Assembly (NCBI RefSeq): GCF_900107455.1
Contig: NZ_FNQB01000005.1
Location: forward strand, 434,001-498,000
Direction: 5' to 3'
DNA from: Asanoa ishikariensis
Lineage (GTDB): Bacteria > Actinomycetota > Actinomycetes > Mycobacteriales > Micromonosporaceae
DNA: 64,000 nt
Shown: one piece after another, positions 1 through 64,000 of the stretch
How positions within the stretch are numbered: position 1 is the stretch's first letter
How the letters are laid out: every line of letters starts with the position of its first letter
Notes under the pieces: generated by a model
Databases searched by the model: none
Seen by the model: only the letters and a program-made list of their open reading frames with translations
Told to the model about the DNA's origin: nothing
Made by a program: the position numbers and the translations under genes

Positions 1-14
1 TCGCCGGCGGCGCG

Positions 15-1835
15 ATGAGCGTCGGGCTGGCCGCCGCGCTGGTGTACGCGGCGGCAACGGTGTGGCGGCGACGCCGTCATCACTACCGGCCCGCGCCGAT
101 CACCAGCCCGAACGTGCGTGACGCGGACCTGAGCGGACCCCTTGCCACGCTGACCTGGTTGCGCCGAGGTGTACGTCGCGCCGCACCACACCTGCTGGAC
201 CGCAAAACAGAGCGCGGCCCAACCGTCCGCGAATACGTCACCGCGCAGGTCAAGCCTGCACTGCCGCCACAGGGACCCACCGGCGGAGAACTGGCCGGCG
301 TCGGCGCACTCCCGGTCACCGCCGGGCTCGGCCTGGACGGACCCGCCGCACGCGACGCCGCTCGCGCCCTGCTCGTGGCCACTCTCACCACCGGCAACGC
401 CGACGACCCCCACGCGCAAGGCCACGTCATCACCCCGGCCGCGACCCTAGCCAGCCTGCTCGGCGTGTCCGCGATCGCTCTCCCGCCGATGCAACGACTC
501 ACCATCGCAGCGACCTTCCCGGCGGCGCTCGCCCTCCTCGAGGAGGAGATCATCCGCCGCACTCGGATCGTCGCCGAACACGAAGCCAACAGCGTCTTCG
601 CGGTGCGCGAGCAGTGGACGTTCGGCGAACCGCTGCCCCAACTGCTCCTCATCGCTGACGCTCCCGACCCAAGTTGGCATCCACGGCTCTCCACCGCAAT
701 CCACCTTGGCAAGAACGTCGACATCGGCGCCGTCCTGATCGGCACCTGGCCCGACGGTGCCACTCTGACCGTCGCCGCCGACGGCACCACCCACCGCGGC
801 AACGGCGAGCGCGTCGCCGTGCTCGACACCGCCGCCACCACAGACATCCTGACCATGCTCGCCGAAGCGCACGGCGACACCGAACGCCCCGCCGAGGCCC
901 TTTCTCCCGAAGACGCGCACCTCGAACCCGCGACAGCCACCCCCCGGCCGACCGACAACACCGCATCGGCCGACCCCGACGCCCCCGAATCCGAACCGAC
1001 GATCGCCGACGCGCCAACGCAGCCCGCCACCACCCTGGCCGATCGAGGCGACAGTCCTGCCGCCAACCGGGTGCGGGCCCGCGCGCTCGGCGAGCCCGCG
1101 ATCCTCGGCCGCGACGGCAGACCGGTGCGGGGCCTGCGCGCCAAGAGCGTGGAGCTGTTCGTGTACCTGGTGGTCCACCGCGCTGGCGCCAACCTGGACG
1201 ACATCATGGAAGCGCTCTGGCCCGACGTGACCGTCTCCCGCGCCGGAGACCGCCTTTCCACGTGTGTCGCCAATCTGCGCACCACCATCCGCTCGATCGC
1301 CCAACCGGATACCGACCAAGCCGGCAACACCACCAAGATCGAACCGGTGATCAACACCGGTGGCCGGTACCACCTCAACCCCAGCCTGCTACAGGTCGAC
1401 TGGTGGACCGTCCAGGATGAGTACGCCCGGGTCGCTGCCGCAGCCGACAACGACGCCCGTCTGAACCACCTGCGGGCCGCGATCGCCGCAGCCAGCGGCG
1501 GTTTGGCCGACGGCAGCGGCTACGAATGGATCGACACCGACCGCGAGCACGTCCGGCGCCGACTGTTGACCATCTACGCCCAGGCCGCGGACCTGCAGGT
1601 CGACAACGACCCGAGTAACGCGCTCGCCCTCTACGACACCGCGTACTCCCTCGACCCGCTATCCGAAGACCTGGCCCGCCGAGCGATGCGAACCGCGGCG
1701 CGCCTCGGCGACGCGGCCGGGGTGCGAGAACGGCTCACCGCGCTGCGCCGCGAGCTCGACGACAACGGCATGGACATCGACCCGGACACCGAGGAACTCG
1801 CCACCACTTTGCTATCCGAGGGGGCCAAGCCATGA
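15..1835 (+). CDS. SARP-type BTAD regulator with N-terminal membrane helix, probably 5'-truncated by the window edge
   Basis: One membrane helix (about residues 3-17) is followed by an Arg-rich stretch, a region of about 330 residues without a recognisable fold, a Pro/Ala/Asp-rich linker, and a C-terminal winged-helix domain (motif GLRAKSVELFVYLVVHRAGA, then IMEALWP and LSTCVANLRTT). The final 120 residues form an alpha-helical BTAD domain ending in DIDPDTEEL. That C-terminal pair is the SARP effector architecture; here it hangs on a membrane protein, as in the large BTAD proteins of actinobacterial pilus and conjugation loci (known family trend). The frame is open to base 1, so the true start may lie outside the window. 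The stop overlaps the next start (ATGA at 1832). A regulatory or scaffold role is inference. Confidence 0.72.
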   Translation: MSVGLAAALVYAAATVWRRRRHHYRPAPITSPNVRDADLSGPLATLTWLRRGVRRAAPHLLDRKTERGPTVREYVTAQVKPALPPQGPTGGELAGVGALPVTAGLGLDGPAARDAARALLVATLTTGNADDPHAQGHVITPAATLASLLGVSAIALPPMQRLTIAATFPAALALLEEEIIRRTRIVAEHEANSVFAVREQWTFGEPLPQLLLIADAPDPSWHPRLSTAIHLGKNVDIGAVLIGTWPDGATLTVAADGTTHRGNGERVAVLDTAATTDILTMLAEAHGDTERPAEALSPEDAHLEPATATPRPTDNTASADPDAPESEPTIADAPTQPATTLADRGDSPAANRVRARALGEPAILGRDGRPVRGLRAKSVELFVYLVVHRAGANLDDIMEALWPDVTVSRAGDRLSTCVANLRTTIRSIAQPDTDQAGNTTKIEPVINTGGRYHLNPSLLQVDWWTVQDEYARVAAAADNDARLNHLRAAIAAASGGLADGSGYEWIDTDREHVRRRLLTIYAQAADLQVDNDPSNALALYDTAYSLDPLSEDLARRAMRTAARLGDAAGVRERLTALRRELDDNGMDIDPDTEELATTLLSEGAKP

Positions 1836-2125
1836 TCGAGCCGCAACTGCTAACGCTGGACCGTCCCTTTCTCTGCCGCAAAGTGGACGGCGGCCATGAA
1901 AGCCAGTTTGGCGGCGGCGGAATGCCGGTGACGGCGGCCGACAACAGCAGGGTGCAACACCCCAGCCATCTCAAGGCCTCGGCAACGTTTGAAGCGTTGC
2001 CGCTGGCGATGACCTTTATCCAACGACAGTCCACCGCGCCGATCTGTTCGGCACCTATCCGCACCCGCCAGCGGGTAGCGCTGCCAGACGCACGTGGCCG
2101 CGCCAACTCTGGTGCTCGAGCATGA
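1832..2125 (+). CDS. small protein of unknown function chained between two regulators
   Basis: 97 codons. The ATG overlaps the preceding stop (ATGA), and its own stop overlaps the next start in the same way (ATGA at 2122). This double coupling is the main evidence that it is translated. No domain, helix or motif is recognised, and its third codon positions look less G/C-rich than those of both neighbours, so it could be filler kept open by chance. An alternative is a translational bridge whose product has no function. Confidence 0.4.
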   Translation: MIEPQLLTLDRPFLCRKVDGGHESQFGGGGMPVTAADNSRVQHPSHLKASATFEALPLAMTFIQRQSTAPICSAPIRTRQRVALPDARGRANSGARA

Positions 2126-3888
2126 TCGTCTCTTTGAAGCCGGAACTGCTGACACGGCTTACACGGCTCGAGGATCCGCGAGCTACCGCCGTCGCGGAGG
2201 AACTCGATCAGCACCTTGCCACCGCGGTACGGCGCACCGCGTTCATGCGGCGGCTGTTCTACGCCGCAGTCCTAATCGTCGCCCTCTACGGGACGGTCAC
2301 CGGTGCGGTCGCGGCCTTCAAGCTGCCGTGGTGGATCGCGATCGGTGGCATCTTCGCGTTGGAGCTCGGCGGGGTGACGTTCCTGTCCAACGCGGACGTG
2401 CGCCGCCGCCTCGGCGAACACGCCGCCGCATCGCGGCTGCTCGGCGGGATCATCGCCGCTACCGCGGCGGCGTTCAACATCGTGACGCACGGCGACCATC
2501 TACTCGGCGGCTTCTACGCACTGATGAGCCTGCTCGGATTCGTCAGCTGGTGGGTCGACGTGGAGAACAAGCGCCGCGACCGGCTTCGTGCCCGAGGACT
2601 CCTGCCCGCAATGACCCCGCGATACCAGTTGTGGGCACATTGGGTCCGCCACCCGATGATCACCGCCCAAGCCCGCAGCCTGGCCACGGCATATCCGCGC
2701 CTGGGGTTGCACGGCTCGCTCGAAGCCGCCCAGGTCGTCCGCCGCCAGCACCAGCGCGACGCCGCTCTCGCCGAGGTGCTGCGCAGCCGCATCCGTGCCG
2801 CAGCAGGCAAGAAGATGGCCGAGATCGCCGTGCTCACCTACGACATGGACGAGGTCGCCCGCAGACTGCGCGCCACCGCCGACTACGACGGTCTGGCCGC
2901 GCTACTGGCCACCGAACTGACCGCCGAGCAGCTCCTCGACGGCCGCGACGACCAGGCCGCGGCCCATGCCTTGCTCGCCCCGCAAGCCAATGATCGACTC
3001 TCGCATACAGAGACGGACGACCGCCTCGACGAGGCCCTACCGCGCGCAGACCGCGACGAGGTCCCTGACACCAACAGGCGGCGTTCGTCGCCGGACAACG
3101 AGCCCGATCGCAGCCGCCCGGCACCGGCCGAAACGATGTGGCACCCGCCCTTCCCGTTTCATGATCGGTTCGCGGTCGACGGCCCAGCCGTCATGCTGGC
3201 CCCCGGCGCCCCGCAGGTGCTCCCGGCAAGGCCATCGACAACCAGAGGCATCACCGTCACGCTCACGCAATCCGCCGACAGCCGTGGCCCCGGCCAGGGA
3301 ACCACCCCGCCGTCTCGCACGCCCACCGGCACCACAACCCGACCGTCCGCCGATTGCAGTCCCGCATCGGGCGGCCGGGTACCGATCGCCGTCATCGGAC
3401 AGCCAGCCATCCTCGACGCGGCCGGCCAGCCGATGCGTGGCCTGCGCGCCAAGAGCATCGAACTACTGGTCTTCCTGGTCGTCCACCGCGACGGTGCCCC
3501 GCTACGCGAGATCCTCAATGCGGTATGGCCACACATCCCCACACAGAAGGCCAACCAACGCCTCTCGACCTGTCTGAGCAACCTACGCACCACCATCCGC
3601 AGCGCATCACAAACCAGCGACCTCGAAGACCGCGACAAGGCCGCCGACGGTCCACGACCCGAACCCATCATCAATACCGGCGGTCACTACCATCTCGATC
3701 CTGAAGTCGTCACAGTCGACTGGTGGCAACTGATCGACGAATACCAGGCCGACGCACCCTCGGCAACCGGCGCTGTCGTCACCGCGGCACGCGCCCGCAT
3801 TGCCGACGGCCACGAATGCCCCTGGCTCGACACCGACCCCGACGGGCCACGCTTCGATAGGCCCGACACACGGTGGGAGCGCAGATGA
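2122..3888 (+). CDS. four-helix SpdB-like membrane domain fused to a SARP winged helix
   Basis: 588 residues. Residues 45-155 contain four hydrophobic segments (for example LFYAAVLIVALYG and LLGGFYALMSLLGFVSWWV), followed by a charged helical domain. This half resembles the 367-residue protein at 9212-10315 in helix order and in the block around RHPMITAQARSLA (WREPAVTRRARSLA there). A Pro/Asp/Thr-rich linker leads to a winged helix (GLRAKSIELLVFLVVHRDGA, LSTCLSNLRTT) close to that of the upstream gene. The BTAD part breaks off after about 45 residues, so the activator domain is truncated or minimal. It is the third gene of an ATGA-coupled chain. A membrane-tethered DNA-binding role is inference. 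Confidence 0.7.
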   Translation: MIVSLKPELLTRLTRLEDPRATAVAEELDQHLATAVRRTAFMRRLFYAAVLIVALYGTVTGAVAAFKLPWWIAIGGIFALELGGVTFLSNADVRRRLGEHAAASRLLGGIIAATAAAFNIVTHGDHLLGGFYALMSLLGFVSWWVDVENKRRDRLRARGLLPAMTPRYQLWAHWVRHPMITAQARSLATAYPRLGLHGSLEAAQVVRRQHQRDAALAEVLRSRIRAAAGKKMAEIAVLTYDMDEVARRLRATADYDGLAALLATELTAEQLLDGRDDQAAAHALLAPQANDRLSHTETDDRLDEALPRADRDEVPDTNRRRSSPDNEPDRSRPAPAETMWHPPFPFHDRFAVDGPAVMLAPGAPQVLPARPSTTRGITVTLTQSADSRGPGQGTTPPSRTPTGTTTRPSADCSPASGGRVPIAVIGQPAILDAAGQPMRGLRAKSIELLVFLVVHRDGAPLREILNAVWPHIPTQKANQRLSTCLSNLRTTIRSASQTSDLEDRDKAADGPRPEPIINTGGHYHLDPEVVTVDWWQLIDEYQADAPSATGAVVTAARARIADGHECPWLDTDPDGPRFDRPDTRWERR

Positions 3889-4006
3889 GTATGCGTCGGG
3901 CATTGACGGCCGTTCGACATGCTGCCGCGGCGACCGCGGCTCGGCCACCGCATTCGGTCTATTCCTGATCCTCGTCGTGCTCGTTTTCGCTGCGGCCAGC
4001 CTCTAA
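3881..4006 (+). pseudogene. TadE/TadF-like N-terminal scrap
   Basis: In the frame ending at the TAA of 4004-4006, the sequence reads RGDRGSATAFGLFLILVVLV followed by FAAASL. This is the look of the N-terminal hydrophobic segment of TadE/TadF-type pseudopilins, which typically start after a DRGS-like turn. No ATG or GTG lies in frame just upstream, and the frame stops right after the hydrophobic stretch. It is probably a truncated remnant of a pilus-type operon. The ATG at 3885 opens a different frame of 27 codons only. Confidence 0.35.
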
Positions 4007-4147
4007 GGCGGCAACGCGATAGGGCCTACGTTTCGACGGTGTTGGGCTGGCCGTGACGGAGGCCAGCCCGATAGGTCGCAGGCCATCTCGGCCACGCGCG
4101 GGAGGACACCGCGGATCGAACGGATTCCCGGCCGGCGCCCGGCCCCG

Positions 4148-7100
4148 CTAGCCGGGCGGCTGGTCCACCACCTCCTCCGGCGGGAGGACGCGGTGCTGCG
4201 TCCGGTGGCGCGGTTTCCGGTCGGCATCGGGGCGGCGTTCTCCAGGGGCCGGTGACCCCACCGGTTCCTTCGCGATGATTGTCAGGGGCGCCCAGGCGCG
4301 TACTCGCTCGGCATGCGTCTCGTCGAGCTCGCCCTCCCGGATCATGCGGGCGATCCGCTGCCGCAACCGCCGTTGCAGCGACTTGTACTCGCCTTGAACG
4401 CATGCGAGCACCTCGTACTGGGAGAAGATGTGGTACGGGAATGCGGGCGGCTCGGTGTCCCCGGGATTCTGGATGAAGCTGAACAAATATCCGGACAGAA
4501 CCATCTTCAGCTCGCGCCACTCACGGCGCGGCCACAACGAATCCGTCATCTGGGAGATCTCGCTGCGCCATTGTTCCGGGCTCAGCCGATCGTCGTGTCT
4601 GCCCCGGACGATTGCCCCCAACCGGCCGGCGGCGAAAAGCCACACGTGGCTCTTGGCCCATGATGCATCCGGGAGCGTCCGATCCCAGGCTCGGAGCTTT
4701 TCTAGCAGTTCGAATTCCAACTCCGGCCGGCGAGCCAGCATCAATTGCATCCCGAGCAGGGTGAAATCGAAGTTCTTCCTATGCCGGTTGCCGTTCCGGA
4801 CGGCGATGTTCACCTGCCCGTTCTCGAGAATGTCGAGAGCCGCCAGCCGAGCCGCGACCGACACGCTTTGGCCACGGACCTCAGTCAAGACGCGTCGAAT
4901 CTCACCGAAGGACGCCCGGCTCTCCGCCGCCAGCACGACATCGGCGAATAGGCAGGCTTGGCCCGGGTTCTCGACCGGATGCAACCGGGCGAGCGCCGCC
5001 GCCGCATCGACCGCATTGTCGGCCAGTAGCTGCTTCACCTCGGTGAAGGGAAACCTCGGCACCGGGGCCTTCGCCTCGTCGCGCCGGACGACGGCCAGCG
5101 GTGGCTCCGCCGCGGCGGAGTCGTCGAGGTCGGCTTTCGCCAGCTGGGCCGCCGCGTCGCGACGGAAACTCGCCCATTGTTCCAGGATTGGCCTGGCTTC
5201 CTCCTGACGTCCCAGATGAGAAAGCACCCTGATGTACTTCACGGCAGCCATCCAGTTGACCGGATGCCAGCTCCGGAGACAGTTGAGGGCCTCGTCGAAT
5301 CGTCCGACGTCCATCAGCAACCGGGCCGCGCCGAGCGCGCTGCTTAGATCGAAACTGCCCGCCTCGACCAGCAGGTCGATCGCCGACGGATCTCCCGATG
5401 CGACGCGGGCCACGGTCAACTTGCGAATCGACCGCTGCCACCTCGCGTCGTGGCGGCCTTCGAGGGCGACGATTCGATGTGGTGCGTACAGATCCGGATC
5501 AGCGATGATCACCAGATCGCTGCGATCGGGCTCGGCCAGGCAGTCCAAGGCGGGACGCAGCTCATCCAGGCCGCCCTCGACCGTCCACTCGTCGTTCGCA
5601 GCCAGGTACGAGTAGATGACGTCCACGGCGAACGCCTGGGGAGCTCGCATCGCCACCGCGGCGATCATCGTCAACGACGGTCCGGTTTCGTCGCCCAGGC
5701 CGGGCTGGAGCAGGATCCGAAGAGCGGAAAGCGCATCCGCGGAGAATCCGGTGCATCGGCTCCTGGCCCGGTCCAGCACGCCGCCGCTACCGAGGACGCC
5801 CTCGGGAAAGCGCTCGGTCACATTTTGCAGGAACACCATGATCGGGCGGTACGCCGCGCTGAGTTCGTCCGGCCCGGCCAGATCCGCGACCCAGTCGACC
5901 AGGAATTCCGTCAAGCAGTTGGTGGCGAGCTCGATTTCCGTGCGGCGGCCGGCCAGCGAGTCGAAGATGTCGAAGTCGAAGCGGATGAACGTATCTCCGC
6001 CGTCCCGCGGAAGCGTGACCGCCGCGCCCGTGTCGAGCAGATTGGAAACGACCGTCTCCGCCTTGGCTGCGTCGCCGAGAGCCCGGCAGGCGATCGCCAC
6101 CATCGCGGTGGGCATCTTCGGCCCGACCGGTGACAGATTCCTCAGCACGGCCAGGCTTAGCTGACCCTCTGGTCGTCCCCGCAGCATCGACAGGACATTG
6201 TCGACGGCAGACGTCTCACCCACCAGGGCCTCGCCGAGCACATCGTGAGACAGTGTTCTGAAGCCGGACACCGGGTCCCAATTCTGCCGGACCACGGCCA
6301 GCAGACGAGCGAGCTTGAGGGGCGAGATGAACCACGCCGTCTTTAGGTCGATGGCGGACGACAACAATTCCCGCTCACGTGCGTCCATGTCGTGCAGCGA
6401 CGCGTCGAAAAGCTGCCGGCCGGTACGGTTCGGCAGGTCTTTGAGGCGTATCTGCATCGCCGGCAGTCCCAACGCGGAGAACTCGGTGAGCCAATCGCCG
6501 TAGGGACTCCGATGAACGTCCGGCGCCAGGCTCGACCGGGACAGCAGGACCACCACGAACGGGATCGGCGGCGTCTGGGTCAGCTGCTCCGGGACGATTC
6601 TCGAGTCGTCCGCAGGGCGATCGGGCAGGCAGAGCGTGGTGACCGCCCGTGCCAGGTCGCGCGACATGTGCTCTGCCTCGTCGATGACGATCAGTGCCGG
6701 TCGACTGGCGAGGCCAAGCGCCGAGGCGGCTTTCCGGTAACTGACGAGCGCTTTCGCGGCCGCCGCGCTGACCTGCCCGGCGTAGTCGTCGACACCCTTG
6801 GCGGAGGCGAGAACCGCCTTGAGGACGTCGAAGGCGTCGTAGGCCACCTGTAGTGTCTCGAGCACCTGCCCGGCCGCCACTTTGCCGACCCGGAAGAGGA
6901 AAAGGCCCGCCTTCTCCTGACGTTGATACTCCTGAATCGACCGGTGTAGTTGCCGGTGCAGTTCCGCGAAGATGGTTTCGGCGGGATTCCGGTCACTGAA
7001 CGCCTGAGCCGCCAGCCATAGGAATCCGGGAACCTCGGAATCCACTCGCTCGGAGACGAGCGGCAGCAATTTCTTCCGCTCGCGATCGACGGATTGCAGA

Positions 7101-7489
7101 TCCTGTGGCGGCCACAGCGGTGTTAAGCAGGGGCGCCAGTATCCTGGATGGTCGTTCGTCAGCGCATCGAACACCTGCTGGGCCAGGTATGTCTTCCCTA
7201 CTCCTGGTGACCCGGTTATCCGGACCAATGTGGGCAAAGACTGTTCGGCGCCCTCGTAAATGGTGGTCAGCAGGTCAGGCAGTGCGCGAAGGGGCTGCAC
7301 ACCCACACGTCGCCCTCGGTGTGCTTTCTCGATATTCGGCACACGTCGAGTATCCATCAGCTTCGACCGCCCGCCGGCGCGAGCCGGGTAGGCGATCAAG
7401 GTGAGCATCTTCTGGATCTGGGCCTGCCCAGCGGTGGTCATGCCAGTCGCGGGGCTGATCGCCGGCGGGTGGCTGCCGGCGGTCTCCAT
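4148..7489 (-). CDS. large AAA/STAND-type ATPase with alpha-helical C-terminal region
   Basis: 1113 residues. Walker A is GSPGVGKT (residues 93-100) and Walker B is ALIVIDEAEHM (about 265-275). A sensor-like stretch with VVLLSRS follows. The remaining 700 residues are helical and partly TPR-like (for example RFDEALNCLRSWHP and LGRQEEARPILEQW). There are no membrane segments. This layout suits a signal-transducing STAND or AAA ATPase, a class that includes antiphage sensors, but no effector domain is recognised. The start is uncertain: in-frame ATGs at 7489, 7441, 7408 and 7357 all lack a clear Shine-Dalgarno, and the P-loop is preserved from any of them. It stands alone, with pseudogene debris upstream. 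Confidence 0.8.
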   Translation of the reverse strand: METAGSHPPAISPATGMTTAGQAQIQKMLTLIAYPARAGGRSKLMDTRRVPNIEKAHRGRRVGVQPLRALPDLLTTIYEGAEQSLPTLVRITGSPGVGKTYLAQQVFDALTNDHPGYWRPCLTPLWPPQDLQSVDRERKKLLPLVSERVDSEVPGFLWLAAQAFSDRNPAETIFAELHRQLHRSIQEYQRQEKAGLFLFRVGKVAAGQVLETLQVAYDAFDVLKAVLASAKGVDDYAGQVSAAAAKALVSYRKAASALGLASRPALIVIDEAEHMSRDLARAVTTLCLPDRPADDSRIVPEQLTQTPPIPFVVVLLSRSSLAPDVHRSPYGDWLTEFSALGLPAMQIRLKDLPNRTGRQLFDASLHDMDARERELLSSAIDLKTAWFISPLKLARLLAVVRQNWDPVSGFRTLSHDVLGEALVGETSAVDNVLSMLRGRPEGQLSLAVLRNLSPVGPKMPTAMVAIACRALGDAAKAETVVSNLLDTGAAVTLPRDGGDTFIRFDFDIFDSLAGRRTEIELATNCLTEFLVDWVADLAGPDELSAAYRPIMVFLQNVTERFPEGVLGSGGVLDRARSRCTGFSADALSALRILLQPGLGDETGPSLTMIAAVAMRAPQAFAVDVIYSYLAANDEWTVEGGLDELRPALDCLAEPDRSDLVIIADPDLYAPHRIVALEGRHDARWQRSIRKLTVARVASGDPSAIDLLVEAGSFDLSSALGAARLLMDVGRFDEALNCLRSWHPVNWMAAVKYIRVLSHLGRQEEARPILEQWASFRRDAAAQLAKADLDDSAAAEPPLAVVRRDEAKAPVPRFPFTEVKQLLADNAVDAAAALARLHPVENPGQACLFADVVLAAESRASFGEIRRVLTEVRGQSVSVAARLAALDILENGQVNIAVRNGNRHRKNFDFTLLGMQLMLARRPELEFELLEKLRAWDRTLPDASWAKSHVWLFAAGRLGAIVRGRHDDRLSPEQWRSEISQMTDSLWPRREWRELKMVLSGYLFSFIQNPGDTEPPAFPYHIFSQYEVLACVQGEYKSLQRRLRQRIARMIREGELDETHAERVRAWAPLTIIAKEPVGSPAPGERRPDADRKPRHRTQHRVLPPEEVVDQPPG

Positions 7490-7770
7490 CCTGGTCGTCT
7501 CGATCGAGCGCGGTCGCGCTCGAGGCCCGCAAGTTCGCCGAGATAGACGGCACCCGCCTGCCTCAGCGACCGGGGACCCGGACCCTGCCCGCTAACGTGA
7601 TCTCCCTGACCGAGCGCCGGCTCGCTCAGCTTCCCCCGGACACCCAGCCACTGCCCACGGTCACCAAGCCTACGACCAGCACTTGCGACGACGCGCAGAA
7701 GGGAGCGGGACCTGACAGCCGCGACCGAGGACTGACCGAGCAAGCAGCCGACGCTGCGGTCCACAGTGTT
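7490..7770. other. intergenic, possible coding debris
   Basis: No gene can be supported. On the + strand, frame 1 is open from about 7459 to 7851 and reads ALEARKFAEIDGTRL near 7518 and LTERRLAQLPPDTQ near 7609. This looks coding in composition but matches no family I recognise, and its second half is antisense to the hydrolase remnant. It may be the 3' end of a displaced gene. Confidence 0.3.
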
Positions 7771-8004
7771 CTAGTTGGCGTCCGAGGTGAGCACAGAAAC
7801 GATCTCGTCGCTGCGATCGACGCCGACATCGTGCCCTCGATGAGTCGCTGACGTGCAGGGTGGCGTCGGGTAGTTCGCGCGCGAGCCGACGGGCGAAGGC
7901 GATCGGCGGGTTACGGTCGCGAGCCGGTGCCATAGACGCACCGGCGTGGTGACCTCGCTGAGCGGAAACGTACACTCGCGCTTGATCAGGGCGAGCTCCT
8001 GCAC
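7771..8004 (-). pseudogene. alpha/beta-hydrolase C-terminal remnant with two frameshifts
   Basis: The reading TFPLSEVTTPVRLWH is followed, after a shift of frame, by DRNPPIAFARRLARELPDAT and LHVSDSS. After a second shift back it continues GHDVGVDRSDEIVSVLTSDA to a natural stop. This is the C-terminal third of an alpha/beta hydrolase, including the catalytic-acid region and the final GH(D) histidine turn. The 5' two thirds are missing: upstream lies the end of the M23 gene. The two compensating indels and the truncation mark it as dead. Confidence 0.7.
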
Positions 8005-8019
8005 GTTCGTACGATCGCC

Positions 8020-9057
8020 TTACGAGGCAGCCAGATCGACACCGCGGATGGCGAGGAAGCCAACGGGGTCAACGGCATTGGCCTTGGTCGCGGGTCGACT
8101 GGTATGGGTCTCCAGGTGCACATGTGGCCCCGAGGAGTGGCCGCTACTGCCTACTTGGCCGATGACCTGACCGATGGCGACCTGCTGGCCGACGTCCGCT
8201 GACGGGCGGCGGACCATGTGGCAGTAGCGCGTTACGGTCGAGTCGGGATGCAGCAGTTCCACGTACCAGCCGCAGCCCACCACGTTGACCGGATGCCCGT
8301 CCACATCGCAGGAGTACGGGCCACCATCGACCAGGTGCGCGTTGCAGACGACCCGGATGACAAGCCCGGACGCTGCGGCGTGGATCGGGGTGCCCTTGGC
8401 AGCGGCGATGTCGACACCGTCGTGGCCCGGCCGCCCCGCGTCCCGGAACCTGGAGACGAGGCGACCCTGGACCGGTTTCATCCAGCCACCGACGCTGATG
8501 CACTGCTCGCCAGAGCCGCCGGAACTCGCAGGTTGACGGCCGACAAGGCCAACCAGGACGGTCGCGTCGCTCTCCCTTTTAGCGTAGGCGTCGGGGTACG
8601 CGGAGCGCTGCACCTGTTGCGCGGCGTCGGTGAGCGGCAACGTCGTCCAGCCGGGAACGGTGATGAGCTTGCGGTAGAACGCACCCGCCGCGTATGCGGG
8701 GTCCCTGAGTTGCGCGGGTGTGCCCCAGCCTTGGCCCGGCCGTTGCTGGAACAGGCCGAGGGAGTCGTGGTCGTTGTGGAGGCCGCGGTTGCCGAGGTTG
8801 CGCAGCCCCGATTCTTGCAAGGCGGTGGCCACAGCGATGATCTGGCCGCGGAGGGGGATGCCGTGCTGGACTCCGATGGTGACGATGACTCGGACGTAGT
8901 GGGTTTGTTCGGTGTCGTAGCGGCCGGTAGTGCCGTCTGGGGTGGTGATGACCGAGCAGGCCGACGCGGCCCCGGTGAGGGTGAACATGCCGGCGACGCA
9001 GAGAAACGCGATACCGACGACGACGGAGACGAGCAAGGCGATGGCGCGGCTGGTCAT
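8020..9057 (-). CDS. M23 metallopeptidase with lysozyme-like N-terminal region, conjugation-associated
   Basis: 345 residues. An N-terminal membrane or signal segment (residues 5-30, IALLVSVVVGIAFLCVAGMF) is followed by a transglycosylase-like region (ALQESGLRN, SLGLFQQRPGQGWG, residues 79-112). The M23 lysostaphin-type domain follows, with zinc ligands H212 and D216 (GHDGVD) and H314 in HVH, plus the CHM strand. It probably remodels peptidoglycan outside the membrane to let the conjugation apparatus pass, the role of VirB1/TrbN-like and Tra hydrolases. It is the last backbone gene on this strand, downstream of the SpdB-like membrane protein with 154 bases between. Confidence 0.88.
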   Translation of the reverse strand: MTSRAIALLVSVVVGIAFLCVAGMFTLTGAASACSVITTPDGTTGRYDTEQTHYVRVIVTIGVQHGIPLRGQIIAVATALQESGLRNLGNRGLHNDHDSLGLFQQRPGQGWGTPAQLRDPAYAAGAFYRKLITVPGWTTLPLTDAAQQVQRSAYPDAYAKRESDATVLVGLVGRQPASSGGSGEQCISVGGWMKPVQGRLVSRFRDAGRPGHDGVDIAAAKGTPIHAAASGLVIRVVCNAHLVDGGPYSCDVDGHPVNVVGCGWYVELLHPDSTVTRYCHMVRRPSADVGQQVAIGQVIGQVGSSGHSSGPHVHLETHTSRPATKANAVDPVGFLAIRGVDLAAS

Positions 9058-9211
9058 GGCTGCCGGCGCCGGAAGGATGCGGGCATGGTGATTCCCTTCG
9101 AGGTGGCTGCCTCTGCGGCTGGTCTGTCGTCACGGGCGGGAGCGTCCGGCAGGCAACCTCGGAGCGGGAGCGCCGGTGGCGGACGCGGTGTTTTGGTCAC
9201 CGGCGGCAGGG

Positions 9212-10315
9212 CTACGAGGGTGGTGCCGGGCGGTGCTGGACCTGGCCGTTGCTCGCGGCCAGTTGGGCGATCCGGTCGATCAAGGTGTGCGGTGAGTCGA
9301 GCAGCCCGCTGAGTCCGGTCCGGCGAATCCACTGGACCTGCCGCAGCGAGGTGCCGTGCCGCTGCGCGAACTCGGCCAGCTCGATATCCGGGTCGGCTTT
9401 GAGTTCGGCCCACATCTGCCGCCACCGGTCGTAGGACGCCTGGTCTTGTGGCACGCGGCGCAGCACGTCCGCTGGCGGCATCGGCCCGGCAAACGTCGGT
9501 AGCGGCACCTGTTCCGGCGCGACGTCCGGGTCGGAGGCGGTGTGCGGCGGTGCCGGGGGCAGCAGGTCAGCGCCGATGACGCGCGCCCAGCCGGTCACGT
9601 CGGCCTGGGCGGTGAGCTCGGCGGCGAGCACGTCGAGATCGAGCGTGGTCGCGGCGATGTCGGCGCGAACTGGGTCGTCGTGGCGGGCGCGGATCAGCGT
9701 CTCCACGTGCTTGGCGAGCGCGGCGCCGCGCCTCTCGTCGCGCAGCTGCCGGCGGGCAGCGTCCAGGGACTCGTGTACCGCAAGCCGCTCGGCCAGCGCG
9801 AGGGACCGGGCGCGGCGGGTGACGGCCGGCTCGCGCCACCACTGGGTGATGCCGTAGACGGGTCCGGTGTCGGCGAGCTTGCCGGCGGTGCGCAGCGCGT
9901 CGCGGCGGCGGGCGGCGCTGTGCATCAGCCACACCGCGTAGGCGAACGTGCCGAGGGTGCCGAAGACGACGGCTAGGTACGGCACGTCGGCGTGGCCGAG
10001 GACGTTGATGGCGACGCCGACGGTGACCGAGCTTGCCGACAGCGTCCGCCAGCCGTAGGCGGCTTCGCCGAGCCGCTGCCGCCAGTCGGCGAACGCGGCG
10101 GTGACGGCGCCGCCGAGGTCGAGGACCACAGCGAACGGGGCGACGAGCAGCGCCCGCCACCACCAGTGGAGGCTGTCCGGCCAGGGTGGGGTCTGCACGC
10201 CGGCCCAGATCTGGCCGATCGTGGATCCGAGGGCCGCGATGAGGTAGAAGACCCACGCGGCGTGTTCGGCGGCCCGGCCGTGCCGGCCGTTGTCGGGTGC
10301 GGCGGTGAGGTTCAT
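9212..10315 (-). CDS. SpdB/DUF2637-like four-helix membrane protein with C-terminal HTH-like tail
   Basis: 367 residues with four membrane helices in the first 130 residues (AAWVFYLIAALGSTIGQIW, RALLVAPFAVVLDLGGAV, SVTVGVAINVLGH, YLAVVFGTLGTFAYAVWLM). A charged helical domain and a final region with FAQRHGTSLRQVQWIRR that could be a helix-turn-helix follow. Proteins of this build accompany actinobacterial plasmid-transfer genes (Spd/DUF2637-type). Here it lies between small backbone genes and the M23 hydrolase. It is homologous to the membrane half of the protein at 2122-3888, which carries a SARP domain instead of this tail. The ATG overlaps the stop of a 15-codon leader ORF (ATGA), so its translation is probably coupled to it. 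Confidence 0.75.
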   Translation of the reverse strand: MNLTAAPDNGRHGRAAEHAAWVFYLIAALGSTIGQIWAGVQTPPWPDSLHWWWRALLVAPFAVVLDLGGAVTAAFADWRQRLGEAAYGWRTLSASSVTVGVAINVLGHADVPYLAVVFGTLGTFAYAVWLMHSAARRRDALRTAGKLADTGPVYGITQWWREPAVTRRARSLALAERLAVHESLDAARRQLRDERRGAALAKHVETLIRARHDDPVRADIAATTLDLDVLAAELTAQADVTGWARVIGADLLPPAPPHTASDPDVAPEQVPLPTFAGPMPPADVLRRVPQDQASYDRWRQMWAELKADPDIELAEFAQRHGTSLRQVQWIRRTGLSGLLDSPHTLIDRIAQLAASNGQVQHRPAPPS

Positions 10316-10359
10316 CGCTCACCTGCCGACGCGGCGATGAGTCGCGGGCGTGAGGTCAT
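10312..10359 (-). CDS. 15-residue leader peptide coupled to the SpdB-like gene
   Basis: ATG at 10359 follows a strong Shine-Dalgarno (GGAGGAC on the minus strand). The frame reads MTSRPRLIAASAGER and stops at a TGA that overlaps the next ATG (ATGA, 10315). The downstream gene has no good ribosome site of its own. It is most simply a translational-coupling leader. Confidence 0.55.
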   Translation of the reverse strand: MTSRPRLIAASAGER

Positions 10360-10382
10360 GGGTCCTCCTGCGAACGTGTGCA

Positions 10383-10460
10383 GGCCCAGCGCCCCCGTCC
10401 GGGACGCTGGGCCCCGAATGGGCGTAGGCGTCCCGCCGGGACGAGCACCCCACGGGGGTG
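10383..10460 (-). terminator. cluster of three hairpins in the leader of the SpdB-like operon
   Basis: Inverted repeats: GGCCCAGCG (10383-10391) with CGCTGGGCC (10405-10413); GTCCC (10430-10434) with GGGAC (10438-10442); CACCCC (10446-10451) with GGGGTG (10455-10460). There is no T-run. They lie between the end of the 74-residue gene and the leader peptide, so they may end upstream transcripts or protect and regulate the downstream message. Confidence 0.5.
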
Positions 10461-10489
10461 TCCGTCGACGAGCGAGAAGGTGTTGTTGG

Positions 10490-10714
10490 TCAGGTGGTGA
10501 TACGGAACCGGGCGGACTGCTGTTGGGTGCGGGTCACCGGGCCGGCCGGCGCCAGTCGTTCCAGGATCCGGCGAATGGAGCCGTGGGAACGGTCCCGAAC
10601 CTTGCCCAGCTCAGGCGGGCAGACGTCGAGGTGTGCGTGCCGCGCATGTTGCTCGAGCACCACCGCGTGCCGATGCCCGGCCTTCAGCCGTGCGGTGCTC
10701 TTACGGTTGGTCAA
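10490..10714 (-). CDS. small basic protein of unknown function
   Basis: 74 residues, His/Arg-rich (MTNRKSTARLKAGHRHAVVL), pI clearly basic, one Cys, no membrane helix. Start is TTG at 10714, nine bases past the stop of the upstream gene in the same direction, without an obvious Shine-Dalgarno; an upstream CTG in frame is possible. Its place in the minus-strand operon and its non-shadow composition support it. A nucleic-acid-binding role is only a guess from charge. Confidence 0.5.
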   Translation of the reverse strand: MTNRKSTARLKAGHRHAVVLEQHARHAHLDVCPPELGKVRDRSHGSIRRILERLAPAGPVTRTQQQSARFRITT

Positions 10715-10722
10715 TCGGCCGC

Positions 10723-11325
10723 TCAGGGGAGGGGCGCCGCAGGCAGCACGCGCACCTGACGATCCGCTGTATCGGTGGCCAGCAGCTCGTCGCCAGCGGC
10801 GAGAGCCTGCAGATCATTGTGCCGGAGCACGATGGTGGCCGTCGCCGTCGAAGATGGCTTGTCGTCGAGGATCGTGTCGCACAGCCGTGCGTCGACCCGA
10901 TACCAGGTGTAGCCGAGCCCGATGCGGTAGCGGCCCCGCCGCGGCGCGGTCGCGGTGATGGCATCGCTGTCGCCTGCCACATGCCGCTGGTCGAGGACGA
11001 GCTGCCCGTCGAGCAGGAAGATACGCGGCAGTATCCCGTCGACGTAGCAGATTGCGTCCTCGAGCGCCTCCCCGTCGCGGACATGGTCGGCGATGGCTGC
11101 CTCCCGCAGCCGTTGGTGGTGGCGGCACATCGCCTCGACGACAGGGCGGTTGACCCGGATGACGCCCGGTTCACGGTCCGCGACCCCGATGACACCTGTT
11201 CGGTACCGCCGCCCGGCATCGTGGGCCGCGTCGCCGTCCGCCTCCGGGCTGTGCGGGCGGGCGAAACCGTCATGGGTGAACACCGACGCCGTCGCCTGAC
11301 GGCGGGCGTTGGACGGGCGACTCAT
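10723..11325 (-). CDS. conserved element protein of unknown function
   Basis: 200 residues starting at ATG 11325, which overlaps the stop of the upstream gene (ATGA). The frame is open much further upstream, but that part is antisense-like and runs through the neighbour. The protein has a helical, charged first half (EAMCRHHQRLREAAIADHV) and a beta-rich second half (RYRIGLGYTWYRVDARLCD, TIVLRHNDLQALAAGDELL). No family recognised. Its coupling with the 95-residue gene suggests the two products act together. Confidence 0.65.
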   Translation of the reverse strand: MSRPSNARRQATASVFTHDGFARPHSPEADGDAAHDAGRRYRTGVIGVADREPGVIRVNRPVVEAMCRHHQRLREAAIADHVRDGEALEDAICYVDGILPRIFLLDGQLVLDQRHVAGDSDAITATAPRRGRYRIGLGYTWYRVDARLCDTILDDKPSSTATATIVLRHNDLQALAAGDELLATDTADRQVRVLPAAPLP

Positions 11326-11609
11326 ACCGCACCGCCCTGGTAGGCGATCCGGGCGATGAGGCATGCGGCGACGGCCTTGTCCACCGGTCGCCACGTGTGG
11401 AGCAGGTCGATGCGCAGCGTGCCATCGGCGAGTTCCGCGTCGCCGGAGCCCATCTCGTTGCCGGTGTACGGGGCGATGCAGGCCAGCTTGTCGGTGATGG
11501 TGATGGTGATGGCGATGACCGCGGCGGCGGGCTCGTCCGCCGACTCGTGTGGGCAGGTTGGGATGGCCCCATTCGGGCCGTGCTGGTGCTGTGACGCGAT
11601 CATGGACAC
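11322..11609 (-). CDS. small conserved element protein, partner of the 200-residue gene
   Basis: 95 residues. The GTG start at 11609 is preceded by GAAGGGAC on the minus strand. Sequence features: an acidic first third, then a predicted strand-rich centre (AVIAITITITDKLACIAPYT) and RIDLLHTWRPVDKAVAACLI. The stop overlaps the next start (ATGA). No family recognised. Confidence 0.6.
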   Translation of the reverse strand: MSMIASQHQHGPNGAIPTCPHESADEPAAAVIAITITITDKLACIAPYTGNEMGSGDAELADGTLRIDLLHTWRPVDKAVAACLIARIAYQGGAV

Positions 11610-11821
11610 GCGTTGTCCCTTCGGTGTTGGAGAGCGAGGGCGGTGGCGTCCTGCTCGGAAGTTGTGGATCGCGACGCAACGGCGCGTCGCGTCGTCGTGA
11701 GCCGCGGGTGCAGCGACGCAGATGTGCGTCGCCGGCGTTGGCTGCGACGTGTCGGGGTCAGGAAGCCCGGTGGCGTCGCAAGACGGCTGGTCTGGCGATC
11801 GGTCGCCGGTGGGGCGCGGGT

Positions 11822-11848
11822 GCCGCCCTGGCCGCCGGCCAGGGCGGC
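11822..11848 (-). terminator. 12-bp perfect hairpin after the Cys-rich gene
   Basis: GCCGCCCTGGCC (11822-11833), three-base loop, GGCCAGGGCGGC (11837-11848). It starts eight bases past the stop of the gene ending at 11856. The T-run is absent, as is usual for actinobacterial terminators. Confidence 0.6.
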
Positions 11849-11855
11849 GCCCGGA

Positions 11856-12368
11856 TCAGGTGGTGGGTAGCGGCCGGATGGTCAGCGGCGGGATCCGGGC
11901 CCAGGACGCGGCCAGCAGCCCGGTGCGGGCGGGGTGGACGCGTACGTCGTAGTCGCGGACCCACACTGCGAACCAGGGTTCGGCTGGTGCTGCCTGGCGT
12001 AGGCGCGCGTCATCGGACGGCGGCAGTCCGGCCAGCGCCGGGTGGCCGCTGGCCCGGTAGTGGTCGCGGCGCCGGGACAGCATCGGGCAGGCGCGGGTGC
12101 TGTAGGCGGCGCAGGCCGGGCACGTCGCCGGTTCGACGGTGCACCGGTTGCGTAGGTCGGCGGCTCGGGCGAACAGGACTGACCGACCGGGTAGCCGCTG
12201 CCCGCAGACCTGACACAGCCGTCCGTGCAGGCACGCCCGCTGGGCTGAGGCGATGACCGTCCCGAACAGGTGCACACCGCCAACAGCCGGGGTGATCCAT
12301 GGAACGACCAGGCCGCCTTGTCTCTGACGGCCGGCCAGGTGGACCGGGATGTCAGGCTGGTCCGGCAT
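11856..12368 (-). CDS. cysteine-rich zinc-ribbon-like element protein
   Basis: 170 residues with Cys pairs in CLHGRLCQVCGQ and CTVEPATCPACAAYSTRACP, a pattern expected for one or two structural zinc sites. Between them lies LPGRSVLFARAADLR, and the end is a beta-rich tail (WFAVWVRDYDVRVHPA). Proteins of this type recur in actinobacterial plasmids and integrative elements and have no established role (recollection, not a search). The start overlaps the end of dprA by 17 bases, so they share an operon. Regulatory or DNA-interacting function is possible, unproven. Confidence 0.65.
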   Translation of the reverse strand: MPDQPDIPVHLAGRQRQGGLVVPWITPAVGGVHLFGTVIASAQRACLHGRLCQVCGQRLPGRSVLFARAADLRNRCTVEPATCPACAAYSTRACPMLSRRRDHYRASGHPALAGLPPSDDARLRQAAPAEPWFAVWVRDYDVRVHPARTGLLAASWARIPPLTIRPLPTT

Positions 12369-13293
12369 CGGTCACCTCCGGTCGCGGCCATACGGGCGTG
12401 AACGCCCCGCGCAGGTCGGTGAGGATCTCCGGGACGCTGGTGACGGGCCGCACCTGCGGGTGGTCGCGTAGCAGCCGGTGGCAGCCGGTGGAGGCGGCGG
12501 AGGTGATAGGGCCTGGCACAGCCATCACCACCCGACCGCGTCGTAGCGCCTCGCTCGCCACGCCCAGCGCCAGGCCCCGTAGTGACGCCTCCACGACCAC
12601 GGTCCCCGCGGTCAGGACCGCGAGGTACAGCCGGCTGAGCTCGGCGCGGGCTCGGGTCGGCTGGGCGCCAGGCGCGAACGCGGTCATCAGCAGCCCCGCG
12701 TCGCCGAGCTGACCGGCCAGCACAGCCTGGTCGTCGCTGCGGAGCTCGTCGAGGCCGCACGGCAGCACCGCGACCGGGTGTCCTTCGGCCACCATGCCGG
12801 CCCGCAGCACGGCCCGGTCAACGCCGAAGCCGTTGCTCGTAACCAGCGTGCGACCCTGATCAGCCAGGCCAGAGGCCAAGTCGCTGGCCACGTGCTCGCC
12901 GTACGCGGTGCATGCCCGCGCGCCGACGACCGTGACCGACTGCTGCGGTTGCGGGATCCAGCCCGGCCCGGACACCCACAGGCAGACGGGGGCCCAGTCG
13001 CGTGCGTCGTCGAGCCCTACCGGCCAGTGCTCATCGTCCGGGATGACGACCCGACCGCTACCGCTGGTGCCGGCGGCTGTCTCGGCTGATGCCTCGGCGG
13101 CGTCCCACATCTGATCGGCGGTCCATCCCGACAACTCCCGCCGCGGGGTGAACGACACCTCGCCGGAGGCGAGCAGACGGCAGCCGTCGACGGGACCATG
13201 GGCGGCCAGCAGCTGCGCGAGCTGCTGGTCGCCGGGCTCGAGCAGGAAACCGAGCACTGCCCGGGCGATACGCGCGTCGTGTGGGTCGGTCAT
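12352..13293 (-). CDS. dprA: DprA/Smf-like DNA-processing protein
   Basis: 313 residues with a Rossmann-like DprA core: VGARACTAYGEHVA (usual GSR..S.YG), TSNGFGVDRAVLRAGM (usual SGGA.GID..AH), VAVLPCGLD, the RAELSRLYLAVLTAGTVVVE block, and the closing VVMAVPGPITSAASTGCHRL. DprA binds ssDNA and loads RecA during natural transformation; element-encoded versions may handle incoming single-stranded DNA (inference). Two canonical residues deviate: the SGG loop is SNG, and the R of the FP.RNR motif sits in an altered context. ATG 13293 overlaps the stop of a 42-residue ORF (TGATG). A GTG one codon upstream is an alternative start. Confidence 0.85.
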   Translation of the reverse strand: MTDPHDARIARAVLGFLLEPGDQQLAQLLAAHGPVDGCRLLASGEVSFTPRRELSGWTADQMWDAAEASAETAAGTSGSGRVVIPDDEHWPVGLDDARDWAPVCLWVSGPGWIPQPQQSVTVVGARACTAYGEHVASDLASGLADQGRTLVTSNGFGVDRAVLRAGMVAEGHPVAVLPCGLDELRSDDQAVLAGQLGDAGLLMTAFAPGAQPTRARAELSRLYLAVLTAGTVVVEASLRGLALGVASEALRRGRVVMAVPGPITSAASTGCHRLLRDHPQVRPVTSVPEILTDLRGAFTPVWPRPEVTDAGPA

Positions 13294-13421
13294 CACGCCA
13301 CCGCCGACCGGTGAGCCTGACTCTGCGCGGCCACCGTGAGCACCGACGGGTGTCCGGCGGTGGCGGCGCTGGTGTGGCCGCGGGCGTCGCCCGCGGGGTG
13401 GTGAATGGTGGTTGTGGCCAT
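13293..13421 (-). CDS. 42-residue small protein coupled to dprA
   Basis: ATG 13421 is preceded by GAGGG nine bases upstream inside a repeated structured leader. The frame reads MATTTIHHPAGDARGHTSAA onward and stops at TGA 13295-13293, overlapping the dprA start (TGATG). Composition is Ala/His/Thr-rich and no fold is expected. It is probably real because the identical leader sits at the same distance before the ArdC-like start. It may serve only to couple translation. Confidence 0.5.
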   Translation of the reverse strand: MATTTIHHPAGDARGHTSAATAGHPSVLTVAAQSQAHRSAVA

Positions 13422-13509
13422 CGGATGTGGCCCTCGCTTTCCCCGCCTCGTGGCGGCGGACAGGTTGGGGCCCCGATCGCGGTCCCAGCCTGCCCGTAGG
13501 CACGAGGTG
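13422..13509 (-). promoter_or_regulatory. structured 5' leader, copy 1 (before the dprA unit)
   Basis: On the minus strand, outer arms CCTCGTG and CACGAGG enclose inner arms (13461-13469 with 13484-13492; one C-A mismatch compared with copy 2). GAGGGCCACATCCG then runs directly into the ATG. The block is nearly the same as 18005-18088. The hairpin plus conserved ribosome-binding stretch could be a terminator/leader cassette or a binding site for an RNA-level regulator. Confidence 0.65.
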
Positions 13510-13615
13510 GAAGCCGACGCGCAGCCGGGGCGACGGTGGCCGGCGTGCCGGCAGTCGTCGCACAGCTAGGAGGGACTCGGTCAACCCGCCGCGGCGGTCG
13601 CCGAGCCGCCGATGT

Positions 13616-14632
13616 TTAGTCGCGGCCGGTGATGGCCGCCCGGAACGCTGCCGGTGGGATGCCGGCCTCCAGCGCGTCGGCCACCAGCTGCGCCGTCTGC
13701 GATCCGGGGTCGATGGCCAGCGACCGGCGGATCGCGGTCACGGCCAGGGCGCCGTCACCGTGGAGGTAGGCGGTGACCGCGACCAGGCACGCGGGGGCGG
13801 CTGCGGTGACACCGACCGCGCGGCGGGTCACGTCGATCCACAGCGCACGCTGCTGGTCGCTGCCGTCGCTGGCCCGCACGGCATACGCGCGGACGTCCGG
13901 GATCAGCAGCACCGTGGCCAGCCACGCCACCGCATCGTCGGTAAGGACCTCGCCGCGATCGGCCGCAGCCAACGCCTCCCGCACCGTGGTGACGCCGGAG
14001 GCGACCACGTGCGGCGGCGGGCCAGCTCCCAGCATCGCCCCCAACGTCATCTCGGCGCCAGGCGCCGCGGACTGGGACAGGGCTCGTAGCATCCGGCGCA
14101 GGGCGGTGATGGTGGCTTCCCGCATGTGGTCCCGGTCGGCGCCGGAGGGCGGCTCGAGGAGGTTGTCGATGGCCTCGCGGTCCGCAAGCGGCGCGACGCC
14201 GTGCAGCGTCGCCGTGGCCGGCACGGCACTGGCATCCGGGTCAAACGCGATACCGTCCGGCGAGCAGCCGCAGCCGCTGCCGAGGCAATAGATCCGCCCG
14301 TCGTGGACCCGCAACGCCGCCACGACCTCGATCCCGGCGGTAGCCATCACCACAGCGCCGGCTTCGATGTGCGAATCGACCTGCTCCGCCGGCCCGTAGC
14401 CCAGCAGAAACACCTGGTGCCCCGAGGCCGCGACCACGCGGGCGGCGACCATCCAGTCCGGGCCGGAATCGGGTGTCGCGGGCAGCCGCAGATGCGTCGC
14501 GACGGTCACGCCTTCGCCATCGACGCCCAGACACACCAGACACTCGCGGGGATGGAAACCAAGCAGATATGGCACTGCAGCGACCAGGTCGACCGGACCT
14601 TTGACCACTGCTTTGTCGGAGAACGGAAACAT
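13616..14632 (-). CDS. DUF4192 domain protein
   Basis: 338 residues; ATG 14632 with AAGGAG five bases upstream, chosen over an open frame extending to 14911. N-terminal DUF4192 signature: LVAAVPYLLGFHPRECLVCL, then alternating strands and helices, and a Cys pair in CLGSGCGCSPDG. The C-terminal part is helical with TPR-like repeats (WLATVLLIPDVRAYAV, ALAVTAIRRSLAIDPG). The family is widespread in actinobacteria, often next to DNA-processing genes, and has no settled biochemical role. The gene stands alone between two noncoding gaps. Confidence 0.8.
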   Translation of the reverse strand: MFPFSDKAVVKGPVDLVAAVPYLLGFHPRECLVCLGVDGEGVTVATHLRLPATPDSGPDWMVAARVVAASGHQVFLLGYGPAEQVDSHIEAGAVVMATAGIEVVAALRVHDGRIYCLGSGCGCSPDGIAFDPDASAVPATATLHGVAPLADREAIDNLLEPPSGADRDHMREATITALRRMLRALSQSAAPGAEMTLGAMLGAGPPPHVVASGVTTVREALAAADRGEVLTDDAVAWLATVLLIPDVRAYAVRASDGSDQQRALWIDVTRRAVGVTAAAPACLVAVTAYLHGDGALAVTAIRRSLAIDPGSQTAQLVADALEAGIPPAAFRAAITGRD

Positions 14633-15050
14633 TGTGCTCCTTCCACAGGACACGAACGGATCCGCGGTGCCTGCCATGGCGGCGGACACAGCGGGGGTTG
14701 GCGAGCCGACGACGCGTCCAGGGCGTTGCCCTGTCGGCATGTGCGCGCTCGTCGGCAGGTGGTGACGCGGACCGCCGGCGCACGGCGGCGGTGTGCTTCG
14801 CTCGGCCGGTGCCGGCGCGCTAACGACGCGCTCGGTGATAGCCAGCGGCCGCGCCCGGCGTGCGGTCGGCCGCGCAGGTCCTACGACCGCGTACTGGCCT
14901 GGGGACGACATCGCCCGGGCTCTTCGGGCGCGCCACGCTTCGTCAGCGGCCAGGTGTCGCCGGATGAGCTGGTTGACCCGGGCAGCGGGCGGAACAGGCG
15001 CTACGCGTGCTGGTCGCCGCGCGCCCGGATGCCACGGCCAGCGCAGGGTT
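14633..15050. other. intergenic gap, 418 bases
   Basis: Holds the ribosome site of the DUF4192 gene at its left end. I see no further gene, strong hairpin or repeat. Confidence 0.5.
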
Positions 15051-16400
15051 CTAATCGAGTTTCACGGCAGGGAGGGTTGCCGCCAGCGCTGCCGTCTTGG
15101 GGGCGGTCCGGAAGACCGACACCGCGTTGGCCTCGATGTCGGCGACACCGTCTGCCCGCTCCTGGTCGGTGAACTCCAGCCGGGCGTGGGGGCCGACCCG
15201 CCACGCGGGCAGGTCGCCGTGCCGGCGCGCAACGATGGACCCTCCGACCGCGACGTCGGAGAACAACCCGAAGTCGAGTCCTTCAATGTTCGTCTCCCGG
15301 TTGCCGGTGCAGACGACGACCAGGTCGTAGGTGCGGCCGTCGACGAGCCCGGCGCCGGGCAGCGCGACGGGCATGGCCCGGCGGGTCACAAGGTTGAGCC
15401 GCTGGACGCCGAAGCGGTCGGGTCGCAGGTAGCGGCCGATGGCCTGGTATCGGCCCCGGATGTCCTCCTGCCACTCCTCGCAGGTGGTTGGCAGGTCCTG
15501 GGCGTACCAGTCGACCCGGTCGACCTGGTCGAGGGCGACGGCGGCCATAAACGCCGGTGGCGCGATGCCCAGGCACGTCTCGACGGCGCACTTGGCGGAG
15601 TCGCCGCCGCCGATCACCGCGACGCGTCCCACACCGCGCAGTGGCCACATCCCGGACATCCGCTTCATGAACTGGGGGAAGGTCAGGATGGTGACGCCGT
15701 CGGCGACGCCCTCGTCGGCCGGGTCGCCGAGGCCCCGCGCGTCGATGACTCGCCCGGCGGCCAGTGACGGGCCGTCTCCGGTTTCGATGCGGACCCGGTC
15801 GCCGTAGTAGTCGGCGACGGAACGGACGTCGGCGCCGGGTACGACGTCCGCGTACTGGGCCAGGGTGAGGCGGACCACGAAGGCCAGATCCGTGTTCGGC
15901 TGATATTCGGCCATGGAGACGTTGCTCGCTTGGATCGGAGCCCCCGGAAGGTAGTTCAGACTCGCGCCTTGATCGCCGGCCATGCCTCCAGCGCCCCTGC
16001 GGTTGCGGGAGTTGAGCCAGAACGTCGGTCGCGCGGTCATCGCGAACGTTCCGCCAACGCGCTCATCACGTTCCAAGACCAGCGGCTTCGGGTAGCCGCG
16101 CAGGACGCGGATTGCCGCGTATATCGCCGCGTGGACACCGCTGCCGATGATGACCTCACCGTTGATGTCGGCGGACGTCATCAGGTCCGCCCGGCGCTGT
16201 TCATCGCGCCAGTAGGCGTCCAGGAGCCGGTCGGCGAGCTCGCGACCGTTCGGGTCGAGGGCGACTCCGGTCAGCTTGGCTTGCGCTGCGCTGGTGAACT
16301 CGGACGCGCGTTGCGTCATCGCCCGCATTCCCGTAGCGGCCGAGTCCCTCAAAGCGATGGCGTTGAGCAGGGAGACGATGTGCGCGGATGGCTCGAACAT
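15051..16400 (-). CDS. FAD/NAD(P)-dependent oxidoreductase (flavin monooxygenase-like)
   Basis: 449 residues; ATG 16400 with AAAGGAC upstream. There are two dinucleotide-binding folds: IIGSGVHAAIYAA (residues 84-96, GxGxxA type for FAD) and VAVIGGGDSAKCAVE (260-274, for NAD(P)). A VVVCTGNRETN strand follows near residue 375, the ATG-like motif of flavin-dependent oxidoreductases. A helical extension of 80 residues precedes the first fold. It resembles flavin monooxygenases and thioredoxin-reductase-like enzymes more than any specific pathway enzyme. Its substrate is unknown, and its presence among conjugation and antirestriction genes is unusual. Confidence 0.75.
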   Translation of the reverse strand: MFEPSAHIVSLLNAIALRDSAATGMRAMTQRASEFTSAAQAKLTGVALDPNGRELADRLLDAYWRDEQRRADLMTSADINGEVIIGSGVHAAIYAAIRVLRGYPKPLVLERDERVGGTFAMTARPTFWLNSRNRRGAGGMAGDQGASLNYLPGAPIQASNVSMAEYQPNTDLAFVVRLTLAQYADVVPGADVRSVADYYGDRVRIETGDGPSLAAGRVIDARGLGDPADEGVADGVTILTFPQFMKRMSGMWPLRGVGRVAVIGGGDSAKCAVETCLGIAPPAFMAAVALDQVDRVDWYAQDLPTTCEEWQEDIRGRYQAIGRYLRPDRFGVQRLNLVTRRAMPVALPGAGLVDGRTYDLVVVCTGNRETNIEGLDFGLFSDVAVGGSIVARRHGDLPAWRVGPHARLEFTDQERADGVADIEANAVSVFRTAPKTAALAATLPAVKLD

Positions 16401-16852
16401 GACGTCCTTTCCTGGGTTGCCCGGGACGCCGTGCCTCGCCGTACGCACATCCCGACACCAGCGCCGGGACGCGGCACGGAGCCGGCATGGTCCCCGGAGG
16501 GGTCAAACGGTGTGATTGCTGAGGTGGCGACCATCCGTCCTACATGGACGAGGCACCGCATGCGATCGCGTCAGGTCAGACCGCCGTGGGCGGGCTGCGG
16601 CGCCGAACCGACAAGCGTTAGCGTCGACGCCGACCTAATCGGTTGGCATGACACAGCGCGGTCGTCGTCAGCCCGGGGCGTACCGGGTCACTGACGTCGG
16701 CCAAGACCTGGTCCAGAGGCGACGAGTTGAGCTCGACCCTGTTGGGGTAGTGCGCGTCGACCCGGCCAGCAGTTGCCACAACAGGGAATCTCCGAGTTCA
16801 CGCAGCCAGCCGAGCGTGGCCAGCGCATATCACTCGTCGGCGTAGGTGCACA
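16401..16852. other. intergenic gap, 452 bases
   Basis: Several short open frames exist on both strands, but none has a ribosome site or protein-like composition. Nothing else recognised. Confidence 0.5.
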
Positions 16853-18004
16853 TCAGGCTTCCACCGGCCCCAGCGTCGCGTCGCCCGCCATGTCGAACCC
16901 GACCGGGTCCGGTTCGTCGGGCTCGGCCTGCGTAGGGTCGGATCCGGTGTCGGTGCCGCTGGGCGGGGTGAGGTCGGCCAGGATCTGCTTGGCCACCCGA
17001 AGCACCGTTTCGGCGCACGCCTTGACCAAGTCCATGTCCCCGTTCGCCCAGCCGAACACGTAGGCGTCGGAGTAGGCCGCGCTGTCCACACCCAGCGCCC
17101 GTAACACGATGTGGGCGACGCTCTCGGCCTCGGTCTCGCCGCGTCCGCGGTGAACGGTCTCACCGGCCGGCGCGTCGTCGAGATGTCCGCAGCGGATGTG
17201 CGCCAACTCGTGCAGAGTGGTCTTGATCCGCTGTGCGGGTGCCACGTCATTGCGGACCTGCACGAACTGCAGTCCGCGACGTCGGACGGTGACACCATTC
17301 GCACCGCCCAGATGCCCGGTGCTCGGCGAGACCAGCTCGTAGCCGTACCCTTCGCCTTTGATAAGCGTGACCAGGTCGTCGAAGACGCCGGTCGGGTCCT
17401 CGCCGACGAGCAACTGCGGGGAGTTGCCACGCTGCGCAACCCGTCGACGCACCATGACCGTCGGCGGCTCGAACGGTGCTCCCTCGGTCTGCGACAACTC
17501 GAAGGTGCTGGCCAAGGTGAAGCCGACGACCTGCACGGCCGGACGACCGGACGCCTCCCGTTTGACCCTGCGGCCGGCGGCTTCCCACTCGGCTGCCTGC
17601 TCCTCGGTCGGCCGCCGCCTGACCGGCGCCCAGACCTTGAAACCGGTTTCGTCCTTGCGGACGTGCCGCTTCTGGGCTTTCCAGCCAGTCGACCCGTCCT
17701 TCTTGCCGTAAGGCAGGAAAAAGCGGGGTTCGATGCCGCGTTCCTCGGCCTGCACCAGGAGCAGAATCTGGTTGCTGAGGCTGTAGCGGGCGCCGAACGT
17801 GGCAACCTGATCCATGAACTCCATCCACTGCGCCGGTCGCGCGGCCATCGCGGCCAGCCGCGCATCAAAGTCGGCTTTGATCTTCGCCAACATTTCCGTG
17901 CGGTCACCGTCGCTAAGACCTGATGGTCGGGCCGTGCGGCGCACCGTGGCGGCTGTGCTGGTGGTGACCCTGGCCTTCTTGGCCTTGAGATTGCGTATGG
18001 CCAT
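16853..18004 (-). CDS. ArdC-like antirestriction protein with HExxH metallopeptidase domain
   Basis: 383 residues; ATG 18004 with AGGAGGG nine bases upstream. The N-terminal ssDNA-binding-like ArdC region carries YSLSNQILLLVQAEERGIEP (residues 74-93) and WKAQKRHVRKDETGFKVWAP. The C-terminal metallopeptidase-like domain has HELAH at 265-269 and the downstream GETEAESVAHIVLRALG, which supplies a Glu ligand. Plasmid ArdC proteins protect incoming ssDNA from restriction and pair this N-terminus with a zincin domain. Here it probably protects the transferred strand in the new host. The transcript starts with the structured leader at 18005-18088. Confidence 0.85.
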   Translation of the reverse strand: MAIRNLKAKKARVTTSTAATVRRTARPSGLSDGDRTEMLAKIKADFDARLAAMAARPAQWMEFMDQVATFGARYSLSNQILLLVQAEERGIEPRFFLPYGKKDGSTGWKAQKRHVRKDETGFKVWAPVRRRPTEEQAAEWEAAGRRVKREASGRPAVQVVGFTLASTFELSQTEGAPFEPPTVMVRRRVAQRGNSPQLLVGEDPTGVFDDLVTLIKGEGYGYELVSPSTGHLGGANGVTVRRRGLQFVQVRNDVAPAQRIKTTLHELAHIRCGHLDDAPAGETVHRGRGETEAESVAHIVLRALGVDSAAYSDAYVFGWANGDMDLVKACAETVLRVAKQILADLTPPSGTDTGSDPTQAEPDEPDPVGFDMAGDATLGPVEA

Positions 18005-18088
18005 CGGATGTGGCCCTCCTGTCTCCGCCTCGTGGCGGCGGACAGGTTGGGCCCTGCTGCGGCCCAACCTGCCCGTAGGCACGAGGTG
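18005..18088 (-). promoter_or_regulatory. structured 5' leader, copy 2 (before the ArdC-like gene)
   Basis: Minus-strand hairpin with perfect 11-bp inner arms CAGGTTGGGCC (18043-18053 on +) and GGCCCAACCTG (18061-18071), flanked by CCTCGTG (18028-18034) and CACGAGG (18080-18086). AGGAGGGCCACATCCG then leads into the ATG. It matches 13422-13509 closely, including the 14 bases before the start codon. Confidence 0.7.
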
Positions 18089-18284
18089 AGGCCGCCGCAC
18101 CGGCAGCAGACCGGGCGAGCGAGCGGATCGAACTTAGGCAGAATGACTGCTGGAGTGGGCGAGCAGGTCACCTTGACGGGCTGACGCCAACCCGCCGGTG
18201 TCCGGGCCGGGACGCGCAGATGCTCGCGGTCTAGTCCCGCTCAGTGTCGGCGGGGCGAGCCGACGAGCCGTCCGTGGCCGATGG

Positions 18285-18959
18285 TCATTCGCCGAGGTCC
18301 TCAACGTCCTCGACCGTCACGTCAAAGGTGACGCTGTCGTCGTTGACGCCGTCGACTCGCTCCAGATCCAGTTTCAGGTAATTGCGGACGTCGCTGCTGG
18401 TGTACTCGGTGTCACGGCCGTCCGAATCAACGTCCAAGCTGCCGCTGATCGTGAACCGGACCCGGTGGCGCGGGTCGAACGGGTTGAGATTGAGGTCGTC
18501 GAGGAATCCGTTGAGCTCGTCGCGACTAAAGTCGTTGTCGCGGAACCGGTTGATGGCATAGCCGCGGATCTCGTTGAGGCGCTGCGCCTGCAACCGCCGC
18601 TGTTCGCCGAGGTCATCCTCGAGCTGCCAGATACGTTTGGTGGCTTCGTCTTTGGCGGCGACGGCCCAGACGGTCGCCTGCCGCGCCAAGGCCGCAACCG
18701 TGGCGGGATCAGTTACGGGCTCGACCACGACGTCCTCACGCAGCGTTTGGACAAGTCCGTCGATCAGCACCCGCACGTTGCCCGTCGTGGCGTCGCGAGC
18801 CAAGATGACGCCGGTCTCGTCGCGGCCGGCGGAGACGATACGGACCGCCTGGCCCGCTGATGCGGCAAACGCCCCGATGGGCTGCTGCTGCGGCTCAGCG
18901 GTGACCGCGAGCTGCGGAGGCTGATCTACGGAGGTCACGGTGGCTTGCGGGTAGGTCAT
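18285..18959 (-). CDS. element protein of unknown function with coiled-coil centre
   Basis: 224 residues; ATG 18959 with AAAGGAA upstream. A Gln/Pro-rich start is followed by a small beta domain (QAVRIVSAGRDETGVILARD, GNVRVLIDGLVQTLREDVVV), a predicted coiled coil (DEATKRIWQLEDDLGEQRRL onward) and an acidic end (NDDSVTFDVTVEDVEDLG). No family is recognised. Its position between ArdC-like and regulator-like small genes points to a backbone role. Confidence 0.7.
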   Translation of the reverse strand: MTYPQATVTSVDQPPQLAVTAEPQQQPIGAFAASAGQAVRIVSAGRDETGVILARDATTGNVRVLIDGLVQTLREDVVVEPVTDPATVAALARQATVWAVAAKDEATKRIWQLEDDLGEQRRLQAQRLNEIRGYAINRFRDNDFSRDELNGFLDDLNLNPFDPRHRVRFTISGSLDVDSDGRDTEYTSSDVRNYLKLDLERVDGVNDDSVTFDVTVEDVEDLGE

Positions 18960-19070
18960 CGGACGTTCCTTTCATGTAGACACGATTGGCGGGTCGCTGG
19001 GAACCGGGGGGTAGAACCGTCCCTGCGACCTCTGGCCGGGACGGACTGCTAGCTGGGTCGAGGAAGGCGG

Positions 19071-19496
19071 TCACAAGGGGATGCCGTTGACGCTGACCTG
19101 CGGTGTCGGATCGGTCAGCCGCACGATGGTGTTCGGTGGGACGACGGCGCGTTGGCCGTCGATGAAGCTGATGACCCACCAGCGGTCGCGGCCTTGCCAG
19201 GCCGTCGCGACCGTGACCGTGCTGCCATCAGCGGCCACCAGGTCGTCACCGGAGCAAAGCGCGTGAACGGGGCGTAGCCGGACACCGTCGGCCGGCCGGA
19301 CCACCCATGGCACGACTGCGTCGGCGAGCGGGATGCTCACCGGGAGCTCGGCGGCGTACGCAATCCCGATGCGGGTGTGCGCGATGGAGATGACGGTGGC
19401 TGGCAGCCACGCGGTGCGGGCGTTCACGTGTACTGCCTGGCCGAGGTGTAGCGCAGGCCGGGGGAGGGTGGCCGGGGCAGCGAACAGGTCGGTCAT
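19071..19496 (-). CDS. small beta-rich element protein
   Basis: 141 residues; ATG 19496 with AGGGAG upstream, and an 11-bp hairpin 30 bases before the start. It consists of two repeated SH3-like beta units: LHLGQAVHVNARTAWLPATV, then LVAADGSTVTVATAWQGRDR with WWVISFIDGQRAVVPPNTIV. This resembles the beta unit in the neighbouring 224-residue protein. Function unknown. Confidence 0.65.
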   Translation of the reverse strand: MTDLFAAPATLPRPALHLGQAVHVNARTAWLPATVISIAHTRIGIAYAAELPVSIPLADAVVPWVVRPADGVRLRPVHALCSGDDLVAADGSTVTVATAWQGRDRWWVISFIDGQRAVVPPNTIVRLTDPTPQVSVNGIPL

Positions 19497-19525
19497 GCTG
19501 AGACTCCCTTGTGGATGGAGGAGTT

Positions 19526-19570
19526 CGGGCACGGCCGATGGCCGTGCCCGGGACACGCCAAGTGGCGTGC
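19526..19570 (-). terminator. tandem hairpins in the leader of the 141-residue gene
   Basis: CGGGCACGGCC (19526-19536), loop GAT, GGCCGTGCCCG (19540-19550); then CACGCC and GGCGTG around 19554-19569. No T-run. They may terminate the upstream message or act in the leader. Confidence 0.55.
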
Positions 19571-19682
19571 GCGTGTGGCCGGGCGACGGCCGGTGAAGGG
19601 TTTGGGGCAACCGCGGCCCCGCACCTTTGGGATGGGCAGCTGGGGAGGTGTAGACCTGACAGTGGGCCGCGGCCTGATCAGG

Positions 19683-20024
19683 TCAGGTGATTGGATTCGC
19701 CGGCCGTGTGGGGCCGGTCGTGCCCCCGTCGACCAGGTCGCAGTCGCGGACGTGGTCGGTGATCATGTTGGCTCGGGCGGCGTCGATGGTGGTGCCGCAT
19801 CCGGGGCGCGACCACAGCCCTTGCGTGGCGTGGAGCAGCGCGGCGATCTGGGTATCGGTGGGCAACGTGTCGAAACAGCCGTCCTCGGTCAGGTCGGCGC
19901 CGGTGTCGGTGCGATGGACCTCAAAGCTTCGGCCCTGGTCGGACCACACCAGCTCGGTGAGGTGCACCTGCACGCCGTCGACGATGCGGGTGCCGCGGTC
20001 GATGTCGCGAACGGGTCCGGTCAT
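19683..20024 (-). CDS. small element protein of unknown function
   Basis: 113 residues; ATG 20024 has GAGGAG upstream and overlaps the stop of the previous frame (ATGA). Sequence: a strand-rich first half (TRIVDGVQVHLTELVWSDQG, RSFEVHRTDTGADLTEDGCF), then a helical stretch with TQIAALLHATQGLWS and a Cys in RDCDLVDGG. No family recognised. Confidence 0.65.
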   Translation of the reverse strand: MTGPVRDIDRGTRIVDGVQVHLTELVWSDQGRSFEVHRTDTGADLTEDGCFDTLPTDTQIAALLHATQGLWSRPGCGTTIDAARANMITDHVRDCDLVDGGTTGPTRPANPIT

Positions 20025-20405
20025 GGTTTCTCCTCTCTGGTGACGCCGGTTTGTCCCCAGGCGCGGAAGGTGACGGTGCTGACGGCCAACCCTTCGCCCC
20101 ACAGGCGCAGCAGGCCCGCCGCGGCGCCGAGCTGGGTGGGCCAGGTCTGGGACAGCCGGTCGGTGTCGAAGACGATGTCCCAGGCGTCGAACCCCTCGGT
20201 GGGTGCTCGTGGCCGGTCGGCGCGGCTGAGCGCGACGCGCGGGTCACCGCCTGAGGTATGGCGGATGCCAAATACGGCGGCGCATCGGCGCGGTGATGCC
20301 GCCGACTGGGACGGGTGGGTGCGACGGCCACGACGAGGGCGGCGGTCGTCGTCCCGGGTGTGCGCGTTCGGGCCGCCGGCGTCGGCAGCCCGCGAGACGG
20401 CCGCG
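20021..20405 (-). pseudogene. coding frame without a usable start codon
   Basis: The frame ending at TGA 20021-20023 reads like protein (EGFDAWDIVFDTDRLSQTWP, LGAAAGLLRLWGEGLAVSTV, TFRAWGQTGVTREEKP) and its stop overlaps the next start (ATGA). However, no ATG, GTG, TTG or CTG occurs in this frame up to the stop near 20546. An ATG at 20285 in another frame gives MRRRIWHPPYLRR and stops, so a lost base may separate start and body. Either a frameshifted gene or one using a non-standard start. Confidence 0.45.
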
Positions 20406-20406
20406 T

Positions 20407-20568
20407 CTAGTGGATGAGCAGGGCCAGCAGCGGGCTCTTCTCCACCACCAGCAGCGCGACGCTGTGCAGGCTCACGAGGGCGAGGATGTGGGCGACCGGG
20501 TGCAGGGCGTGTCGCATGATGCGACGGTGGATGGGACGCTTCGGCTCAACAGCTTCGTGCTTGCCCAT
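20407..20568 (-). CDS. 53-residue single-helix membrane protein
   Basis: ATG 20568 follows GAGAGGGG. The frame reads MGKHEAVEPKRPIHRRIMRH and then a hydrophobic helix (VAHILALVSLHSVALLVVEK) before SPLLALLIH and TAG. A positively charged N-terminus and one membrane segment are clear. It lies in the minus-strand run of small element genes. Function unknown. Confidence 0.6.
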   Translation of the reverse strand: MGKHEAVEPKRPIHRRIMRHALHPVAHILALVSLHSVALLVVEKSPLLALLIH

Positions 20569-20675
20569 GACGGTGCTGCCCCTCTCTATCGAATACCTAC
20601 GTGTTGGAACCTGGGCCCGGGCTCTGCGGCGACCGGGCTCGGGTTGCGGTCAGCGGTGCGCAGGATCGAGCAGCT

Positions 20676-21710
20676 TCACGCCGCAGGTGTGAAAACGACA
20701 CCGACGCCAGCGAACGCCGCGGAAAGGTCCTGGAACGTGTCGGCAGACCAGCTCGGCCCGGGCATGCCTTCGCCGTCGAGGTCCCCGAACTCCAAGACGT
20801 TGAATACCGCGTCGAGCAGCCTCAGCCGCTCGGCCTTGCTGAGCGAGCGCAGTGCGCGCTGCGCATCGGTTCGCGGCTCCTCCAGCGACCAGCCGGCATC
20901 GTCGGCCGAAATGGCGGTCGGCGGTCGCGGGCCCGCTTCCATGCCAACGGGGTGCTGGCCAATCGATGAAGCGGCACCGCGATCGCGGTGCCGGACCCCG
21001 GGGCGGACGCCGGGCGAGAGCGGCTCGCCGTCGCGGACGGGGTCGTAGTGCTCGATCCCTCTGCCGCAGCGTTTCGCGGCGTACATGGCCCGGTCCGCGC
21101 AGCCGAGCGCGAGATGCGGGTCGCCGCCTGGGACATGGCAGATGCCGATACTGACGCGCATCGGCACGGCGATGCCACCGATCGTGACCGGCGGCGCGAG
21201 CGCCGACGCGAGAGCGAACGCCACGGCCGGTGGGGCGCGTCGGGTGACCAGGACGAACTCGTCACCGCCGAGGCGGGCGACGAGGTCGCCGGGTGCGGCA
21301 GCCTGGACGAGCCGCTGCGCGAGCGCGGCGAGGAACAGGTCACCACCGTCGTGGGTGTGTGCGGTGTTCACGTCGTGCATGCCGTCGACGTCAACGAGGG
21401 CAACTGTCACGTCAGCGCCGGCGGAGCCGCGCAGGTGCTCCTCGGCGACCCGGCGGACCGGAAGCCCAGTGACCGGGTCCGTGTACGCGATCGCGAGGTC
21501 GGCTTCGAGCACCACGATGCGGTGTTCGGCGCGCGCCGCGCGGTCGTTGAACAACGCCAGCAGGATGGCCTGCACGGCAATGCCCGCGATGGCCACGACG
21601 CAGGCCACCTCCGCACGTCCGGACAGCAGCAGGTGAACAGACGCGGACTGAAGAAGCATCGTCGTGACGACGCTTATCCACCGCATGGCGGAACCGAATG
21701 CGAGGCGCAT
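20676..21710 (-). CDS. membrane GGDEF-domain protein (diguanylate cyclase-like)
   Basis: 344 residues; ATG 21710 with GGAAGGAG. Two N-terminal hydrophobic helices (about 10-55) are followed by a GGDEF domain: DPVTGLPVRR, VDVDGMHDVN, then LGGDEF at 147-152 and RVSIGICHVPGGDPHLAL. The catalytic signature is intact. The inhibitory I-site (RxxD upstream of GGDEF) reads APGD, so product inhibition is probably absent. A C-terminal tail of about 100 residues (SLSKAERLRLLDAVFNVLEF) matches nothing I know. It could make c-di-GMP to adjust host development during transfer; GGDEF proteins also recur in actinobacterial elements as backbone genes. Confidence 0.8.
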   Translation of the reverse strand: MRLAFGSAMRWISVVTTMLLQSASVHLLLSGRAEVACVVAIAGIAVQAILLALFNDRAARAEHRIVVLEADLAIAYTDPVTGLPVRRVAEEHLRGSAGADVTVALVDVDGMHDVNTAHTHDGGDLFLAALAQRLVQAAAPGDLVARLGGDEFVLVTRRAPPAVAFALASALAPPVTIGGIAVPMRVSIGICHVPGGDPHLALGCADRAMYAAKRCGRGIEHYDPVRDGEPLSPGVRPGVRHRDRGAASSIGQHPVGMEAGPRPPTAISADDAGWSLEEPRTDAQRALRSLSKAERLRLLDAVFNVLEFGDLDGEGMPGPSWSADTFQDLSAAFAGVGVVFTPAA

Positions 21711-21759
21711 CACCGCGTTTCTCCTTCCTGAGAGCCGAACCGCGGGGTTTGCAAGTCGG

Positions 21760-21790
21760 GCAGGCGAACCGGGTCGACCGGTTCGCCTGC
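21760..21790 (-). terminator. 13-bp perfect hairpin after the 220-residue gene
   Basis: GCAGGCGAACCGG (21760-21772), loop GTCGA, CCGGTTCGCCTGC (21778-21790), beginning 19 bases past the stop at 21809. No T-run. Confidence 0.65.
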
Positions 21791-21808
21791 GGGGATGGGG
21801 TTGCGCCG

Positions 21809-22471
21809 TCAGCGGGTGCAGAGCGCCACGAGGGCGTCGCGGGAGTGCAGCGCGGTGATGCGGTGATTGGCGTCGGCCAGATAGGCCACCTCGGTGGCGT
21901 ACTGGTCGCTGACGGCCACCAGATGGGTGCCGTCGAGGCAGAGGAAGCTGTTGCCCGGCACGGCCCCAAGCCAGCCGTAGTGGGCGTAGCCGTGCACGCC
22001 GGCCTGGAATGCCTCCAGATGGCTGGTTGGCAACGCCATGAGCCTGTTCGGCAGGGCGTTGTAGGTGAGCATGGTCGCGATCCGCGGTTGCGCGAGGTAC
22101 TGACGCTGGGCCTTGGCCAGCGGGTACTTGCTCGGCGCGTCGCAGTGCCGGTCGAGGAAAGTCCAATAGGGCAGGGCCGGCCGGGTACCGGCCACGACCT
22201 GGTTCCAGATGTGCCAGCGGTACCAGTAGACACGGTGTGCGGCGACGCGCATGGCGTCGAGGTCCAGGAGCCGGACGGGTCCGCCGGCGGCGGTGTCCTT
22301 CCAGGGCTGCAGCAAGCTGCCGCGGTGCCAGCGGGTCTTGGCGATGAAATGCCCGGCGCTACCGAGGCTGGTCAGCGTTGTGCTTGCGAGCCGGCTGGCG
22401 GCCGTGGACGCCAGTTGGTCGGTGGCGGTGTCTTGCGCCAGGCACACGATGGTCAGGGACGTGTGGGACAC
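21809..22471 (-). CDS. element protein of unknown function
   Basis: 220 residues; GTG 22471 with GAGGAGG upstream. Trp/Tyr/His-rich centre (VAAHRVYWYRWHIWNQVVAG, LPYWTFLDRHCDAPSKYPLA) and a beta-rich C-terminal part (LGAVPGNSFLCLDGTHLVAV). No membrane helix, and no family recognised. It heads the run of accessory genes ending near 9 kb. Confidence 0.65.
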   Translation of the reverse strand: MSHTSLTIVCLAQDTATDQLASTAASRLASTTLTSLGSAGHFIAKTRWHRGSLLQPWKDTAAGGPVRLLDLDAMRVAAHRVYWYRWHIWNQVVAGTRPALPYWTFLDRHCDAPSKYPLAKAQRQYLAQPRIATMLTYNALPNRLMALPTSHLEAFQAGVHGYAHYGWLGAVPGNSFLCLDGTHLVAVSDQYATEVAYLADANHRITALHSRDALVALCTR

Positions 22472-22740
22472 GATTCCTCCTCGCAGGGCGTGGAGAGACG
22501 GGCATGCCGACGGCGGCGTGCCGGAAAGGGGGACATGAGGCGTGACCGCGCAAGGGGTCAGCGGCCGGCGGGCAAAGGCCCGCGGCGGGCGCGCGGAGCG
22601 TGTCAAGGCGTACCGGTGGTGCGGTGGGCGAGGCGCCTACGGACGGGGCAGGCCGACCGGCCCGGGTGGGCGGGTGGGCGGTTGCGACCGCGGTCGTGAG
22701 CGCTGTGGCCCGACGTGGTGCGTTAAGGGTTCAATAGAAT
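22472..22740. other. intergenic, G/C-rich leader
   Basis: Contains imperfect hairpins (around 22500-22530 and 22562-22585) upstream of the 220-residue gene. No gene seen. Confidence 0.45.
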
Positions 22741-22789
22741 TGAGCTCTCACCGTAGCCCGATCACCCAACACACCCCGCCGACGGCTTG

Positions 22790-23330
22790 TCCGCTCGGAA
22801 AACCGCGTTGACCTGGCCTTGTGGGTGCGTGCGCGCGGAAGGGGCGGTGGTGCGCTCCGCCGACCCTGTTGGGTCGCCACGAAGCCCTGTTGGCCAACAT
22901 GCCGGGCGACAGCGTGATTTGTTGGGTAGCTCGGCGTGACGCCAGCGGGGACCTCCGCGCTGCGGCGCGCCCGAGCGACGGTCCGGCGGGCGGCAGGTCG
23001 GACGCTTCCTGCGACGACGAGCCCGCTTCGATCGCATCCTCGTCGGGGAACACGTCGGCGACGCGGTCGACACCGGGGTCGAGGAGATGATCTTGAGTGC
23101 CGCCGTAGGAGTACACCCAGGACAGGTTGCCCGGCGTGTCGGGTTCGACCAGTTACCGGAACCGGTCGTCGTCCTTGGCGTAGGCGTAGAACCGCACCTG
23201 CGGCCGGGTGCGGCAGATCCGCAGACACGCTTGCAGGTGCGAGTAGAACTTGCGGAGTTTGCCGGGAGCCAGCGATAGGGTTCGGCCGCGGTTGGCCACC
23301 CGACCCGACCCCGGGCAATGCTGCTCACGA
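22790..23330 (-). pseudogene. decayed gene of unknown family with in-frame stop
   Basis: One minus frame reads SLAPGKLRKFYSHLQACLRI, CRTRPQVRFYAYAKDDDRFR, then a TAA (23153-23155 on +), and carries on LVEPDTPGNLSWVYSYGGTQ, DHLLDPGVDRVADVFPDEDA. The text on both sides of the stop is continuous and protein-like. Further down the frame becomes disordered. No start is evident. I do not recognise the family. Confidence 0.55.
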
Positions 23331-23473
23331 TCGGGCTGGCAGCCTCACCTCCTGAGCCGGTCGTCGAATCGGCTCCGCGGGGGCGTGTCGCCACGCCGTA
23401 GATCGCCCGAACAGGTGACCGTCGCACCAGTTCAGCCATCGAGGCATTCCACCGATGTCGATAGGCTACAGCG

Positions 23474-24133
23474 GTGAATGACCGCGTCGGACGGCTTGTA
23501 CGCCGGCTTGCCGGGTTCGACGAAGATGCTCTCGACCGGGTCCCACAGGAACGCCACAGACTCACCTTGATCAGCACCGTTCTGATCGGTTCCACCCTCG
23601 TGAGCACGTTCAGCGTGGCGGTGGCCGTCGACATGGTGCTCGCGTTCAGCTGGCTCGCCGGCGTCTTCGTCGCCGTCTGGGGTGTCTTCACGCTCTACGT
23701 CGACCGGTGGATGCTCGCCACCCTGGTCTCGGCGGGTGCCTGGGCCCGCCTGCGGATTTTCCTGCCGCGACTCTTGATGGCCACCGTGTTCGGCGTCGTG
23801 ATCGCGGAACCGCTGGTGCTGGGTGTCTTCCGCTCGGCGATCGACGTGCAGCTCGGCGCCGCTGCGCAGACCGCTGACCTGCTAACCCGTCTGCGCGCCT
23901 TCGAGCAGATCCAGCAGGCCGACCCCTCCGTGGTCACGGCGGCATGGTCGCTGCGGCTCTTTCTCATCGTCGTTAGCACCCTGCCCGCCCTGCTAGCGAT
24001 GCTCGGCGGGCGGAACCCGTACCAAGCTGCCGTGGCTGCCGTACACCGGGAACGGACGATGATCCCTACCCGATCGAACGCCCTTGTCACCGAGCGGGTC
24101 GCGACCCTCGCACCTGGGGACGGGCACCGTTGA
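23474..24133 (+). CDS. DUF4407-type membrane protein
   Basis: 219 residues from GTG 23474. Helices at about 30-52 (LISTVLIGSTLVSTFSVAVA), 54-72, 92-115 and 160-180, with a periplasmic segment between. The N-terminus (LAGFDEDALDRVPQERHRLT) is typical of DUF4407 proteins, but this one is shorter than most because the central coiled coil is missing. Its TGA overlaps the TTG start of the following NB-ARC/TPR gene, so the pair is translationally coupled and probably works as a membrane partner plus sensor. Confidence 0.72.
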   Translation: MNDRVGRLVRRLAGFDEDALDRVPQERHRLTLISTVLIGSTLVSTFSVAVAVDMVLAFSWLAGVFVAVWGVFTLYVDRWMLATLVSAGAWARLRIFLPRLLMATVFGVVIAEPLVLGVFRSAIDVQLGAAAQTADLLTRLRAFEQIQQADPSVVTAAWSLRLFLIVVSTLPALLAMLGGRNPYQAAVAAVHRERTMIPTRSNALVTERVATLAPGDGHR

Positions 24134-26376
24134 GGCACCGGCCGGCCGTTTCCGCGTGGACCCTGTCGATGACCGCCCTCGTGCTGCTTCCGGTCGTCAC
24201 CAACCTCGCCACGGACGCCCTGCCGGACGGGCTCGCCGGGTGGGGCAGCGTAGCCGTGGCGGTGGCGCTCGGGATGGTGGTCACTTGGTTCACCCGCCGC
24301 CGTGGCGCTTTCACCGCTGCGGGGAGCGGCGGGGCGACAGACGAGGTGTCCGGCCCGGGACCGGTGTGGAACATTCCGGCACCCAGTCGGCAGTTCTCCG
24401 GCCGCGCCGAGGAGTTGCAGGCCATGGCTTGCCTCAGCGCGGTGGTGCTGCACGGTATCCCGGGGGTCGGCAAGACGCAGTTGGCTCGGGCGTACTGCCA
24501 GCAGCAGCGGGCGGACGCGGAGATCGGCTGGTGGATCGCCGCCGACGACCGGCTGTCGGTGATCGCCGGGCTAGCCCTGCTCGGCCGGCGACTCGGAATC
24601 CGCACCGAGGATCCGGAGGGCGCCGCGCGCGAGACCGTGCAGCTGCTCGGCGAGCGCGGCCGGTGGCTACTTGTGCTCGACAACGCCGGCACCGAGGAGG
24701 ACCTCTTCGGGTTGATCCCCCCGGCGGGTACCGGCCGGCTGGTCATCACCTCACGCAATCCGGCCTTCGACCGGATCGCCGAGCCGGTGCCGGTGACGCC
24801 GTTCCCGCGCCGGCAGTCGGCACACTTCCTCATCCAGCGCACCGGATCGGCCGACTACCGAGCCGCCGAGGAGGTCGCCGAGCTGGTGGGTAACCTCCCG
24901 CTCGCGCTCGAGCAGGCTGCCGCCTACTGCGCCCTGACCGGGATCAGTCTCGCGGACTATGCCCGCCGGTACCGCAGCGGCCGGGCCCGGCTGCACCGCA
25001 CGGGCGCGCCACCGGACCGGTTGCCGGTCGAGGGCACGCTGCGACTGGCGTTCCGGCAGGCGGCCCGCCGCAATGCCGCCGCCGTCCAGCTTCTGCGGCT
25101 GCTGGCGTTCATGGCACCCACCGCTGCGGTTTCGCGCCGGTGGCTGGTGGCGGCATCCGGAAGCCTGCCGCGACAGTTAGCCCGCGCCGCCCGCGATCCG
25201 CTGGCCCTAGACGCCACGGTGGCGGTACTCCGGCAGACAGCGTTGATCACTGTGGACACCGAGCAGGCCGAATGGAGCATGCACGCGTTAACCGGCGACG
25301 TGATCAGGGACGGGCTCGGTAGGCGCCGTCTCCTATCGCGCATCCCCGGCAATGTGCTCGCCTTTGGCAGCATCCGGCATCTGGACCCCACACTCGCCTG
25401 GGATGACCACCGCTGGGTCCGGGTCGCAATCCGGTTCATCACCGCATCGCTGCCCGGCGACGTCGAGGACCCGGCCGCCTGGACCAGGATGGCCGCAATC
25501 GTTCCGCACGCCGTCTCCGTCCTCGCCCATGCCCAGGATCTCGGGGTGGCGGACGCGTCCTCGGCGACCCTGCGAAACAACATGGGCCGTCTGCTGCTCC
25601 GCCGTGGTGACTACCTAGCCGCCCTGCCCCTGCTACTGGCCGCCGACAACGAGGCGCAAAGCGTGTTCGGCGTGTTTGACCCGGCAAGGCTCGCCTTCCA
25701 GCACGACCTGGCCGAGGCACTCTGCAAGGCGGGGTATCTCGATGAGGCGCAGGACCTGCTGGAAAGCCTGTCGGAGCACGCGGGGACCGTGCTCGGTACC
25801 GACCACGTCGAGGTTGCGATGATCGCGAACGACCTCGGTGTTGTACACCGGGCCCTCGGCCGCACCGAGCAGGCGCGCCTCCTTTTCAACGAAGCGGTGG
25901 CGGGCCTGAGGGCCGCAGGGCGGACGGACACCGTCGGAGCGCTGCCACCCGAGCTGAACCTCGCCGATCTCGACCTGGACGACGGTGACGCGGAGACCGC
26001 CATCGCCCGCTACCGCGCCGCACACGACACCCAGGTACGCCACCTCGGCGCCGACCATCCCCAGACGCTGGTGACCCTCAGCAACCTCGCCGAGGCAAGT
26101 CGCCTCACCGGGCAGCTCTCCGCCGCGGCCGGCCTGCACGAGCAATGCCTCACTAGCCGGCGGCGAGTCCTCGGCGCCGACCACCCCGCGACCTCGGTGT
26201 CGATGAACAACCTGGCTGTCACTTACCAGGCGCTCGGCCGCGCTGACGAGGCACACCAGCTGCTCACCTCGGCCGTCGCCCTGCACGAGCGGGCGCTCGG
26301 AGAGCGGCACGCGTCGTCACGCCGGATGACCGACAACCTGCGCCAGGCCACCACACAGCGGGCCGGCCGAACCTGA
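24130..26376 (+). CDS. NB-ARC STAND ATPase with TPR repeats and N-terminal membrane helices
   Basis: 748 residues from TTG 24130 (ATG 24169 is an alternative). Two hydrophobic segments come first (TALVLLPVVTNLA, GSVAVAVALGMVVTWF), then the NB-ARC domain: Walker A HGIPGVGKTQLA (108-119), Walker B WLLVLDNAG, sensor GRLVITSRNP and the NLPLALEQAAAYC block. From about residue 480 on there are kinesin-light-chain-like TPRs (ADNEAQSVFGVFDPARLAFQ, LGADHPQTLVTLSNLAEASR, VLGADHPATSVSMNNLAVTY). Such STAND proteins sense ligands through the TPRs; many act in antiphage defence or in signalling. The catalytic effector is missing unless the membrane part or the DUF4407 partner provides it. Confidence 0.8.
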   Translation: MRHRPAVSAWTLSMTALVLLPVVTNLATDALPDGLAGWGSVAVAVALGMVVTWFTRRRGAFTAAGSGGATDEVSGPGPVWNIPAPSRQFSGRAEELQAMACLSAVVLHGIPGVGKTQLARAYCQQQRADAEIGWWIAADDRLSVIAGLALLGRRLGIRTEDPEGAARETVQLLGERGRWLLVLDNAGTEEDLFGLIPPAGTGRLVITSRNPAFDRIAEPVPVTPFPRRQSAHFLIQRTGSADYRAAEEVAELVGNLPLALEQAAAYCALTGISLADYARRYRSGRARLHRTGAPPDRLPVEGTLRLAFRQAARRNAAAVQLLRLLAFMAPTAAVSRRWLVAASGSLPRQLARAARDPLALDATVAVLRQTALITVDTEQAEWSMHALTGDVIRDGLGRRRLLSRIPGNVLAFGSIRHLDPTLAWDDHRWVRVAIRFITASLPGDVEDPAAWTRMAAIVPHAVSVLAHAQDLGVADASSATLRNNMGRLLLRRGDYLAALPLLLAADNEAQSVFGVFDPARLAFQHDLAEALCKAGYLDEAQDLLESLSEHAGTVLGTDHVEVAMIANDLGVVHRALGRTEQARLLFNEAVAGLRAAGRTDTVGALPPELNLADLDLDDGDAETAIARYRAAHDTQVRHLGADHPQTLVTLSNLAEASRLTGQLSAAAGLHEQCLTSRRRVLGADHPATSVSMNNLAVTYQALGRADEAHQLLTSAVALHERALGERHASSRRMTDNLRQATTQRAGRT

Positions 26377-26678
26377 ACGCGCCACCAGCATTCCCACCCG
26401 TAAGGTCGGCTCCGAGACGCTCCACATTGGGTGTGGCCAAACTCACGGCCGGCTGTTGGCCGACTACTCGGGCTGAGGAGACGACTGGGCAGCACGGCGG
26501 CGGGCGAGCTCCCTGGGTTGATGGCAACAGATCCGACGTCGTTTGTGCCGCACCGCCAGCCGGCGCCGGCACGGCCGATAACGTCCTGATTCCGTGGCCG
26601 GTAGGCCACGGATCCGTCTTCGAAGCCCGAGGCGGCCGGAGACGGCCCGAGGATCGGTGCTGGAAGGACGCTCGTGTG
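26377..26678. other. intergenic gap between converging genes
   Basis: About 300 bases separating the + strand STAND gene from the - strand replication-relaxation gene. No gene or clear hairpin seen. Confidence 0.5.
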
Positions 26679-27656
26679 TCAGCTGGTTGTGTCGATGAGC
26701 AGCCGGAGCGGGTGGTCCTCGGGTCGCGCCGGTCCGGGGTTCAGCGGGCCGGGTAGGCCGTGGCTGCTGGGCAGGTCGGCCAGGGTGAGCCGGTGGCGGC
26801 CGTTGCCGGCCAGCCGCCACACCGGGCCGGCCGGGTCGAGTCCGGATTCCGGCGAGGTGGTGGCGACGACAAGAGTCGGTTCCGGCCGGTCGACAAGCTT
26901 GCGGTGCAGGTTCTGCTCCCGCAGCCGGCTGGGCAGGACGAACAGGATCGGATACTGCGGTCCGCCCTCGGCGCGCAGTTTGCGCTGCGAGGCCAGCTTG
27001 TCGACCAGCCGGCCGATCGGTTCAGTACCGCGGTCCATTTCGAGGAAGAACCCGGTCTCCGCGTCGCCGGTGGTCCATACGCCGTGGCCGTCGGGTTTGA
27101 TGCGGTGACCGAACGCCGCTGCGGTGGTGCCCTCGGACCACGACCGGGTCAGATCCGCACCCGGCCGATTCCGGGCGTGCACGAGTAGCGACACGAAAAA
27201 GTCGTTGACCGCGAGCAGGTGCGCCAGTGTGGGACTGGCGTAGGCGCGGTCTTGACGCTCTCGCAGGGTCTTGGCGGTAGGTGGGCTCTCGCCGCGGGAC
27301 AGGGCGCAGTACCGGGCGGCCAGCACGCCGGGCAGCCAGCAGACCGGATTGGGCGCCCCGGGCCGGTTGCGGATGAACCGGTCGAGGAACCCGATGTGGC
27401 GTAGCAGCTGCAGGCGGTGCCGGCAGGTGGTGGGGTTGGAGAAAAAGACCGCGTTGATGTGCTCTGTGGTAAGGGTCGTGTGTTCGTCCAGCAGCAGCGC
27501 GATGGTGTAGTCGCGAGGGCGCAGGCGATGGGAGACGTCGACGAGCGTCCGGCCGGCGGTCCGACGAGTGTCGTTCGTGCGGACGACGATGACGGGTGCA
27601 TCCCCTGTGGAGAGTTCCCCTGGGGGGAAGTGTCGGGATTCGGTGTGTGCGGGCAT
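26679..27656 (-). CDS. replication-relaxation family protein
   Basis: 325 residues; ATG 27656 with GTAGGAGC upstream. The N-terminal winged-helix-like region (LRPRDYTIALLLDEHTTLTT, CRHRLQLLRHIGFLDRF) and the conserved WLPGVLAARYCAL are followed by LLAVNDFFVSLLVHAR and the acidic motif FFLEMDRGTEP. These match the Replic_Relax family found in actinobacterial plasmids and mobile elements, whose members are thought to act in element replication or strand relaxation. It sits directly downstream of the VirD4-like ATPase, where a DNA-processing protein would be expected. No separate relaxase is recognised in the window. Confidence 0.82.
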   Translation of the reverse strand: MPAHTESRHFPPGELSTGDAPVIVVRTNDTRRTAGRTLVDVSHRLRPRDYTIALLLDEHTTLTTEHINAVFFSNPTTCRHRLQLLRHIGFLDRFIRNRPGAPNPVCWLPGVLAARYCALSRGESPPTAKTLRERQDRAYASPTLAHLLAVNDFFVSLLVHARNRPGADLTRSWSEGTTAAAFGHRIKPDGHGVWTTGDAETGFFLEMDRGTEPIGRLVDKLASQRKLRAEGGPQYPILFVLPSRLREQNLHRKLVDRPEPTLVVATTSPESGLDPAGPVWRLAGNGRHRLTLADLPSSHGLPGPLNPGPARPEDHPLRLLIDTTS

Positions 27657-27842
27657 GACGGCTCCTACCTGGGCTGTCGGGTGGGTGGGGGCGGCCTGGC
27701 CCCGGCAGTACGGCGCCGGGTGCTGGCCGAGTCAGCGGCCGCAGCGGCGACCGGGTGCTGGCCAGGTCGGCAGACTCGGGCCGGCGTTACCAGCGGGACC
27801 GATCTGGTGACCGGCGGGTGACAGGGCGTACGCTTGCGGTGT

Positions 27843-27883
27843 CCCTCAGCGGCTTCCCCCGTGGTCGCTGAGGGGCGTTTTCG
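27843..27883 (+). terminator. intrinsic terminator on the + strand in a minus-strand region
   Basis: CCCTCAGCG (27843-27851), 14-base loop, CGCTGAGGG (27866-27874), then GCGTTTTCG. The T-run lies on the + side, while both flanking genes run on the minus strand. It could end an unannotated short + strand RNA or block readthrough. Confidence 0.55.
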
Positions 27884-27971
27884 ATCACCGCTGTGACGCG
27901 CGGGCCGGCCGTCGCGATGCAGATCCAGGAACGGCCACACGCTCGGCGCGTTGCGTGACGGCGCTGTTGGG

Positions 27972-30560
27972 TCACGCCGCGTGCTGTTGGGTGGCTGTTG
28001 GATCGTCCGGCTCGTGGTTTTCGCCGTTCAGCGGTTCGCCCGGGTCGCCGGGGGTCTCGTCGTCGCTGCTCGGCGGGTCGTCGACACCGGCGCGTTGGGC
28101 GATGGCCGATCGGTTCCCGGCAGGGCCGATGCCGTTGGCTGCCGCGGCTTGCCTGACTGCGGTGGCCTCGCCGACCAGAGGCCGTGGCGGGCTGGTCCGC
28201 AGGGTGAACGCGGCGGTTTCGCGGCTGTTGACGACGAGCCGGCACGCTGCCCGGTACGCGTCCAGGTGGGACAGATCGTGCTCGTCGAGCTCGGGCATGG
28301 TGTGCCGGGCCAGCTGGTGGGCGTCTTCGGGAGCGCAGCTGAAGAACACCTTGCTGCGGGCGTTGGCGGAGATCGCCAATTGCGTCTCGCGGGGCATCTG
28401 CGCCAGGTTCTGGTGCGCCAGCACGAGTCCGAAGTGGTAGCCCCGTGCCTCGGCGAGCATGTCGCCGACCGAGCCTGGCAGATTCAAGAAGTTGTGCGCC
28501 TCGTCGATGTAGGCGAAGCCGTCCCGCCGTTCGGGTTCAGGCAACCGGGTCCGTCCGGTCGCGGCCTGCCAGGCCGAGGCCAGGACAAAGCTGCCCATCA
28601 GCCGTGCGGTCTCCTCGCCGATCTGGCCCTTGGGGAGCCGGGCCAGGAGGATGCCGCCGTCGAGGACCCGCCGCATGTCGAAGCTCGAGCGGGGAGCGCC
28701 GAGGGTGCGGCGGACGAAATCGCGCAGCAGGAATGCGCGCAGGCGGGACAGCACGGGGCCGATCACCTGTGCCCGCAGCGGCGGCGGGGTCGACTCGAAC
28801 CATTCCCAGTAGCCGCGCAGGCCCTCCGGATCGTCGAGGTCCTCGGTGAACTGGTACCGGAACTTGCGGTCGTTGAGCAGCGGCGGGATCAGCGTCAGGG
28901 TGGCGTTGGCTTTGCGCAGCAGCGTCAGGCACGACACCCGCAAGGTGTCGTCGATCCGTGGGCCCCAGTGCTTGGCGAAGATCCGGGAGAAGATGCTGAC
29001 GATGTTGTCCACGACCAGGTCGTGGTCGTCGCCCTGCAGCGGGTTGAGCGTGGTTCCCGCGGGCTGGTCCGGGTCGATGATGGTCAGCCGTTTGGCGTGG
29101 CTGACCGGGATCCGGTTGAGCAAGTCAAGGACCAGGTCGCCTCGGGGGTCGATGACCACGACGCCGCGGCGGGCGTGGATGTCGTCAAGGATCATGTTGA
29201 GCAGCAGCGTGCTTTTGCCGGAGCCGGTGGAGCCGAGCACGTGCAGATGCTGGCGGGCGTCAACAACGTTGAGAGCGACGGAATGGCCGCCGACCTCGGC
29301 TTTGCCGAGCACCTTGGTGTCGCGGCCGCCGGCGGCGACGGTGATCGGTGCGGGCATCGCCTTGGCGCGAGCCCGGTCCAGACCCGGCACGGCGATGTCC
29401 TGCGGCAGCGCCGCGATGCTCGCCAGCTCGGACGCCGACAACAGAAAGCCACGTCGCAGCATCCGAGCGGCCAACACCGGGCCCGGATGCTTGACCGACC
29501 GGCGGCGGAGCCGGTTGCGGCTGGTCCAGGACCCGAACGCGGACGCGATGCCGTTGGCAACGGTGACCAGCCGCGGTGTGAGGTCGTCGGGGTCGCTGCC
29601 GCGGGGGTTGGTGTGCGCGACGCCGAAGCGCAGCGCCACCTCCCACTGGGTGCCGGTGAGCTTGTCGACCCCGGCGCGGGCGTCGCGCTCACGCTGCGGA
29701 TCACTGCCCGGGATCGGCGTGTGCCGCGCGGCGAGACGGACATGGCGGCTGCTGCTGCTGAACAGCTCCAGTGCGAGGTCGAGGCCGCCGCGTAGCCAGG
29801 TGGCGGGGTCGAGCAGGCCGGGTGGAGGTTGGCCGGTGCGCAGCCCTTGGACGCCGCGTCGCAGGCGACGGATCTGCCGGCCGGTGGCGGGCCGGGCCAG
29901 GACCTGCACGCAGGCGGATTCGGCGTGGTGCAGGCCGGACGCGGCGGCGATCAGTGTGCGCATCGGGTCGTTGTTGTGGTCGGTCTGCAGCGGATACCAG
30001 GCCGGTAGGGTCGGGGCGAGCACGCCACCGACGCTGAGAGCGTCTAGGGGCAGTGGCGGGTCGGCGTCGGCGACGGCGTGTGCCGCGCCGGGCCAGGCGC
30101 CGCGGATCGCGGCCTGGATCGGACCGCGTGCGATGGTCGCCGGTACCCAGATCGCGATGGTCAGTTCCCGGCCGCTCCACCGGTACTCCATGGCGATGTG
30201 GGGGCGGCCGTCGCGGAGCTGGCGGCGCCAGCCGGTGTGCAGGATCTCGGCCAGGGTGGCCCACAAGGTGGCAGCGCCGTCCGAGTCGACTTCTGGCGGC
30301 GGGCTGATGGTGATCAGCTGGGCATGGCCGGCCATCCGAACATGCCGACGGCCTGTCACCGCGGCGCGCAGGGCGACGCCGCAGCCGAGGAGGAGTACCG
30401 CGACGAGCACGAGCCAGGGCCGGTCCCGGGACCAGCCGACGACGGCGGTGGCGGTGTCGAGGAGCCACTGCGACGGAGCGGGCAGCGCCGGCGTGCCGGG
30501 AGACGGTGTGGGTGGTGCGGAAAACGCCGTGAGGGTTGCGTAGAGAGTTCTGGTGTTCAT
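27972..30560 (-). CDS. VirD4/TraG-like conjugative coupling ATPase
   Basis: 862 residues; ATG 30560. One membrane helix near residues 47-65 (PWLVLVAVLLLGCGVAL) is followed by a 350-residue beta-rich region and the motor domain with Walker A LGSTGSGKSTLLL (about 442) and Walker B GFAYIDEAHNFL (about 680), then LAHQNLAQMP. It belongs to the type IV secretory DNA-transfer ATPases that recruit the relaxed DNA and pump it to the channel. The C-terminal tail is disordered and ends in PTATQQHAA; its DNA holds three TGTTGG boxes. A strong terminator-like hairpin stands 31 bases before its start, separating it from the VirB4-like gene. Confidence 0.85.
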   Translation of the reverse strand: MNTRTLYATLTAFSAPPTPSPGTPALPAPSQWLLDTATAVVGWSRDRPWLVLVAVLLLGCGVALRAAVTGRRHVRMAGHAQLITISPPPEVDSDGAATLWATLAEILHTGWRRQLRDGRPHIAMEYRWSGRELTIAIWVPATIARGPIQAAIRGAWPGAAHAVADADPPLPLDALSVGGVLAPTLPAWYPLQTDHNNDPMRTLIAAASGLHHAESACVQVLARPATGRQIRRLRRGVQGLRTGQPPPGLLDPATWLRGGLDLALELFSSSSRHVRLAARHTPIPGSDPQRERDARAGVDKLTGTQWEVALRFGVAHTNPRGSDPDDLTPRLVTVANGIASAFGSWTSRNRLRRRSVKHPGPVLAARMLRRGFLLSASELASIAALPQDIAVPGLDRARAKAMPAPITVAAGGRDTKVLGKAEVGGHSVALNVVDARQHLHVLGSTGSGKSTLLLNMILDDIHARRGVVVIDPRGDLVLDLLNRIPVSHAKRLTIIDPDQPAGTTLNPLQGDDHDLVVDNIVSIFSRIFAKHWGPRIDDTLRVSCLTLLRKANATLTLIPPLLNDRKFRYQFTEDLDDPEGLRGYWEWFESTPPPLRAQVIGPVLSRLRAFLLRDFVRRTLGAPRSSFDMRRVLDGGILLARLPKGQIGEETARLMGSFVLASAWQAATGRTRLPEPERRDGFAYIDEAHNFLNLPGSVGDMLAEARGYHFGLVLAHQNLAQMPRETQLAISANARSKVFFSCAPEDAHQLARHTMPELDEHDLSHLDAYRAACRLVVNSRETAAFTLRTSPPRPLVGEATAVRQAAAANGIGPAGNRSAIAQRAGVDDPPSSDDETPGDPGEPLNGENHEPDDPTATQQHAA

Positions 30561-30581
30561 TGGTCTGGACCTTTCGGAGAA

Positions 30582-30623
30582 CGAAAAAGGGGCCGTGAGC
30601 CGCCATTTCTGGCGGCCCACGGC
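30582..30623 (-). terminator. strong intrinsic terminator between the VirB4-like and VirD4-like genes
   Basis: Minus strand: 15-bp stem (GGCCGTGGGCCGCCA with TGGCGGCTCACGGCC, one G-U pair), GAAA tetraloop, then CCTTTTTCG. It lies 50 bases after the VirB4-like stop and 20-odd bases before the next start. It is the only hairpin of the backbone with both a tetraloop and a clear T-run. Confidence 0.85.
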
Positions 30624-30675
30624 CCTGGGATGGTTGTGTTAGCTCACAGCCGGTTCGGCGGAGGCGCGTGCGGAT

Positions 30676-32475
30676 TCACTCGTCGTTGGGCAGTTCCAGG
30701 TCTCCGATGCACAGCTGGTGTTCCCGCTTGTGCGCCACGGCTTGGAAGCCGACGCGGTGGGCGCCCGAGATCAGCAGGCCCTCGCCTCGGCGGGAGGTGA
30801 GCAGGATCCGTGCCTCACCGCCGGTGAGCCCGAACGCGTCGGCGACGAGATCGATCGCCTGCGGTGCCTGCCGCAACAGGATCTGCGTGGCGGCGTTGGC
30901 GATGACGACCTGCCCGAGGTCGGAGCCGAGCAGGTCACCCACGTCCTGGGTGATGACTGCCAGGCCAGCTCGCCGTTTACGGGCGGATTTCGACAGGCGC
31001 GATAGGAACTTGGCGCCCTCGCCGTCACGCAGCAAGGTCCAGGCCTCGTCGACCACGACCAGCCGCCGCGGGGTGTCCGCCGAGTGCACGGCTGGGGTGT
31101 CGACCTCCCGCCAGATCGCGTCGAGCGCGAGGAGCATCCCGGGAGCGCGTAGCTCGTCGGCGAGCTGCCGCGTCGACCAGCACACCAACTGTCCGCTAGG
31201 GACAGTTGTGGTCGGCCCGTCGAAAAGTTCCCGGAACGAGCCTGTCGTCCAGGGCGTCAGGCGCGCCGCGAGCGTGTCGGCGGCGTCGGTGCTCTGGTTG
31301 TTGAGCGCGGTGGCGACGTCCCGTAGCAGCGGCGCCTGCCGGTGCCAGGTGTTCGGGTCGTTGGAGATCCCGGCCTGGTCGTAGGCGTCGTTGATCGCCT
31401 TGTCCAGCGCGGCTCGCTCCGACGGCGGCGGCTGTTGCCCCAACAACACCGAGATCAACGTGTGCAGGAACAGTGCGCGGTACGTGCGTGCCTGCGGGCG
31501 GAGGTCGCCCGGCGGGATGTCCAGTGGGTTGAGGCGGACGCCGCCGGCGCCCAGTGCGATGGTGACACCGCCGACCGCGTCGGCCAGGCGGATGTACTCG
31601 TTGTCCGGATCGATCACTGCCACGTGCACGTTGTCGGCCAGCGAGCGCAGCACTTCGAGCTTGACGAAATAGCTTTTGCCGGCGCCGGAGCGGGCGAGGA
31701 CAACGCTGTTGGCGTTGTCTTGCGCCCACCGGTCCCACCACACGACGCCGTTGCTGTCCGGGTTCAGGCCGTAGAGCATGCCGCCGGTGGCGCCGGGCTC
31801 GCCGGGCAGCGGCGCCGGTAGATCGGCTGAGGCTAGCGGGAACGCCGACGCGATCGCGTCGGTGTCCATCACTCGGCGCATCTCGAGCCCGTCCGTGGCT
31901 AGGGGCAGGGTGGCGGTCCAGCCCTGCAGCTGCCGCCATGTCGCGGGTTGGGTGTCCAGCAGCACGGAGGCGGCGGTGGCCCGCACATGCGCGACCGCGT
32001 CGTCGAGCTCGTCGAGGCCGGCGGCGTGCACGCACAGGTAGAGCCCGACGCGGAAGAGCTTGCTGTGGCCGCGGGCGATCCGGTCAGCGAGCTCGGCGGC
32101 GTCGTCGGCGGCGGCCTCGGTGATCGGGTCGACCAAGCGGCCTTTGTCCGAATCGGTACGCCGATTGGACTCCAACCGTGCGCGCTGCTTACGCAGACGG
32201 GCCGCGGCCACCGTCGGGGCGAGGGGGTCGATGTAGACGACGACGTCGAGCCGGCCGGGCCAGGCCAGCAGCGGGTCCAACCACGCCGGGCCGACCACGG
32301 CCGGGTAGCCGGTGACGATCAGTGTGGCCGCATACCCGTCTCCGACCCGCAGGTAGCGGGGGGTGTTCTGGATTGCTGCCGGGCCCAGAACGGCCGCGAG
32401 CCCGGCCGCATCGGCCGGGCTCGCGTCGGTAGATGTCGGGCTTCGTCGTGGCAGCAGGCGCTGCAACATGGACAT
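30676..32475 (-). CDS. VirB4-like conjugative ATPase
   Basis: 599 residues; ATG 32475 with CAGGAGA. The N-terminal domain (GYAATLIVTGYPAVVGPAWL) is followed by ATPase motifs LARSGAGKSYFVKLEVLRSL (about 258) and RRLVVVDEAWTLLRDGEGAK (about 470), then ITQDVGDLLGSDLGQVVIAN, in which the QDV and N residues are typical of VirB4/TraE. It powers pilus or channel assembly of a type IV secretion system adapted to a Gram-positive envelope. The gene starts two bases past the PrgI-like stop. Confidence 0.87.
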   Translation of the reverse strand: MSMLQRLLPRRSPTSTDASPADAAGLAAVLGPAAIQNTPRYLRVGDGYAATLIVTGYPAVVGPAWLDPLLAWPGRLDVVVYIDPLAPTVAAARLRKQRARLESNRRTDSDKGRLVDPITEAAADDAAELADRIARGHSKLFRVGLYLCVHAAGLDELDDAVAHVRATAASVLLDTQPATWRQLQGWTATLPLATDGLEMRRVMDTDAIASAFPLASADLPAPLPGEPGATGGMLYGLNPDSNGVVWWDRWAQDNANSVVLARSGAGKSYFVKLEVLRSLADNVHVAVIDPDNEYIRLADAVGGVTIALGAGGVRLNPLDIPPGDLRPQARTYRALFLHTLISVLLGQQPPPSERAALDKAINDAYDQAGISNDPNTWHRQAPLLRDVATALNNQSTDAADTLAARLTPWTTGSFRELFDGPTTTVPSGQLVCWSTRQLADELRAPGMLLALDAIWREVDTPAVHSADTPRRLVVVDEAWTLLRDGEGAKFLSRLSKSARKRRAGLAVITQDVGDLLGSDLGQVVIANAATQILLRQAPQAIDLVADAFGLTGGEARILLTSRRGEGLLISGAHRVGFQAVAHKREHQLCIGDLELPNDE

Positions 32476-32476
32476 G

Positions 32477-33415
32477 TCAGTCTCCTGGTCCGGTGACGGC
32501 TTGATCGGGCAAGGCGCGGGCCCAGCTGGCGTCGCTCGGGGTGTACGGGTCGGTGGCGCAGGCGAGTACCGCGGCAGCCCGGCCGCCGTCCAGGACGGCG
32601 GTCTGCGCCCCCAACGCGGACAGAGCGGAGGCTGCGTGTTCGGCGCGGCGCAGCACTTCGGTGTCGCGGCCCTTGTCGCCGGCCGCGGTGACCGCGACGG
32701 TCACCGTTCGCCACAACGGGTCCCGTCGCACGGCCAGATCGTCCAGGAACGCCGCGTAGTCGTGCGCGGCGCCGGCCAGCGCGGGATTGCCGATGGTCTC
32801 GGCGTTGTCGACGATGCGCTGGGCGTGGCCGGACAGGTCGACTCGCTGGGCGGAGATCACGATCTGCACCGGTCCGGACAGCGAGTTCAGCCACCGGCCG
32901 TAGCTGCCGATCAGGGCGGCCTGCTCGTCGCCGTTGCGCAGCCCGATGTTCACGGTGGTGGAGGCGACCAGGGCCACCGCGTGCGACCCGGCGTCGATGA
33001 CGCCGGCGTCGCTGATCGCGTTGGCCGGCAGCCGCAGCACCGGTACGTGCGCGGCTGGTGCCTCGGTGGATGGGGTCCACGCCGGTGCGGTCGCGGGCCG
33101 ACCTGTTGCGGCTGGGGCCAGCCGCTTCGCACTACGGGTGTGCTGCACCGCGGCCAGTAGCCAGGCGTCCATGGACAGCCCGTCGCGGCGGCCCAGCGCG
33201 AGGACGGTGGCAGCCCCGGCGAGCGGGATGAGGATGGCGATGAGCACCGTCTGCGGAAGGAGGCCGCCGACGGAACGGAAGATGCCGTAGCCGAGCACGC
33301 CGGTTACGGCGAGGATGGCCAATTGCCGTGCCGTCAATCCGTAGACGATCTTGTCTGGGGTGTCGACGTCGGCGGGAATCCGGGTTTGTGGGGACGCGTC
33401 GTCGTTACCCCTCAT
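32477..33415 (-). CDS. PrgI/VirB3-like membrane protein
   Basis: 312 residues. Early motif IPADVDTPDKIVYGLTARQL, then two adjacent membrane helices (LAILAVTGVLGYGIF and TVLIAILIPLAGAATVLAL) give the PrgI-family N-terminus, the VirB3 equivalent of Gram-positive T4SS. The C-terminal 200 residues form a soluble alpha/beta domain (GPVQIVISAQRVDLSGHAQR) seen in the long actinobacterial versions. It overlaps the stop of the 70-residue gene by 11 bases and precedes the VirB4-like gene, as VirB3-VirB4 pairs usually do. Confidence 0.78.
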   Translation of the reverse strand: MRGNDDASPQTRIPADVDTPDKIVYGLTARQLAILAVTGVLGYGIFRSVGGLLPQTVLIAILIPLAGAATVLALGRRDGLSMDAWLLAAVQHTRSAKRLAPAATGRPATAPAWTPSTEAPAAHVPVLRLPANAISDAGVIDAGSHAVALVASTTVNIGLRNGDEQAALIGSYGRWLNSLSGPVQIVISAQRVDLSGHAQRIVDNAETIGNPALAGAAHDYAAFLDDLAVRRDPLWRTVTVAVTAAGDKGRDTEVLRRAEHAASALSALGAQTAVLDGGRAAAVLACATDPYTPSDASWARALPDQAVTGPGD

Positions 33416-33617
33416 GGCGGCCGCCCGGGTTCGAGGTGGTGCGGGCTTTCATGGCCTTGGTGTAGACGTCGACGCCTTCCGCGATCTCCTGGCGGGTGTA
33501 GGGATAGATGGGCCGGCCGGTCGGCCAGGCGATCGCGACGATGTCGGGGCGCTCTGTGGTGTCCATGACGGGCGTCGCAGTTCTCATCGCTTCTTCGGTC
33601 GCGTGCTGCGAGGTCAC
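33405..33617 (-). CDS. 70-residue small protein sharing a C-terminal motif with the pilin-like gene
   Basis: GTG 33617 with GAAAGGAAA upstream, reading VTSQHATEEAMRTATPVMDT. The second half holds RPIYPYTRQEIAEGVDVYTK. The next protein upstream (33712-34737) has a matching block, RAVRPYTREEIVGGVDLYTP. The shared motif suggests that both bind the same partner or are substrates of the same machine. No membrane helix. Confidence 0.65.
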   Translation of the reverse strand: MTSQHATEEAMRTATPVMDTTERPDIVAIAWPTGRPIYPYTRQEIAEGVDVYTKAMKARTTSNPGGRHEG

Positions 33618-33711
33618 GAGACTTTCCTTTCGTATCGGATCGGTAGGTAGTCGTCCACGGCGCGTGTGGCAGCTGGCGCCGTGAACGGTGGGGAGGTTGC
33701 GGACTAATGAG

Positions 33712-34737
33712 TCAGTCCTTGTTGGGACGTCGGTTCCACGGGCCGGTGACCGGCTTGCGAACCGGTCGGGTGCGGGGGATTGCGGTCGCCGGAGTGATGT
33801 CAGGAGACACCGACACCGGCGGACCGGACCGCGGCGGCCGCGGTTCGACACCTGCAGCGCGTATTGGCGGTCGTGACGAGCGGGTGACAGGCGGCGCTTG
33901 CCGCTTCGCCACTGGCGTATACAGATCGACCCCGCCGACGATTTCCTCGCGGGTGTACGGCCGTACCGCTCGACGGATCGGATTGTCAGCCTGCGTTGGC
34001 CTAACCGCTGACGCGGTCCTCGCCACGGAAAGGGATCGGCCCATGCCACCGGATCTCACCGGCCACGGCCGGCTGGCCCCTCCCGCGCCACCGCCGGCCC
34101 GGCCGGCAGCCCGCGCCGCGCCACGACCGGAGCCGAACGCACGCGAGATCCCACGGGTCAGCTGTTGCACGAGCACGACCCGAAGGATCGTGCCCATTGC
34201 GCTCGGGCGGCTTTGGGTGACGTAGCGGCGCATCATCCCGGGGATCTTGACTACTCCCCACAGCAGGCAGATGACGATTAGCAGATTCAGCACGGTGTTG
34301 GGTTCACCGTTGGGAATCGGCAGCCCGAGGACACGCAGGTTGCTCTGCGGGCTGAGAAAGACCGCCAGCGTGGTGTGCAAGGCAAACGCCTGAATCACGA
34401 CGATGCCGAGTGTGCCGTGCACGATCGCGAGCAGGATCGGCGCGAGGATGGCAAGTGCGTAGCCGATGAGGGCGTTCTTGAGGTTGGAGTTGGCCTTCTC
34501 GATCTCGGTCGGGTCTCCGCCGGCGGCCATGCGGCGCAACCCGCCGATGGTCAGGAAAAGGGTCGCGACGCCGACGAGCAGCCCGATGATCCAGGCGGTG
34601 ATGTTGCTGATGATCACCGGTAGTGGGTAGGCGGCCAGGAGCTGCGGCTTGGCCGCGTACGCCGGGGTCGCGCCGGCCACGGCCGCCAGAGACACGACCG
34701 TGACAGTGGTGATGCGGTAGAGGTTGCGGCGGATCAT
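33712..34737 (-). CDS. VirB2/TrbC pilin-like plus TrbL/VirB6-like membrane protein
   Basis: 341 residues; ATG 34737 with GGGAGGTG. A signal peptide (ITTVTVVSLAAVAGATPAYA) is followed by a VirB2-like pair of helices (IISNITAWIIGLLVGVATLF, and LKNALIGYALAILAPILLAI after the polar GGDPTEIEKANSN loop). A further helix pair follows (TVLNLLIVICLLWGVVKIPG) with an amphipathic segment, then a 130-residue Arg/Pro/Gly-rich tail with PYTREEIVGGVDLYTP. The first part fits a conjugative pilin; the rest looks like the start of a channel protein, so this may be a combined subunit. Confidence 0.72.
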   Translation of the reverse strand: MIRRNLYRITTVTVVSLAAVAGATPAYAAKPQLLAAYPLPVIISNITAWIIGLLVGVATLFLTIGGLRRMAAGGDPTEIEKANSNLKNALIGYALAILAPILLAIVHGTLGIVVIQAFALHTTLAVFLSPQSNLRVLGLPIPNGEPNTVLNLLIVICLLWGVVKIPGMMRRYVTQSRPSAMGTILRVVLVQQLTRGISRAFGSGRGAARAAGRAGGGAGGASRPWPVRSGGMGRSLSVARTASAVRPTQADNPIRRAVRPYTREEIVGGVDLYTPVAKRQAPPVTRSSRPPIRAAGVEPRPPRSGPPVSVSPDITPATAIPRTRPVRKPVTGPWNRRPNKD

Positions 34738-34862
34738 GGTGGGCACCTCCCGCCCCGCGTGCGGGGCTCGAATTGGGGTTGAGGTGCGCCACCGGGAACC
34801 GGGGCGGGCCGTGGGAGCATCGCTCCTTCCAGCCGTGGGTGATCGGGTGCGAACACGGCCAC

Positions 34863-35951
34863 TCAGGCCGGCCCTGCCCCGATCCCCGGGGCGCCGACAC
34901 CGGCCGCTTCTCGGTCCGATGTCTTGCCCACGAAGGCCGTCTGTTGGGCGGCCAACACGACCTCCGGCGCTGCGGCGGCACCCAACATCGACCCAACAGT
35001 CCGTCGTTGTTGGGTCGCGCTCGCGGCCGCCGCCCGCGGTGGGCTGGCTGTCTTGCGCTGTTGGGTCGCGGCGACACACGGTCGCGTCGTGTCATCGGCG
35101 GGAGCGACGCGCTGTGAGGCAGCGGTCTTGCGCAGTGGGGCGTCGGCGACGGGCTGCTGCGTCGCGGCGACCCGTGGTTGGGTCGCGTCGCCGCGTCGAC
35201 GTCGCCGCGAACGGGGCCGTAGCGATACGAACGCCAAATCGCCGTCGCGGATCGCGTCCCGCAGCCGGCGTTCGGCTTTCAGCCGCCACGACGAGGCCAG
35301 GCCGGCGGTGATACCGACGCGTGCCGCTGCCTGGGCGAGCGTGGCGTCCTCCAGGCGCGTCGCGGCGATCAGATGCGCTTCGTCGGCGTCGATGACACCG
35401 GCCGCGACCGCACGCGCGAGGACCAGGTCCGGGTGATCCCACGGCTGGATAGGCGCGGTCGGCCCGGTCGCCCCGGTGTGGACGAGGTGGGTGTCGGAGT
35501 CGGCGTCGCGGGACCTGCGGGCTGCACGTAGGCCAGCGTCAATGAGACGGCCGACCACCCGGGGTGGCTCTAGGTCGATGGTCTTGAGACGGCTGAGAAA
35601 CCCGACCAACAGCTCGGCATCCATGTCACGGGTGTCCCCGCGCCACCCAGCTGCGAGCAGTCCGGCGATGTGCCGCAGGCCGGGCAGAGCGATACCGACC
35701 GCGGCCACGACCCAGGCCGGGCCATCCCTGCGAGCGCGGATAACCAGCTCACGCCACACCGCGTCGCGGACCTCCACGTTGGTCTGCGGCGCCAACAGCA
35801 GCGCGCGGAGCTGTTCCAAGGGCAGGATCTCGTCCGGCAGACCGTCGAACCCGCGTCCATCGAATCCGATGGGGGTGGGTGGCTGGACCAGCAGGGTGAA
35901 CGCACGGCCCGCCGCCGCCAGCGGCGACGACGGCCAGGATCGAGCAGACAT
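34863..35951 (-). CDS. sigma-70 region 4-like DNA-binding protein with Gln/Thr-repeat tail
   Basis: 362 residues; ATG 35951 with GGTAGG. The helical body contains a helix-turn-helix of sigma region 4 type (DATLAQAAARVGITAGLASS, WRLKAERRLRDAI, about residues 205-240). The last 110 residues are low-complexity with repeated ATQQ and ATQP units (RVAATQQPVADAPLRKTAAS). Those repeats are encoded by ACCCAACAG-type DNA, the reverse of the TGTTGG boxes found upstream. As first gene of the conjugation module it may regulate it. The tail may simply reflect box DNA invading the reading frame. Confidence 0.65.
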   Translation of the reverse strand: MSARSWPSSPLAAAGRAFTLLVQPPTPIGFDGRGFDGLPDEILPLEQLRALLLAPQTNVEVRDAVWRELVIRARRDGPAWVVAAVGIALPGLRHIAGLLAAGWRGDTRDMDAELLVGFLSRLKTIDLEPPRVVGRLIDAGLRAARRSRDADSDTHLVHTGATGPTAPIQPWDHPDLVLARAVAAGVIDADEAHLIAATRLEDATLAQAAARVGITAGLASSWRLKAERRLRDAIRDGDLAFVSLRPRSRRRRRGDATQPRVAATQQPVADAPLRKTAASQRVAPADDTTRPCVAATQQRKTASPPRAAAASATQQRRTVGSMLGAAAAPEVVLAAQQTAFVGKTSDREAAGVGAPGIGAGPA

Positions 35952-36058
35952 GGCATACCTACCAGGCGCTTGGGCACCGCGCTGTGACGGCGGTGCGAGG
36001 CCTCTATCCGCGCACCTCCGCCCGACAGCCCAAGATCACACACAACGGCGCCAGTGCC

Positions 36059-36778
36059 TGTTGGGCCTGGTCAAGGCCATGTCCACCCAACGGCCAACAC
36101 GAACACGGTGGTCGACCCATCCAACCGGCCGACCAAACAAGGCAGCTCACGAGCCTGTTGGACGCTGTTGGCTTCAAAGCTCCGGGGATAGACGCACCCT
36201 CGACCACGGGGCGTCGGGGCACCGCCACCAGCGTGCTGCGGAGCACACTGATCAGACTGTCCCCGCGCACTTAAACCCTGACCACACCGCGCCCCACCCG
36301 CGCGCAGCTCAAGCGCCTGCCAGCAACGCAGTGTTCGTCGCGCACGTCACGGTCGGGCCGCCGCCGATGCCACTGATCCAGGTGATCTGGGGCGCGCCGA
36401 ATTACCGCCATTGAGGAACTTCCGGCTCGCCCTGGCCGCCCCGCTGTACCCAGGGGCCGCATACCAGCTCGACCGCGCTGAACCAGACCTGGAGGGCGCC
36501 CAAGACTCTGGCGAGCTACGCGTCCGCGTCGCGAACGCCCACCGCGTTGACTCCTGACCCCGGCGTCGGCCGGCTGGCCGCATCCGTCGCCGCGAGACCG
36601 ACCACAGCGGCGTCCGACATCACAGACGCCAGCTGTTGAGCAGCCAACAGCGCACCCCGGTTCGTGTTGGCCAACACCGAAGGCTATCGAGTACGAACCC
36701 GAAATGCTGTTGGATGACCACGCTCCTACTGTTGGGTAACAACACCAACAGGCACGGGCTGCTGTTGGCCGCTGTTGG
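36059..36778. repeat. cluster of TGTTGG/CCAACA boxes, possible origin or operator field
   Basis: Twelve exact hexamers in 720 bases: TGTTGG at 36059, 36156, 36166, 36665, 36708, 36730, 36763, 36773, and CCAACA at 36094, 36644, 36671, 36745. Two pairs are spaced 10 bases, one forms a perfect palindrome TGTTGGCCAACA (36665-36676). Most read GCTGTTGG or CTGTTGGG. Further copies lie at 34942-35064 (six), 37921 and 37932, and 27965, 27985, 27996. No gene is supported in 35952-36833. Confidence 0.7.
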
Positions 36779-36833
36779 CGGCATGCCACGGCCGGTAATG
36801 CTCTCGACCACACTGGCGAGGCCATTCGTAGAC

Positions 36834-36869
36834 GCGAACACGGCCGGTCGGCGCGGGAGCCACCCGCCC
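36834..36869 (+). promoter_or_regulatory. repeated leader, copy 1
   Basis: GCGAACACGGCC, a short variable stretch, GGGAGCCAC and six bases lead into ATGACT. The same layout recurs at 37994-38030; GCGAACACGGCC also occurs at 34849-34860. GGGAG serves as ribosome site. Confidence 0.6.
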
Positions 36870-37592
36870 ATGACTGCTCTACTCGACCCGACGCCTAACG
36901 GCGCGGCATGCTCGCCCCAGTCCACTCACGACGCACCACAACGGCACGAGGCGGCCATGATTGGCGGCGAAGTCCCCATCGCCGTATGGCGGCTCGACAA
37001 CCGCGACGAGACCGGACCCGCCACCGCGCCGGCCAGAAGCCTCGAGTCGCGGCTGGCCCAGCGACTCATCCTCGTCTACACCCGACGCGGTGACGCGGTC
37101 ATCGACCTCGATGACGACCCACAGCTGAAGGGCGCCAGCATCGACGCCGCTCGCACCTACCTGTCCATCACCGATCCGAGCACCGTCGCCGACCTCGACA
37201 GCCAAGCTGAACCTGTCAGCCTCATCGTCCTGCGCTGGCCACCACGACGCGTGAGTACGCAACCCACAATCGGCTACCTGTTCGCCGCGTGCAGGCTCAT
37301 GATGGGAGCCGGCACGTGCGTGCTCGCCACCGTCAGTTCCGCAGCACCAGGGACTCCTGGCACCACGTATGCCGCGCACATCGACGAGCTCCTGCCGGCC
37401 GCCCGTGCCGCGGGCCTGACCCACGTCCTGCAGATCGTCGCTGTCACCGGCCCCAGCGGCAGGGACGAGTATCTCTACAACGCCACACCAGCCGAGGCGG
37501 AAGCGGCACGGCACGAGTGGTCTTCCAGCGACCACGGTCCGACTCACCACGTCGACCTCTTGGTCTTCAGCAACCTCGATCGGCGTGCCTAG
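36870..37592 (+). CDS. methyltransferase-like protein with degenerate cofactor motifs
   Basis: 240 residues from ATG 36870 (GGGAG upstream). After a Pro/His-rich start, LAQRLILVYTRRGDAVIDLD resembles motif I of DNA methyltransferases (TRPGDLVLDPFCG..GT), but the glycines are replaced by acidic residues (DLDDDPQLKG). Later EPVSLIVLRWPP occupies the place of motif IV, without DPPY. GYLFAACRLMMGAGTCVLAT and THVLQIVAVTGPSGRDEYLY follow. The fold is probably that of a SAM-dependent methyltransferase that no longer binds SAM in the usual way. It starts the rightward operon-like run ending in the recombinase. Confidence 0.6.
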   Translation: MTALLDPTPNGAACSPQSTHDAPQRHEAAMIGGEVPIAVWRLDNRDETGPATAPARSLESRLAQRLILVYTRRGDAVIDLDDDPQLKGASIDAARTYLSITDPSTVADLDSQAEPVSLIVLRWPPRRVSTQPTIGYLFAACRLMMGAGTCVLATVSSAAPGTPGTTYAAHIDELLPAARAAGLTHVLQIVAVTGPSGRDEYLYNATPAEAEAARHEWSSSDHGPTHHVDLLVFSNLDRRA

Positions 37593-37693
37593 CCGCAGGT
37601 CAACTGGCAACCGGGGTGGCGCGTCGCAGCACGCGACCCCGGCCAAGCCGCCCGCACGCAAGGTAGCCGATACCGCAAACGAACTCGACGTCA

Positions 37694-38038
37694 ATGAGAT
37701 CCGAGGAGACACCAACGAGTCCCGAGACGATGATGGTTAGGGTTGCGCCCGAGCGGCCACGGCCCGCTCCCGAACCCCTCATAGTCGACGTCGACCTGGT
37801 CGGACGCGATGGACGGCGTCCGATTGCGCAGGTTCTGGACCTCTTGCAGACCTGGTTCGAAGCCGACCAGTGGTTGCGGTCTGGCGACAATGGACTTCGC
37901 GGATCTGGTCGACAAAGGACTGTTGGGTTGTTGTTGGGTGCGATGACCACCGGACTCGTCGCGCAAGGCCAGCCCGTTGGGCACTTAGTTGCTGCGAACA
38001 CGGCCAGTAGGGCGGGGGAGCCACACGACGATGACTGA
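37694..38038 (+). CDS. small protein of unknown function ahead of the AbrB-like gene
   Basis: 114 codons from ATG 37694 (ATG 37730 also possible). Centre: LIVDVDLVGRDGRRPIAQVL, DLLQTWFEADQWLRSG. The last third runs through a TGTTGG pair and the repeated leader and overlaps the next start by eight bases, so that part may only be open by chance. Confidence 0.4.
   Translation: MRSEETPTSPETMMVRVAPERPRPAPEPLIVDVDLVGRDGRRPIAQVLDLLQTWFEADQWLRSGDNGLRGSGRQRTVGLLLGAMTTGLVAQGQPVGHLVAANTASRAGEPHDDD
37994..38030 (+). promoter_or_regulatory. repeated leader, copy 2
   Basis: GCGAACACGGCC, then GGGGGAGCCAC and six bases to ATGACT, matching 36834-36869. Two TGTTGG boxes (37921, 37932) precede it, as boxes precede copy 1. 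Confidence 0.6.
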
Positions 38039-38696
38039 CTCTCATCATCTGCCCGCAGCGCAGACGCGCGACCACGACCAAATCGACGTACCCGTTGCAG
38101 CGCGGCGCCTTCCGAACCAGCCGGACGACATCGGGAGCGGCCCACAACGAGGCGCGTCACGTCATTGCCCCAGACCTTCCGCAGGCGAGTCGACGGACGA
38201 TCTTTCCGTCTCACTCGACCCGTCAAGGCGACCCGCCGTTCTGGCCGACTCGGCTTCTTCGCTGGGTCGCCGACCCGCGCTCGTGCCACAGTCCGTCGGT
38301 GCCGGCTGGCCTGGGCTACCGGCCTTGCTGACGCGCGATCGAACGCGTGGTGCGGACTCGCTCAGCGTCATCACCTCGGTTGATCGTGACGGCCGACTCG
38401 CCGATCGATTGCCGATGCGTGTCATGGCCTGGTTTCCAGGGGCGCCGATCAGCTTCTCGGTCGATCCCGGTCCGGTCGCAATCGTTCAGCCCGGCGGTGA
38501 CGGGCGGATCAACTCGCGCGGCTATCTCCGGCTTCCGCTGCGTATTCGCCGGCGGTGCAAGGTGGAGGTCGGTAGCCGGGTGCTCGTAGTGCCGAACAAG
38601 GAGCGCGCCGAGGTGCTCGTGTTACCGATGTGGGTGCTTGACGACCTCCTCATCACCTTCCGCTCGTCCACGTCGACCAAGCGCGGTCCGACATGA
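38031..38696 (+). CDS. AbrB/SpoVT-type DNA-binding protein
   Basis: 221 residues; ATG 38031 with GGGGGAG. A long disordered N-terminal half is followed by a C-terminal swapped-hairpin domain: AIVQPGGDGRINSRGYLRLP, LRIRRRCKVEVGSRVLVVPN, the AbrB pattern (G.v.lP...R.rl.l..Gd.v.v). It overlaps the recombinase start by four bases (ATGA). AbrB-like protein plus tyrosine recombinase is a recurring pair in actinobacterial genomes; the regulator may control recombinase expression or shape the recombination complex. Confidence 0.75.
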   Translation: MTDSHHLPAAQTRDHDQIDVPVAARRLPNQPDDIGSGPQRGASRHCPRPSAGESTDDLSVSLDPSRRPAVLADSASSLGRRPALVPQSVGAGWPGLPALLTRDRTRGADSLSVITSVDRDGRLADRLPMRVMAWFPGAPISFSVDPGPVAIVQPGGDGRINSRGYLRLPLRIRRRCKVEVGSRVLVVPNKERAEVLVLPMWVLDDLLITFRSSTSTKRGPT

Positions 38697-39772
38697 CCGG
38701 GGCCACCGACCGGCATCAACGGCACCTCGGGATGGTGCTCGGGTTGCTCGAGGAGCTCGGAATCACACCTGAGCAGCTCATCGAGGGCACGGCGACGATG
38801 ACGTCGGCTGCCACTGCGACTTTCGACGAGTACGTCCCACGGCTGTGGGAGGCAGTCTCGCCGGGCAGCCGCCGGGTCTACGGCCCCTACTGGAAACGGA
38901 TCTGCCAACGGTGGGGACACCGTCGTATCACCGAGCCCACCCCTTTAGAGATCAAGCAACTCGCTGAGGAAATCCGCGCCGACGCTGTCGTGCGCCGCAA
39001 CGCTCGCGGAGGCCGCACCGCGGCCGAACACCTGATCTCCGCCCTGCGATGCCTGTACCGGCATGCGGTCCTCGACGGCTTGCTTCACGAGGCTGACAAC
39101 CCGGCCGCCAAGGTGGCCAAACCACGCCGGCTGGCCAGCACCCGACGAGCCCTCACCGACACCCAGCTCTCTGCCATCCGCGAGGCCGCCGCCGCGACGG
39201 GCAACGATCCCGAACTCGACTGCCTACTACTACGCCTGCACGTCGAGACCGCCTGCCGCCGCGGCGGAGCCCTCGCCCTGCGTCCTCAAGACCTCGACCC
39301 CGAACTCTGCCTCATCAACCTACGAGAGAAGGGCGGCACGTCACGCTGGCAACCCATCTCCCCAACACTCATGGGAAGCCTGAATAGTCATCACAGCGAA
39401 CGTGGCCGCCACGATCTGACCGGTCGGCTCCTGCGCTACCGCGACAACCGGCCGTTAACATCCCGCCGTTACGACCACCTGTGGCAGCGCGTCGGCGCCG
39501 AACTCCCGTGGGTGCGCACCCAGCAGGTCAGCACCCACTGGCTTCGACACACCACCCTCACCTGGGTCGAGCGACACTGCGGCTACGCCGTCGCGCGCGC
39601 TTTCGCAGGGCACGTACAGCCACGCAACGCAGGCACCACGTTGACCTACGTCCAAGCCGAAATTCACGAAGTGGCCGCGGCCCTTAGCCAGCTGACCGGC
39701 GAGGCACATCCCCTCACCGGCAGCAACCGATCGCTTGGCGTTGGTGACGCCTCCAACGACGGGACGGTGTGA
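38693..39772 (+). CDS. tyrosine recombinase/integrase
   Basis: 359 residues; ATG overlaps the AbrB-like stop. The SAM-like N-terminal core-binding domain (residues 40-130, SPGSRRVYGPYWKRICQRWG) is followed by the catalytic domain with R190 in TACRRGGAL, K213, H282-x-x-R285 in THWLRHTTL, H307 in FAGHV, and the nucleophile Y319 in LTYVQ. All catalytic residues are present. It lies at the right edge of the conjugation module, where an integrase of an integrative element is expected, next to a 530-base noncoding stretch that could hold the attachment site. Confidence 0.9.
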   Translation: MTGATDRHQRHLGMVLGLLEELGITPEQLIEGTATMTSAATATFDEYVPRLWEAVSPGSRRVYGPYWKRICQRWGHRRITEPTPLEIKQLAEEIRADAVVRRNARGGRTAAEHLISALRCLYRHAVLDGLLHEADNPAAKVAKPRRLASTRRALTDTQLSAIREAAAATGNDPELDCLLLRLHVETACRRGGALALRPQDLDPELCLINLREKGGTSRWQPISPTLMGSLNSHHSERGRHDLTGRLLRYRDNRPLTSRRYDHLWQRVGAELPWVRTQQVSTHWLRHTTLTWVERHCGYAVARAFAGHVQPRNAGTTLTYVQAEIHEVAAALSQLTGEAHPLTGSNRSLGVGDASNDGTV

Positions 39773-40303
39773 GGCAGGCGCGGTAGAGACAGGGCACAGC
39801 CAGGAAGGAGTCGTTCCGGCCCGACCACGAGATGTGGCGGCAACGACGGGATCCAGCAGCGCGGGGGCGCCGTCCGCCAAGACGAGGCAGGTTCGCGTCG
39901 CGGAGTGAGGTGATCGTGCTCAAGCTCGGCTGCGGTGCCCCACTCGGCGCCGATGCGGGGCTCGGGATGACGGCATCCGCACTGCGATCGGCTCAGGCAG
40001 TGCGTGCCCGCTGGGCAGGGTGAGGCTCGTGGACGAGCCAGGTATCCAGAGGTGGGACGAGTACGTCCCCGCGCGTATTGATAGTGCGAGGGCGGTCGAT
40101 CGTGTTTGCCGGGCCGGGCAATCGCAGGTGGCGGCACCTGAAGTAGGCGACGCCGTGGGGTGGGTGCCCACCCTCCATTTTGCGGCGGCAGTCACCACGG
40201 TGGACCACGCCGCTGAAGCTGTAGGGACGGCGCGACTGCGGAGGTAGGTCGCCTGATGTCGGCCAGGACTTAAGCGAACTGATCTCGAGCCTCGCGCGAG
40301 GTT
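39773..40303. other. intergenic after the recombinase, possible attachment region
   Basis: No supportable gene, tRNA or clear direct repeat. Short frames (for example 40020-40247 +) lack ribosome sites. Boundary of conjugation module and sigma cassette. Confidence 0.4.
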
Positions 40304-40329
40304 GGAACCTTTGGGCGGCCGTGTTCGTC
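40304..40329 (+). promoter_or_regulatory. ECF-type promoter of sigma cassette 1
   Basis: GGAACC (40304-40309), 16-base spacer, CGTC (40326-40329). The paralogous cassette has the same elements, spacer length and most spacer bases. In that copy the ATG begins at the predicted +1; here the equivalent triplet (40336-40338) is ATA. Confidence 0.75.
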
Positions 40330-40369
40330 GCCACCATAGAGGCCCCGAGCACATGATTGGAAGGCGTCT

Positions 40370-40909
40370 TTGAGCCATCGAGAGGGTATCCGCGAGTTGT
40401 ATCTCGCTAGCTACCAGCGGCTGGTGTTGCAGCTCTACCCGGTGACTGGCGAACTTGGCGAGGCCCAGGAGGTCGTTCAGGAGGCGTTCGTCAAGTTGCT
40501 CGCCGCGCCAAGCCAGCTGTCCGGGTTGAGCAATCCGGAGGCCTGGTTGCGCACCGTGGCCGTAAACCTCACCCGGACCCGGCGACGGCGCGGAAGGGTT
40601 TTGCAACGGCTACTCGGACGGGTCGGCGCCGGGTCAACCGACGTGCCGGGCGCCAGCCCAGACCACGTCGCGCTGATGTCGGCGTTGCGCGCGCTGCCGG
40701 CCGGGCAGCGTGAGGCGATCGCCCTGCACTACCTCGCGGACCTTCCGATCACCGAGGTTGCCGAACTGCTCCAGGTCTCGGTCGGCACGGTCAAGTCACG
40801 GCTGTCCCGCGGCCGCACAGCGCTAGTCGGCCTGCTCGGCGAGCATCCCACCAACGACGACCTTGAACGCACCCACTCGAACCCACGCAGGAGCGCCCGT
40901 CATGTCTGA
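40370..40909 (+). CDS. ECF sigma factor, cassette 1 (start codon altered)
   Basis: 179 residues from TTG 40370. Region 2 (YLASYQRLVLQLYPVTGELG, EAQEVVQEAFVKLL, NPEAWLRTVAVNLTRTRRRR) and region 4 (LPAGQREAIALHYLADLPIT, EVAELLQVSVGTVKSRLSRG) are complete. Homology to the paralog at 49098-49643 continues upstream of TTG (RAHDWKASLSHRE against RAQDWTALLSHRE), but there the ancestral leaderless ATG has become ATA and one extra C shifts the frame. The gene therefore probably uses the weak TTG or is poorly expressed. The stop overlaps the next gene, a membrane protein likely to control it. Confidence 0.82.
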   Translation: MSHREGIRELYLASYQRLVLQLYPVTGELGEAQEVVQEAFVKLLAAPSQLSGLSNPEAWLRTVAVNLTRTRRRRGRVLQRLLGRVGAGSTDVPGASPDHVALMSALRALPAGQREAIALHYLADLPITEVAELLQVSVGTVKSRLSRGRTALVGLLGEHPTNDDLERTHSNPRRSARHV

Positions 40910-42155
40910 CGTGAACGATTACTACGACCGCACGGCGGTGGCCGCCCGGGTCACCGCACCGCCGTTCGCCGAGCTGGTAGACCGGAGCCAGCACCGCGCT
41001 CGCCGCGCCCGGAAAGCTCGGCTGGCCGGTGTGGCCGTGCTCTCGCTGCTGACCGCCGGGCCTTTGCTGGCCCTGCCGGGTGGGAGCGCGCCGAATACGC
41101 CAGTGGCAGCTCCATCGCCATCTGTACGAGCGTGGAGCTCCTTCGATATCATGATCGAGTTTTACGACACCCACTTCGGCGTCGCGCAGTACCCGGGCGA
41201 GTCCTGTGGCGAGGGGTGGCTCTCGGTCACGCAGGATGGCGGAAAGACCTGGAGCGAGCTGCGCGCGCATCCGAAGATCCCCGACTTGTCCGCCCGGACG
41301 GCCACACCCGGGGAGCCCGCCTGCATGAGGCCGGCGGCGATGCTGACTGCCCCGGACACGCTGGTGATGGCGGCCACGATGCGGCAGTCACAGCTGGCCG
41401 GTGGGCCGGCCTACATCAGCCACGACAGGGGAAGGAATTGGCGGGAGTATCAACCACAGGTACGGGTCGCCGACTCGGTGCCGGCCGGTGTGATCCCTCG
41501 GTGGCGCTGTGACGAGCAACGCTGCAAGGAGGAGGGGCTCGGCTGGTACGACCCGGTGACCGGTGACTGGATGGTCCTGAAGAACCAACCCCCAGGTGCT
41601 AACTACATCAGCGTCACGGGGGCGTTCGACGACAGCATCTGGGTGGACGGCTCCGGCCCCGACGGCTCCGGACAATTCCAGCTGGCGGTCAGTCACGACC
41701 GAGGTCGAACCTGGCTGGACCGAACCCCGAAGGAAGACATCGACTGGTTGGCACGCGCGGGCTCCCTCACCGCATTCGACGGAAGCACCGCCTACCTCTA
41801 CCCGATGATGGACACCACGCAGCCTGATCCGTTTTCCCTGTACCGCACCACCGATGGCGGCAAGACCTGGCTACCGGCGCCAGCCGCGCAGGAGTTCAAA
41901 GACGTCGTGTTCGTGTGGACGAACCGCCAGGGCGCACTGAACATCGCGGACCTGACTCACCATCAGCACCTGAGCATGGACGGCGGCAATACGTTTGCCG
42001 ACATCACATCGCCTGTGTGGGGGGCGACGCATATAACGGGAGGCCTCCAAGGTTGGCCGATCGACGTCGCCGCGGCGGATCCCGTCGACATGTACCTCAG
42101 CGACGACGGAGTCACCTGGCAGCCAGTCGAGATTCCCTACTATCAGCGGTCCTGA
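40902..42155 (+). CDS. single-helix membrane protein with Asp-box beta-propeller, cassette 1
   Basis: 417 residues; ATG 40902 with AGGAG, overlapping the sigma stop. A cytoplasmic N-terminus of about 40 residues (DRTAVAARVTAPPFAELVDR) and a membrane helix (LAGVAVLSLLTAGPLLALPG) are followed by an external domain with Asp-box repeats: VTQDGGKTW, SHDRGRNW, SHDRGRTW, TTDGGKTW, SMDGGNTF. Asp boxes mark sialidase/BNR-type propellers. The arrangement sigma factor plus short cytosolic tail plus external sensor suggests an anti-sigma-like receptor, although no canonical anti-sigma zinc motif is present. Close paralog of 47748-49076. Confidence 0.75.
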   Translation: MSDVNDYYDRTAVAARVTAPPFAELVDRSQHRARRARKARLAGVAVLSLLTAGPLLALPGGSAPNTPVAAPSPSVRAWSSFDIMIEFYDTHFGVAQYPGESCGEGWLSVTQDGGKTWSELRAHPKIPDLSARTATPGEPACMRPAAMLTAPDTLVMAATMRQSQLAGGPAYISHDRGRNWREYQPQVRVADSVPAGVIPRWRCDEQRCKEEGLGWYDPVTGDWMVLKNQPPGANYISVTGAFDDSIWVDGSGPDGSGQFQLAVSHDRGRTWLDRTPKEDIDWLARAGSLTAFDGSTAYLYPMMDTTQPDPFSLYRTTDGGKTWLPAPAAQEFKDVVFVWTNRQGALNIADLTHHQHLSMDGGNTFADITSPVWGATHITGGLQGWPIDVAAADPVDMYLSDDGVTWQPVEIPYYQRS

Positions 42156-42539
42156 CGACTACGGGCGCATCCGCCGCCCCGCCGCCGGTCGTGTTTGCGA
42201 AGGAGGCCGACCTTGGCGCCGCAGATATGACCGGCAGCGGTGGCAACCACGATCGGCCGCGCGTCGCCGTGGCCGCGCGACTGCGGTTGACGGCGCCGAT
42301 GGACACGTGCCAACGGTCGAGTACTGCCACCAACACGACGCCACGTTGCCTTGGCGCACTGCGGCTCAGCGGTCTGCGTAGTCACGATGGCAGAGTCGGC
42401 CTGGCCTGGTCTCCGATGTCGCTGGTGTCCATCCACGTGGTGAACGGTGCGTCAGTTGCTGGATGGTCGTCGGGTATCGCAGGACTCGGTTTGCCCACGT
42501 GCCTCCCGGTGCTCGTCGGCGCGGAGGGTCTGGTTGGAA
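42156..42539. other. intergenic with hydrolase debris
   Basis: No supportable gene; the left part follows cassette 1, the right part is the continuation of the hydrolase pseudogene with no recognisable motif. Confidence 0.45.
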
Positions 42540-42875
42540 GGCTGCCCTCGGACACAAGCAAACGCTGATTCATCGCGGTGGCCCAGGCAACGGTGCCGCC
42601 CCAGTCGTGACCGACGAGCAGCGCGGAGTCGGCGCCGCGCTCGTGGACGAGGCCGCGGATGTCCCCCGCCAGCTTGTCAATCTCGTACGCGTCGACGCCG
42701 TCAGCCCGAGACGAGAGGTTTGTAGCCGCGCATGTCGGGTGCGACGACTCGGAATCCGGCCGCCGCGAGCGACTGAATCTGCGACCGCCAGCCGTACCAG
42801 AACTCCGGAAAGCCGTGCAGCAGAACGATCAGGGGCCCGGCAACCGACCACGCTGAGAGTTCGACAACTGGGTAC
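42540..42875 (-). pseudogene. epoxide-hydrolase-like alpha/beta hydrolase, frameshifted fragment
   Basis: Minus frame: [43 protein letters not shown] and stop. One base over the text continues GVDAYEIDKLAGDIRGLVHE and SALLVGHDWGGTVAWATAMN. The HG oxyanion motif and the nucleophile motif GHDWGG are typical of epoxide hydrolases and haloalkane dehalogenases. The stop plus frame change near 42705 and the lack of cap and C-terminal domains make it dead. Confidence 0.75.
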
Positions 42876-43413
42876 GGCAGCAGGCGCTAGCAGCCGGCCA
42901 GGCACACCACGGTCGCCCATAGGGATCGTCGCAACAGGTTCGGCGACTATCGACTCTTCGCCATCGTGCGAGACGCTGGATAGCGGTTGAGCTCGGCGTA
43001 GACCTGGCCGACGCGGCACGTCGCCTCCCTGGTCTGCGCGGCGCCCGGTGATCCCCGGCAGGGGAGAGGGACCTAGGAAAGAGGCGCCACAGGCGCCCAC
43101 GGTTCTGAACAGAGCCGCTTGCGGTCGTTGGCTCGGCCGGAACGGTCGCGCTATGCGCCTCGCATTGGCGGTGTGGTGGACCCGGTCCTCGCCGCCGCTG
43201 AGCGCCGACGAGGACCGGTTTCACTGCGCCCTCCAGCCTGGACCTGGCCTGCTTGCGATTCGCTATCCGCGTGCCGGGCGACCAGAGTGCCGAAGCGAAA
43301 GGCTCGGTATGCCCGTGAATGCTCGTGCCGAGCCCCTACATGTCAGTTAGCGCCGTTGGGGCTGTAGTCGATCCAGCCATCCGGCTCGTAGCTGGTCGAG
43401 CAGGCAGTGATCG
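42876..43413. other. intergenic, nothing recognised
   Basis: Overlapping short frames on both strands without ribosome sites or motifs. Confidence 0.4.
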
Positions 43414-43827
43414 CTAATCACCGAGGTAGATCCCACCGTTTTTCGAACACCACAGTGGCCCGCTTGATATAAGCCTGAAGCAGCTGCGGTAATAGTTGAA
43501 TTTTCCCGCAGGGACGGCAGGCGTGATGAAGGTACCACCATTGTTTATCGGATAGGTTGAGGCGACGGTAACCCAGGACCCGCCGTCGGGCTTGGATTGC
43601 AGCGCGACTTGGTGCACGTTTCTCTGACCCACCCCGCGTACCTGGCCAGTTGGCCAGCTACCGGTGTACTGCACGTCGCAAATGTACGTGAAAAATGTGC
43701 CGCAACCGCCGCCATCCCACGGGTACCACTTGACCGCTTGGGCGGGCACGGCCGTGGTGGCCACCACGGCGAGCGCGAACAGCATCCCGGAAACGGCTTG
43801 CAAGCACCGCCTCTTGAGTCGACCCAT
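43414..43827 (-). CDS. small secreted protein with four cysteines
   Basis: 137 residues; ATG 43827 with GAGGGGAG, preferred over ATG 43845. Signal peptide GRLKRRCLQAVSGMLFALAV ending at AVPAQA. The mature part has Cys in GGGCGTFFTYICDVQ and YYRSCFRLISSGPLWCSKN, which could form two disulfides, and a beta-rich profile (VALQSKPDGGSWVTVASTYP). No family recognised. A hairpin lies 31 bases upstream of the start. The base composition is less G/C-rich than that of the neighbours, hinting at separate acquisition. Confidence 0.7.
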   Translation of the reverse strand: MGRLKRRCLQAVSGMLFALAVVATTAVPAQAVKWYPWDGGGCGTFFTYICDVQYTGSWPTGQVRGVGQRNVHQVALQSKPDGGSWVTVASTYPINNGGTFITPAVPAGKFNYYRSCFRLISSGPLWCSKNGGIYLGD

Positions 43828-43857
43828 TAAATTCACTCCCCTCATAACGAACGGTCA

Positions 43858-43885
43858 TCAGCAGGTGCGCCCCCGCACCTGCTGA
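43858..43885. promoter_or_regulatory. 11-bp inverted repeat upstream of the secreted protein
   Basis: TCAGCAGGTGC (43858-43868), six-base loop, GCACCTGCTGA (43875-43885). Placed where an operator or leader hairpin of the minus-strand gene would be. Confidence 0.55.
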
Positions 43886-44470
43886 CATTGCTACACTTCT
43901 CGGTCATGCTGGCCGAATGAACGAACATTGCATGGCCCACTCACCAGTTCTTTACCTTGCAGTTCCTCCTCTGAAGTGAAAATTGTAAGCGAGAAGATTG
44001 ACCTCACCGCCACTTACAACTTCCTGTCGAATGACGCCCGCCCTCCACCGGCAACTCGACGACCACCTCCCGAATTCGACGCAGCTGTGCCTCCGACTCC
44101 GTAACCCGCCACGCCAAGACGTCAATCCGCTTAGTCAGCGACCTCTCCAACCGATCAGGCCGCTCGGAGCGACGGCTTCGACCGGTGTGCCAGCGAGCCG
44201 TGCAAGCAGGACGCCGAAATACCTAAGGAACCAGACCGGCCGCTCATCGCTGCCAATCGCACAAGCCCCAAGTGCGCGACTTGTACGCCGACTGTCATGG
44301 TGGTTTGCGCCGCCTCCCGTTCGTCATCAGCTCATCATCGGTTGGACACCGACGCCGCCCGTCTCGGAGCTGGATGGGCGGTGCTGACCTGCAACGAAGA
44401 CTCGAGTTCAGGCAGCGTCCCACCGACGTCCTCCCGGCGCTCATTCATGGACGACCGGTAGGGTGATCCG
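43886..44470. other. intergenic with a coiled-coil scrap
   Basis: On the minus strand, about 44003-44180 reads RLERSLTKRIDVLAWRVTES and EAQLRRIREVVVELP to a TGA, like the end of a short coiled-coil protein, but without a start. Otherwise nothing seen. Locally lower G/C. Confidence 0.35.
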
Positions 44471-44986
44471 ATGTTCAAGGTGCTGAACGGCGTGGCGTGC
44501 CCGGGAGCCACAGCTTCGGCTGACCCTTGGATTCCGCTCACCGTGTCATGGGCGGTCAGCCTGCGCGGCGGTCCGCTCTACCTGTACGTCAGGGGCGACG
44601 ACGGCGGTTACGTGGAGCTCAAGGTGGACCCCGACTCGGGGGCGCTGTACGCGCTTGTGATCGTCGATCTCCCCCAGCACGTCGATCGGTCGGTCAAAGA
44701 CGCTCCGACAAAACCGGATCCGCTGTCACCGGTCTTTGACCTGGGCCTGTGGGAATGGAAGAACACCCCTGATTACAAGGAATCTGCTAAGCGCGATACG
44801 GACGCAACGAGCACCCTCGCCTATTCCACGCCCGGCAATCTGTTCGCGCTCTGGTTTTCTGGTTCCCCCGTCAGCAGTTACTTGGAATGTGGCGCGGTCC
44901 GGGTGGGCGTTTCTGACGTCGATGAGCTGGTAGGCATCGTCGTCAACCGGCCGCCCGTCATAGAGCCAGTTCTGACTCGAGGGTGA
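44471..44986 (+). CDS. protein of unknown function
   Basis: 171 residues; ATG 44471 with TAGGGTG upstream. Beta-rich (WAVSLRGGPLYLYVRGDDGG, YVELKVDPDSGALYALVIVD), acidic centre, and C-terminal GAVRVGVSDVDELVGIVVNR. No signal peptide or membrane helix. The size and acidic, all-beta look would suit an immunity or SMI1-like protein, but no toxin gene is adjacent, so this is only a possibility. Confidence 0.6.
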   Translation: MFKVLNGVACPGATASADPWIPLTVSWAVSLRGGPLYLYVRGDDGGYVELKVDPDSGALYALVIVDLPQHVDRSVKDAPTKPDPLSPVFDLGLWEWKNTPDYKESAKRDTDATSTLAYSTPGNLFALWFSGSPVSSYLECGAVRVGVSDVDELVGIVVNRPPVIEPVLTRG

Positions 44987-45252
44987 CTACCTTCGCGTGA
45001 CGACGCCGAAAGCGCGGCGCTGCTCCTCGATCAGGGCGGCGCTTCGTCGTGGCCGGCCGCTGGACCGGCGGAAGATGTCACCAGCGGTCGGCTGGAGGTC
45101 GGCTCCTCGACAAACCTGGCGATGCCCTCGGCCAAGTCGTTGGGTCGGGTGAACGTGAACAACGAGTACGAGGGTGTAGCTGGCGACGGCGCGCAGCGGA
45201 AGTTCCGCCTCGCTCACTGTCACACTTGTCCGCCCCACTCGCCGTTGATGCC
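44987..45252. other. convergent intergenic space
   Basis: Between the stop at 44986 (+) and the MFS stop at 45253 (-). No gene supported. Confidence 0.4.
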
Positions 45253-46488
45253 TTACGACGCCACGGGACGGGCTGGCGGCGTGCCAGCGCTGCCGACCAT
45301 CGTGGGGTGTCGTTGTGCCCAGCGGATGGCGGGCGGTGCCAACAGTCCGGTCAGAGCGAACATGGCGCCGGCGACGAACCAGCCGGGTGTGCCCCAGGTG
45401 ATGCAGAGGGCGATCAGGAGAGCGGGTCCGAATGCGTCGGCCAGGCCGGCGCCGAGGCCGAATACGCCCAGGTACTGCCCGGTGGCGTGGATCGGGGCCA
45501 GGGCGAAGGAGATCTCGAATCCGGCGGCGGCGTGCCAGAGCTCGCCGATCGTGTGGATGACCGCCGCGACGAGCAGCAGCGTCACGGCCGCCCAGGCGGA
45601 TGTGGCTCCGGTGAGGGCGATCAGCGAGCAGGAGGCGAGGAACGCGACTCCGGACCGTCGATATGCCCGTCCTCCGGCGGCTGGCGAGTCGATGCCGCGG
45701 CTGGCGCGGACCTGGAAGGAGACCACCATGAGGGTGCAGACGAGCATGGTGCCGGAGATGGTCCAGGCCGGTGCGGTCGTCGCCGTGACCACCCACAGCG
45801 GGATGAGGACGGTGAGCACCTTGAACTGGATCGCCATGACGCCGTCGATCGCGGTCAGCACGAGGTAGGGCCAGTCGCTGAGGGCCAGCCAGCGTGGGCC
45901 GGGAGCGGCCGGCTCCGGAGCGACCGCGGGCAGGGCGACGAGGATGACGGCGGAGATGACGAACGCGATCGCGTTGCCGAGAATCATGAGGTGGTACGCG
46001 GTGAGCGTGCCGACCTGGACGGTCCAACCCGCGCCTAGGGCGCCGAGCGAGATGCCGACGTTGGTCACGCTGCGCAGGTAGGCGCGGAACTCCTGCGGTC
46101 GGTCGCCGCCGTAGTGCCGGATGAGTGGGCTGCGGGCGGCCAGGCCGGCTGCTTTCGCCCCGGCAGCGGCGCTGACGGCGAGGACGAACGGCCAGAAGTC
46201 GTGTACGAGCACGAAGGCGGCGGTGGCGAGGGCCTGGACGGCGAGGGTGACGGCGTAGACGCCGCGGGCGCCGTGCCGGTCGGCGAGGTGGCCGGCGCCG
46301 ATCCCGACGGCCAGCGCGAGGGAGCCGGCGATCGCGAGTCCGGCACCCACCTGAGTGGCGGGCAGGTGCAGCGCCTGGGTGAAGTACAGGACTCCGGCGG
46401 TCAGGTACAGGCCGCTGCCGACCGTGTAGACGAAGTTGGACGCGGCGAGCAGACGCTGGGGTGCGGTGTCAGGCAGGAGTCGCGGCAT
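45253..46488 (-). CDS. MFS transporter
   Basis: 411 residues; ATG 46488, overlapping the end of the ABC fragment by 20 bases. Twelve predicted helices, with the MFS loop motif GHLADRHGARGVYAVTLAVQ between helices 2 and 3 and a second half beginning ALSDWPYLVLTAIDGVMAIQ. Probably a proton-coupled exporter of a small molecule. It was originally the second gene of a transporter operon whose upstream part is now reduced to an ABC ATPase tail. It may still be driven by the promoter and palindrome at 46766-46790. Confidence 0.8.
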   Translation of the reverse strand: MPRLLPDTAPQRLLAASNFVYTVGSGLYLTAGVLYFTQALHLPATQVGAGLAIAGSLALAVGIGAGHLADRHGARGVYAVTLAVQALATAAFVLVHDFWPFVLAVSAAAGAKAAGLAARSPLIRHYGGDRPQEFRAYLRSVTNVGISLGALGAGWTVQVGTLTAYHLMILGNAIAFVISAVILVALPAVAPEPAAPGPRWLALSDWPYLVLTAIDGVMAIQFKVLTVLIPLWVVTATTAPAWTISGTMLVCTLMVVSFQVRASRGIDSPAAGGRAYRRSGVAFLASCSLIALTGATSAWAAVTLLLVAAVIHTIGELWHAAAGFEISFALAPIHATGQYLGVFGLGAGLADAFGPALLIALCITWGTPGWFVAGAMFALTGLLAPPAIRWAQRHPTMVGSAGTPPARPVAS

Positions 46489-46716
46489 GGCGGCGTTCCC
46501 GGATCCGTGGGAGTTGCACGACGCGGTCGGCCCATCGGGTGAGCAGTGCGTGGTCGTGGCTGACGAGGGTGCCCGCGCCGCTGGCCCGTTGGTACTCGGT
46601 GAGGACCCCGGCGACGTGGGCATGGGTGGAGGCGTCGAGCATCGCGGTCGCCTCGTCGCAGAGCAGGTAGCCCGGGCGATGGGCAAGGGCACGAGCCAGC
46701 CAGACGCGGCGGATCA
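46469..46716 (-). pseudogene. ABC transporter ATPase, C-terminal fragment
   Basis: RVWLARALAHRPGYLLCDEA followed by TAMLDASTHAHVAGVLTEYQ and GTLVSHDHALLTRWADRVVQ gives the end of the signature region, Walker B (LLCDEA), D-loop and H-loop (SHDHA) of an oligopeptide/nickel-type ATPase. Walker A and the first 150 residues are missing: upstream of about 46716 the sequence is unrelated. A deletion has joined promoter DNA to the gene's last third. Confidence 0.78.
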
Positions 46717-46765
46717 CAGGGCACTCCGAGGTTCGAGGGGTGTACGTTGCTCCTGCATCATCATG

Positions 46766-46790
46766 GTTATTGCAAAGTCCTGGCAATAAC
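46766..46790. promoter_or_regulatory. 25-bp palindrome, Fur-family (Nur-like) operator candidate
   Basis: GTTATTGC (46766-46773), nine bases, GCAATAAC (46783-46790). Inside it, TTGCAA-N5-TGGCAA differs at one base from the TTGCAA-N5-TTGCAA box reported for the Streptomyces nickel regulator Nur (from memory). It is placed upstream of the ABC/MFS remnant operon. Confidence 0.55.
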
Positions 46791-46804
46791 GGAATAGTGA
46801 ACGT

Positions 46805-46884
46805 CGTGGAACGACCCGATCGGCCGGCGTGCCGCTCACACCGATCGCCTCCTCAGGGGACCTGCAAGGTTGGGTCGTTCCACG
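46805..46884. repeat. 13-bp inverted repeat flanking 54 bases
   Basis: CGTGGAACGACCC (46805-46817) and GGGTCGTTCCACG (46872-46884), perfect. It lies between the palindrome and the GNAT gene. Could be a second operator pair, a long hairpin, or ends of a tiny deleted element. Confidence 0.6.
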
Positions 46885-47035
46885 CCAACTGCCCGGCCGT
46901 CGGACTCCGCGGCCGGGCCGGGCGCTCACCGATGGGCCTCAACCTCGCGAGCGCCGCCATGACCAGCCGTCCGGCAGCGATCGAGACCGTGCTGAACGGC
47001 GTGAGCCACCCGGGCTTCGCCTCTCGGGCTGCGGC

Positions 47036-47557
47036 ATGACCGCGCTCGCCGTCCGCCTGGCCACCGCGGCCGACGCGCCTCTACTCGCGGCGATGAACAG
47101 GCATCTCATCGAGGACCAGCGCCACCACAGCACGGCCACCACCGCCGACCTCGAAGCGCGGATGCGGCGCTGGATTGCCGGCGACCAGTACGCCGTCGCG
47201 CTCGTCGAACGCGATGGGCTGTCGGTCGCGTACGCCGTCTGGCGTGATGACGAGGACGGCATCTACGTGCGGCAGTTCTTCCTCAGCCGCGACCATCGCC
47301 GCGAAGGCCTAGGTCGGGCCGGCTTCGCGGTGCTGCTCGACTCCTGGGATGACAAGCCGATCAAGCTCGACGCCCTGGTGCACAACGAGCGCGGTCTTGC
47401 GTTCTGGCGCGCGTTGGGCTTCCGGGACTACAGCCTGATCCTCAGCCTCGATCGGCCAGGGTCAGACGACGGTCGTCAGTTGGACCGCCGCGACCGTGAC
47501 CTGTCCGGCACCGAAGATGGTGACGGCGCGACCGGAGACGCGCGGGCAATGGCCTGA
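47036..47557 (+). CDS. GNAT-family N-acetyltransferase
   Basis: 173 residues from ATG 47036. The acetyl-CoA loop is HRREGLGRAGFAVLLDSW (R-x-x-G-x-G/A), preceded by GIYVRQFFLSRD and followed by LVHNERGLAFWRALGFRDYS, the C-terminal strand-helix of the fold. The start region RLATAADAPLLAAMNRHLIE is typical. The substrate is unknown. The C-terminal 25 residues (Asp/Gly/Arg-rich) look like an extension. It is divergent from the ABC/MFS remnant, with about 150 bases of shared promoter space that contains both inverted repeats. Confidence 0.82.
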   Translation: MTALAVRLATAADAPLLAAMNRHLIEDQRHHSTATTADLEARMRRWIAGDQYAVALVERDGLSVAYAVWRDDEDGIYVRQFFLSRDHRREGLGRAGFAVLLDSWDDKPIKLDALVHNERGLAFWRALGFRDYSLILSLDRPGSDDGRQLDRRDRDLSGTEDGDGATGDARAMA

Positions 47558-47747
47558 CCGTCGCTGCGTTCCACTGAGGTGGGGCGGTGTGACGCAGCCA
47601 GCGCGTGCTGATCTGTTGGTGACGGACCCACGGCAGACGCCCCGCCGATTCGGTGCCGCGAATGGTTGTAACGCCGGTACGTCAAGGCCCGTCCGTCGAT
47701 GAACTCGCCATCGATTTCGACGTCAGGCCTGCGTGCCATCCTCCTCA
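47558..47747. other. convergent intergenic space
   Basis: A minus-strand open frame (47476-47772) reads RPDVEIDGEFIDGRALTYRR but has no ribosome site and overlaps the GNAT gene; not supported as a gene. Confidence 0.35.
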
Positions 47748-49076
47748 TCACCGCCGGCGTGCGCTCCCGCACGCCACGAACGACTCAGGCAAAATTTCGG
47801 TGCTTCCGACGCGACATTGGGACCGCTGGTAGTAGGGAATCTCCACCGGCTGCCATGACAGGCCGTCTTCGCTGAGGTACAGGTCGACGGGGTCTGCTGC
47901 GGCGACGTCGATCGGCCAACCTTGGAGGCCGCCGGTGATGGGGGATGCCCCCCACACAGGCATTGTGGTAGGTGCGAACGAGTTGCCGCCGTCCGTGGTC
48001 AGGTACTGGTTACGTTTCAGGTCCGCAACGCTCAGTCCGCCTTGGCGGTTGGCCCACACGAACACGACGTCTTTGAACTGTTGCGCGGCCATCTGAGGGT
48101 GCCAGGTCTTACCGCCATCGGTGGTGCGGTACAGCGAAAACGGGTCTGACTTTGCGGTGTCGCTCATCGGAAAGAGGTAGGCGGTGTTGCCGTCGTACGC
48201 GGTGACCAAGCCCGCGTGGGCGAGCCAGTCGATATCTACGGTCGGGGTTCGGTCCACCCAGCTACGGCCTCGGTCGCGGCTGACCGCGAGCTGGAACTCG
48301 CCGGAACCGTCACGTCCGGAGCCGAGGACCCACATGCTGCCGTCGAACGCCACCGACACACCTACCAGCTCTACCCACGGGGGTTGGTTCCTCAGAACCA
48401 TCCAGTCGCCTGCCCCGGGGTCGTACCAGCCGAGCCCCTCCTCCTTGCATGGTCGCTCGTCGCAGCGCCACTGCGGGACGATCCCGTCCGGCACCGAGAC
48501 CGCGGCCCTGACCCGCGGTTGATACATTTGCCACGACTGGCCGCTGTCGTGACTGATGAAGGCTGACCCTCCATCCGGGCCAGACTGTGGGTAGGTCACT
48601 GGGATTACGAGCGTGTCTGGAGCGGCCAACACTACGGCGGTCCTCACGCAGCCAGCGTCGCCATCACTGCCATCCTCAGGTTGATTGGACGGGTCTGGGA
48701 TTCTGGGAAGCGCGCGTAGCTTGCTCCATGTTTTCCCTCCGTCCTGCGTGACCGAGATCCACCCCCCGCCACAGGACTGGCCCGGGTACTGCGCTACGCC
48801 ATAACGAATGTCGAAGAACTCGACCGTGATTTCGAAGGCGTTCCACGCCGGCGGAGACGTTGTCGGAAGGGCCACCGGGGAATTCGGTGCGTTCCCACCG
48901 GGTAGGGCCAACAGCACCCCGGGGGTCAATACGAGGAACGCCGCCACAATGGCCAGGCGGGTATTGCGGATGTGATGGGCGCGGCGGCGGCTTCGATCCA
49001 CCAGCTCGGTGAAGGGCGGCTGGGTGATCTGGCCAGAGACCGCCGTACGGTCGTAGCGGTGGTGCACCTCAGACAT
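47748..49076 (-). CDS. single-helix membrane protein with Asp-box beta-propeller, cassette 2
   Basis: 442 residues; ATG 49076, 21 bases past the sigma stop. Cytoplasmic start YDRTAVSGQITQPPFTELVD, membrane helix NTRLAIVAAFLVLTPGVLLA, then an external propeller with Asp boxes VTQDGGKTW, SHDSGQSW, SRDRGRSW, TTDGGKTW and TTDGGNSF. It is the close paralog of 40902-42155 and is 25 residues longer at the C-terminus (QCRVGSTEILPESFVACGSA), with two extra Cys. Probably the membrane sensor and regulator of the sigma factor encoded just upstream. Confidence 0.77.
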   Translation of the reverse strand: MSEVHHRYDRTAVSGQITQPPFTELVDRSRRRAHHIRNTRLAIVAAFLVLTPGVLLALPGGNAPNSPVALPTTSPPAWNAFEITVEFFDIRYGVAQYPGQSCGGGWISVTQDGGKTWSKLRALPRIPDPSNQPEDGSDGDAGCVRTAVVLAAPDTLVIPVTYPQSGPDGGSAFISHDSGQSWQMYQPRVRAAVSVPDGIVPQWRCDERPCKEEGLGWYDPGAGDWMVLRNQPPWVELVGVSVAFDGSMWVLGSGRDGSGEFQLAVSRDRGRSWVDRTPTVDIDWLAHAGLVTAYDGNTAYLFPMSDTAKSDPFSLYRTTDGGKTWHPQMAAQQFKDVVFVWANRQGGLSVADLKRNQYLTTDGGNSFAPTTMPVWGASPITGGLQGWPIDVAAADPVDLYLSEDGLSWQPVEIPYYQRSQCRVGSTEILPESFVACGSARRR

Positions 49077-49097
49077 GGTCGGCGTTCCTCCATGAGC

Positions 49098-49643
49098 TCA
49101 CGTGAACACTCTTTCGGGCTTGTCGTCCGGGGCGGACTCTCTGAGCAGCCGCGACAATGCAGTTCGGCCACGCGATAGCCGTGACTTCACCGTTCCGGCC
49201 GAGACCTTCAGTAGGTCGGCCACCTCGGTAATCGGCAGATCGGCGAGGTAGTGCAAGGCGATCGCCTCGCGCTGCCCAGTAGGCAACGTGAGTAGTGCTG
49301 CCATCAAGGCGACGTGGTCCGGGCTGGCCCCGGGCACATCGGTCGACCTGGTGCCGGCGCGGCCGAGCAGCCGCTGCAAGACCTTCCCGCGCCGTCGCCG
49401 GGTGCGGGCGAGGTTCACGGCCGCGGTGCGCAGCCATGCCTCCGGGTTACCCAGCGTGGACACCTGGCTTGGCGCAGCGAGCAGCTTGACGAAGGCCTCC
49501 TGCACGACCTCCTGGGCCTCGCCGAGGTCGCCGGTCACCGGGTAGAGCTGTAACACCAGCCGCTGGTAGCTGGCGACGTACAGATCATGGATGAGCTCTC
49601 GATGACTCAACAACGCCGTCCAATCCTGTGCTCGGGCCTTCAT
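49098..49643 (-). CDS. ECF sigma factor, cassette 2, leaderless
   Basis: 181 residues; ATG 49643 (an upstream GTG at 49658 lies inside the promoter). Regions 2 and 4 are complete (YVASYQRLVLQLYPVTGDLG, LPTGQREAIALHYLADLPIT, VADLLKVSAGTVKSRLSRGR). Its promoter GGAACC-N16-CGTC ends seven bases before the ATG, so the transcript should start at the A of the ATG, without a leader. The same promoter before cassette 1 suggests autoregulation or cross-regulation of the two. Confidence 0.87.
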   Translation of the reverse strand: MKARAQDWTALLSHRELIHDLYVASYQRLVLQLYPVTGDLGEAQEVVQEAFVKLLAAPSQVSTLGNPEAWLRTAAVNLARTRRRRGKVLQRLLGRAGTRSTDVPGASPDHVALMAALLTLPTGQREAIALHYLADLPITEVADLLKVSAGTVKSRLSRGRTALSRLLRESAPDDKPERVFT

Positions 49644-49649
49644 ACTGGC

Positions 49650-49675
49650 GACGAACACGGCAGCCGAAAGGTTCC
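49650..49675 (-). promoter_or_regulatory. ECF-type promoter of sigma cassette 2
   Basis: Minus strand GGAACC (49675-49670), 16 bases, CGTC (49653-49650). The sequence between matches the cassette 1 promoter at most positions (TTTCGGCTGCCGTGTT here). Confidence 0.78.
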
Positions 49676-50239
49676 CTTATGGGGCGGTCGTCGCATGCAG
49701 CCGTCAGCGGTTCACCGGCCGCCACCTTCCGCCGCCACGGGTCGCAGCAGATAGACCAGAGCGATGGTGCGAAAAGCCGGCGGCCCGTTGAACCGAGATC
49801 GCTGTGTGGGCATCGCCCGCTGCCCGCCGGTCCGAAGCAGACGCGCCCCCACGGGCGCCGCGACTCGGTCCAAAAGTGCAGGTCAGTGGCCGTTGAGCAA
49901 TGGCATCGCGCCGGTCGTTGCTGAGGGCGGGTCACGCCAAGCCTAGGAACGGGATTCGATCAACGCTGACCTGGCGATCGTGAAGGTTTCGCGCCGTGTG
50001 ATCGCGTTCAGTTGGCCTTAGACCTAGAAGATCCGAATTGTCCTTCGAGCGTCTCCAGGCGAAAAGGCCTGGGGCCTCGTCCCCCGTTTCGATGCACGAG
50101 GCCCTAGAAACCGCGGCGGTGACCATTCGGCGAGCTCTGCTTATCGCAGCAATTCCTTTCTGTTTCCCTATTGACGGGCTGGAAGCTAGCAGCGGTCATA
50201 GCGGTCGACAACGAGGGTCGTCATCAGTTCGTCATGAGC
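49676..50239. other. intergenic gap, 560 bases
   Basis: No gene supported; short frames only. Separates cassette 2 from the decayed cassette. Confidence 0.45.
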
Positions 50240-50670
50240 CCCGCGTGGCGGTGAGGAACCGGTGATGGGGTGATGGCAAACCGATGCTGGCTACCAGCCG
50301 ACGATGTCCGGGTTGGCGGTTGGGCTGCGGCCGGCTTGGCGGTGGCCAGCACCAGCCATCGGCGGCGTCCAGCGCCTCGAAGACGACATCGGGCGTGGTG
50401 GGTGCGTCGAGCACGGCCGAGTCGTCTCGGACCGTCGCCGTGTCGATGGTCGTGCCAGCGCGGAGCGCGCGAACGTCGGTCGCACCGGGCGGTGTCACGA
50501 GCAATACCGACACGCTTTGCCCAGGCGGATCGCCACAAGTGCGGAGGACTTGTTCGGATCCGACGGCAGCCATTCGCCGGCTCCGCTTCTCATGAGGCCG
50601 TTCGCGGCCGGCCTGTCGAACGAGTACTCCGGCTCGGCGCGCCACCCACCGCCGACGGTCGGGTAGGCGA
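50240..50670 (-). pseudogene. remnant of a membrane/lipoprotein-type gene after the decayed sigma gene
   Basis: Two frames carry protein-like text: SVDGRATLIAYPTVGGGWRA, EPEYSFDRPAANGLMRSGAG, EWLPSDPNKSSALVAIRLGK, then in another frame QSVSVLLVTPPGATDVRALR and VLDAPTTPDVVFEALDAADG. It resembles the extracellular part of a sigma-associated membrane protein. Start and N-terminus are lost in the frameshifted junction with the sigma gene. Confidence 0.55.
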
Positions 50671-51073
50671 TCAGTGTCGCGCGGCCGTCGACGCTGCCGC
50701 TGCTGTCAGGTTTCGCGCCCTCGACGCGGCCGCTCGCGTACGCGACGGCAGTTGGCGTAACGCGGCGAGCACGGCTTGTCGTTGGACCACCCGGTCCGCC
50801 GTGTCGTCGCCGCCGCGCTCGGGCGGCGCGACCCCGGTCACCTCGCGCGACCGCCATCGGTGCCACCCGGTGATGTGCGAGTTGGCCATGGTGCGGCGCA
50901 GGTAGGCGACGGGACTCGTCGATCTTGTGCCAGCGGCGTAGCACTTTGACCGAGGCTGACTGCACCAGGTCCTCCGCGTCGTGTGCCGACCCGGTCAGCA
51001 GGTACGCGATACGCAGAAGGTCGCAGTAGCGAAGTTCCACGAACTCGCCGAAATCGGTGTCATCAGGTGCCAC
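50671..51073 (-). pseudogene. frameshifted ECF sigma factor
   Basis: From GTG 51073 (AGGAG upstream): VAPDDTDFGEFVELRYCDLL, RIAYLLTGSAHDAEDLVQSA, SVKVLRRWHKIDES, then a shift to AYLRRTMANSHITGWHRWRS and ADRVVQRQAVLAALRQLPSR. Region 4 is missing after that. At least two indels, so inactive. Confidence 0.75.
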
Positions 51074-51559
51074 TCGCCGCTCCTTCTGTGTCATGGACAC
51101 CTACCTGACTTCAGTCAGAAGGAGAAAGTTCCATCCGGTGACTGGCGGAGGTACGTGGGCTTACGAGGTGCGGCGGATTCGTTCCAGGACGACGGGTCAC
51201 ACCGGCATGGTTGGCACGCAGTCGAGTTCGGGAGTACGAACCGAAATCAGCTAAATCAACGCAGCCTTGGCCCTTCCCGGTGGAATCTGCGGCGGCGATG
51301 CCCTCGTTTGTCATCAGTGGAGTGTCAGCGCCTCCGCGACAGTTGATGTTGGGTTCGTGACATTTCTGTGACGGCGTTATGAGGGGGGCGCCTACGTTCG
51401 GCGCAAACTTCGCCACAGATGTTCCGGCCGAGGCGGAGGCCGGACGATGGACACACGTCTTCCAGGTGCGTTAAATCCGTCGACCGCATTTGGTGTGGCA
51501 TCCATGCAACTATCCGCGGTCCGCCGTCGTCCTTGTTGGGCGTCGAGGGGAGTTCGCTG
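51074..51559. other. divergent intergenic space
   Basis: About 490 bases between the decayed sigma gene and the intact one; no gene seen. Promoters of both must lie here. Confidence 0.45.
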
Positions 51560-52063
51560 GTGCGAAATTATGAGGGGCTGACGGAGCTGGTCGCCGTCCG
51601 GGGGCCGGCTTTGTTCGCCACCGCTGTGCTGCTGACCGGTAGTCGGGCTGCCGGTGAGGATCTGTTGCAGGCAGCGCTGGAGCGGGTGATGCGGTCCTGG
51701 CGTCGGGTTGACGGCGACGTGGAGGGATACCTGCGGCGCACCATGTATCACCTCGCGGTCGATTCGTGGCGACGACGCCGACGTAGACCAGAGGTCCTGG
51801 TGCCGGTCGACCCCCCACCGTTGGATGACGGGACGGAGAGGTTCGCGGTTCGAGAGGCATTGATGAATGCGCTCGCGGACCTACCGGCCAGGCAGCGCGC
51901 CGCCCTGGTCTTGCGCTATTTCGAGCAGCTCACTGAGACCGAGGCCGCCGAAGTCCTCGGCTGCGCAGTCGGCACCGTCAAGTCGAACACCTCGCGCGGT
52001 TTGGCCCGACTCCGTGAGCTCACCGCCTCTTGGGAAGACCTTTCGAATGGAGTGTCCCGATGA
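51560..52063 (+). CDS. ECF sigma factor of SigE-like actinobacterial type
   Basis: 167 residues; GTG 51560 with GAGGGGAG, preferred over an upstream in-frame ATG at 51419. Region 2: LFATAVLLTGSRAAGEDLLQ, AALERVMRSWRRVDGDVEGY and LRRTMYHLAVDSWRRRRRRP. Region 4: LPARQRAALVLRYFEQLTET, EAAEVLGCAVGTVKSNTSRG. The stop overlaps the next ATG, coupling it to a membrane protein that is likely its antagonist. Confidence 0.85.
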   Translation: MRNYEGLTELVAVRGPALFATAVLLTGSRAAGEDLLQAALERVMRSWRRVDGDVEGYLRRTMYHLAVDSWRRRRRRPEVLVPVDPPPLDDGTERFAVREALMNALADLPARQRAALVLRYFEQLTETEAAEVLGCAVGTVKSNTSRGLARLRELTASWEDLSNGVSR

Positions 52064-52869
52064 CCACTCGGTTGGAAGAAGAACTGGCAGACGCGATGCG
52101 GTCGCGCGCCGAGCGCCTGCGCCCTACCGGCGGCCTGGTGGAGCGTGCCGTCCGGCAGCACCGCCGCAGGCGGACGCGCTCAATCGCCACTGCCGGCGCC
52201 TTTGCCGTATTGGCGATTGCCGCCGCCGCTACCTTGTCCCCGACGTATGGGCGAACAGACCAAACGCCCGACGGGCCGGCGATGTTGCCCGTCGCCGCGA
52301 TTACCGAACGGGCGACCGCGGCGCTCGCCCTTGACGACATCGAGCATTCCGTGACGACCGACAACCGCTACGGCACTTACGAGGAGTGTTGGCGGGATCG
52401 CGTTACTGGCGACTTCCGCTGCAGGTACAACGAGTCGAAGCCTCGAGTACGTGACACGGAAAGTTGGAGTGTCGTACGGGCGGCCTCACCCGGAAAAGTG
52501 ACCCTGCTTCATACCTTCGTCGACCACACCGCACGCACCTGGGCCACACGTGACATGGAGATCCCGGCCGGGTGGCCTTCCCACGAGCCGGAGTCTCCGC
52601 GGTCACTCCTCGAGCGCGGAGAGCTCGAGATGGTCGGTGAGGAATCGATCGATGGAACAGCCACCTACCACCTTCGCCGTCAGCATTCCGACGTCACCGG
52701 CTACGCCGGCGTCGATCACCTTTGGGTGGAGACCGCTAGCTTCCGGCTGGTCCGGTCTGTCTTCGAGAACGACTACCGGAGACAGACCGATTACGAATGG
52801 ATTCCCCGCAGCACCGAATCTCTCGAGTTGCTGAAGCCCGCTGTTCCAAACGGCTACTCCCGCCGATAA
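52060..52869 (+). CDS. sigma-associated single-helix membrane protein
   Basis: 269 residues; ATG 52060 overlaps the sigma stop. The cytoplasmic N-terminus (LEEELADAMRSRAERLRPTG) and Arg-rich stretch precede one helix (IATAGAFAVLAIAAAATLSP). The outer domain is beta-rich (ALDDIEHSVTTDNRYGTYEE, MVGEESIDGTATYHLRRQHS, GVDHLWVETASFRLVRSVFE), resembling LolA/MucB-like sensor domains in layout. Likely controls the preceding sigma factor. A 13-bp hairpin follows 29 bases after the stop. Confidence 0.72.
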   Translation: MTTRLEEELADAMRSRAERLRPTGGLVERAVRQHRRRRTRSIATAGAFAVLAIAAAATLSPTYGRTDQTPDGPAMLPVAAITERATAALALDDIEHSVTTDNRYGTYEECWRDRVTGDFRCRYNESKPRVRDTESWSVVRAASPGKVTLLHTFVDHTARTWATRDMEIPAGWPSHEPESPRSLLERGELEMVGEESIDGTATYHLRRQHSDVTGYAGVDHLWVETASFRLVRSVFENDYRRQTDYEWIPRSTESLELLKPAVPNGYSRR

Positions 52870-52898
52870 AACGCTAGAGATGTCGCGATCTCGGGGTT

Positions 52899-52932
52899 GT
52901 GCTGGTCGTCCCTCGACGTGGACGACCAGCAC
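52899..52932 (+). terminator. 13-bp hairpin terminator after the sigma operon
   Basis: GTGCTGGTCGTCC (52899-52911), eight-base loop, GGACGACCAGCAC (52920-52932); no T-run, typical for this G/C content. Confidence 0.7.
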
Positions 52933-53006
52933 GAGCCCTTGATCGAACAGTAAGCGACGGCACAGCAGACCTTGGCCCGCCGTAAGCAGAGCAGGAGCAG
53001 CAAATC

Positions 53007-54650
53007 TTGGTTGGCCCCAGCACGGTTGCCGTACCCACAACCGCTTCAGCTGGCGACACGAGGCCGGACGTGCCCAACCTGTCGCCTCGCTTGGCCCTGG
53101 CCCGTTGCCGATGGAGTCGGTTGCTGATCGAAGCACCGTGGCCGGCGGCCCTGCTGGTCGTCACGTTCGTCATTCACGATGTTCCGGCGGCCGTACGCCT
53201 GCCCTACTGGCTGGACGAGGCATGGGTCGCGGTGTCGGTCCGCTACCCGGTGACCGACCTCCCCGAGGTGACCAGTTCGACGCCGATCGGCTGGACCGCG
53301 TTGCTGCGCTTGATCCCGGACCCTGACGCACTGCGGCTGCTGCCGCTGGCTTTCCTCGGTGTCTCGGTGCTGGGCGGCTATGCGGTCGCGACGGTACTGC
53401 GCTGGCCGTCGACGGCTCACCGGGTGACCGCCGGGCTGACCACCGGCCTAGCGGTCGTCTTGCTCCCGGCGCAGCACCTACGCCACGACCTCAAGCAATA
53501 CACAGCGGATGCGGCCGTCGCGCTCCTCCTGCTCGCGATGGTCGGCTTCGCCGAGGCGACATGGTCGTACCACCGGCTGGCGTTGCTGATCGGCGTTAGC
53601 ACCTTCGGAGTGCTGGTCAGCCACACCGCGATGTTGGTCGGCGGCTGCGCAGTGGGCGGACTGGTGCTCACCGCTCTTGTCCGCAAGCAGTGGCGAGCCG
53701 CTGCCGCGACGTCGGTGGCCGGACTGGTGATCGTCATGGCGTTCGGCGCCGCGTACTTCGGGCTCGCCAAACAGGGCAGCCATATCGCGATGGCGAATTA
53801 TTGGAACAGCTTCTTCCCGCCGCTCGCGGACCTGCCTGGCTATCTGCCCGAGCGCGTGCGGCTATTGGAGCGAATCATGGGTGCGCCATGGCAGATTCTG
53901 CTGCCGTTCGCCGCAGCCGGCGTGGTCGGCGCTGCCCGGTTGGGCCGGCTGTCAGTCGCCATCGGCGCGGCGATGTTGGCGCCCGCTGCGGTGGCGGCTG
54001 GGGTTGCCCGGCTCTACCCGCTGCTCGACCCGCGCACCTCGCACTTCATGCTCGTAACGGTTATCGCGTTCGCGGCGCTCGGCGTCGCCTATCTGGCCAC
54101 ACTGCTAGGCCGAGCGCTCAACCGAACCGTGCCCGGAGCGGCGTTTGCCGCAATGCTCGCGCTCACCATCGTCGGCGGATACGCACATCAAACGTCGCCC
54201 TGGTTCCGCTTCGACGGCGATGACAAGGCCCTCGGCGAACGCATACCGGCGGCTTCGGAAGATGTCCGGACGCAGGTCAGATACGTCTGGACCCATCGCC
54301 GTCCGAGCGACATCGTGTTGGTCGGGGGAGCGGCGGCCTACGGCTTCGCCTTCTACTGGCCGGAAAAGCCCGGGCGACGGCCGGATCCGGAGCTAGGAAC
54401 AGGTTGGCGGCCCGCCTACGCCGACACGTCGATCGTGCTGGCAGCCGGCCGTGACGCGATTTCCATCCGAAGCGCGATCGTTACGGCAACCGAGAACGCG
54501 AAGCGCTCTGGTCCGGGCGCAGTGGTCTGGGTCATCCGAACACACGTCAACGCAACGGAGGAACGGAAGTGGAAGCAGGAAACGGCCAATCTGAAGCTGC
54601 GCCTGGTTGTCGCCGGAGGGGACGCGGTACCGCGGCTCGAAGGTTGGTAA
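53007..54650 (+). CDS. GT39-like multi-helix membrane glycosyltransferase
   Basis: 547 residues; TTG 53007 with AGGAG upstream. Ten to eleven helices. The first outer loop holds PYWLDEAWVAV, the acidic DE motif of GT-C enzymes (PMT/ArnT family), then LRLLPLAFLGVSVLGGYAVA and LPAQHLRHDLKQYTADAAVA. The soluble C-terminal domain starts near residue 400. Such enzymes move sugars from polyprenyl-phosphate carriers outside the membrane. The following GT2 enzyme could make that lipid-linked sugar donor, so the two genes form a plausible pathway. Confidence 0.75.
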   Translation: MVGPSTVAVPTTASAGDTRPDVPNLSPRLALARCRWSRLLIEAPWPAALLVVTFVIHDVPAAVRLPYWLDEAWVAVSVRYPVTDLPEVTSSTPIGWTALLRLIPDPDALRLLPLAFLGVSVLGGYAVATVLRWPSTAHRVTAGLTTGLAVVLLPAQHLRHDLKQYTADAAVALLLLAMVGFAEATWSYHRLALLIGVSTFGVLVSHTAMLVGGCAVGGLVLTALVRKQWRAAAATSVAGLVIVMAFGAAYFGLAKQGSHIAMANYWNSFFPPLADLPGYLPERVRLLERIMGAPWQILLPFAAAGVVGAARLGRLSVAIGAAMLAPAAVAAGVARLYPLLDPRTSHFMLVTVIAFAALGVAYLATLLGRALNRTVPGAAFAAMLALTIVGGYAHQTSPWFRFDGDDKALGERIPAASEDVRTQVRYVWTHRRPSDIVLVGGAAAYGFAFYWPEKPGRRPDPELGTGWRPAYADTSIVLAAGRDAISIRSAIVTATENAKRSGPGAVVWVIRTHVNATEERKWKQETANLKLRLVVAGGDAVPRLEGW

Positions 54651-54723
54651 GAGTATGGCAAGAACCGGGCCATGGGCAGTCCGATCGGATCGTCGCGACA
54701 ACACCTACTCGGTGGAGGGTCCG

Positions 54724-55410
54724 GTGAAGCTCTCGATCCTCATGCCGGTCTACAACGAGGAAGAACGCATCGCGGAGGCGCTCAAGCAGGCGCTGGCGGT
54801 GGAGTATCCGTGCGAGATCGAGCTTGTCGTGGTCAACGACGGCAGCCGGGACGGCACCGGTGCGATCCTCGACGCGGCCGATGACGCCCGGTTGCGGGTG
54901 ATCACGCATACGCGCAACGCGGGCAAGGGTGCGGCGATCAAGACCGCGGTCGACTCTGCCGAGGGTGACTACACGGTCGTCCTCGATGCCGACCTGGAGT
55001 ACGACCCGTTGGACATCCCGAAGCTGCTGGAACCGGTGTTGGACGGGCGGGCGAAGGTGGTCTATGGCAACCGGACGTTCGGGAGTCACAGCGCGTACAG
55101 CTTCTGGTACGTGATGGGCAACAAGGCCGTGACCACCGCGGCGAACGTGCTGTTCAACTCGTACATCGGCGATCTCGAAACGTGTTTCAAGCTGTTGCCG
55201 GTCTCGCTCTACCGGTCGTTGGACGTGTGGTCGCGAGGCTTCGGCATGGAGGCCGAGGTGACCGGGAAGTTGCTGCGTCGCAAGATCCGGCCGTACGAGG
55301 TGCCGATCAGCTATCACGCCCGCGGCCGCGACGAGGGCAAGAAGATCACCTGGAAAGACGGCGTCGAAGCACTGTGGATCCTGGGCCGCGAGCGCGCCCG
55401 CAAGCGCTGA
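54724..55410 (+). CDS. GT2 glycosyltransferase (dolichol/polyprenyl-phosphate sugar synthase-like)
   Basis: 228 residues; GTG 54724 with GGAGGG, giving VKLSILMPVYNEEERIAEAL, the usual start of this family (ATG 54655 is in frame but adds an atypical leader). Motifs: VVVNDGSRDGT, NAGKGAAIKTAVDSAEGDYT, the DxD-like VLDADLEYDP, and TCFKLLPVSLYRSLDVWSRG near the catalytic end. It probably transfers a sugar from a nucleotide donor to a polyprenyl phosphate at the inner membrane face, for use by the GT39-like protein just upstream. Confidence 0.85.
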   Translation: MKLSILMPVYNEEERIAEALKQALAVEYPCEIELVVVNDGSRDGTGAILDAADDARLRVITHTRNAGKGAAIKTAVDSAEGDYTVVLDADLEYDPLDIPKLLEPVLDGRAKVVYGNRTFGSHSAYSFWYVMGNKAVTTAANVLFNSYIGDLETCFKLLPVSLYRSLDVWSRGFGMEAEVTGKLLRRKIRPYEVPISYHARGRDEGKKITWKDGVEALWILGRERARKR

Positions 55411-55446
55411 CTACGGACACGTTTCAAGATTGGGGAGGAGAAGGCA

Positions 55447-55545
55447 ATGACTGCGGAGGAAGCGAAGGTGACAATCCTCGCCGCACGCGAGACGGCAGAG
55501 AATCGAATGGCCGGGGCGATCGTGCTCGGCAACGCGCCCAACTAG
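55447..55545 (+). CDS. 32-residue peptide with strong ribosome site
   Basis: ATG 55447 preceded by GGGGAGGAGAAGG. Reads MTAEEAKVTILAARETAENR and ends MAGAIVLGNAPN, TAG. A helical charged part plus hydrophobic end. It may be a real small protein or the truncated 5' end of a longer gene, since pseudogenes follow at once. Confidence 0.4.
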   Translation: MTAEEAKVTILAARETAENRMAGAIVLGNAPN

Positions 55546-55549
55546 TCCT

Positions 55550-55990
55550 ACCGGCCACGGTTGACGGGGTTCATGTGTGCGCCTTGGCTGCGTCCCGCCA
55601 CGCGAGCTCGCGTGGGACCGGCTGGGACCTGCTGCGTTTCGCCGAGGAAAAGACGCGAGCTGTAGGTGCTGCCGTGATGCGCGGTGTCGGTGACGTCGGC
55701 GGCGGCCGGTAACCGTCCTGTCCGCGATCCCAATCGGGCAGCGAGTTGGTGACGTAGCCCGTCATGGTCATGGGGTTGACACCGCGGAGCTTGGCGAACT
55801 CCTCCCGGTCGATCAGCCGTCCGGATCGTCGACGCCCCGCGCGGCAGGCGGACCCTGGTTGCGGGGCCCGGTAGGCGTCCAGCCCGGCGAGCGGAAACCA
55901 GTCCTGGCCGTCTTGACGGTCCTGCAGCGGGCCGACCCATCTCCTCGAGTAGCGGTGAGTCCCGGACCATCCAACGTATTCGAGGTGGCG
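55550..55990 (-). pseudogene. DNA-binding/HTH-type protein, frameshifted
   Basis: Minus frame: EYVGWSGTHRYSRRWVGPLQ, QDWFPLAGLDAYRAPQPG, LIDREEFAKLRGVNPMTMTG, YVTNSLPDWDRGQDGYRPPP, then a shift after which AAADVTDTAHHGSTYSSRLF continues. The EEFAKLRGVN...MTGYV segment is helix-turn-helix-like. No start codon at the 5' side and a frame change near 55690. Confidence 0.6.
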
Positions 55991-56009
55991 GCACGGTCCG
56001 GGCCGCCAT

Positions 56010-56130
56010 CTAGAAAATCGGCCCGCCGCCGATGCCTAGCTTGACGAAATCCGCGCCGGCGCCTACGAGGAAGCGGAACGCGCGAGCGTCCCCGACGTTG
56101 CCGGGTCCCACCACAGCAGGTGCCGGGTCA
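56010..56130 (-). pseudogene. IMP dehydrogenase fragment
   Basis: PAVVGPGNVGDARAFRFLVG and AGADFVKLGIGGGPIF then stop. Matches the active-site approach of IMPDH-type enzymes (VxxGNV...GADxVKxGIGGGS), cut off before the catalytic Cys loop. Confidence 0.65.
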
Positions 56131-56149
56131 GCGTGTCGAGTCAGGGCGT

Positions 56150-56700
56150 GGTGCGACAGTCCCGGATGCCAGGAGGGCCGCCATTTTCGACGCTCAGGTC
56201 AGCGCTTCGGGGTCGAGGTGGGTAGTAGAGCGGTTTGATGCCGATGCGGTCCCGGCAAGGGGTCAGTGCTTGGAGGCCGTCGACTCCATATCGCGAATGC
56301 GTACATGCCGTTGAGCCGGTCTAGTGCGGCAACGCCCATTGCTGCCAGGCGCGCAGGACGACCACGGTATCGGTGCGCGTGGTGAACAGGAACCGGCGGG
56401 ACAGCATGCCACGCAGTTTTGGAGCGTTGTGAGTCTCTCCGTTGTAGACGGTGGGGAGGTGGTCGCGCGTCATTGGCTAGTTCCCGGCGTCGCCCAGGTC
56501 AATGACCGCGAGCCGCCGGTGGCCTGGTGCCACGCCAGGTTGGTACCGGGATCCGGCGCCGTGCGGCCCACGGTGGGCGAGGGCATCGCTCATCCGGGTC
56601 ACGGCCGCGATGCGTCCTTCGGCGGTGCCGCCGTCGCCGCCGATGTGCAGGATGCCGGCGACCGCAGCGGGAGAACCGTACGGTCATGGTGCCGCCCTGT
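56150..56700 (-). pseudogene. asparagine synthetase (AsnB-like) glutaminase domain, broken
   Basis: Minus-strand pieces in more than one frame: AAVAGILHIGGDGGTAEGRI, ALAHRGPHGAGSRYQPGVAP, GHRRLAVIDLGDAGN stop, LPTVYNGETHNAPKLRGMLS, TRTDTVVVLRAWQQW, LDRLNGMYAFAI, GRDRIGIKPLYY (partly as RDRIGIKPLYY). These follow the order of class II amidotransferase domains of AsnB. The start Met-Cys is destroyed and several indels and stops occur. The synthetase half is missing. Confidence 0.75.
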
Positions 56701-56937
56701 CGAGCTGGCTATAGAGCCCGATGAGGTGGGCGAGAGCGGCGCCGTGCACACGCGACCTGTCGAGAATGCCTGATGATCAACCAGTGATGAATATGTGTAT
56801 CTAGATGCCAGAATCATTGGTGTTCCGATGGCCATTCGGGTGAATTCGTAGCACGGGTCGGTGCTATTAAGCGGCACCTGGGAAATGTGTCCAATGCCCA
56901 ACAGGGCGATGGTATTGAGTACAACACGGAGGATCGC
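56701..56937 (+). promoter_or_regulatory. promoter and leader region of the RiPP cluster
   Basis: Locally A/T-richer than the surroundings, with no gene of its own. The message must start here. An in-frame GTG at 56887 has only a weak ribosome site; the GGAGG five bases before GTG 56938 marks the better start. Confidence 0.5.
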
Positions 56938-57114
56938 GTGGAAAAAACCGCACGTGGCCAGGGCGGTAGCGCCTTGGCGGAGCTGGTCAACGAGGACCTC
57001 GAAGAAATTCTGGCCGACGCGTCGCCAGCGCTCAGGGCTTCGCTGGAGCGCCAGTACTCCGCGGATGCCGACAACAAGTTTGGGTTCTGTTCATTCCTGG
57101 ATGCCGACCTCTAG
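56938..57114 (+). CDS. RiPP precursor peptide, 58 residues
   Basis: GTG 56938 with CGGAGGATCGC directly upstream. The leader is acidic and helical (residues 12-38, ALAELVNEDLEEILADASPA), as expected for recognition by a maturase. The C-terminal core is KFGFCSFLDADL (47-58), with Phe at 48, 50 and 53, Cys 51, Ser 52, Asp 55 and 57. Three-residue cyclophane enzymes of the FxsB/XyeB/GrrM group act on aromatic-x-x motifs; F50-C-S52 and F53-L-D55 fit. The peptide is followed by an attenuator-like hairpin and the radical SAM gene 88 bases downstream. No homolog is recalled, so the exact class is open. Confidence 0.75.
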   Translation: MEKTARGQGGSALAELVNEDLEEILADASPALRASLERQYSADADNKFGFCSFLDADL

Positions 57115-57127
57115 CGGGGCGACTTGC

Positions 57128-57166
57128 AAAGGGGCTGCTCGGCATCTCGTGCGGGGCAGCCTCTTT
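57128..57166 (+). terminator. attenuator hairpin between precursor and maturase
   Basis: AAAGGGGCTGC (57128-57138), 17-base loop, GCAGCCTCTTT (57156-57166, one G-U pair), followed by CTTGC. Partial termination here would give more precursor than enzyme message, common in RiPP operons. Confidence 0.7.
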
Positions 57167-57201
57167 CTTGCTAGATTGCGGGTGGATTGCGGAGAGGGAT
57201 T

Positions 57202-58425
57202 ATGCAAATTGGCCCTGCTATAAACCAGGCCTGGCCGACCCACGGCCTGGATGTCGGCGCATTGCGGCGAGGTGGATGGCAGCCACAGCCGTTTAACGAG
57301 TTCATTCTCAAAGTTCACAGCAGGTGCAACCTCTCGTGTGACTACTGCTATATCTACGAGATGGCCGACGATGGTTGGCGGGGCCAGCCGCAAGTCATGC
57401 AGAAACCGGTCGTCATCGCCGCCTGCAAGCGCATCGAGGAGCACGTGCGGCAATTCGGCGTCCCGAGCGTCGCCATTGTCCTGCATGGTGGCGAGCCGCT
57501 GCTCGCGGGTCACGAGGTCATCGATGGACTGCTGCGGCAGGTCTCCATGACCGTGGCGACTGCGTGCCGTACGAAGATCGGGATGCAGACCAATGGCCTG
57601 CTGCTCGATGAGCGCTATCTGCGGATCTTCGACGAGTGGGACGTGCGCGTTGGGATTAGCGTGGACGGCGGGCGCGAGGCGAATGACCGCCACCGGCGGT
57701 TCCGCAATGGATCCGGCAGCTTCGATCAGGTGGCCAGCAAGATCGCTCTGCTCACCAGCGGCGACCGCCGCCGACTGTTCTCCGGGCTGCTCTGCACGAT
57801 TGACCTGGCCAACGACCCGGTCGGCACCTATGAATCTCTCATCGAGTTCGACCCGCCAGGCGTGGACTTTCTGCTGCCACACGGCAACTGGTCCGCGCCG
57901 CCGCCGTCGAGAAGCCCGGACTCGGAGTCGACGCCATACGGCGACTGGCTGATCGCGGTCTTCGACCGTTGGTACAACGCACCCCGCCTCGAAACACGCG
58001 TGCGCCTCTTTCGGGACATCATCCAATTGATCATTGGGGGCAATCCAACGTCGGAATCCGTGGGGCTATCACCCATTCGTCTCGCTGTCATCCAGACCGA
58101 CGGCACGCTGGAGCAGGTCGACACCCTGAAATCGGTTTTCGCAGACGCCGCCAGGATCGACGGACTCGCAAAGGACAGCCCGCTGGCACACGCTCTGTGG
58201 AATCCGTCGATCATCGCCCGGCAAATCGGTGTCGATGGGCTCTCCAAAACGTGTCAGGAATGCCCGGTCCGAACGGTCTGCGGTGGTGGGAACTACACTC
58301 ACCGATATCGTCGCGACACGGGATTCATCAATCCGTCGGTCTATTGCCGAGATCTCCTGAAACTCATTACTCACATCAGAACTGCGGTAACCCGAGACAT
58401 CGGGCGACTCGGAGGCGGGGGATAG
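57202..58425 (+). CDS. FxsB-like radical SAM/SPASM peptide maturase
   Basis: 407 residues; ATG 57202 with GGAGAGGG. FNEFILKVHSRCNLSCDYCY carries the radical SAM cluster Cys at 42, 46 and 49, followed by the FxsB-typical YEMADDGWRGQP. Other motifs: IVLHGGEPLLAGHE, MQTNGLLLDERYLRIFDEWD, VRVGISVDGGREANDRHRRF. The C-terminal SPASM-type Cys lie at 351, 354, 360 and 382 (CQECPVRTVCGGG). FxsB relatives install a C-C bond between an aromatic ring and the beta carbon of a residue two positions on. It sits between the precursor gene and the HExxH gene, four bases from the latter. Confidence 0.9.
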   Translation: MQIGPAINQAWPTHGLDVGALRRGGWQPQPFNEFILKVHSRCNLSCDYCYIYEMADDGWRGQPQVMQKPVVIAACKRIEEHVRQFGVPSVAIVLHGGEPLLAGHEVIDGLLRQVSMTVATACRTKIGMQTNGLLLDERYLRIFDEWDVRVGISVDGGREANDRHRRFRNGSGSFDQVASKIALLTSGDRRRLFSGLLCTIDLANDPVGTYESLIEFDPPGVDFLLPHGNWSAPPPSRSPDSESTPYGDWLIAVFDRWYNAPRLETRVRLFRDIIQLIIGGNPTSESVGLSPIRLAVIQTDGTLEQVDTLKSVFADAARIDGLAKDSPLAHALWNPSIIARQIGVDGLSKTCQECPVRTVCGGGNYTHRYRRDTGFINPSVYCRDLLKLITHIRTAVTRDIGRLGGGG

Positions 58426-58428
58426 GAG

Positions 58429-60237
58429 TTGCGAACATCGGAAGATAGGCGCCTCGTGGAGGACGTGGGCGCAGGCTACGGCCACCCCGAGACAATGCAG
58501 GCACTTCGCGCCAGCCAACTGAAAAGACGACTGATCATTCTGGCCACCTTGATCAATGAGGCATCGGAGCGGTGGCCAGGCGACGTCGAGCGCGGCGGTC
58601 TCCGGTCCGCATACGAGCGCCTGTGCGCGATAGACGAGCAACGCCCGCAATTGGTCGAGGAGATGCTGCTGTATCCCAACACCGGTGCCTGGTTGTCGTA
58701 CGCGATGCGACGGATAAGGCGAGGATCCGCATCGAACAAGCCATTGTGGCCTGATCTCGGCTATCTCGGTTGGCTCGCGGCCAGCGCCGCAGCTCAACTC
58801 GGGGAGGCCGGTGCGATGCCGGTGGTCATCCGAGCGGGCGTGGTGCTGCTGCCAGGGAAAGGACTAGCCAAACTATCCTCCGAGGAGGTAGATGGGGTAG
58901 GCGAGGTTCGGTGGGACCGTTCGGGCCTCCGCGACGTCCGCTGGTCGGCGGTTGAGGTTCGCGTGTGCGAACCGTCCGACGGCCAGGACGTGAGCTGGAA
59001 GCCACTGCGGGGGCTGCGATCGCCGCACGGCAACGGCCTCGAGGTGTATCTGGACGATGTGGATCCGTTCCGGCCCCTCGACCGGGTCCGGCAGACGTAC
59101 CCGGCCCATCCCACGGTTGGTCGGCTCGCGGACGACATGGCGCGCGAATGGCAGGAGAAGTTCGACGGCGCCTGGGAATTGTTGAACCGGGACTTCGGGG
59201 GATATGCCGCACCTATGGCGTCCGACCTCCGGGCGATCGTGCCGTTGACCGCGAGTCCGACGGGAGAGGGTGCCAGCAGCGCCTCCACGGAGGCCTTCGG
59301 CTCCATAAACATGTCAGCGCCCTCTGGCCAGCACCAGATGGCTCTGAACCTCATCCATGAGTTCCAGCACGCCAAGCTGGGGGCACTCACCGACATGGTG
59401 CGGCTACACGAGGAGTACGACCAACGCACGTTCTACGCTCCCTGGCGGGACGACCCGCGGCCCCTCGGCGGACTTCTGCAAGGCATCTACGCGCACATCG
59501 GAGTCACCGAGTTCTGGAGAGTGCATCGAACGCGCCCCGACGTGGACGTGGCCTTGGCCGAGGTCGAGTTTGCTCGGTGGCGGACCCAGGTCAACCAGGC
59601 CTTGGCGGAGGTCAGGAAGTCGGGCCTCCTCACGGTCGAGGGAGTTGTGTTCGTCGACGCCATGACGACGGCGGTACTGGGCTGGCGGGACGAGCGGGTC
59701 TCGGCGGAGGCGGACACCATCGCCGAGGAGACGTCCACCGCGCACTGGGTCGCGTGGTGTGTGCGGAATCTGGCGCCGCAGGCCGACACCGTACGCCAGC
59801 TCCTCGATCGCTGGTCGTCGGGACAGCCGGCCGGCGAGATACCTCCGAGTGAGCTCGTCGATCAGGCCCGCGTGCCCATGGGGCACCGCAGCGCGCTGTC
59901 GCCGAGCTACATGAAGCTGCTGGCGTCGCGCACTACTTTCGGCGGTACGCCGTCCGCAATCAAGCCTAGTCCGGGCGAGTCGGCCTTCATGCTGGGCGAC
60001 GACCACCAGGCGATCTCGCTGTTCGAACGGGAGCTGGCGGAAGACCCGATGCATCCACGGCCCTGGGCGGGCGTCGTGCTCGCAATTCGGCGCCGGTGTC
60101 CGGGCGCGAATCTCTCCCTCCTCCTGCGCCGTGCGGACGTGGTGGCCCACCTATTCGACGCGATCAGACGCGCCGGCGGGACGGGCGATCTGCTGTCGTT
60201 GTCGACCTGGTTGTCGGGCAGTGCTCGACATGACTAG
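58429..60237 (+). CDS. HExxH-motif putative peptide beta-hydroxylase
   Basis: 602 residues. TTG 58429 lies just after the maturase stop; GTG 58456 is an alternative, and homology to family N-termini (GAGYGHPETMQALRASQLKR) requires one of these. HEFQH at 310-314 sits in MALNLIHEFQHAKLGALTDM, followed by RLHEEYDQRTFYAPWRDDPR and PLGGLLQGIYAHIGVTEFWR, the hallmark of the HExxH proteins in FxsB-type clusters. Some of these were recently shown to be 2-oxoglutarate-dependent peptide beta-hydroxylases (recollection). It may hydroxylate an Asp of the FLDADL end. The stop overlaps the MFS start. Confidence 0.82.
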   Translation: MRTSEDRRLVEDVGAGYGHPETMQALRASQLKRRLIILATLINEASERWPGDVERGGLRSAYERLCAIDEQRPQLVEEMLLYPNTGAWLSYAMRRIRRGSASNKPLWPDLGYLGWLAASAAAQLGEAGAMPVVIRAGVVLLPGKGLAKLSSEEVDGVGEVRWDRSGLRDVRWSAVEVRVCEPSDGQDVSWKPLRGLRSPHGNGLEVYLDDVDPFRPLDRVRQTYPAHPTVGRLADDMAREWQEKFDGAWELLNRDFGGYAAPMASDLRAIVPLTASPTGEGASSASTEAFGSINMSAPSGQHQMALNLIHEFQHAKLGALTDMVRLHEEYDQRTFYAPWRDDPRPLGGLLQGIYAHIGVTEFWRVHRTRPDVDVALAEVEFARWRTQVNQALAEVRKSGLLTVEGVVFVDAMTTAVLGWRDERVSAEADTIAEETSTAHWVAWCVRNLAPQADTVRQLLDRWSSGQPAGEIPPSELVDQARVPMGHRSALSPSYMKLLASRTTFGGTPSAIKPSPGESAFMLGDDHQAISLFERELAEDPMHPRPWAGVVLAIRRRCPGANLSLLLRRADVVAHLFDAIRRAGGTGDLLSLSTWLSGSARHD

Positions 60238-61519
60238 CCACGGCGTTCTCCATAACAAGCAGTTCCTGTGGTTGTGGATCGGCAGCACGGTCTCGTTGGT
60301 CGGCACGTCTGGCGCCCATATCGCTTACCCGCTTCTCGTACTGACACTGTCAGGATCGCCGGTGTTCGCCGGTTGGGTGGCGTTCGCAGTCTTGCTGCCT
60401 GCGATACTTCTGCAGGTACCGGCCGGTCTGGTGGCCGATCACTCGAATCGCCGGCACGTCATGCTGGGGTGCCAGGCCGTCGGAGCGCTCGGTGCCGCGC
60501 TAGTCACCATCGGCGTTTACTACAACGTTTCGTTCCTCCTTGCGGTGCTGTTGATGGTGGCCTTCGTCGAAGGAAGCCTCTCCGTCGTCTTCACCGTCGC
60601 GCAGGTTGCGGCGATCCGGGACGTGGTGTCCGAGGAGCAGCGTGCGTCTGCCTTCGGCTGGTACGAAACGCAGCAGCCGTCGTCGCGTCTGGTGGGGCGG
60701 GCGATCGGATCCGCCCTGTTCGGTGTCACGCACTGGCTTCCGTTCGCGGTCAACTTCGCATCCTACGTTGGCACGCTCGGGACCCTCCTGCTCCTCCGAC
60801 CCTCCCGGTTCGAGCCGAGGCGCCAGTCGGGCCGACCGGACGCAAACTCGACCTGGGTCAATGTCAGTCGGGGATTCCGCTGGGTTTGGTCGATCCCGTT
60901 CGTTCGGGATGCCGCTCTGATCGTTGGGGCTCTGAATGCGGTCTTCCAGGTCGTCATCCTGGTCGTCATCGTGGCGGGACATGACGCCAACTGGCCATCG
61001 TGGATGGTGGGAATGGTCCTGGCCAGCACGGGTGTCGGCGGGATACTCGGTGGCCTAGTCGCGCCCCGACTTAATCGGCGATTTCCGCCGCGGCTCGTGT
61101 TCGCGGCGGGAACGGCGTGTTGGGCACTCTTCCTCCTGATGTTCGCAACGACCACGAACGCGGGTGTGGTGGCGCTGGCGTGGACCGGTGTCGGCGCCGT
61201 TGGAGCAGTCACCAACGTCGCGGTCAGTGTCTATTTGGTGGAAGCCGTGCCCGATGCGGTCTTCGGGCAGGCGGTCGGAGGCGTGGCGATGCTGAACACA
61301 ATGGCCGTGCCGCTCGGGCCCATAGTCGGTGGCTATCTCATCGACGCTTGGGGGACTCGGGCAACCGGCTGGCTGCTGTTCTGCGCGACGCTAGCGGTAG
61401 CGATATTCGCCAACCGGAGGCTTCGCGCGAATCGGGGTGGAGGGCACGGCCTTGCCTTGGTCTCGGGTGACCAGCTCGACCCGGACGACATGAACCGGCA
61501 GCAATCGGCAGTGAGGTGA
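60230..61519 (+). CDS. MFS exporter of the RiPP cluster
   Basis: 429 residues; ATG 60230 (GTG 60221 possible), overlapping the preceding stop by eight bases. Twelve helices with the loop motif GLVADHSNRRHVMLGCQAVG, and the drug-exporter-like FVEGSLSVVFTVAQVAAIRD and VVSEEQRASAFGWYETQQPS typical of the enterobactin-exporter-like MFS group. The second half starts SIPFVRDAALIVGALNAVFQ. Probably exports the mature peptide or its cleaved core; no dedicated protease is encoded nearby. Confidence 0.83.
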   Translation: MTSHGVLHNKQFLWLWIGSTVSLVGTSGAHIAYPLLVLTLSGSPVFAGWVAFAVLLPAILLQVPAGLVADHSNRRHVMLGCQAVGALGAALVTIGVYYNVSFLLAVLLMVAFVEGSLSVVFTVAQVAAIRDVVSEEQRASAFGWYETQQPSSRLVGRAIGSALFGVTHWLPFAVNFASYVGTLGTLLLLRPSRFEPRRQSGRPDANSTWVNVSRGFRWVWSIPFVRDAALIVGALNAVFQVVILVVIVAGHDANWPSWMVGMVLASTGVGGILGGLVAPRLNRRFPPRLVFAAGTACWALFLLMFATTTNAGVVALAWTGVGAVGAVTNVAVSVYLVEAVPDAVFGQAVGGVAMLNTMAVPLGPIVGGYLIDAWGTRATGWLLFCATLAVAIFANRRLRANRGGGHGLALVSGDQLDPDDMNRQQSAVR

Positions 61520-61567
61520 TGTGGGCATGTCTGCGACCAGTCCTCCCGGTCAGCTTCGGTGGTCGTC

Positions 61568-62680
61568 ATGCCACTAGCTGACCCGAATGCGCGGGCCCGC
61601 AGCGGGTTGCTGCTGGCGTCGTACTTCGACCTGCGCACGGCCGAGGGGCCGTTGCACGCTCAGTCCGTGGCCGACGTGGGCCGCAAGTTTCTGGCCGGCC
61701 AGCCGATCCCTCCCTATCAGGAGATTGCCCCGAGCATCCTGCGTCACATGATCATGATTGACGATCCCGATGTGCCGCGGATCAGTGATCCTAGGCAGTT
61801 GGCAGGGGCCAGGCGGACGGCTGAGTGGGACGCCCTCTGCGTGCAATTGGAGTGGTGGCCCAAGCTGGCGCCGGAAGCGCGCCTCCGGATCGCGCAGGTC
61901 CTGCTCAAGCTGGGCTTCTGGCGAACCATCGCTGTGCAATGCGCGGAACCGAACAGTCAGGTAGGGCCGCCGCCGGTCGCCCTCCAACTCCGGCGCATTC
62001 GGCACGTCGCCGAGACCAAGCTGGCCGGCCGGGACAACGTGATCTTCGCTCCTGAGTCCCATCCCGATCTCGTGCGGCTCGCAACTGGCGAGGAGAACGA
62101 GGTGTCAGCGAGGATCCCCGCGGCACTGAACCTGCTCATGCATCACGCCCGTTCGCCGGAGCGACCCGAGGAGCAGATCCAGCGGTGGAGCACACTCGCG
62201 CGGAGTCTCGTCGAGTCTGCTCCCTCGTCGTCGTTGAGCCCTATCCTCCTCAGTGCCTACTGGCGTGGCCTCAGCTTCATCTCCTTTCGGGGCGGCGCGC
62301 ATGCGGAGACCGCTGCCATGCTCGACGAGGCGGAATGGGCAGCGGACCGGGCCGTCGAGGAGGCGGATCCCGACCGGCGTCTGCTCGCCTGTGAGAACAG
62401 GTACCTAGTCGTGCTCACACGTGCCCGCGCCGCCGCGGCGGCGGGAATGTTCGATGCCGCGGAGCGGTTCCACCGATCCCTGGTACGGCAGGACCCGCTC
62501 AGTGCGCAGGCGCATGTACTGCTCGGCGAGTTCCTAATGGTCCGGGAGAGGTTCCACGAGGCGGTGCCTGCCTTCGCCACTGCGGCCCGCCTTGGCGCTC
62601 CATATAGCGGCTACGCCCGCAACCAGGCCATTCGTTGTGCCGCCTTGCTGAAGACACATCGCAAGCCGGCCGCGTCGTGA
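61568..62680 (+). CDS. TPR-like helical protein of the RiPP cluster
   Basis: 370 residues from ATG 61568 (GTG 61559 also in frame; neither has a good ribosome site). No catalytic motif. Helical throughout; the last third holds TPR-like repeats (FDAAERFHRSLVRQDPLSAQ, AHVLLGEFLMVRERFHEAVP, AFATAARLGAPYSGYARNQA). The first part (LLLASYFDLRTAEGPLHAQS, AEWDALCVQLEWWPKLAPEA) matches nothing I know. TPR proteins accompany FxsB-type systems (FxsT), but this one lacks an NB-ARC domain. A scaffold or recognition role is inference from context. Confidence 0.65.
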   Translation: MPLADPNARARSGLLLASYFDLRTAEGPLHAQSVADVGRKFLAGQPIPPYQEIAPSILRHMIMIDDPDVPRISDPRQLAGARRTAEWDALCVQLEWWPKLAPEARLRIAQVLLKLGFWRTIAVQCAEPNSQVGPPPVALQLRRIRHVAETKLAGRDNVIFAPESHPDLVRLATGEENEVSARIPAALNLLMHHARSPERPEEQIQRWSTLARSLVESAPSSSLSPILLSAYWRGLSFISFRGGAHAETAAMLDEAEWAADRAVEEADPDRRLLACENRYLVVLTRARAAAAAGMFDAAERFHRSLVRQDPLSAQAHVLLGEFLMVRERFHEAVPAFATAARLGAPYSGYARNQAIRCAALLKTHRKPAAS

Positions 62681-62735
62681 TCAGCTCCCCCGCAACCCTG
62701 CGCCCGCTTCGCTGGATCTCCCCGGAACAACGAGG

Positions 62736-63524
62736 ATGCCTGCGGTGACCGGCGCCGATCGCGCAGTCGAGCAGTACTACACGGCGCTCGCCGCGACCTA
62801 CTGGCGCCGTCCGCCGTACGCGCCACGTGCTGTGGACCGCATCGTCCAGGCTTCCGGCCGGCGTCCCCCGGTTCTGGTCGCGGACGTCGGCGCGGGTACC
62901 GGCCATCTCACCTTCGACCTGCTCACCCGAGGCTGTTTGGTTCACGCCGTCGAACCGAACGACGCGATGCGGGCCGTCGGGATGGCTCGCATCGGGCCGA
63001 GCGACAGCGTCACCTGGTCTGCCGGCACCGGGGAGAGGACCGGTCTGACCTCCGGGCACTACGATCTCGTGACGTACGGGTCGTCGCTCGACGACACCGA
63101 CCGGCCGCGGGCAATTCGAGAAGCCGCCCGCATCCTCAAGCCCGACGGTTGGCTTGCGTGTGCCTGGAACCGGCGGGTGCTAAACGACCCGTTGCAGGCA
63201 GAGGTCGAAGCGTTGATCCGGTCCCGGGCCCCGGAGTATGGGCACCGGCGGCGGAGCCGGGACCACGCCCGGATCATCGGGGAAAGTGGTTTCTTCCATC
63301 CGCCGAGAAGGCTGCAGGAGCGGCTGTGGCATACGGTCGCCATCTGCGACTGGATCACGGCGTGGCGTTCACATGTTCCGTTGCAACGGCGGGCTGGCGC
63401 CGCCTTCGACGCCATTGTGGATGAGATCGAGCGGCTAGTGCGTGACCGCGTGTCGGGCGACGAGCTCGCCGTGCCGTACGCGACCGTGGGATGGCTGGCG
63501 CCGGTGCGCGACCTGGCCCGCTAA
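62736..63524 (+). CDS. class I SAM-dependent methyltransferase
   Basis: 262 residues from ATG 62736. Motif I VADVGAGTGHLTFDLL (about 49-64), acidic end of strand 2 in AVEPNDAMR, GHYDLVTYGSSLDDTDRPRA (motif IV) and EAARILKPDGWLACAWN (motif post-I/VI). The layout matches UbiE/Methyltransf_11-type enzymes acting on small molecules or peptides. It begins 55 bases after the TPR-like gene in the same direction, so it may methylate the RiPP; no other substrate gene is near. Confidence 0.83.
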   Translation: MPAVTGADRAVEQYYTALAATYWRRPPYAPRAVDRIVQASGRRPPVLVADVGAGTGHLTFDLLTRGCLVHAVEPNDAMRAVGMARIGPSDSVTWSAGTGERTGLTSGHYDLVTYGSSLDDTDRPRAIREAARILKPDGWLACAWNRRVLNDPLQAEVEALIRSRAPEYGHRRRSRDHARIIGESGFFHPPRRLQERLWHTVAICDWITAWRSHVPLQRRAGAAFDAIVDEIERLVRDRVSGDELAVPYATVGWLAPVRDLAR

Positions 63525-63769
63525 ATGCGGACGCGGCAATCCCCACGTAACACTTACTGCGCGCTGCCGCACAACAGTGGTCCAGCCGCCGCAGCGCTGG
63601 CGGTGACGTGGCCCCAAGGCCTGCGGCGGGCGCGGCATGTTTCCGCCATTTCGACGGCCCCGAATCTGACCCATGTGGTAATGAACGGCCAGGCGTTGAA
63701 ACAGGACCTCACGTGCCAGTCTCCGAAATCAGGTTGCGCATGTGCGAACGCCGAATGATGATCTCTGAG
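63525..63769. other. intergenic
   Basis: No gene recognised in these 245 bases; a promoter for the following partial gene may lie here. Confidence 0.45.
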
Positions 63770-64000
63770 TGGGAATCGACCTGGAGCTGGCCGACGTCGC
63801 CGCAGCTCGGAATCAGTTCTTTTCTTGCCGGAAATCCGGGCGGAGCTGTGCTCATGACCCGGAGTGTGAGGAGCATTTCCACCATCTCCTCAGCCGCGGA
63901 CCCTCGGAGTTCCCGTACCGCCGGTTTTGGGATATCAACGAGAACATGCAGCTGACCGGGATGGGCTACGAGGCCGACCCTGAACATTGGGCGATCCCGG
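63770..64000 (+). CDS. Cys/His-rich protein, cut by the window end
   Basis: From GTG 63770 the frame is open to the last base: VGIDLELADVAAARNQFFSC, RKSGRSCAHDPECEEHFHHL, LSRGPSEFPYRRFWDINENM, QLTGMGYEADPEHWAIP. A stop lies directly before the GTG, and no clear ribosome site is visible. Three Cys and several His in CRKSGRSCAHDPECEEHFHH could bind metal. Codon use is coding-like. Family not recognised. Confidence 0.55.

Follow-up and report, generated by a model that had tools for sequence, protein, structure and literature searches.

An MFS-linked FxsA/FxsB operon of Asanoa ishikariensis predicted to yield an exported Phe-x-Ser cyclophane

Described FxsB and alphaKG-HExxH systems and the layout of the operon

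The closest described relatives of the locus analysed here are the FxSxx-COOH/FxsB systems (TIGR04268, TIGR04269, NF040586), which passages of PMC7159879 place in the setting of conflict systems. Our operon shares with them the maturase FxsB, an HExxH partner, a short F-x-S precursor and a related leader. In contrast, a tail, mostly four residues long in its family, extends beyond the F-x-S-x-x motif, FxSxx_TPR is absent and an MFS gene is found instead. The triceptide pair MscA/MscB, for which excerpts of PMC11002830 give a link from Phe C4 to Ser C-beta, has the predicted F-x-S ring and a radical SAM/SPASM maturase in common with our locus, whereas precursor and partners differ and the ring is here predicted from an F-C-S motif only. 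PflC/PosC, as portrayed in parts of PMC12636437, share the alphaKG-HExxH family and a four-residue C-terminal precursor motif, which is ARMD there and DADL here; unlike them, the clade described below has an FxsB maturase and carries the tail also in clusters that lack HExxH. Furthermore, FxsB resembles the radical SAM domain of ChlB (9gm3, E 2.2e-74) and the HExxH protein matches ChlH, although, compared with ChlB/ChlH-type systems, the two have their own genes here and the latter extends C-terminally beyond the match. The InterPro family of MscB, IPR026335, is presumably that of FxsB.

Within the window (the whole stretch of 64,000 nucleotides that was analysed), the genes for the precursor, FxsB, the alphaKG-HExxH protein, the MFS transporter and the TPR protein follow each other in this order on the plus strand; neighbouring genes are 3 to about 90 nt apart, except that the MFS gene (ATG 60230) overlaps the HExxH gene by 8 nt (Table 1). 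Direct reading of the sequence confirmed the initial annotation of a GTG-started small ORF with GGAGG, of same-strand FxsB, HExxH, MFS, TPR and methyltransferase genes and of an intact CxxxCxxC motif (CNLSCDYC) in FxsB. The FxsB ORF opens at TTG 57187, and the better start is ATG 57202, after GGAGAGGG. Scores above the curated cut-offs were obtained for FxsB (TIGR04269, cut-off 370) as well as for the HExxH protein (TIGR04267, cut-off 40). The initial assignment as a RiPP cluster in which an FxsB-type maturase is joined by an HExxH partner is supported. C356, C359, C365 and C387 of FxsB, which we take to be the SPASM cysteines, are invariant among six relatives. The HExxH protein carries its motif as HEFQH (residues 310-314) and matches the solved chains 22nu_A (4.6e-54) and 8s5f_A, which is ChlH (1.3e-8); a C-terminal extension of about 175 residues lies outside both matches.

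Table 1. Features of the operon, in coordinates of the window
Feature	Position	Strand	Basis or remark
RBS GGAGG	56928..56932	+	5 nt upstream of GTG; read from sequence
Precursor peptide gene, 58 aa	56938..57114	+	homologous small ORFs adjoining FxsB in many genomes
Core FCSFL, predicted Phe-Ser cyclophane F50-C51-S52	57085..57099	+	conserved FxSF(L/V/I); cross-link predicted from MscB
Tail DADL, 4 residues, candidate HExxH enzyme target	57100..57111	+	
Hairpin, 13-bp stem, precursor-maturase gap; possible attenuator	57128..57166	+	
FxsB radical SAM/SPASM maturase	57202..58425 (ORF from 57187)	+	TIGR04269, 453.5 bits
alphaKG-HExxH peptide hydroxylase (predicted)	58429..60237	+	TIGR04267, 162.6 bits; 22nu_A, 8s5f_A (ChlH) matches
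MFS transporter, presumed exporter	60230..61519	+	PF07690; linkage to FxsB clade
TPR-like protein without NB-ARC	61559..62680	+	weak TPR matches; homologues in 10/40 clade loci
Class I methyltransferase, adjoining, not conserved in family	62736..63524	+	PF08241

The TPR protein has alternative starts at GTG 61559 and ATG 61568. Since BLASTP revealed no homology between it and the HExxH protein, the idea that the two are homologues was dropped. The methyltransferase had been proposed as a defining component; it was discarded as a core part, since no other annotated locus contains a homologue (phmmer E<=1e-5). Folding of 57112-57186, which includes the hairpin between precursor and maturase genes, gave -38.5 kcal/mol (z -3.61); simple scans returned no terminator-like site around the precursor and hairpin and no sigma-70-type promoter near the precursor.

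A conserved precursor peptide

The small ORF ends in KFGFCSFLDADL (stop codon 57112-57114) and comprises a leader with the motif ASPALRxxLxR, the core F50-C51-S52-F53-L54 and the tail D55-A56-D57-L58. Used as a single tblastn query (E<=1e-2), it gave 79 matches in 67 fetched loci, a number which counts duplicate fetches. The 32 distinct sequences among these matches all proved to be small ORFs of precursor type, while each of 20 shuffled queries gave no match at the same threshold. Next to FxsB maturases, relatives of the precursor recur in ten genomes of Actinoplanes type and in Nocardia, and this genome itself has a second such cluster; their position ahead of FxsB is conserved. The earlier concern that related maturases might lack a homologous small ORF nearby therefore does not hold. 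FxsB was present in 25 of the 26 regions fetched for whole-genome precursor matches, in one of these as a fragment. Moreover, the GTG start at 56938 is supported by close relatives, which begin with ME... at the same point.

In comparison with the FxSxx-COOH precursors, the window precursor matches no NCBIfam model, including TIGR04268 at E<=5; TIGR04268 is matched by six of 17 precursors of the clade described below (best 5.8e-6). A 58-residue frame with a GTG start and no family model might be a chance reading frame, a reading made extremely improbable by homologous small ORFs that share its start region and core and by the 20 matchless shuffles, and on these grounds we excluded it. On these comparisons, the ORF can be regarded as a genuine conserved precursor, as initially annotated. 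Weak matches to the precursor profile were also seen in loci L164-L167, L201, L205 and L206, and L233-L235 contain ordinary FxSxx-like precursors ending in AFQSSL near weak HExxH matches.

An MFS-linked clade of FxsB

In an FxsB tree of 134 rows, all 35 MFS-linked rows fall into one group of 41 rows (SH-aLRT 93 in this quick tree), and none is found among the other 93. Of 57 loci outside this clade, 52 have a homologue of FxSxx_TPR (NF040586) no more than 2.3 kb from FxsB, whereas none of 36 clade loci has one within 6 kb; the loci compared exceed 15 kb outside (a set that includes the query source, L079) and 12 kb inside (with a short flank of 1.6 to 3.8 kb on one side in L111, L100, L082, L213 and L215, and with L229, whose FxsB is a fragment, counted by its precursor and HExxH). 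Near the window cluster, no such partner was detected either; the presence of an MFS gene and the absence of an NB-ARC/FxSxx_TPR partner hold as first described. Several loci depart from this picture: the paralogous cluster of the same genome (L071) has an FxSxx_TPR-like gene on the other strand, 6,061 bases from FxsB, the MFS gene lies on the opposite strand in L089, L216 and L217, and none was found in seven of 40 clade loci when matches anywhere within the fetched locus were counted. Nevertheless, the tree and the neighbourhoods mark the exporter-linked FxsB group, at the level of sequence, as a distinct clade in which an MFS gene replaces the FxSxx_TPR partner. Precursor homology and the FxsB tree lend support to a separate subfamily with a core conserved across independent clusters, of which we found no description in the open-access literature searched.

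With an MFS gene present and the conflict partner absent, a peptide-processing module whose partner in other systems is an intracellular conflict protein seems to serve here in making a secreted peptide. Alternatively, the module may still be an intracellular signalling or conflict system, in which the MFS protein provides self-protection or is an unrelated neighbour, with the TPR protein in place of the NB-ARC partner. Other FxsB systems adjoin AP-ATPase/TPR proteins, according to portions of PMC7159879, and homologues of the TPR protein, counted anywhere within the fetched locus, occur in 10 of 40 clade loci. However, these are a minority, whereas MFS linkage marks the whole clade, and we consider this alternative improbable.

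Precursor tails, the HExxH enzyme and the proposed product

Clade precursors have an FxSF(L/V/I) core followed by a tail, of four residues in 37 of 46, so that FxSxx is not C-terminal; in the window precursor, DADL follows FCSFL, and an Actinoplanes cluster has GGFNSFVDADL. By a simple pattern that miscounts some rows (e.g. L119, L079), FxSxx forms the end of 40 of the 69 precursors outside the clade, where tails exist too (L119, L102, L114, L122). Among clusters with HExxH, 21 of 27 have Asp or Asn as the first tail residue, against none of the 10 that lack it. This count considers the last core of any repeated-core precursor, omits the orphan L219 and duplicate genome entries (e.g. L076 = L100, L223 = L149, L224 = L156) and sets aside four precursors of L111, L213 and L215, whose loci combine two FxsB genes with a single HExxH. 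Of these four, two have S and two have N, none D; in L111 and L213, the first precursor escaped detection. Against a simple correspondence, G, S, A or T occupies this position in six of the 27 clusters that bear HExxH, which rules out HExxH as a strict Asp marker, and a broken motif does not explain them, since it is intact in all six. Moreover, one middle core of L084, which lacks HExxH, has Asp.

We propose that FxsB joins the Phe50 ring to the Ser52 beta-carbon to form the three-residue cyclophane F-C-S, as MscB forms a Phe-Ser cyclophane in sections of PMC11002830, and that a tail Asp, with Asp55 the likeliest, is subsequently hydroxylated at its beta-carbon by the HExxH enzyme. This order would agree with a fused HExxH enzyme that, in passages of PMC12636437, hydroxylates Asp and His on the ready cyclophane. 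Leader removal would fall to a host protease, no protease gene having been recognised among those of the operon; the MFS protein would export a short peptide, roughly GFCSFLDADL, and the TPR protein may act as an accessory adaptor or regulator.

The tail could instead be a tag at which the HExxH enzyme cleaves the backbone by oxidation, leaving amidated FCSFL, the canonical five-residue FxSxx end. Its usual four-residue length would suit this, as would the cleavage by PflC/PosC before a four-residue C-terminal motif (ARMD) reported in parts of PMC12636437. Yet clusters without HExxH have the same tail length, and PosC, in the same parts, favoured cutting with Ala or Gly at the first position and hydroxylation with larger residues, where most of our precursors have Asp, which makes cleavage unlikely. 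We give equally little weight to a second cyclophane, F53-L54-D55, formed by FxsB in Asp-tailed members, with the HExxH enzyme acting on the joined Asp: F53 and the Asp at +2 are both conserved in these precursors and Asp is an acceptor for other three-residue cyclophane enzymes (in portions of PMC11002830), but in many clade members this position is taken by Gly, which has no beta-carbon.

We therefore favour, as a reasonably probable reading, a RiPP operon from a separate branch of the FxsA/FxsB systems, whose product would be an exported, probably Asp-hydroxylated Phe-x-Ser cyclophane. More tentatively, the clade as a whole may have left its NB-ARC-type conflict partner and turned to exported short Asp-hydroxylated F-x-S cyclophanes with a conserved tail, some Nocardia carrying two to three cores per precursor.

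To our knowledge, no function has been assigned to FxSxx peptides in actinomycetes. A branch with the peptide-making enzymes and an exporter, and without the conflict protein, offers a natural contrast to other FxsB systems, and since the enzymes are kept while the conflict protein is absent and an exporter is present, the question of a secreted product or an internal signal becomes testable. Furthermore, the clade supplies several repeated-core precursors, and its matched sets of precursor and maturase with (27) and without (10) the hydroxylase should be useful for finding the target of this enzyme.

The precursor gene and its operon

All elements of the operon described in the initial annotation were found in place when read from the sequence. 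The maturase matched the FxsB model TIGR04269 with 453.5 bits (cut-off 370) and the protein that follows it, a putative peptide hydroxylase of the alphaKG-HExxH type, matched TIGR04267 with 162.6 bits (cut-off 40). Downstream lie genes for an MFS protein (PF07690), a weakly TPR-matching protein and a methyltransferase (PF08241). Among solved chains, the HExxH protein matched 22nu_A (4.6e-54, residues 12-428) and ChlH 8s5f_A, and its final 175 residues fall outside both matches. A hairpin between the precursor and maturase genes might reduce read-through; in the paralogous cluster of the same genome, L071, this gap is only about 33 bases. The genome carries four FxsB genes of at least 396 bits, two of which belong to the clade discussed below.

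Features and their coordinates in the window and in two fetched loci
Sequence	Coordinates	Strand	Feature
Window	56938-57114	+	Precursor small ORF; GTG start, GGAGG five bases before; C-terminal end KFGFCSFLDADL
Window	56199-56602	-	Short adjoining ORFs immediately upstream of precursor; glutamine amidotransferase domain (PF13522/PF13537) in two of three tested; like a frame-broken asparagine synthetase start
Window	40370-42155	+	Sigma-factor-like ORF (179-186 aa in both sets), then ORF of 430-442 aa
Window	47748-49658	-	Similar two-ORF set, inverted relative to the preceding one (likeness by eye, first residues)
Window	about 27972-33415	-	Large ORFs resembling conjugation genes (by eye)
L229	8260-8550		Cluster of Actinoplanes type; precursor and HExxH present, FxsB only a short fragment (84 bits); perhaps decayed
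L074	7880-8683		One FxsB preceded by five precursor-like ORFs, overlapping or in tandem, with differing (F/W)xxF cores; clade edge

By the initial annotation, a lack of homologous small ORFs upstream of related maturases would have counted against the precursor; the opposite was seen, with homologues near FxsB. Used as a lone query, the precursor recovered L071 (E = 4e-10), L073 (1e-8) and L072 (8e-7), each with FxsB nearby. Across the other fetched loci, excluding seven that carry the cluster studied here or sequence flanking it, it gave 79 matches in 67 loci (many of them duplicate fetches), representing 32 distinct sequences, all precursor-like, while 20 shuffled precursors gave none. Its relatives have ASPALRxxLxR and the core in common. 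Over 66 summed pairs of 12 DADL-ending precursors, synonymous codon differences exceed nonsynonymous ones in the last 11 codons (188 vs 52) but not in the last 30 (448 vs 627), which marks the core as the protected part in this frame. No NCBIfam model matched the window precursor.

Matches at E<=0.001 to a profile (A3) built from 17 precursors occurred in 14 of the 150 genomes from the genus of G080 and in 13 of the 300 from the host's family, as well as in 6 of 394 in a class sample (four of them weakly) and, weakly, in 5 of 297 of another family. FxsB was present in 25 of the 26 regions fetched for the genus and host-family matches, a set that leaves out a weak match in G270 and counts the fragment in L229. 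The sole region without FxsB, L219, holds an orphan precursor-like ORF ending GGFNSFISDSR; no FxsB, HExxH or MFS was found within 17 kb of it.

An FxsB branch with linked transporter genes

A quick tree was built from 134 FxsB proteins. All 35 of its rows that have, within 7 kb, an MFS match scoring over 240 bits fell inside one 41-row group (SH-aLRT 93), and none of the 93 rows outside it has such a match. This distribution needs 7 changes on the tree vs 31.1 in shuffles, and none of 500 shuffles was as low. Just beyond the clade, L074 and L143 have a weaker MFS match adjoining the cluster. A relative of the usual partner FxSxx_TPR (NF040586) lies close to FxsB, at most 2,294 bases away with a median of 97, in 52 of 57 long loci outside the clade, including L079, the origin of the query; L143, L152, L158, L078 and L074 lack one. 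Inside the clade none was found within 6 kb of FxsB in 36 loci, whose flanks are mostly at least 6.5 kb, a few being short on one side; the lone relative, in L071, is 6,061 bases away on the opposite strand. PMC7159879 places AP-ATPase/TPR proteins, which we infer to be the NF040586 proteins, next to FxSxx peptide-processing systems.

Across 40 loci, some on short contigs, HExxH occurs in 29, MFS in 33 and TPR in 10, and the order precursor-FxsB-HExxH-MFS-TPR recurs in L071. Of the MFS, TPR and methyltransferase combination first proposed, the MFS gene is borne out and the TPR gene holds for a minority, but the methyltransferase has no homologue among the other annotated loci. The core is conserved in independent clusters: the precursor ends in GGFNSFVDADL in nine and GGFTSFVDADL in one of ten Actinoplanes-type genomes, and relatives share the core. 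We found no description of this branch in the open-access papers searched, and most clade precursors match no NCBIfam model.

The tail and the putative hydroxylase

An iterated profile recovered 69 precursors from outside the clade; 40 of them stop exactly after FxSxx and a few carry tails, a count based on a simple pattern with some miscounts. In contrast, clade precursors continue after the same five positions into a tail, of four residues in 37 of 46. This tail begins with Asp (19) or Asn (2) in 21 of 27 HExxH-bearing clusters vs none of 10 HExxH-free ones (Fisher p 2e-5; 9e-4 with one Actinoplanes-type cluster retained; 0.015 in Nocardia alone), although the rows are related and these p values are guides only. 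Against this association, the position is G, S, A or T in six HExxH-bearing clusters, in each of which the HExxH motif is intact, and the HExxH-free L084 has Asp in one middle core. Seven HExxH-free Nocardia clusters (L084, L085, L092, L094, L100, L107, L222) repeat the precursor core two or three times and share a large upstream protein, an AAA/LuxR-type regulator (AAA_16 and GerE) in L085, the one scanned.

According to PMC11002830, MscB links C4 of Phe to C-beta of the Ser two residues further on, and PMC12636437 describes an HExxH enzyme that hydroxylates Asp and His of an already formed cyclophane. In the pathway proposed here, the maturase would close a ring at F50-C51-S52, the HExxH protein would hydroxylate Asp55, a host protease would remove the leader and the MFS protein would export the product. 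The HExxH enzyme might instead cut off the tail to leave an ordinary FxSxx end, much as PflC/PosC cleave at a four-residue motif (PMC12636437); however, the same tail length is retained in HExxH-free clusters, and we consider such cleavage unlikely. Hydroxylation is the favoured role. Sequence comparison shows that precursor, maturase, putative hydroxylase and transporter are conserved together as a unit.
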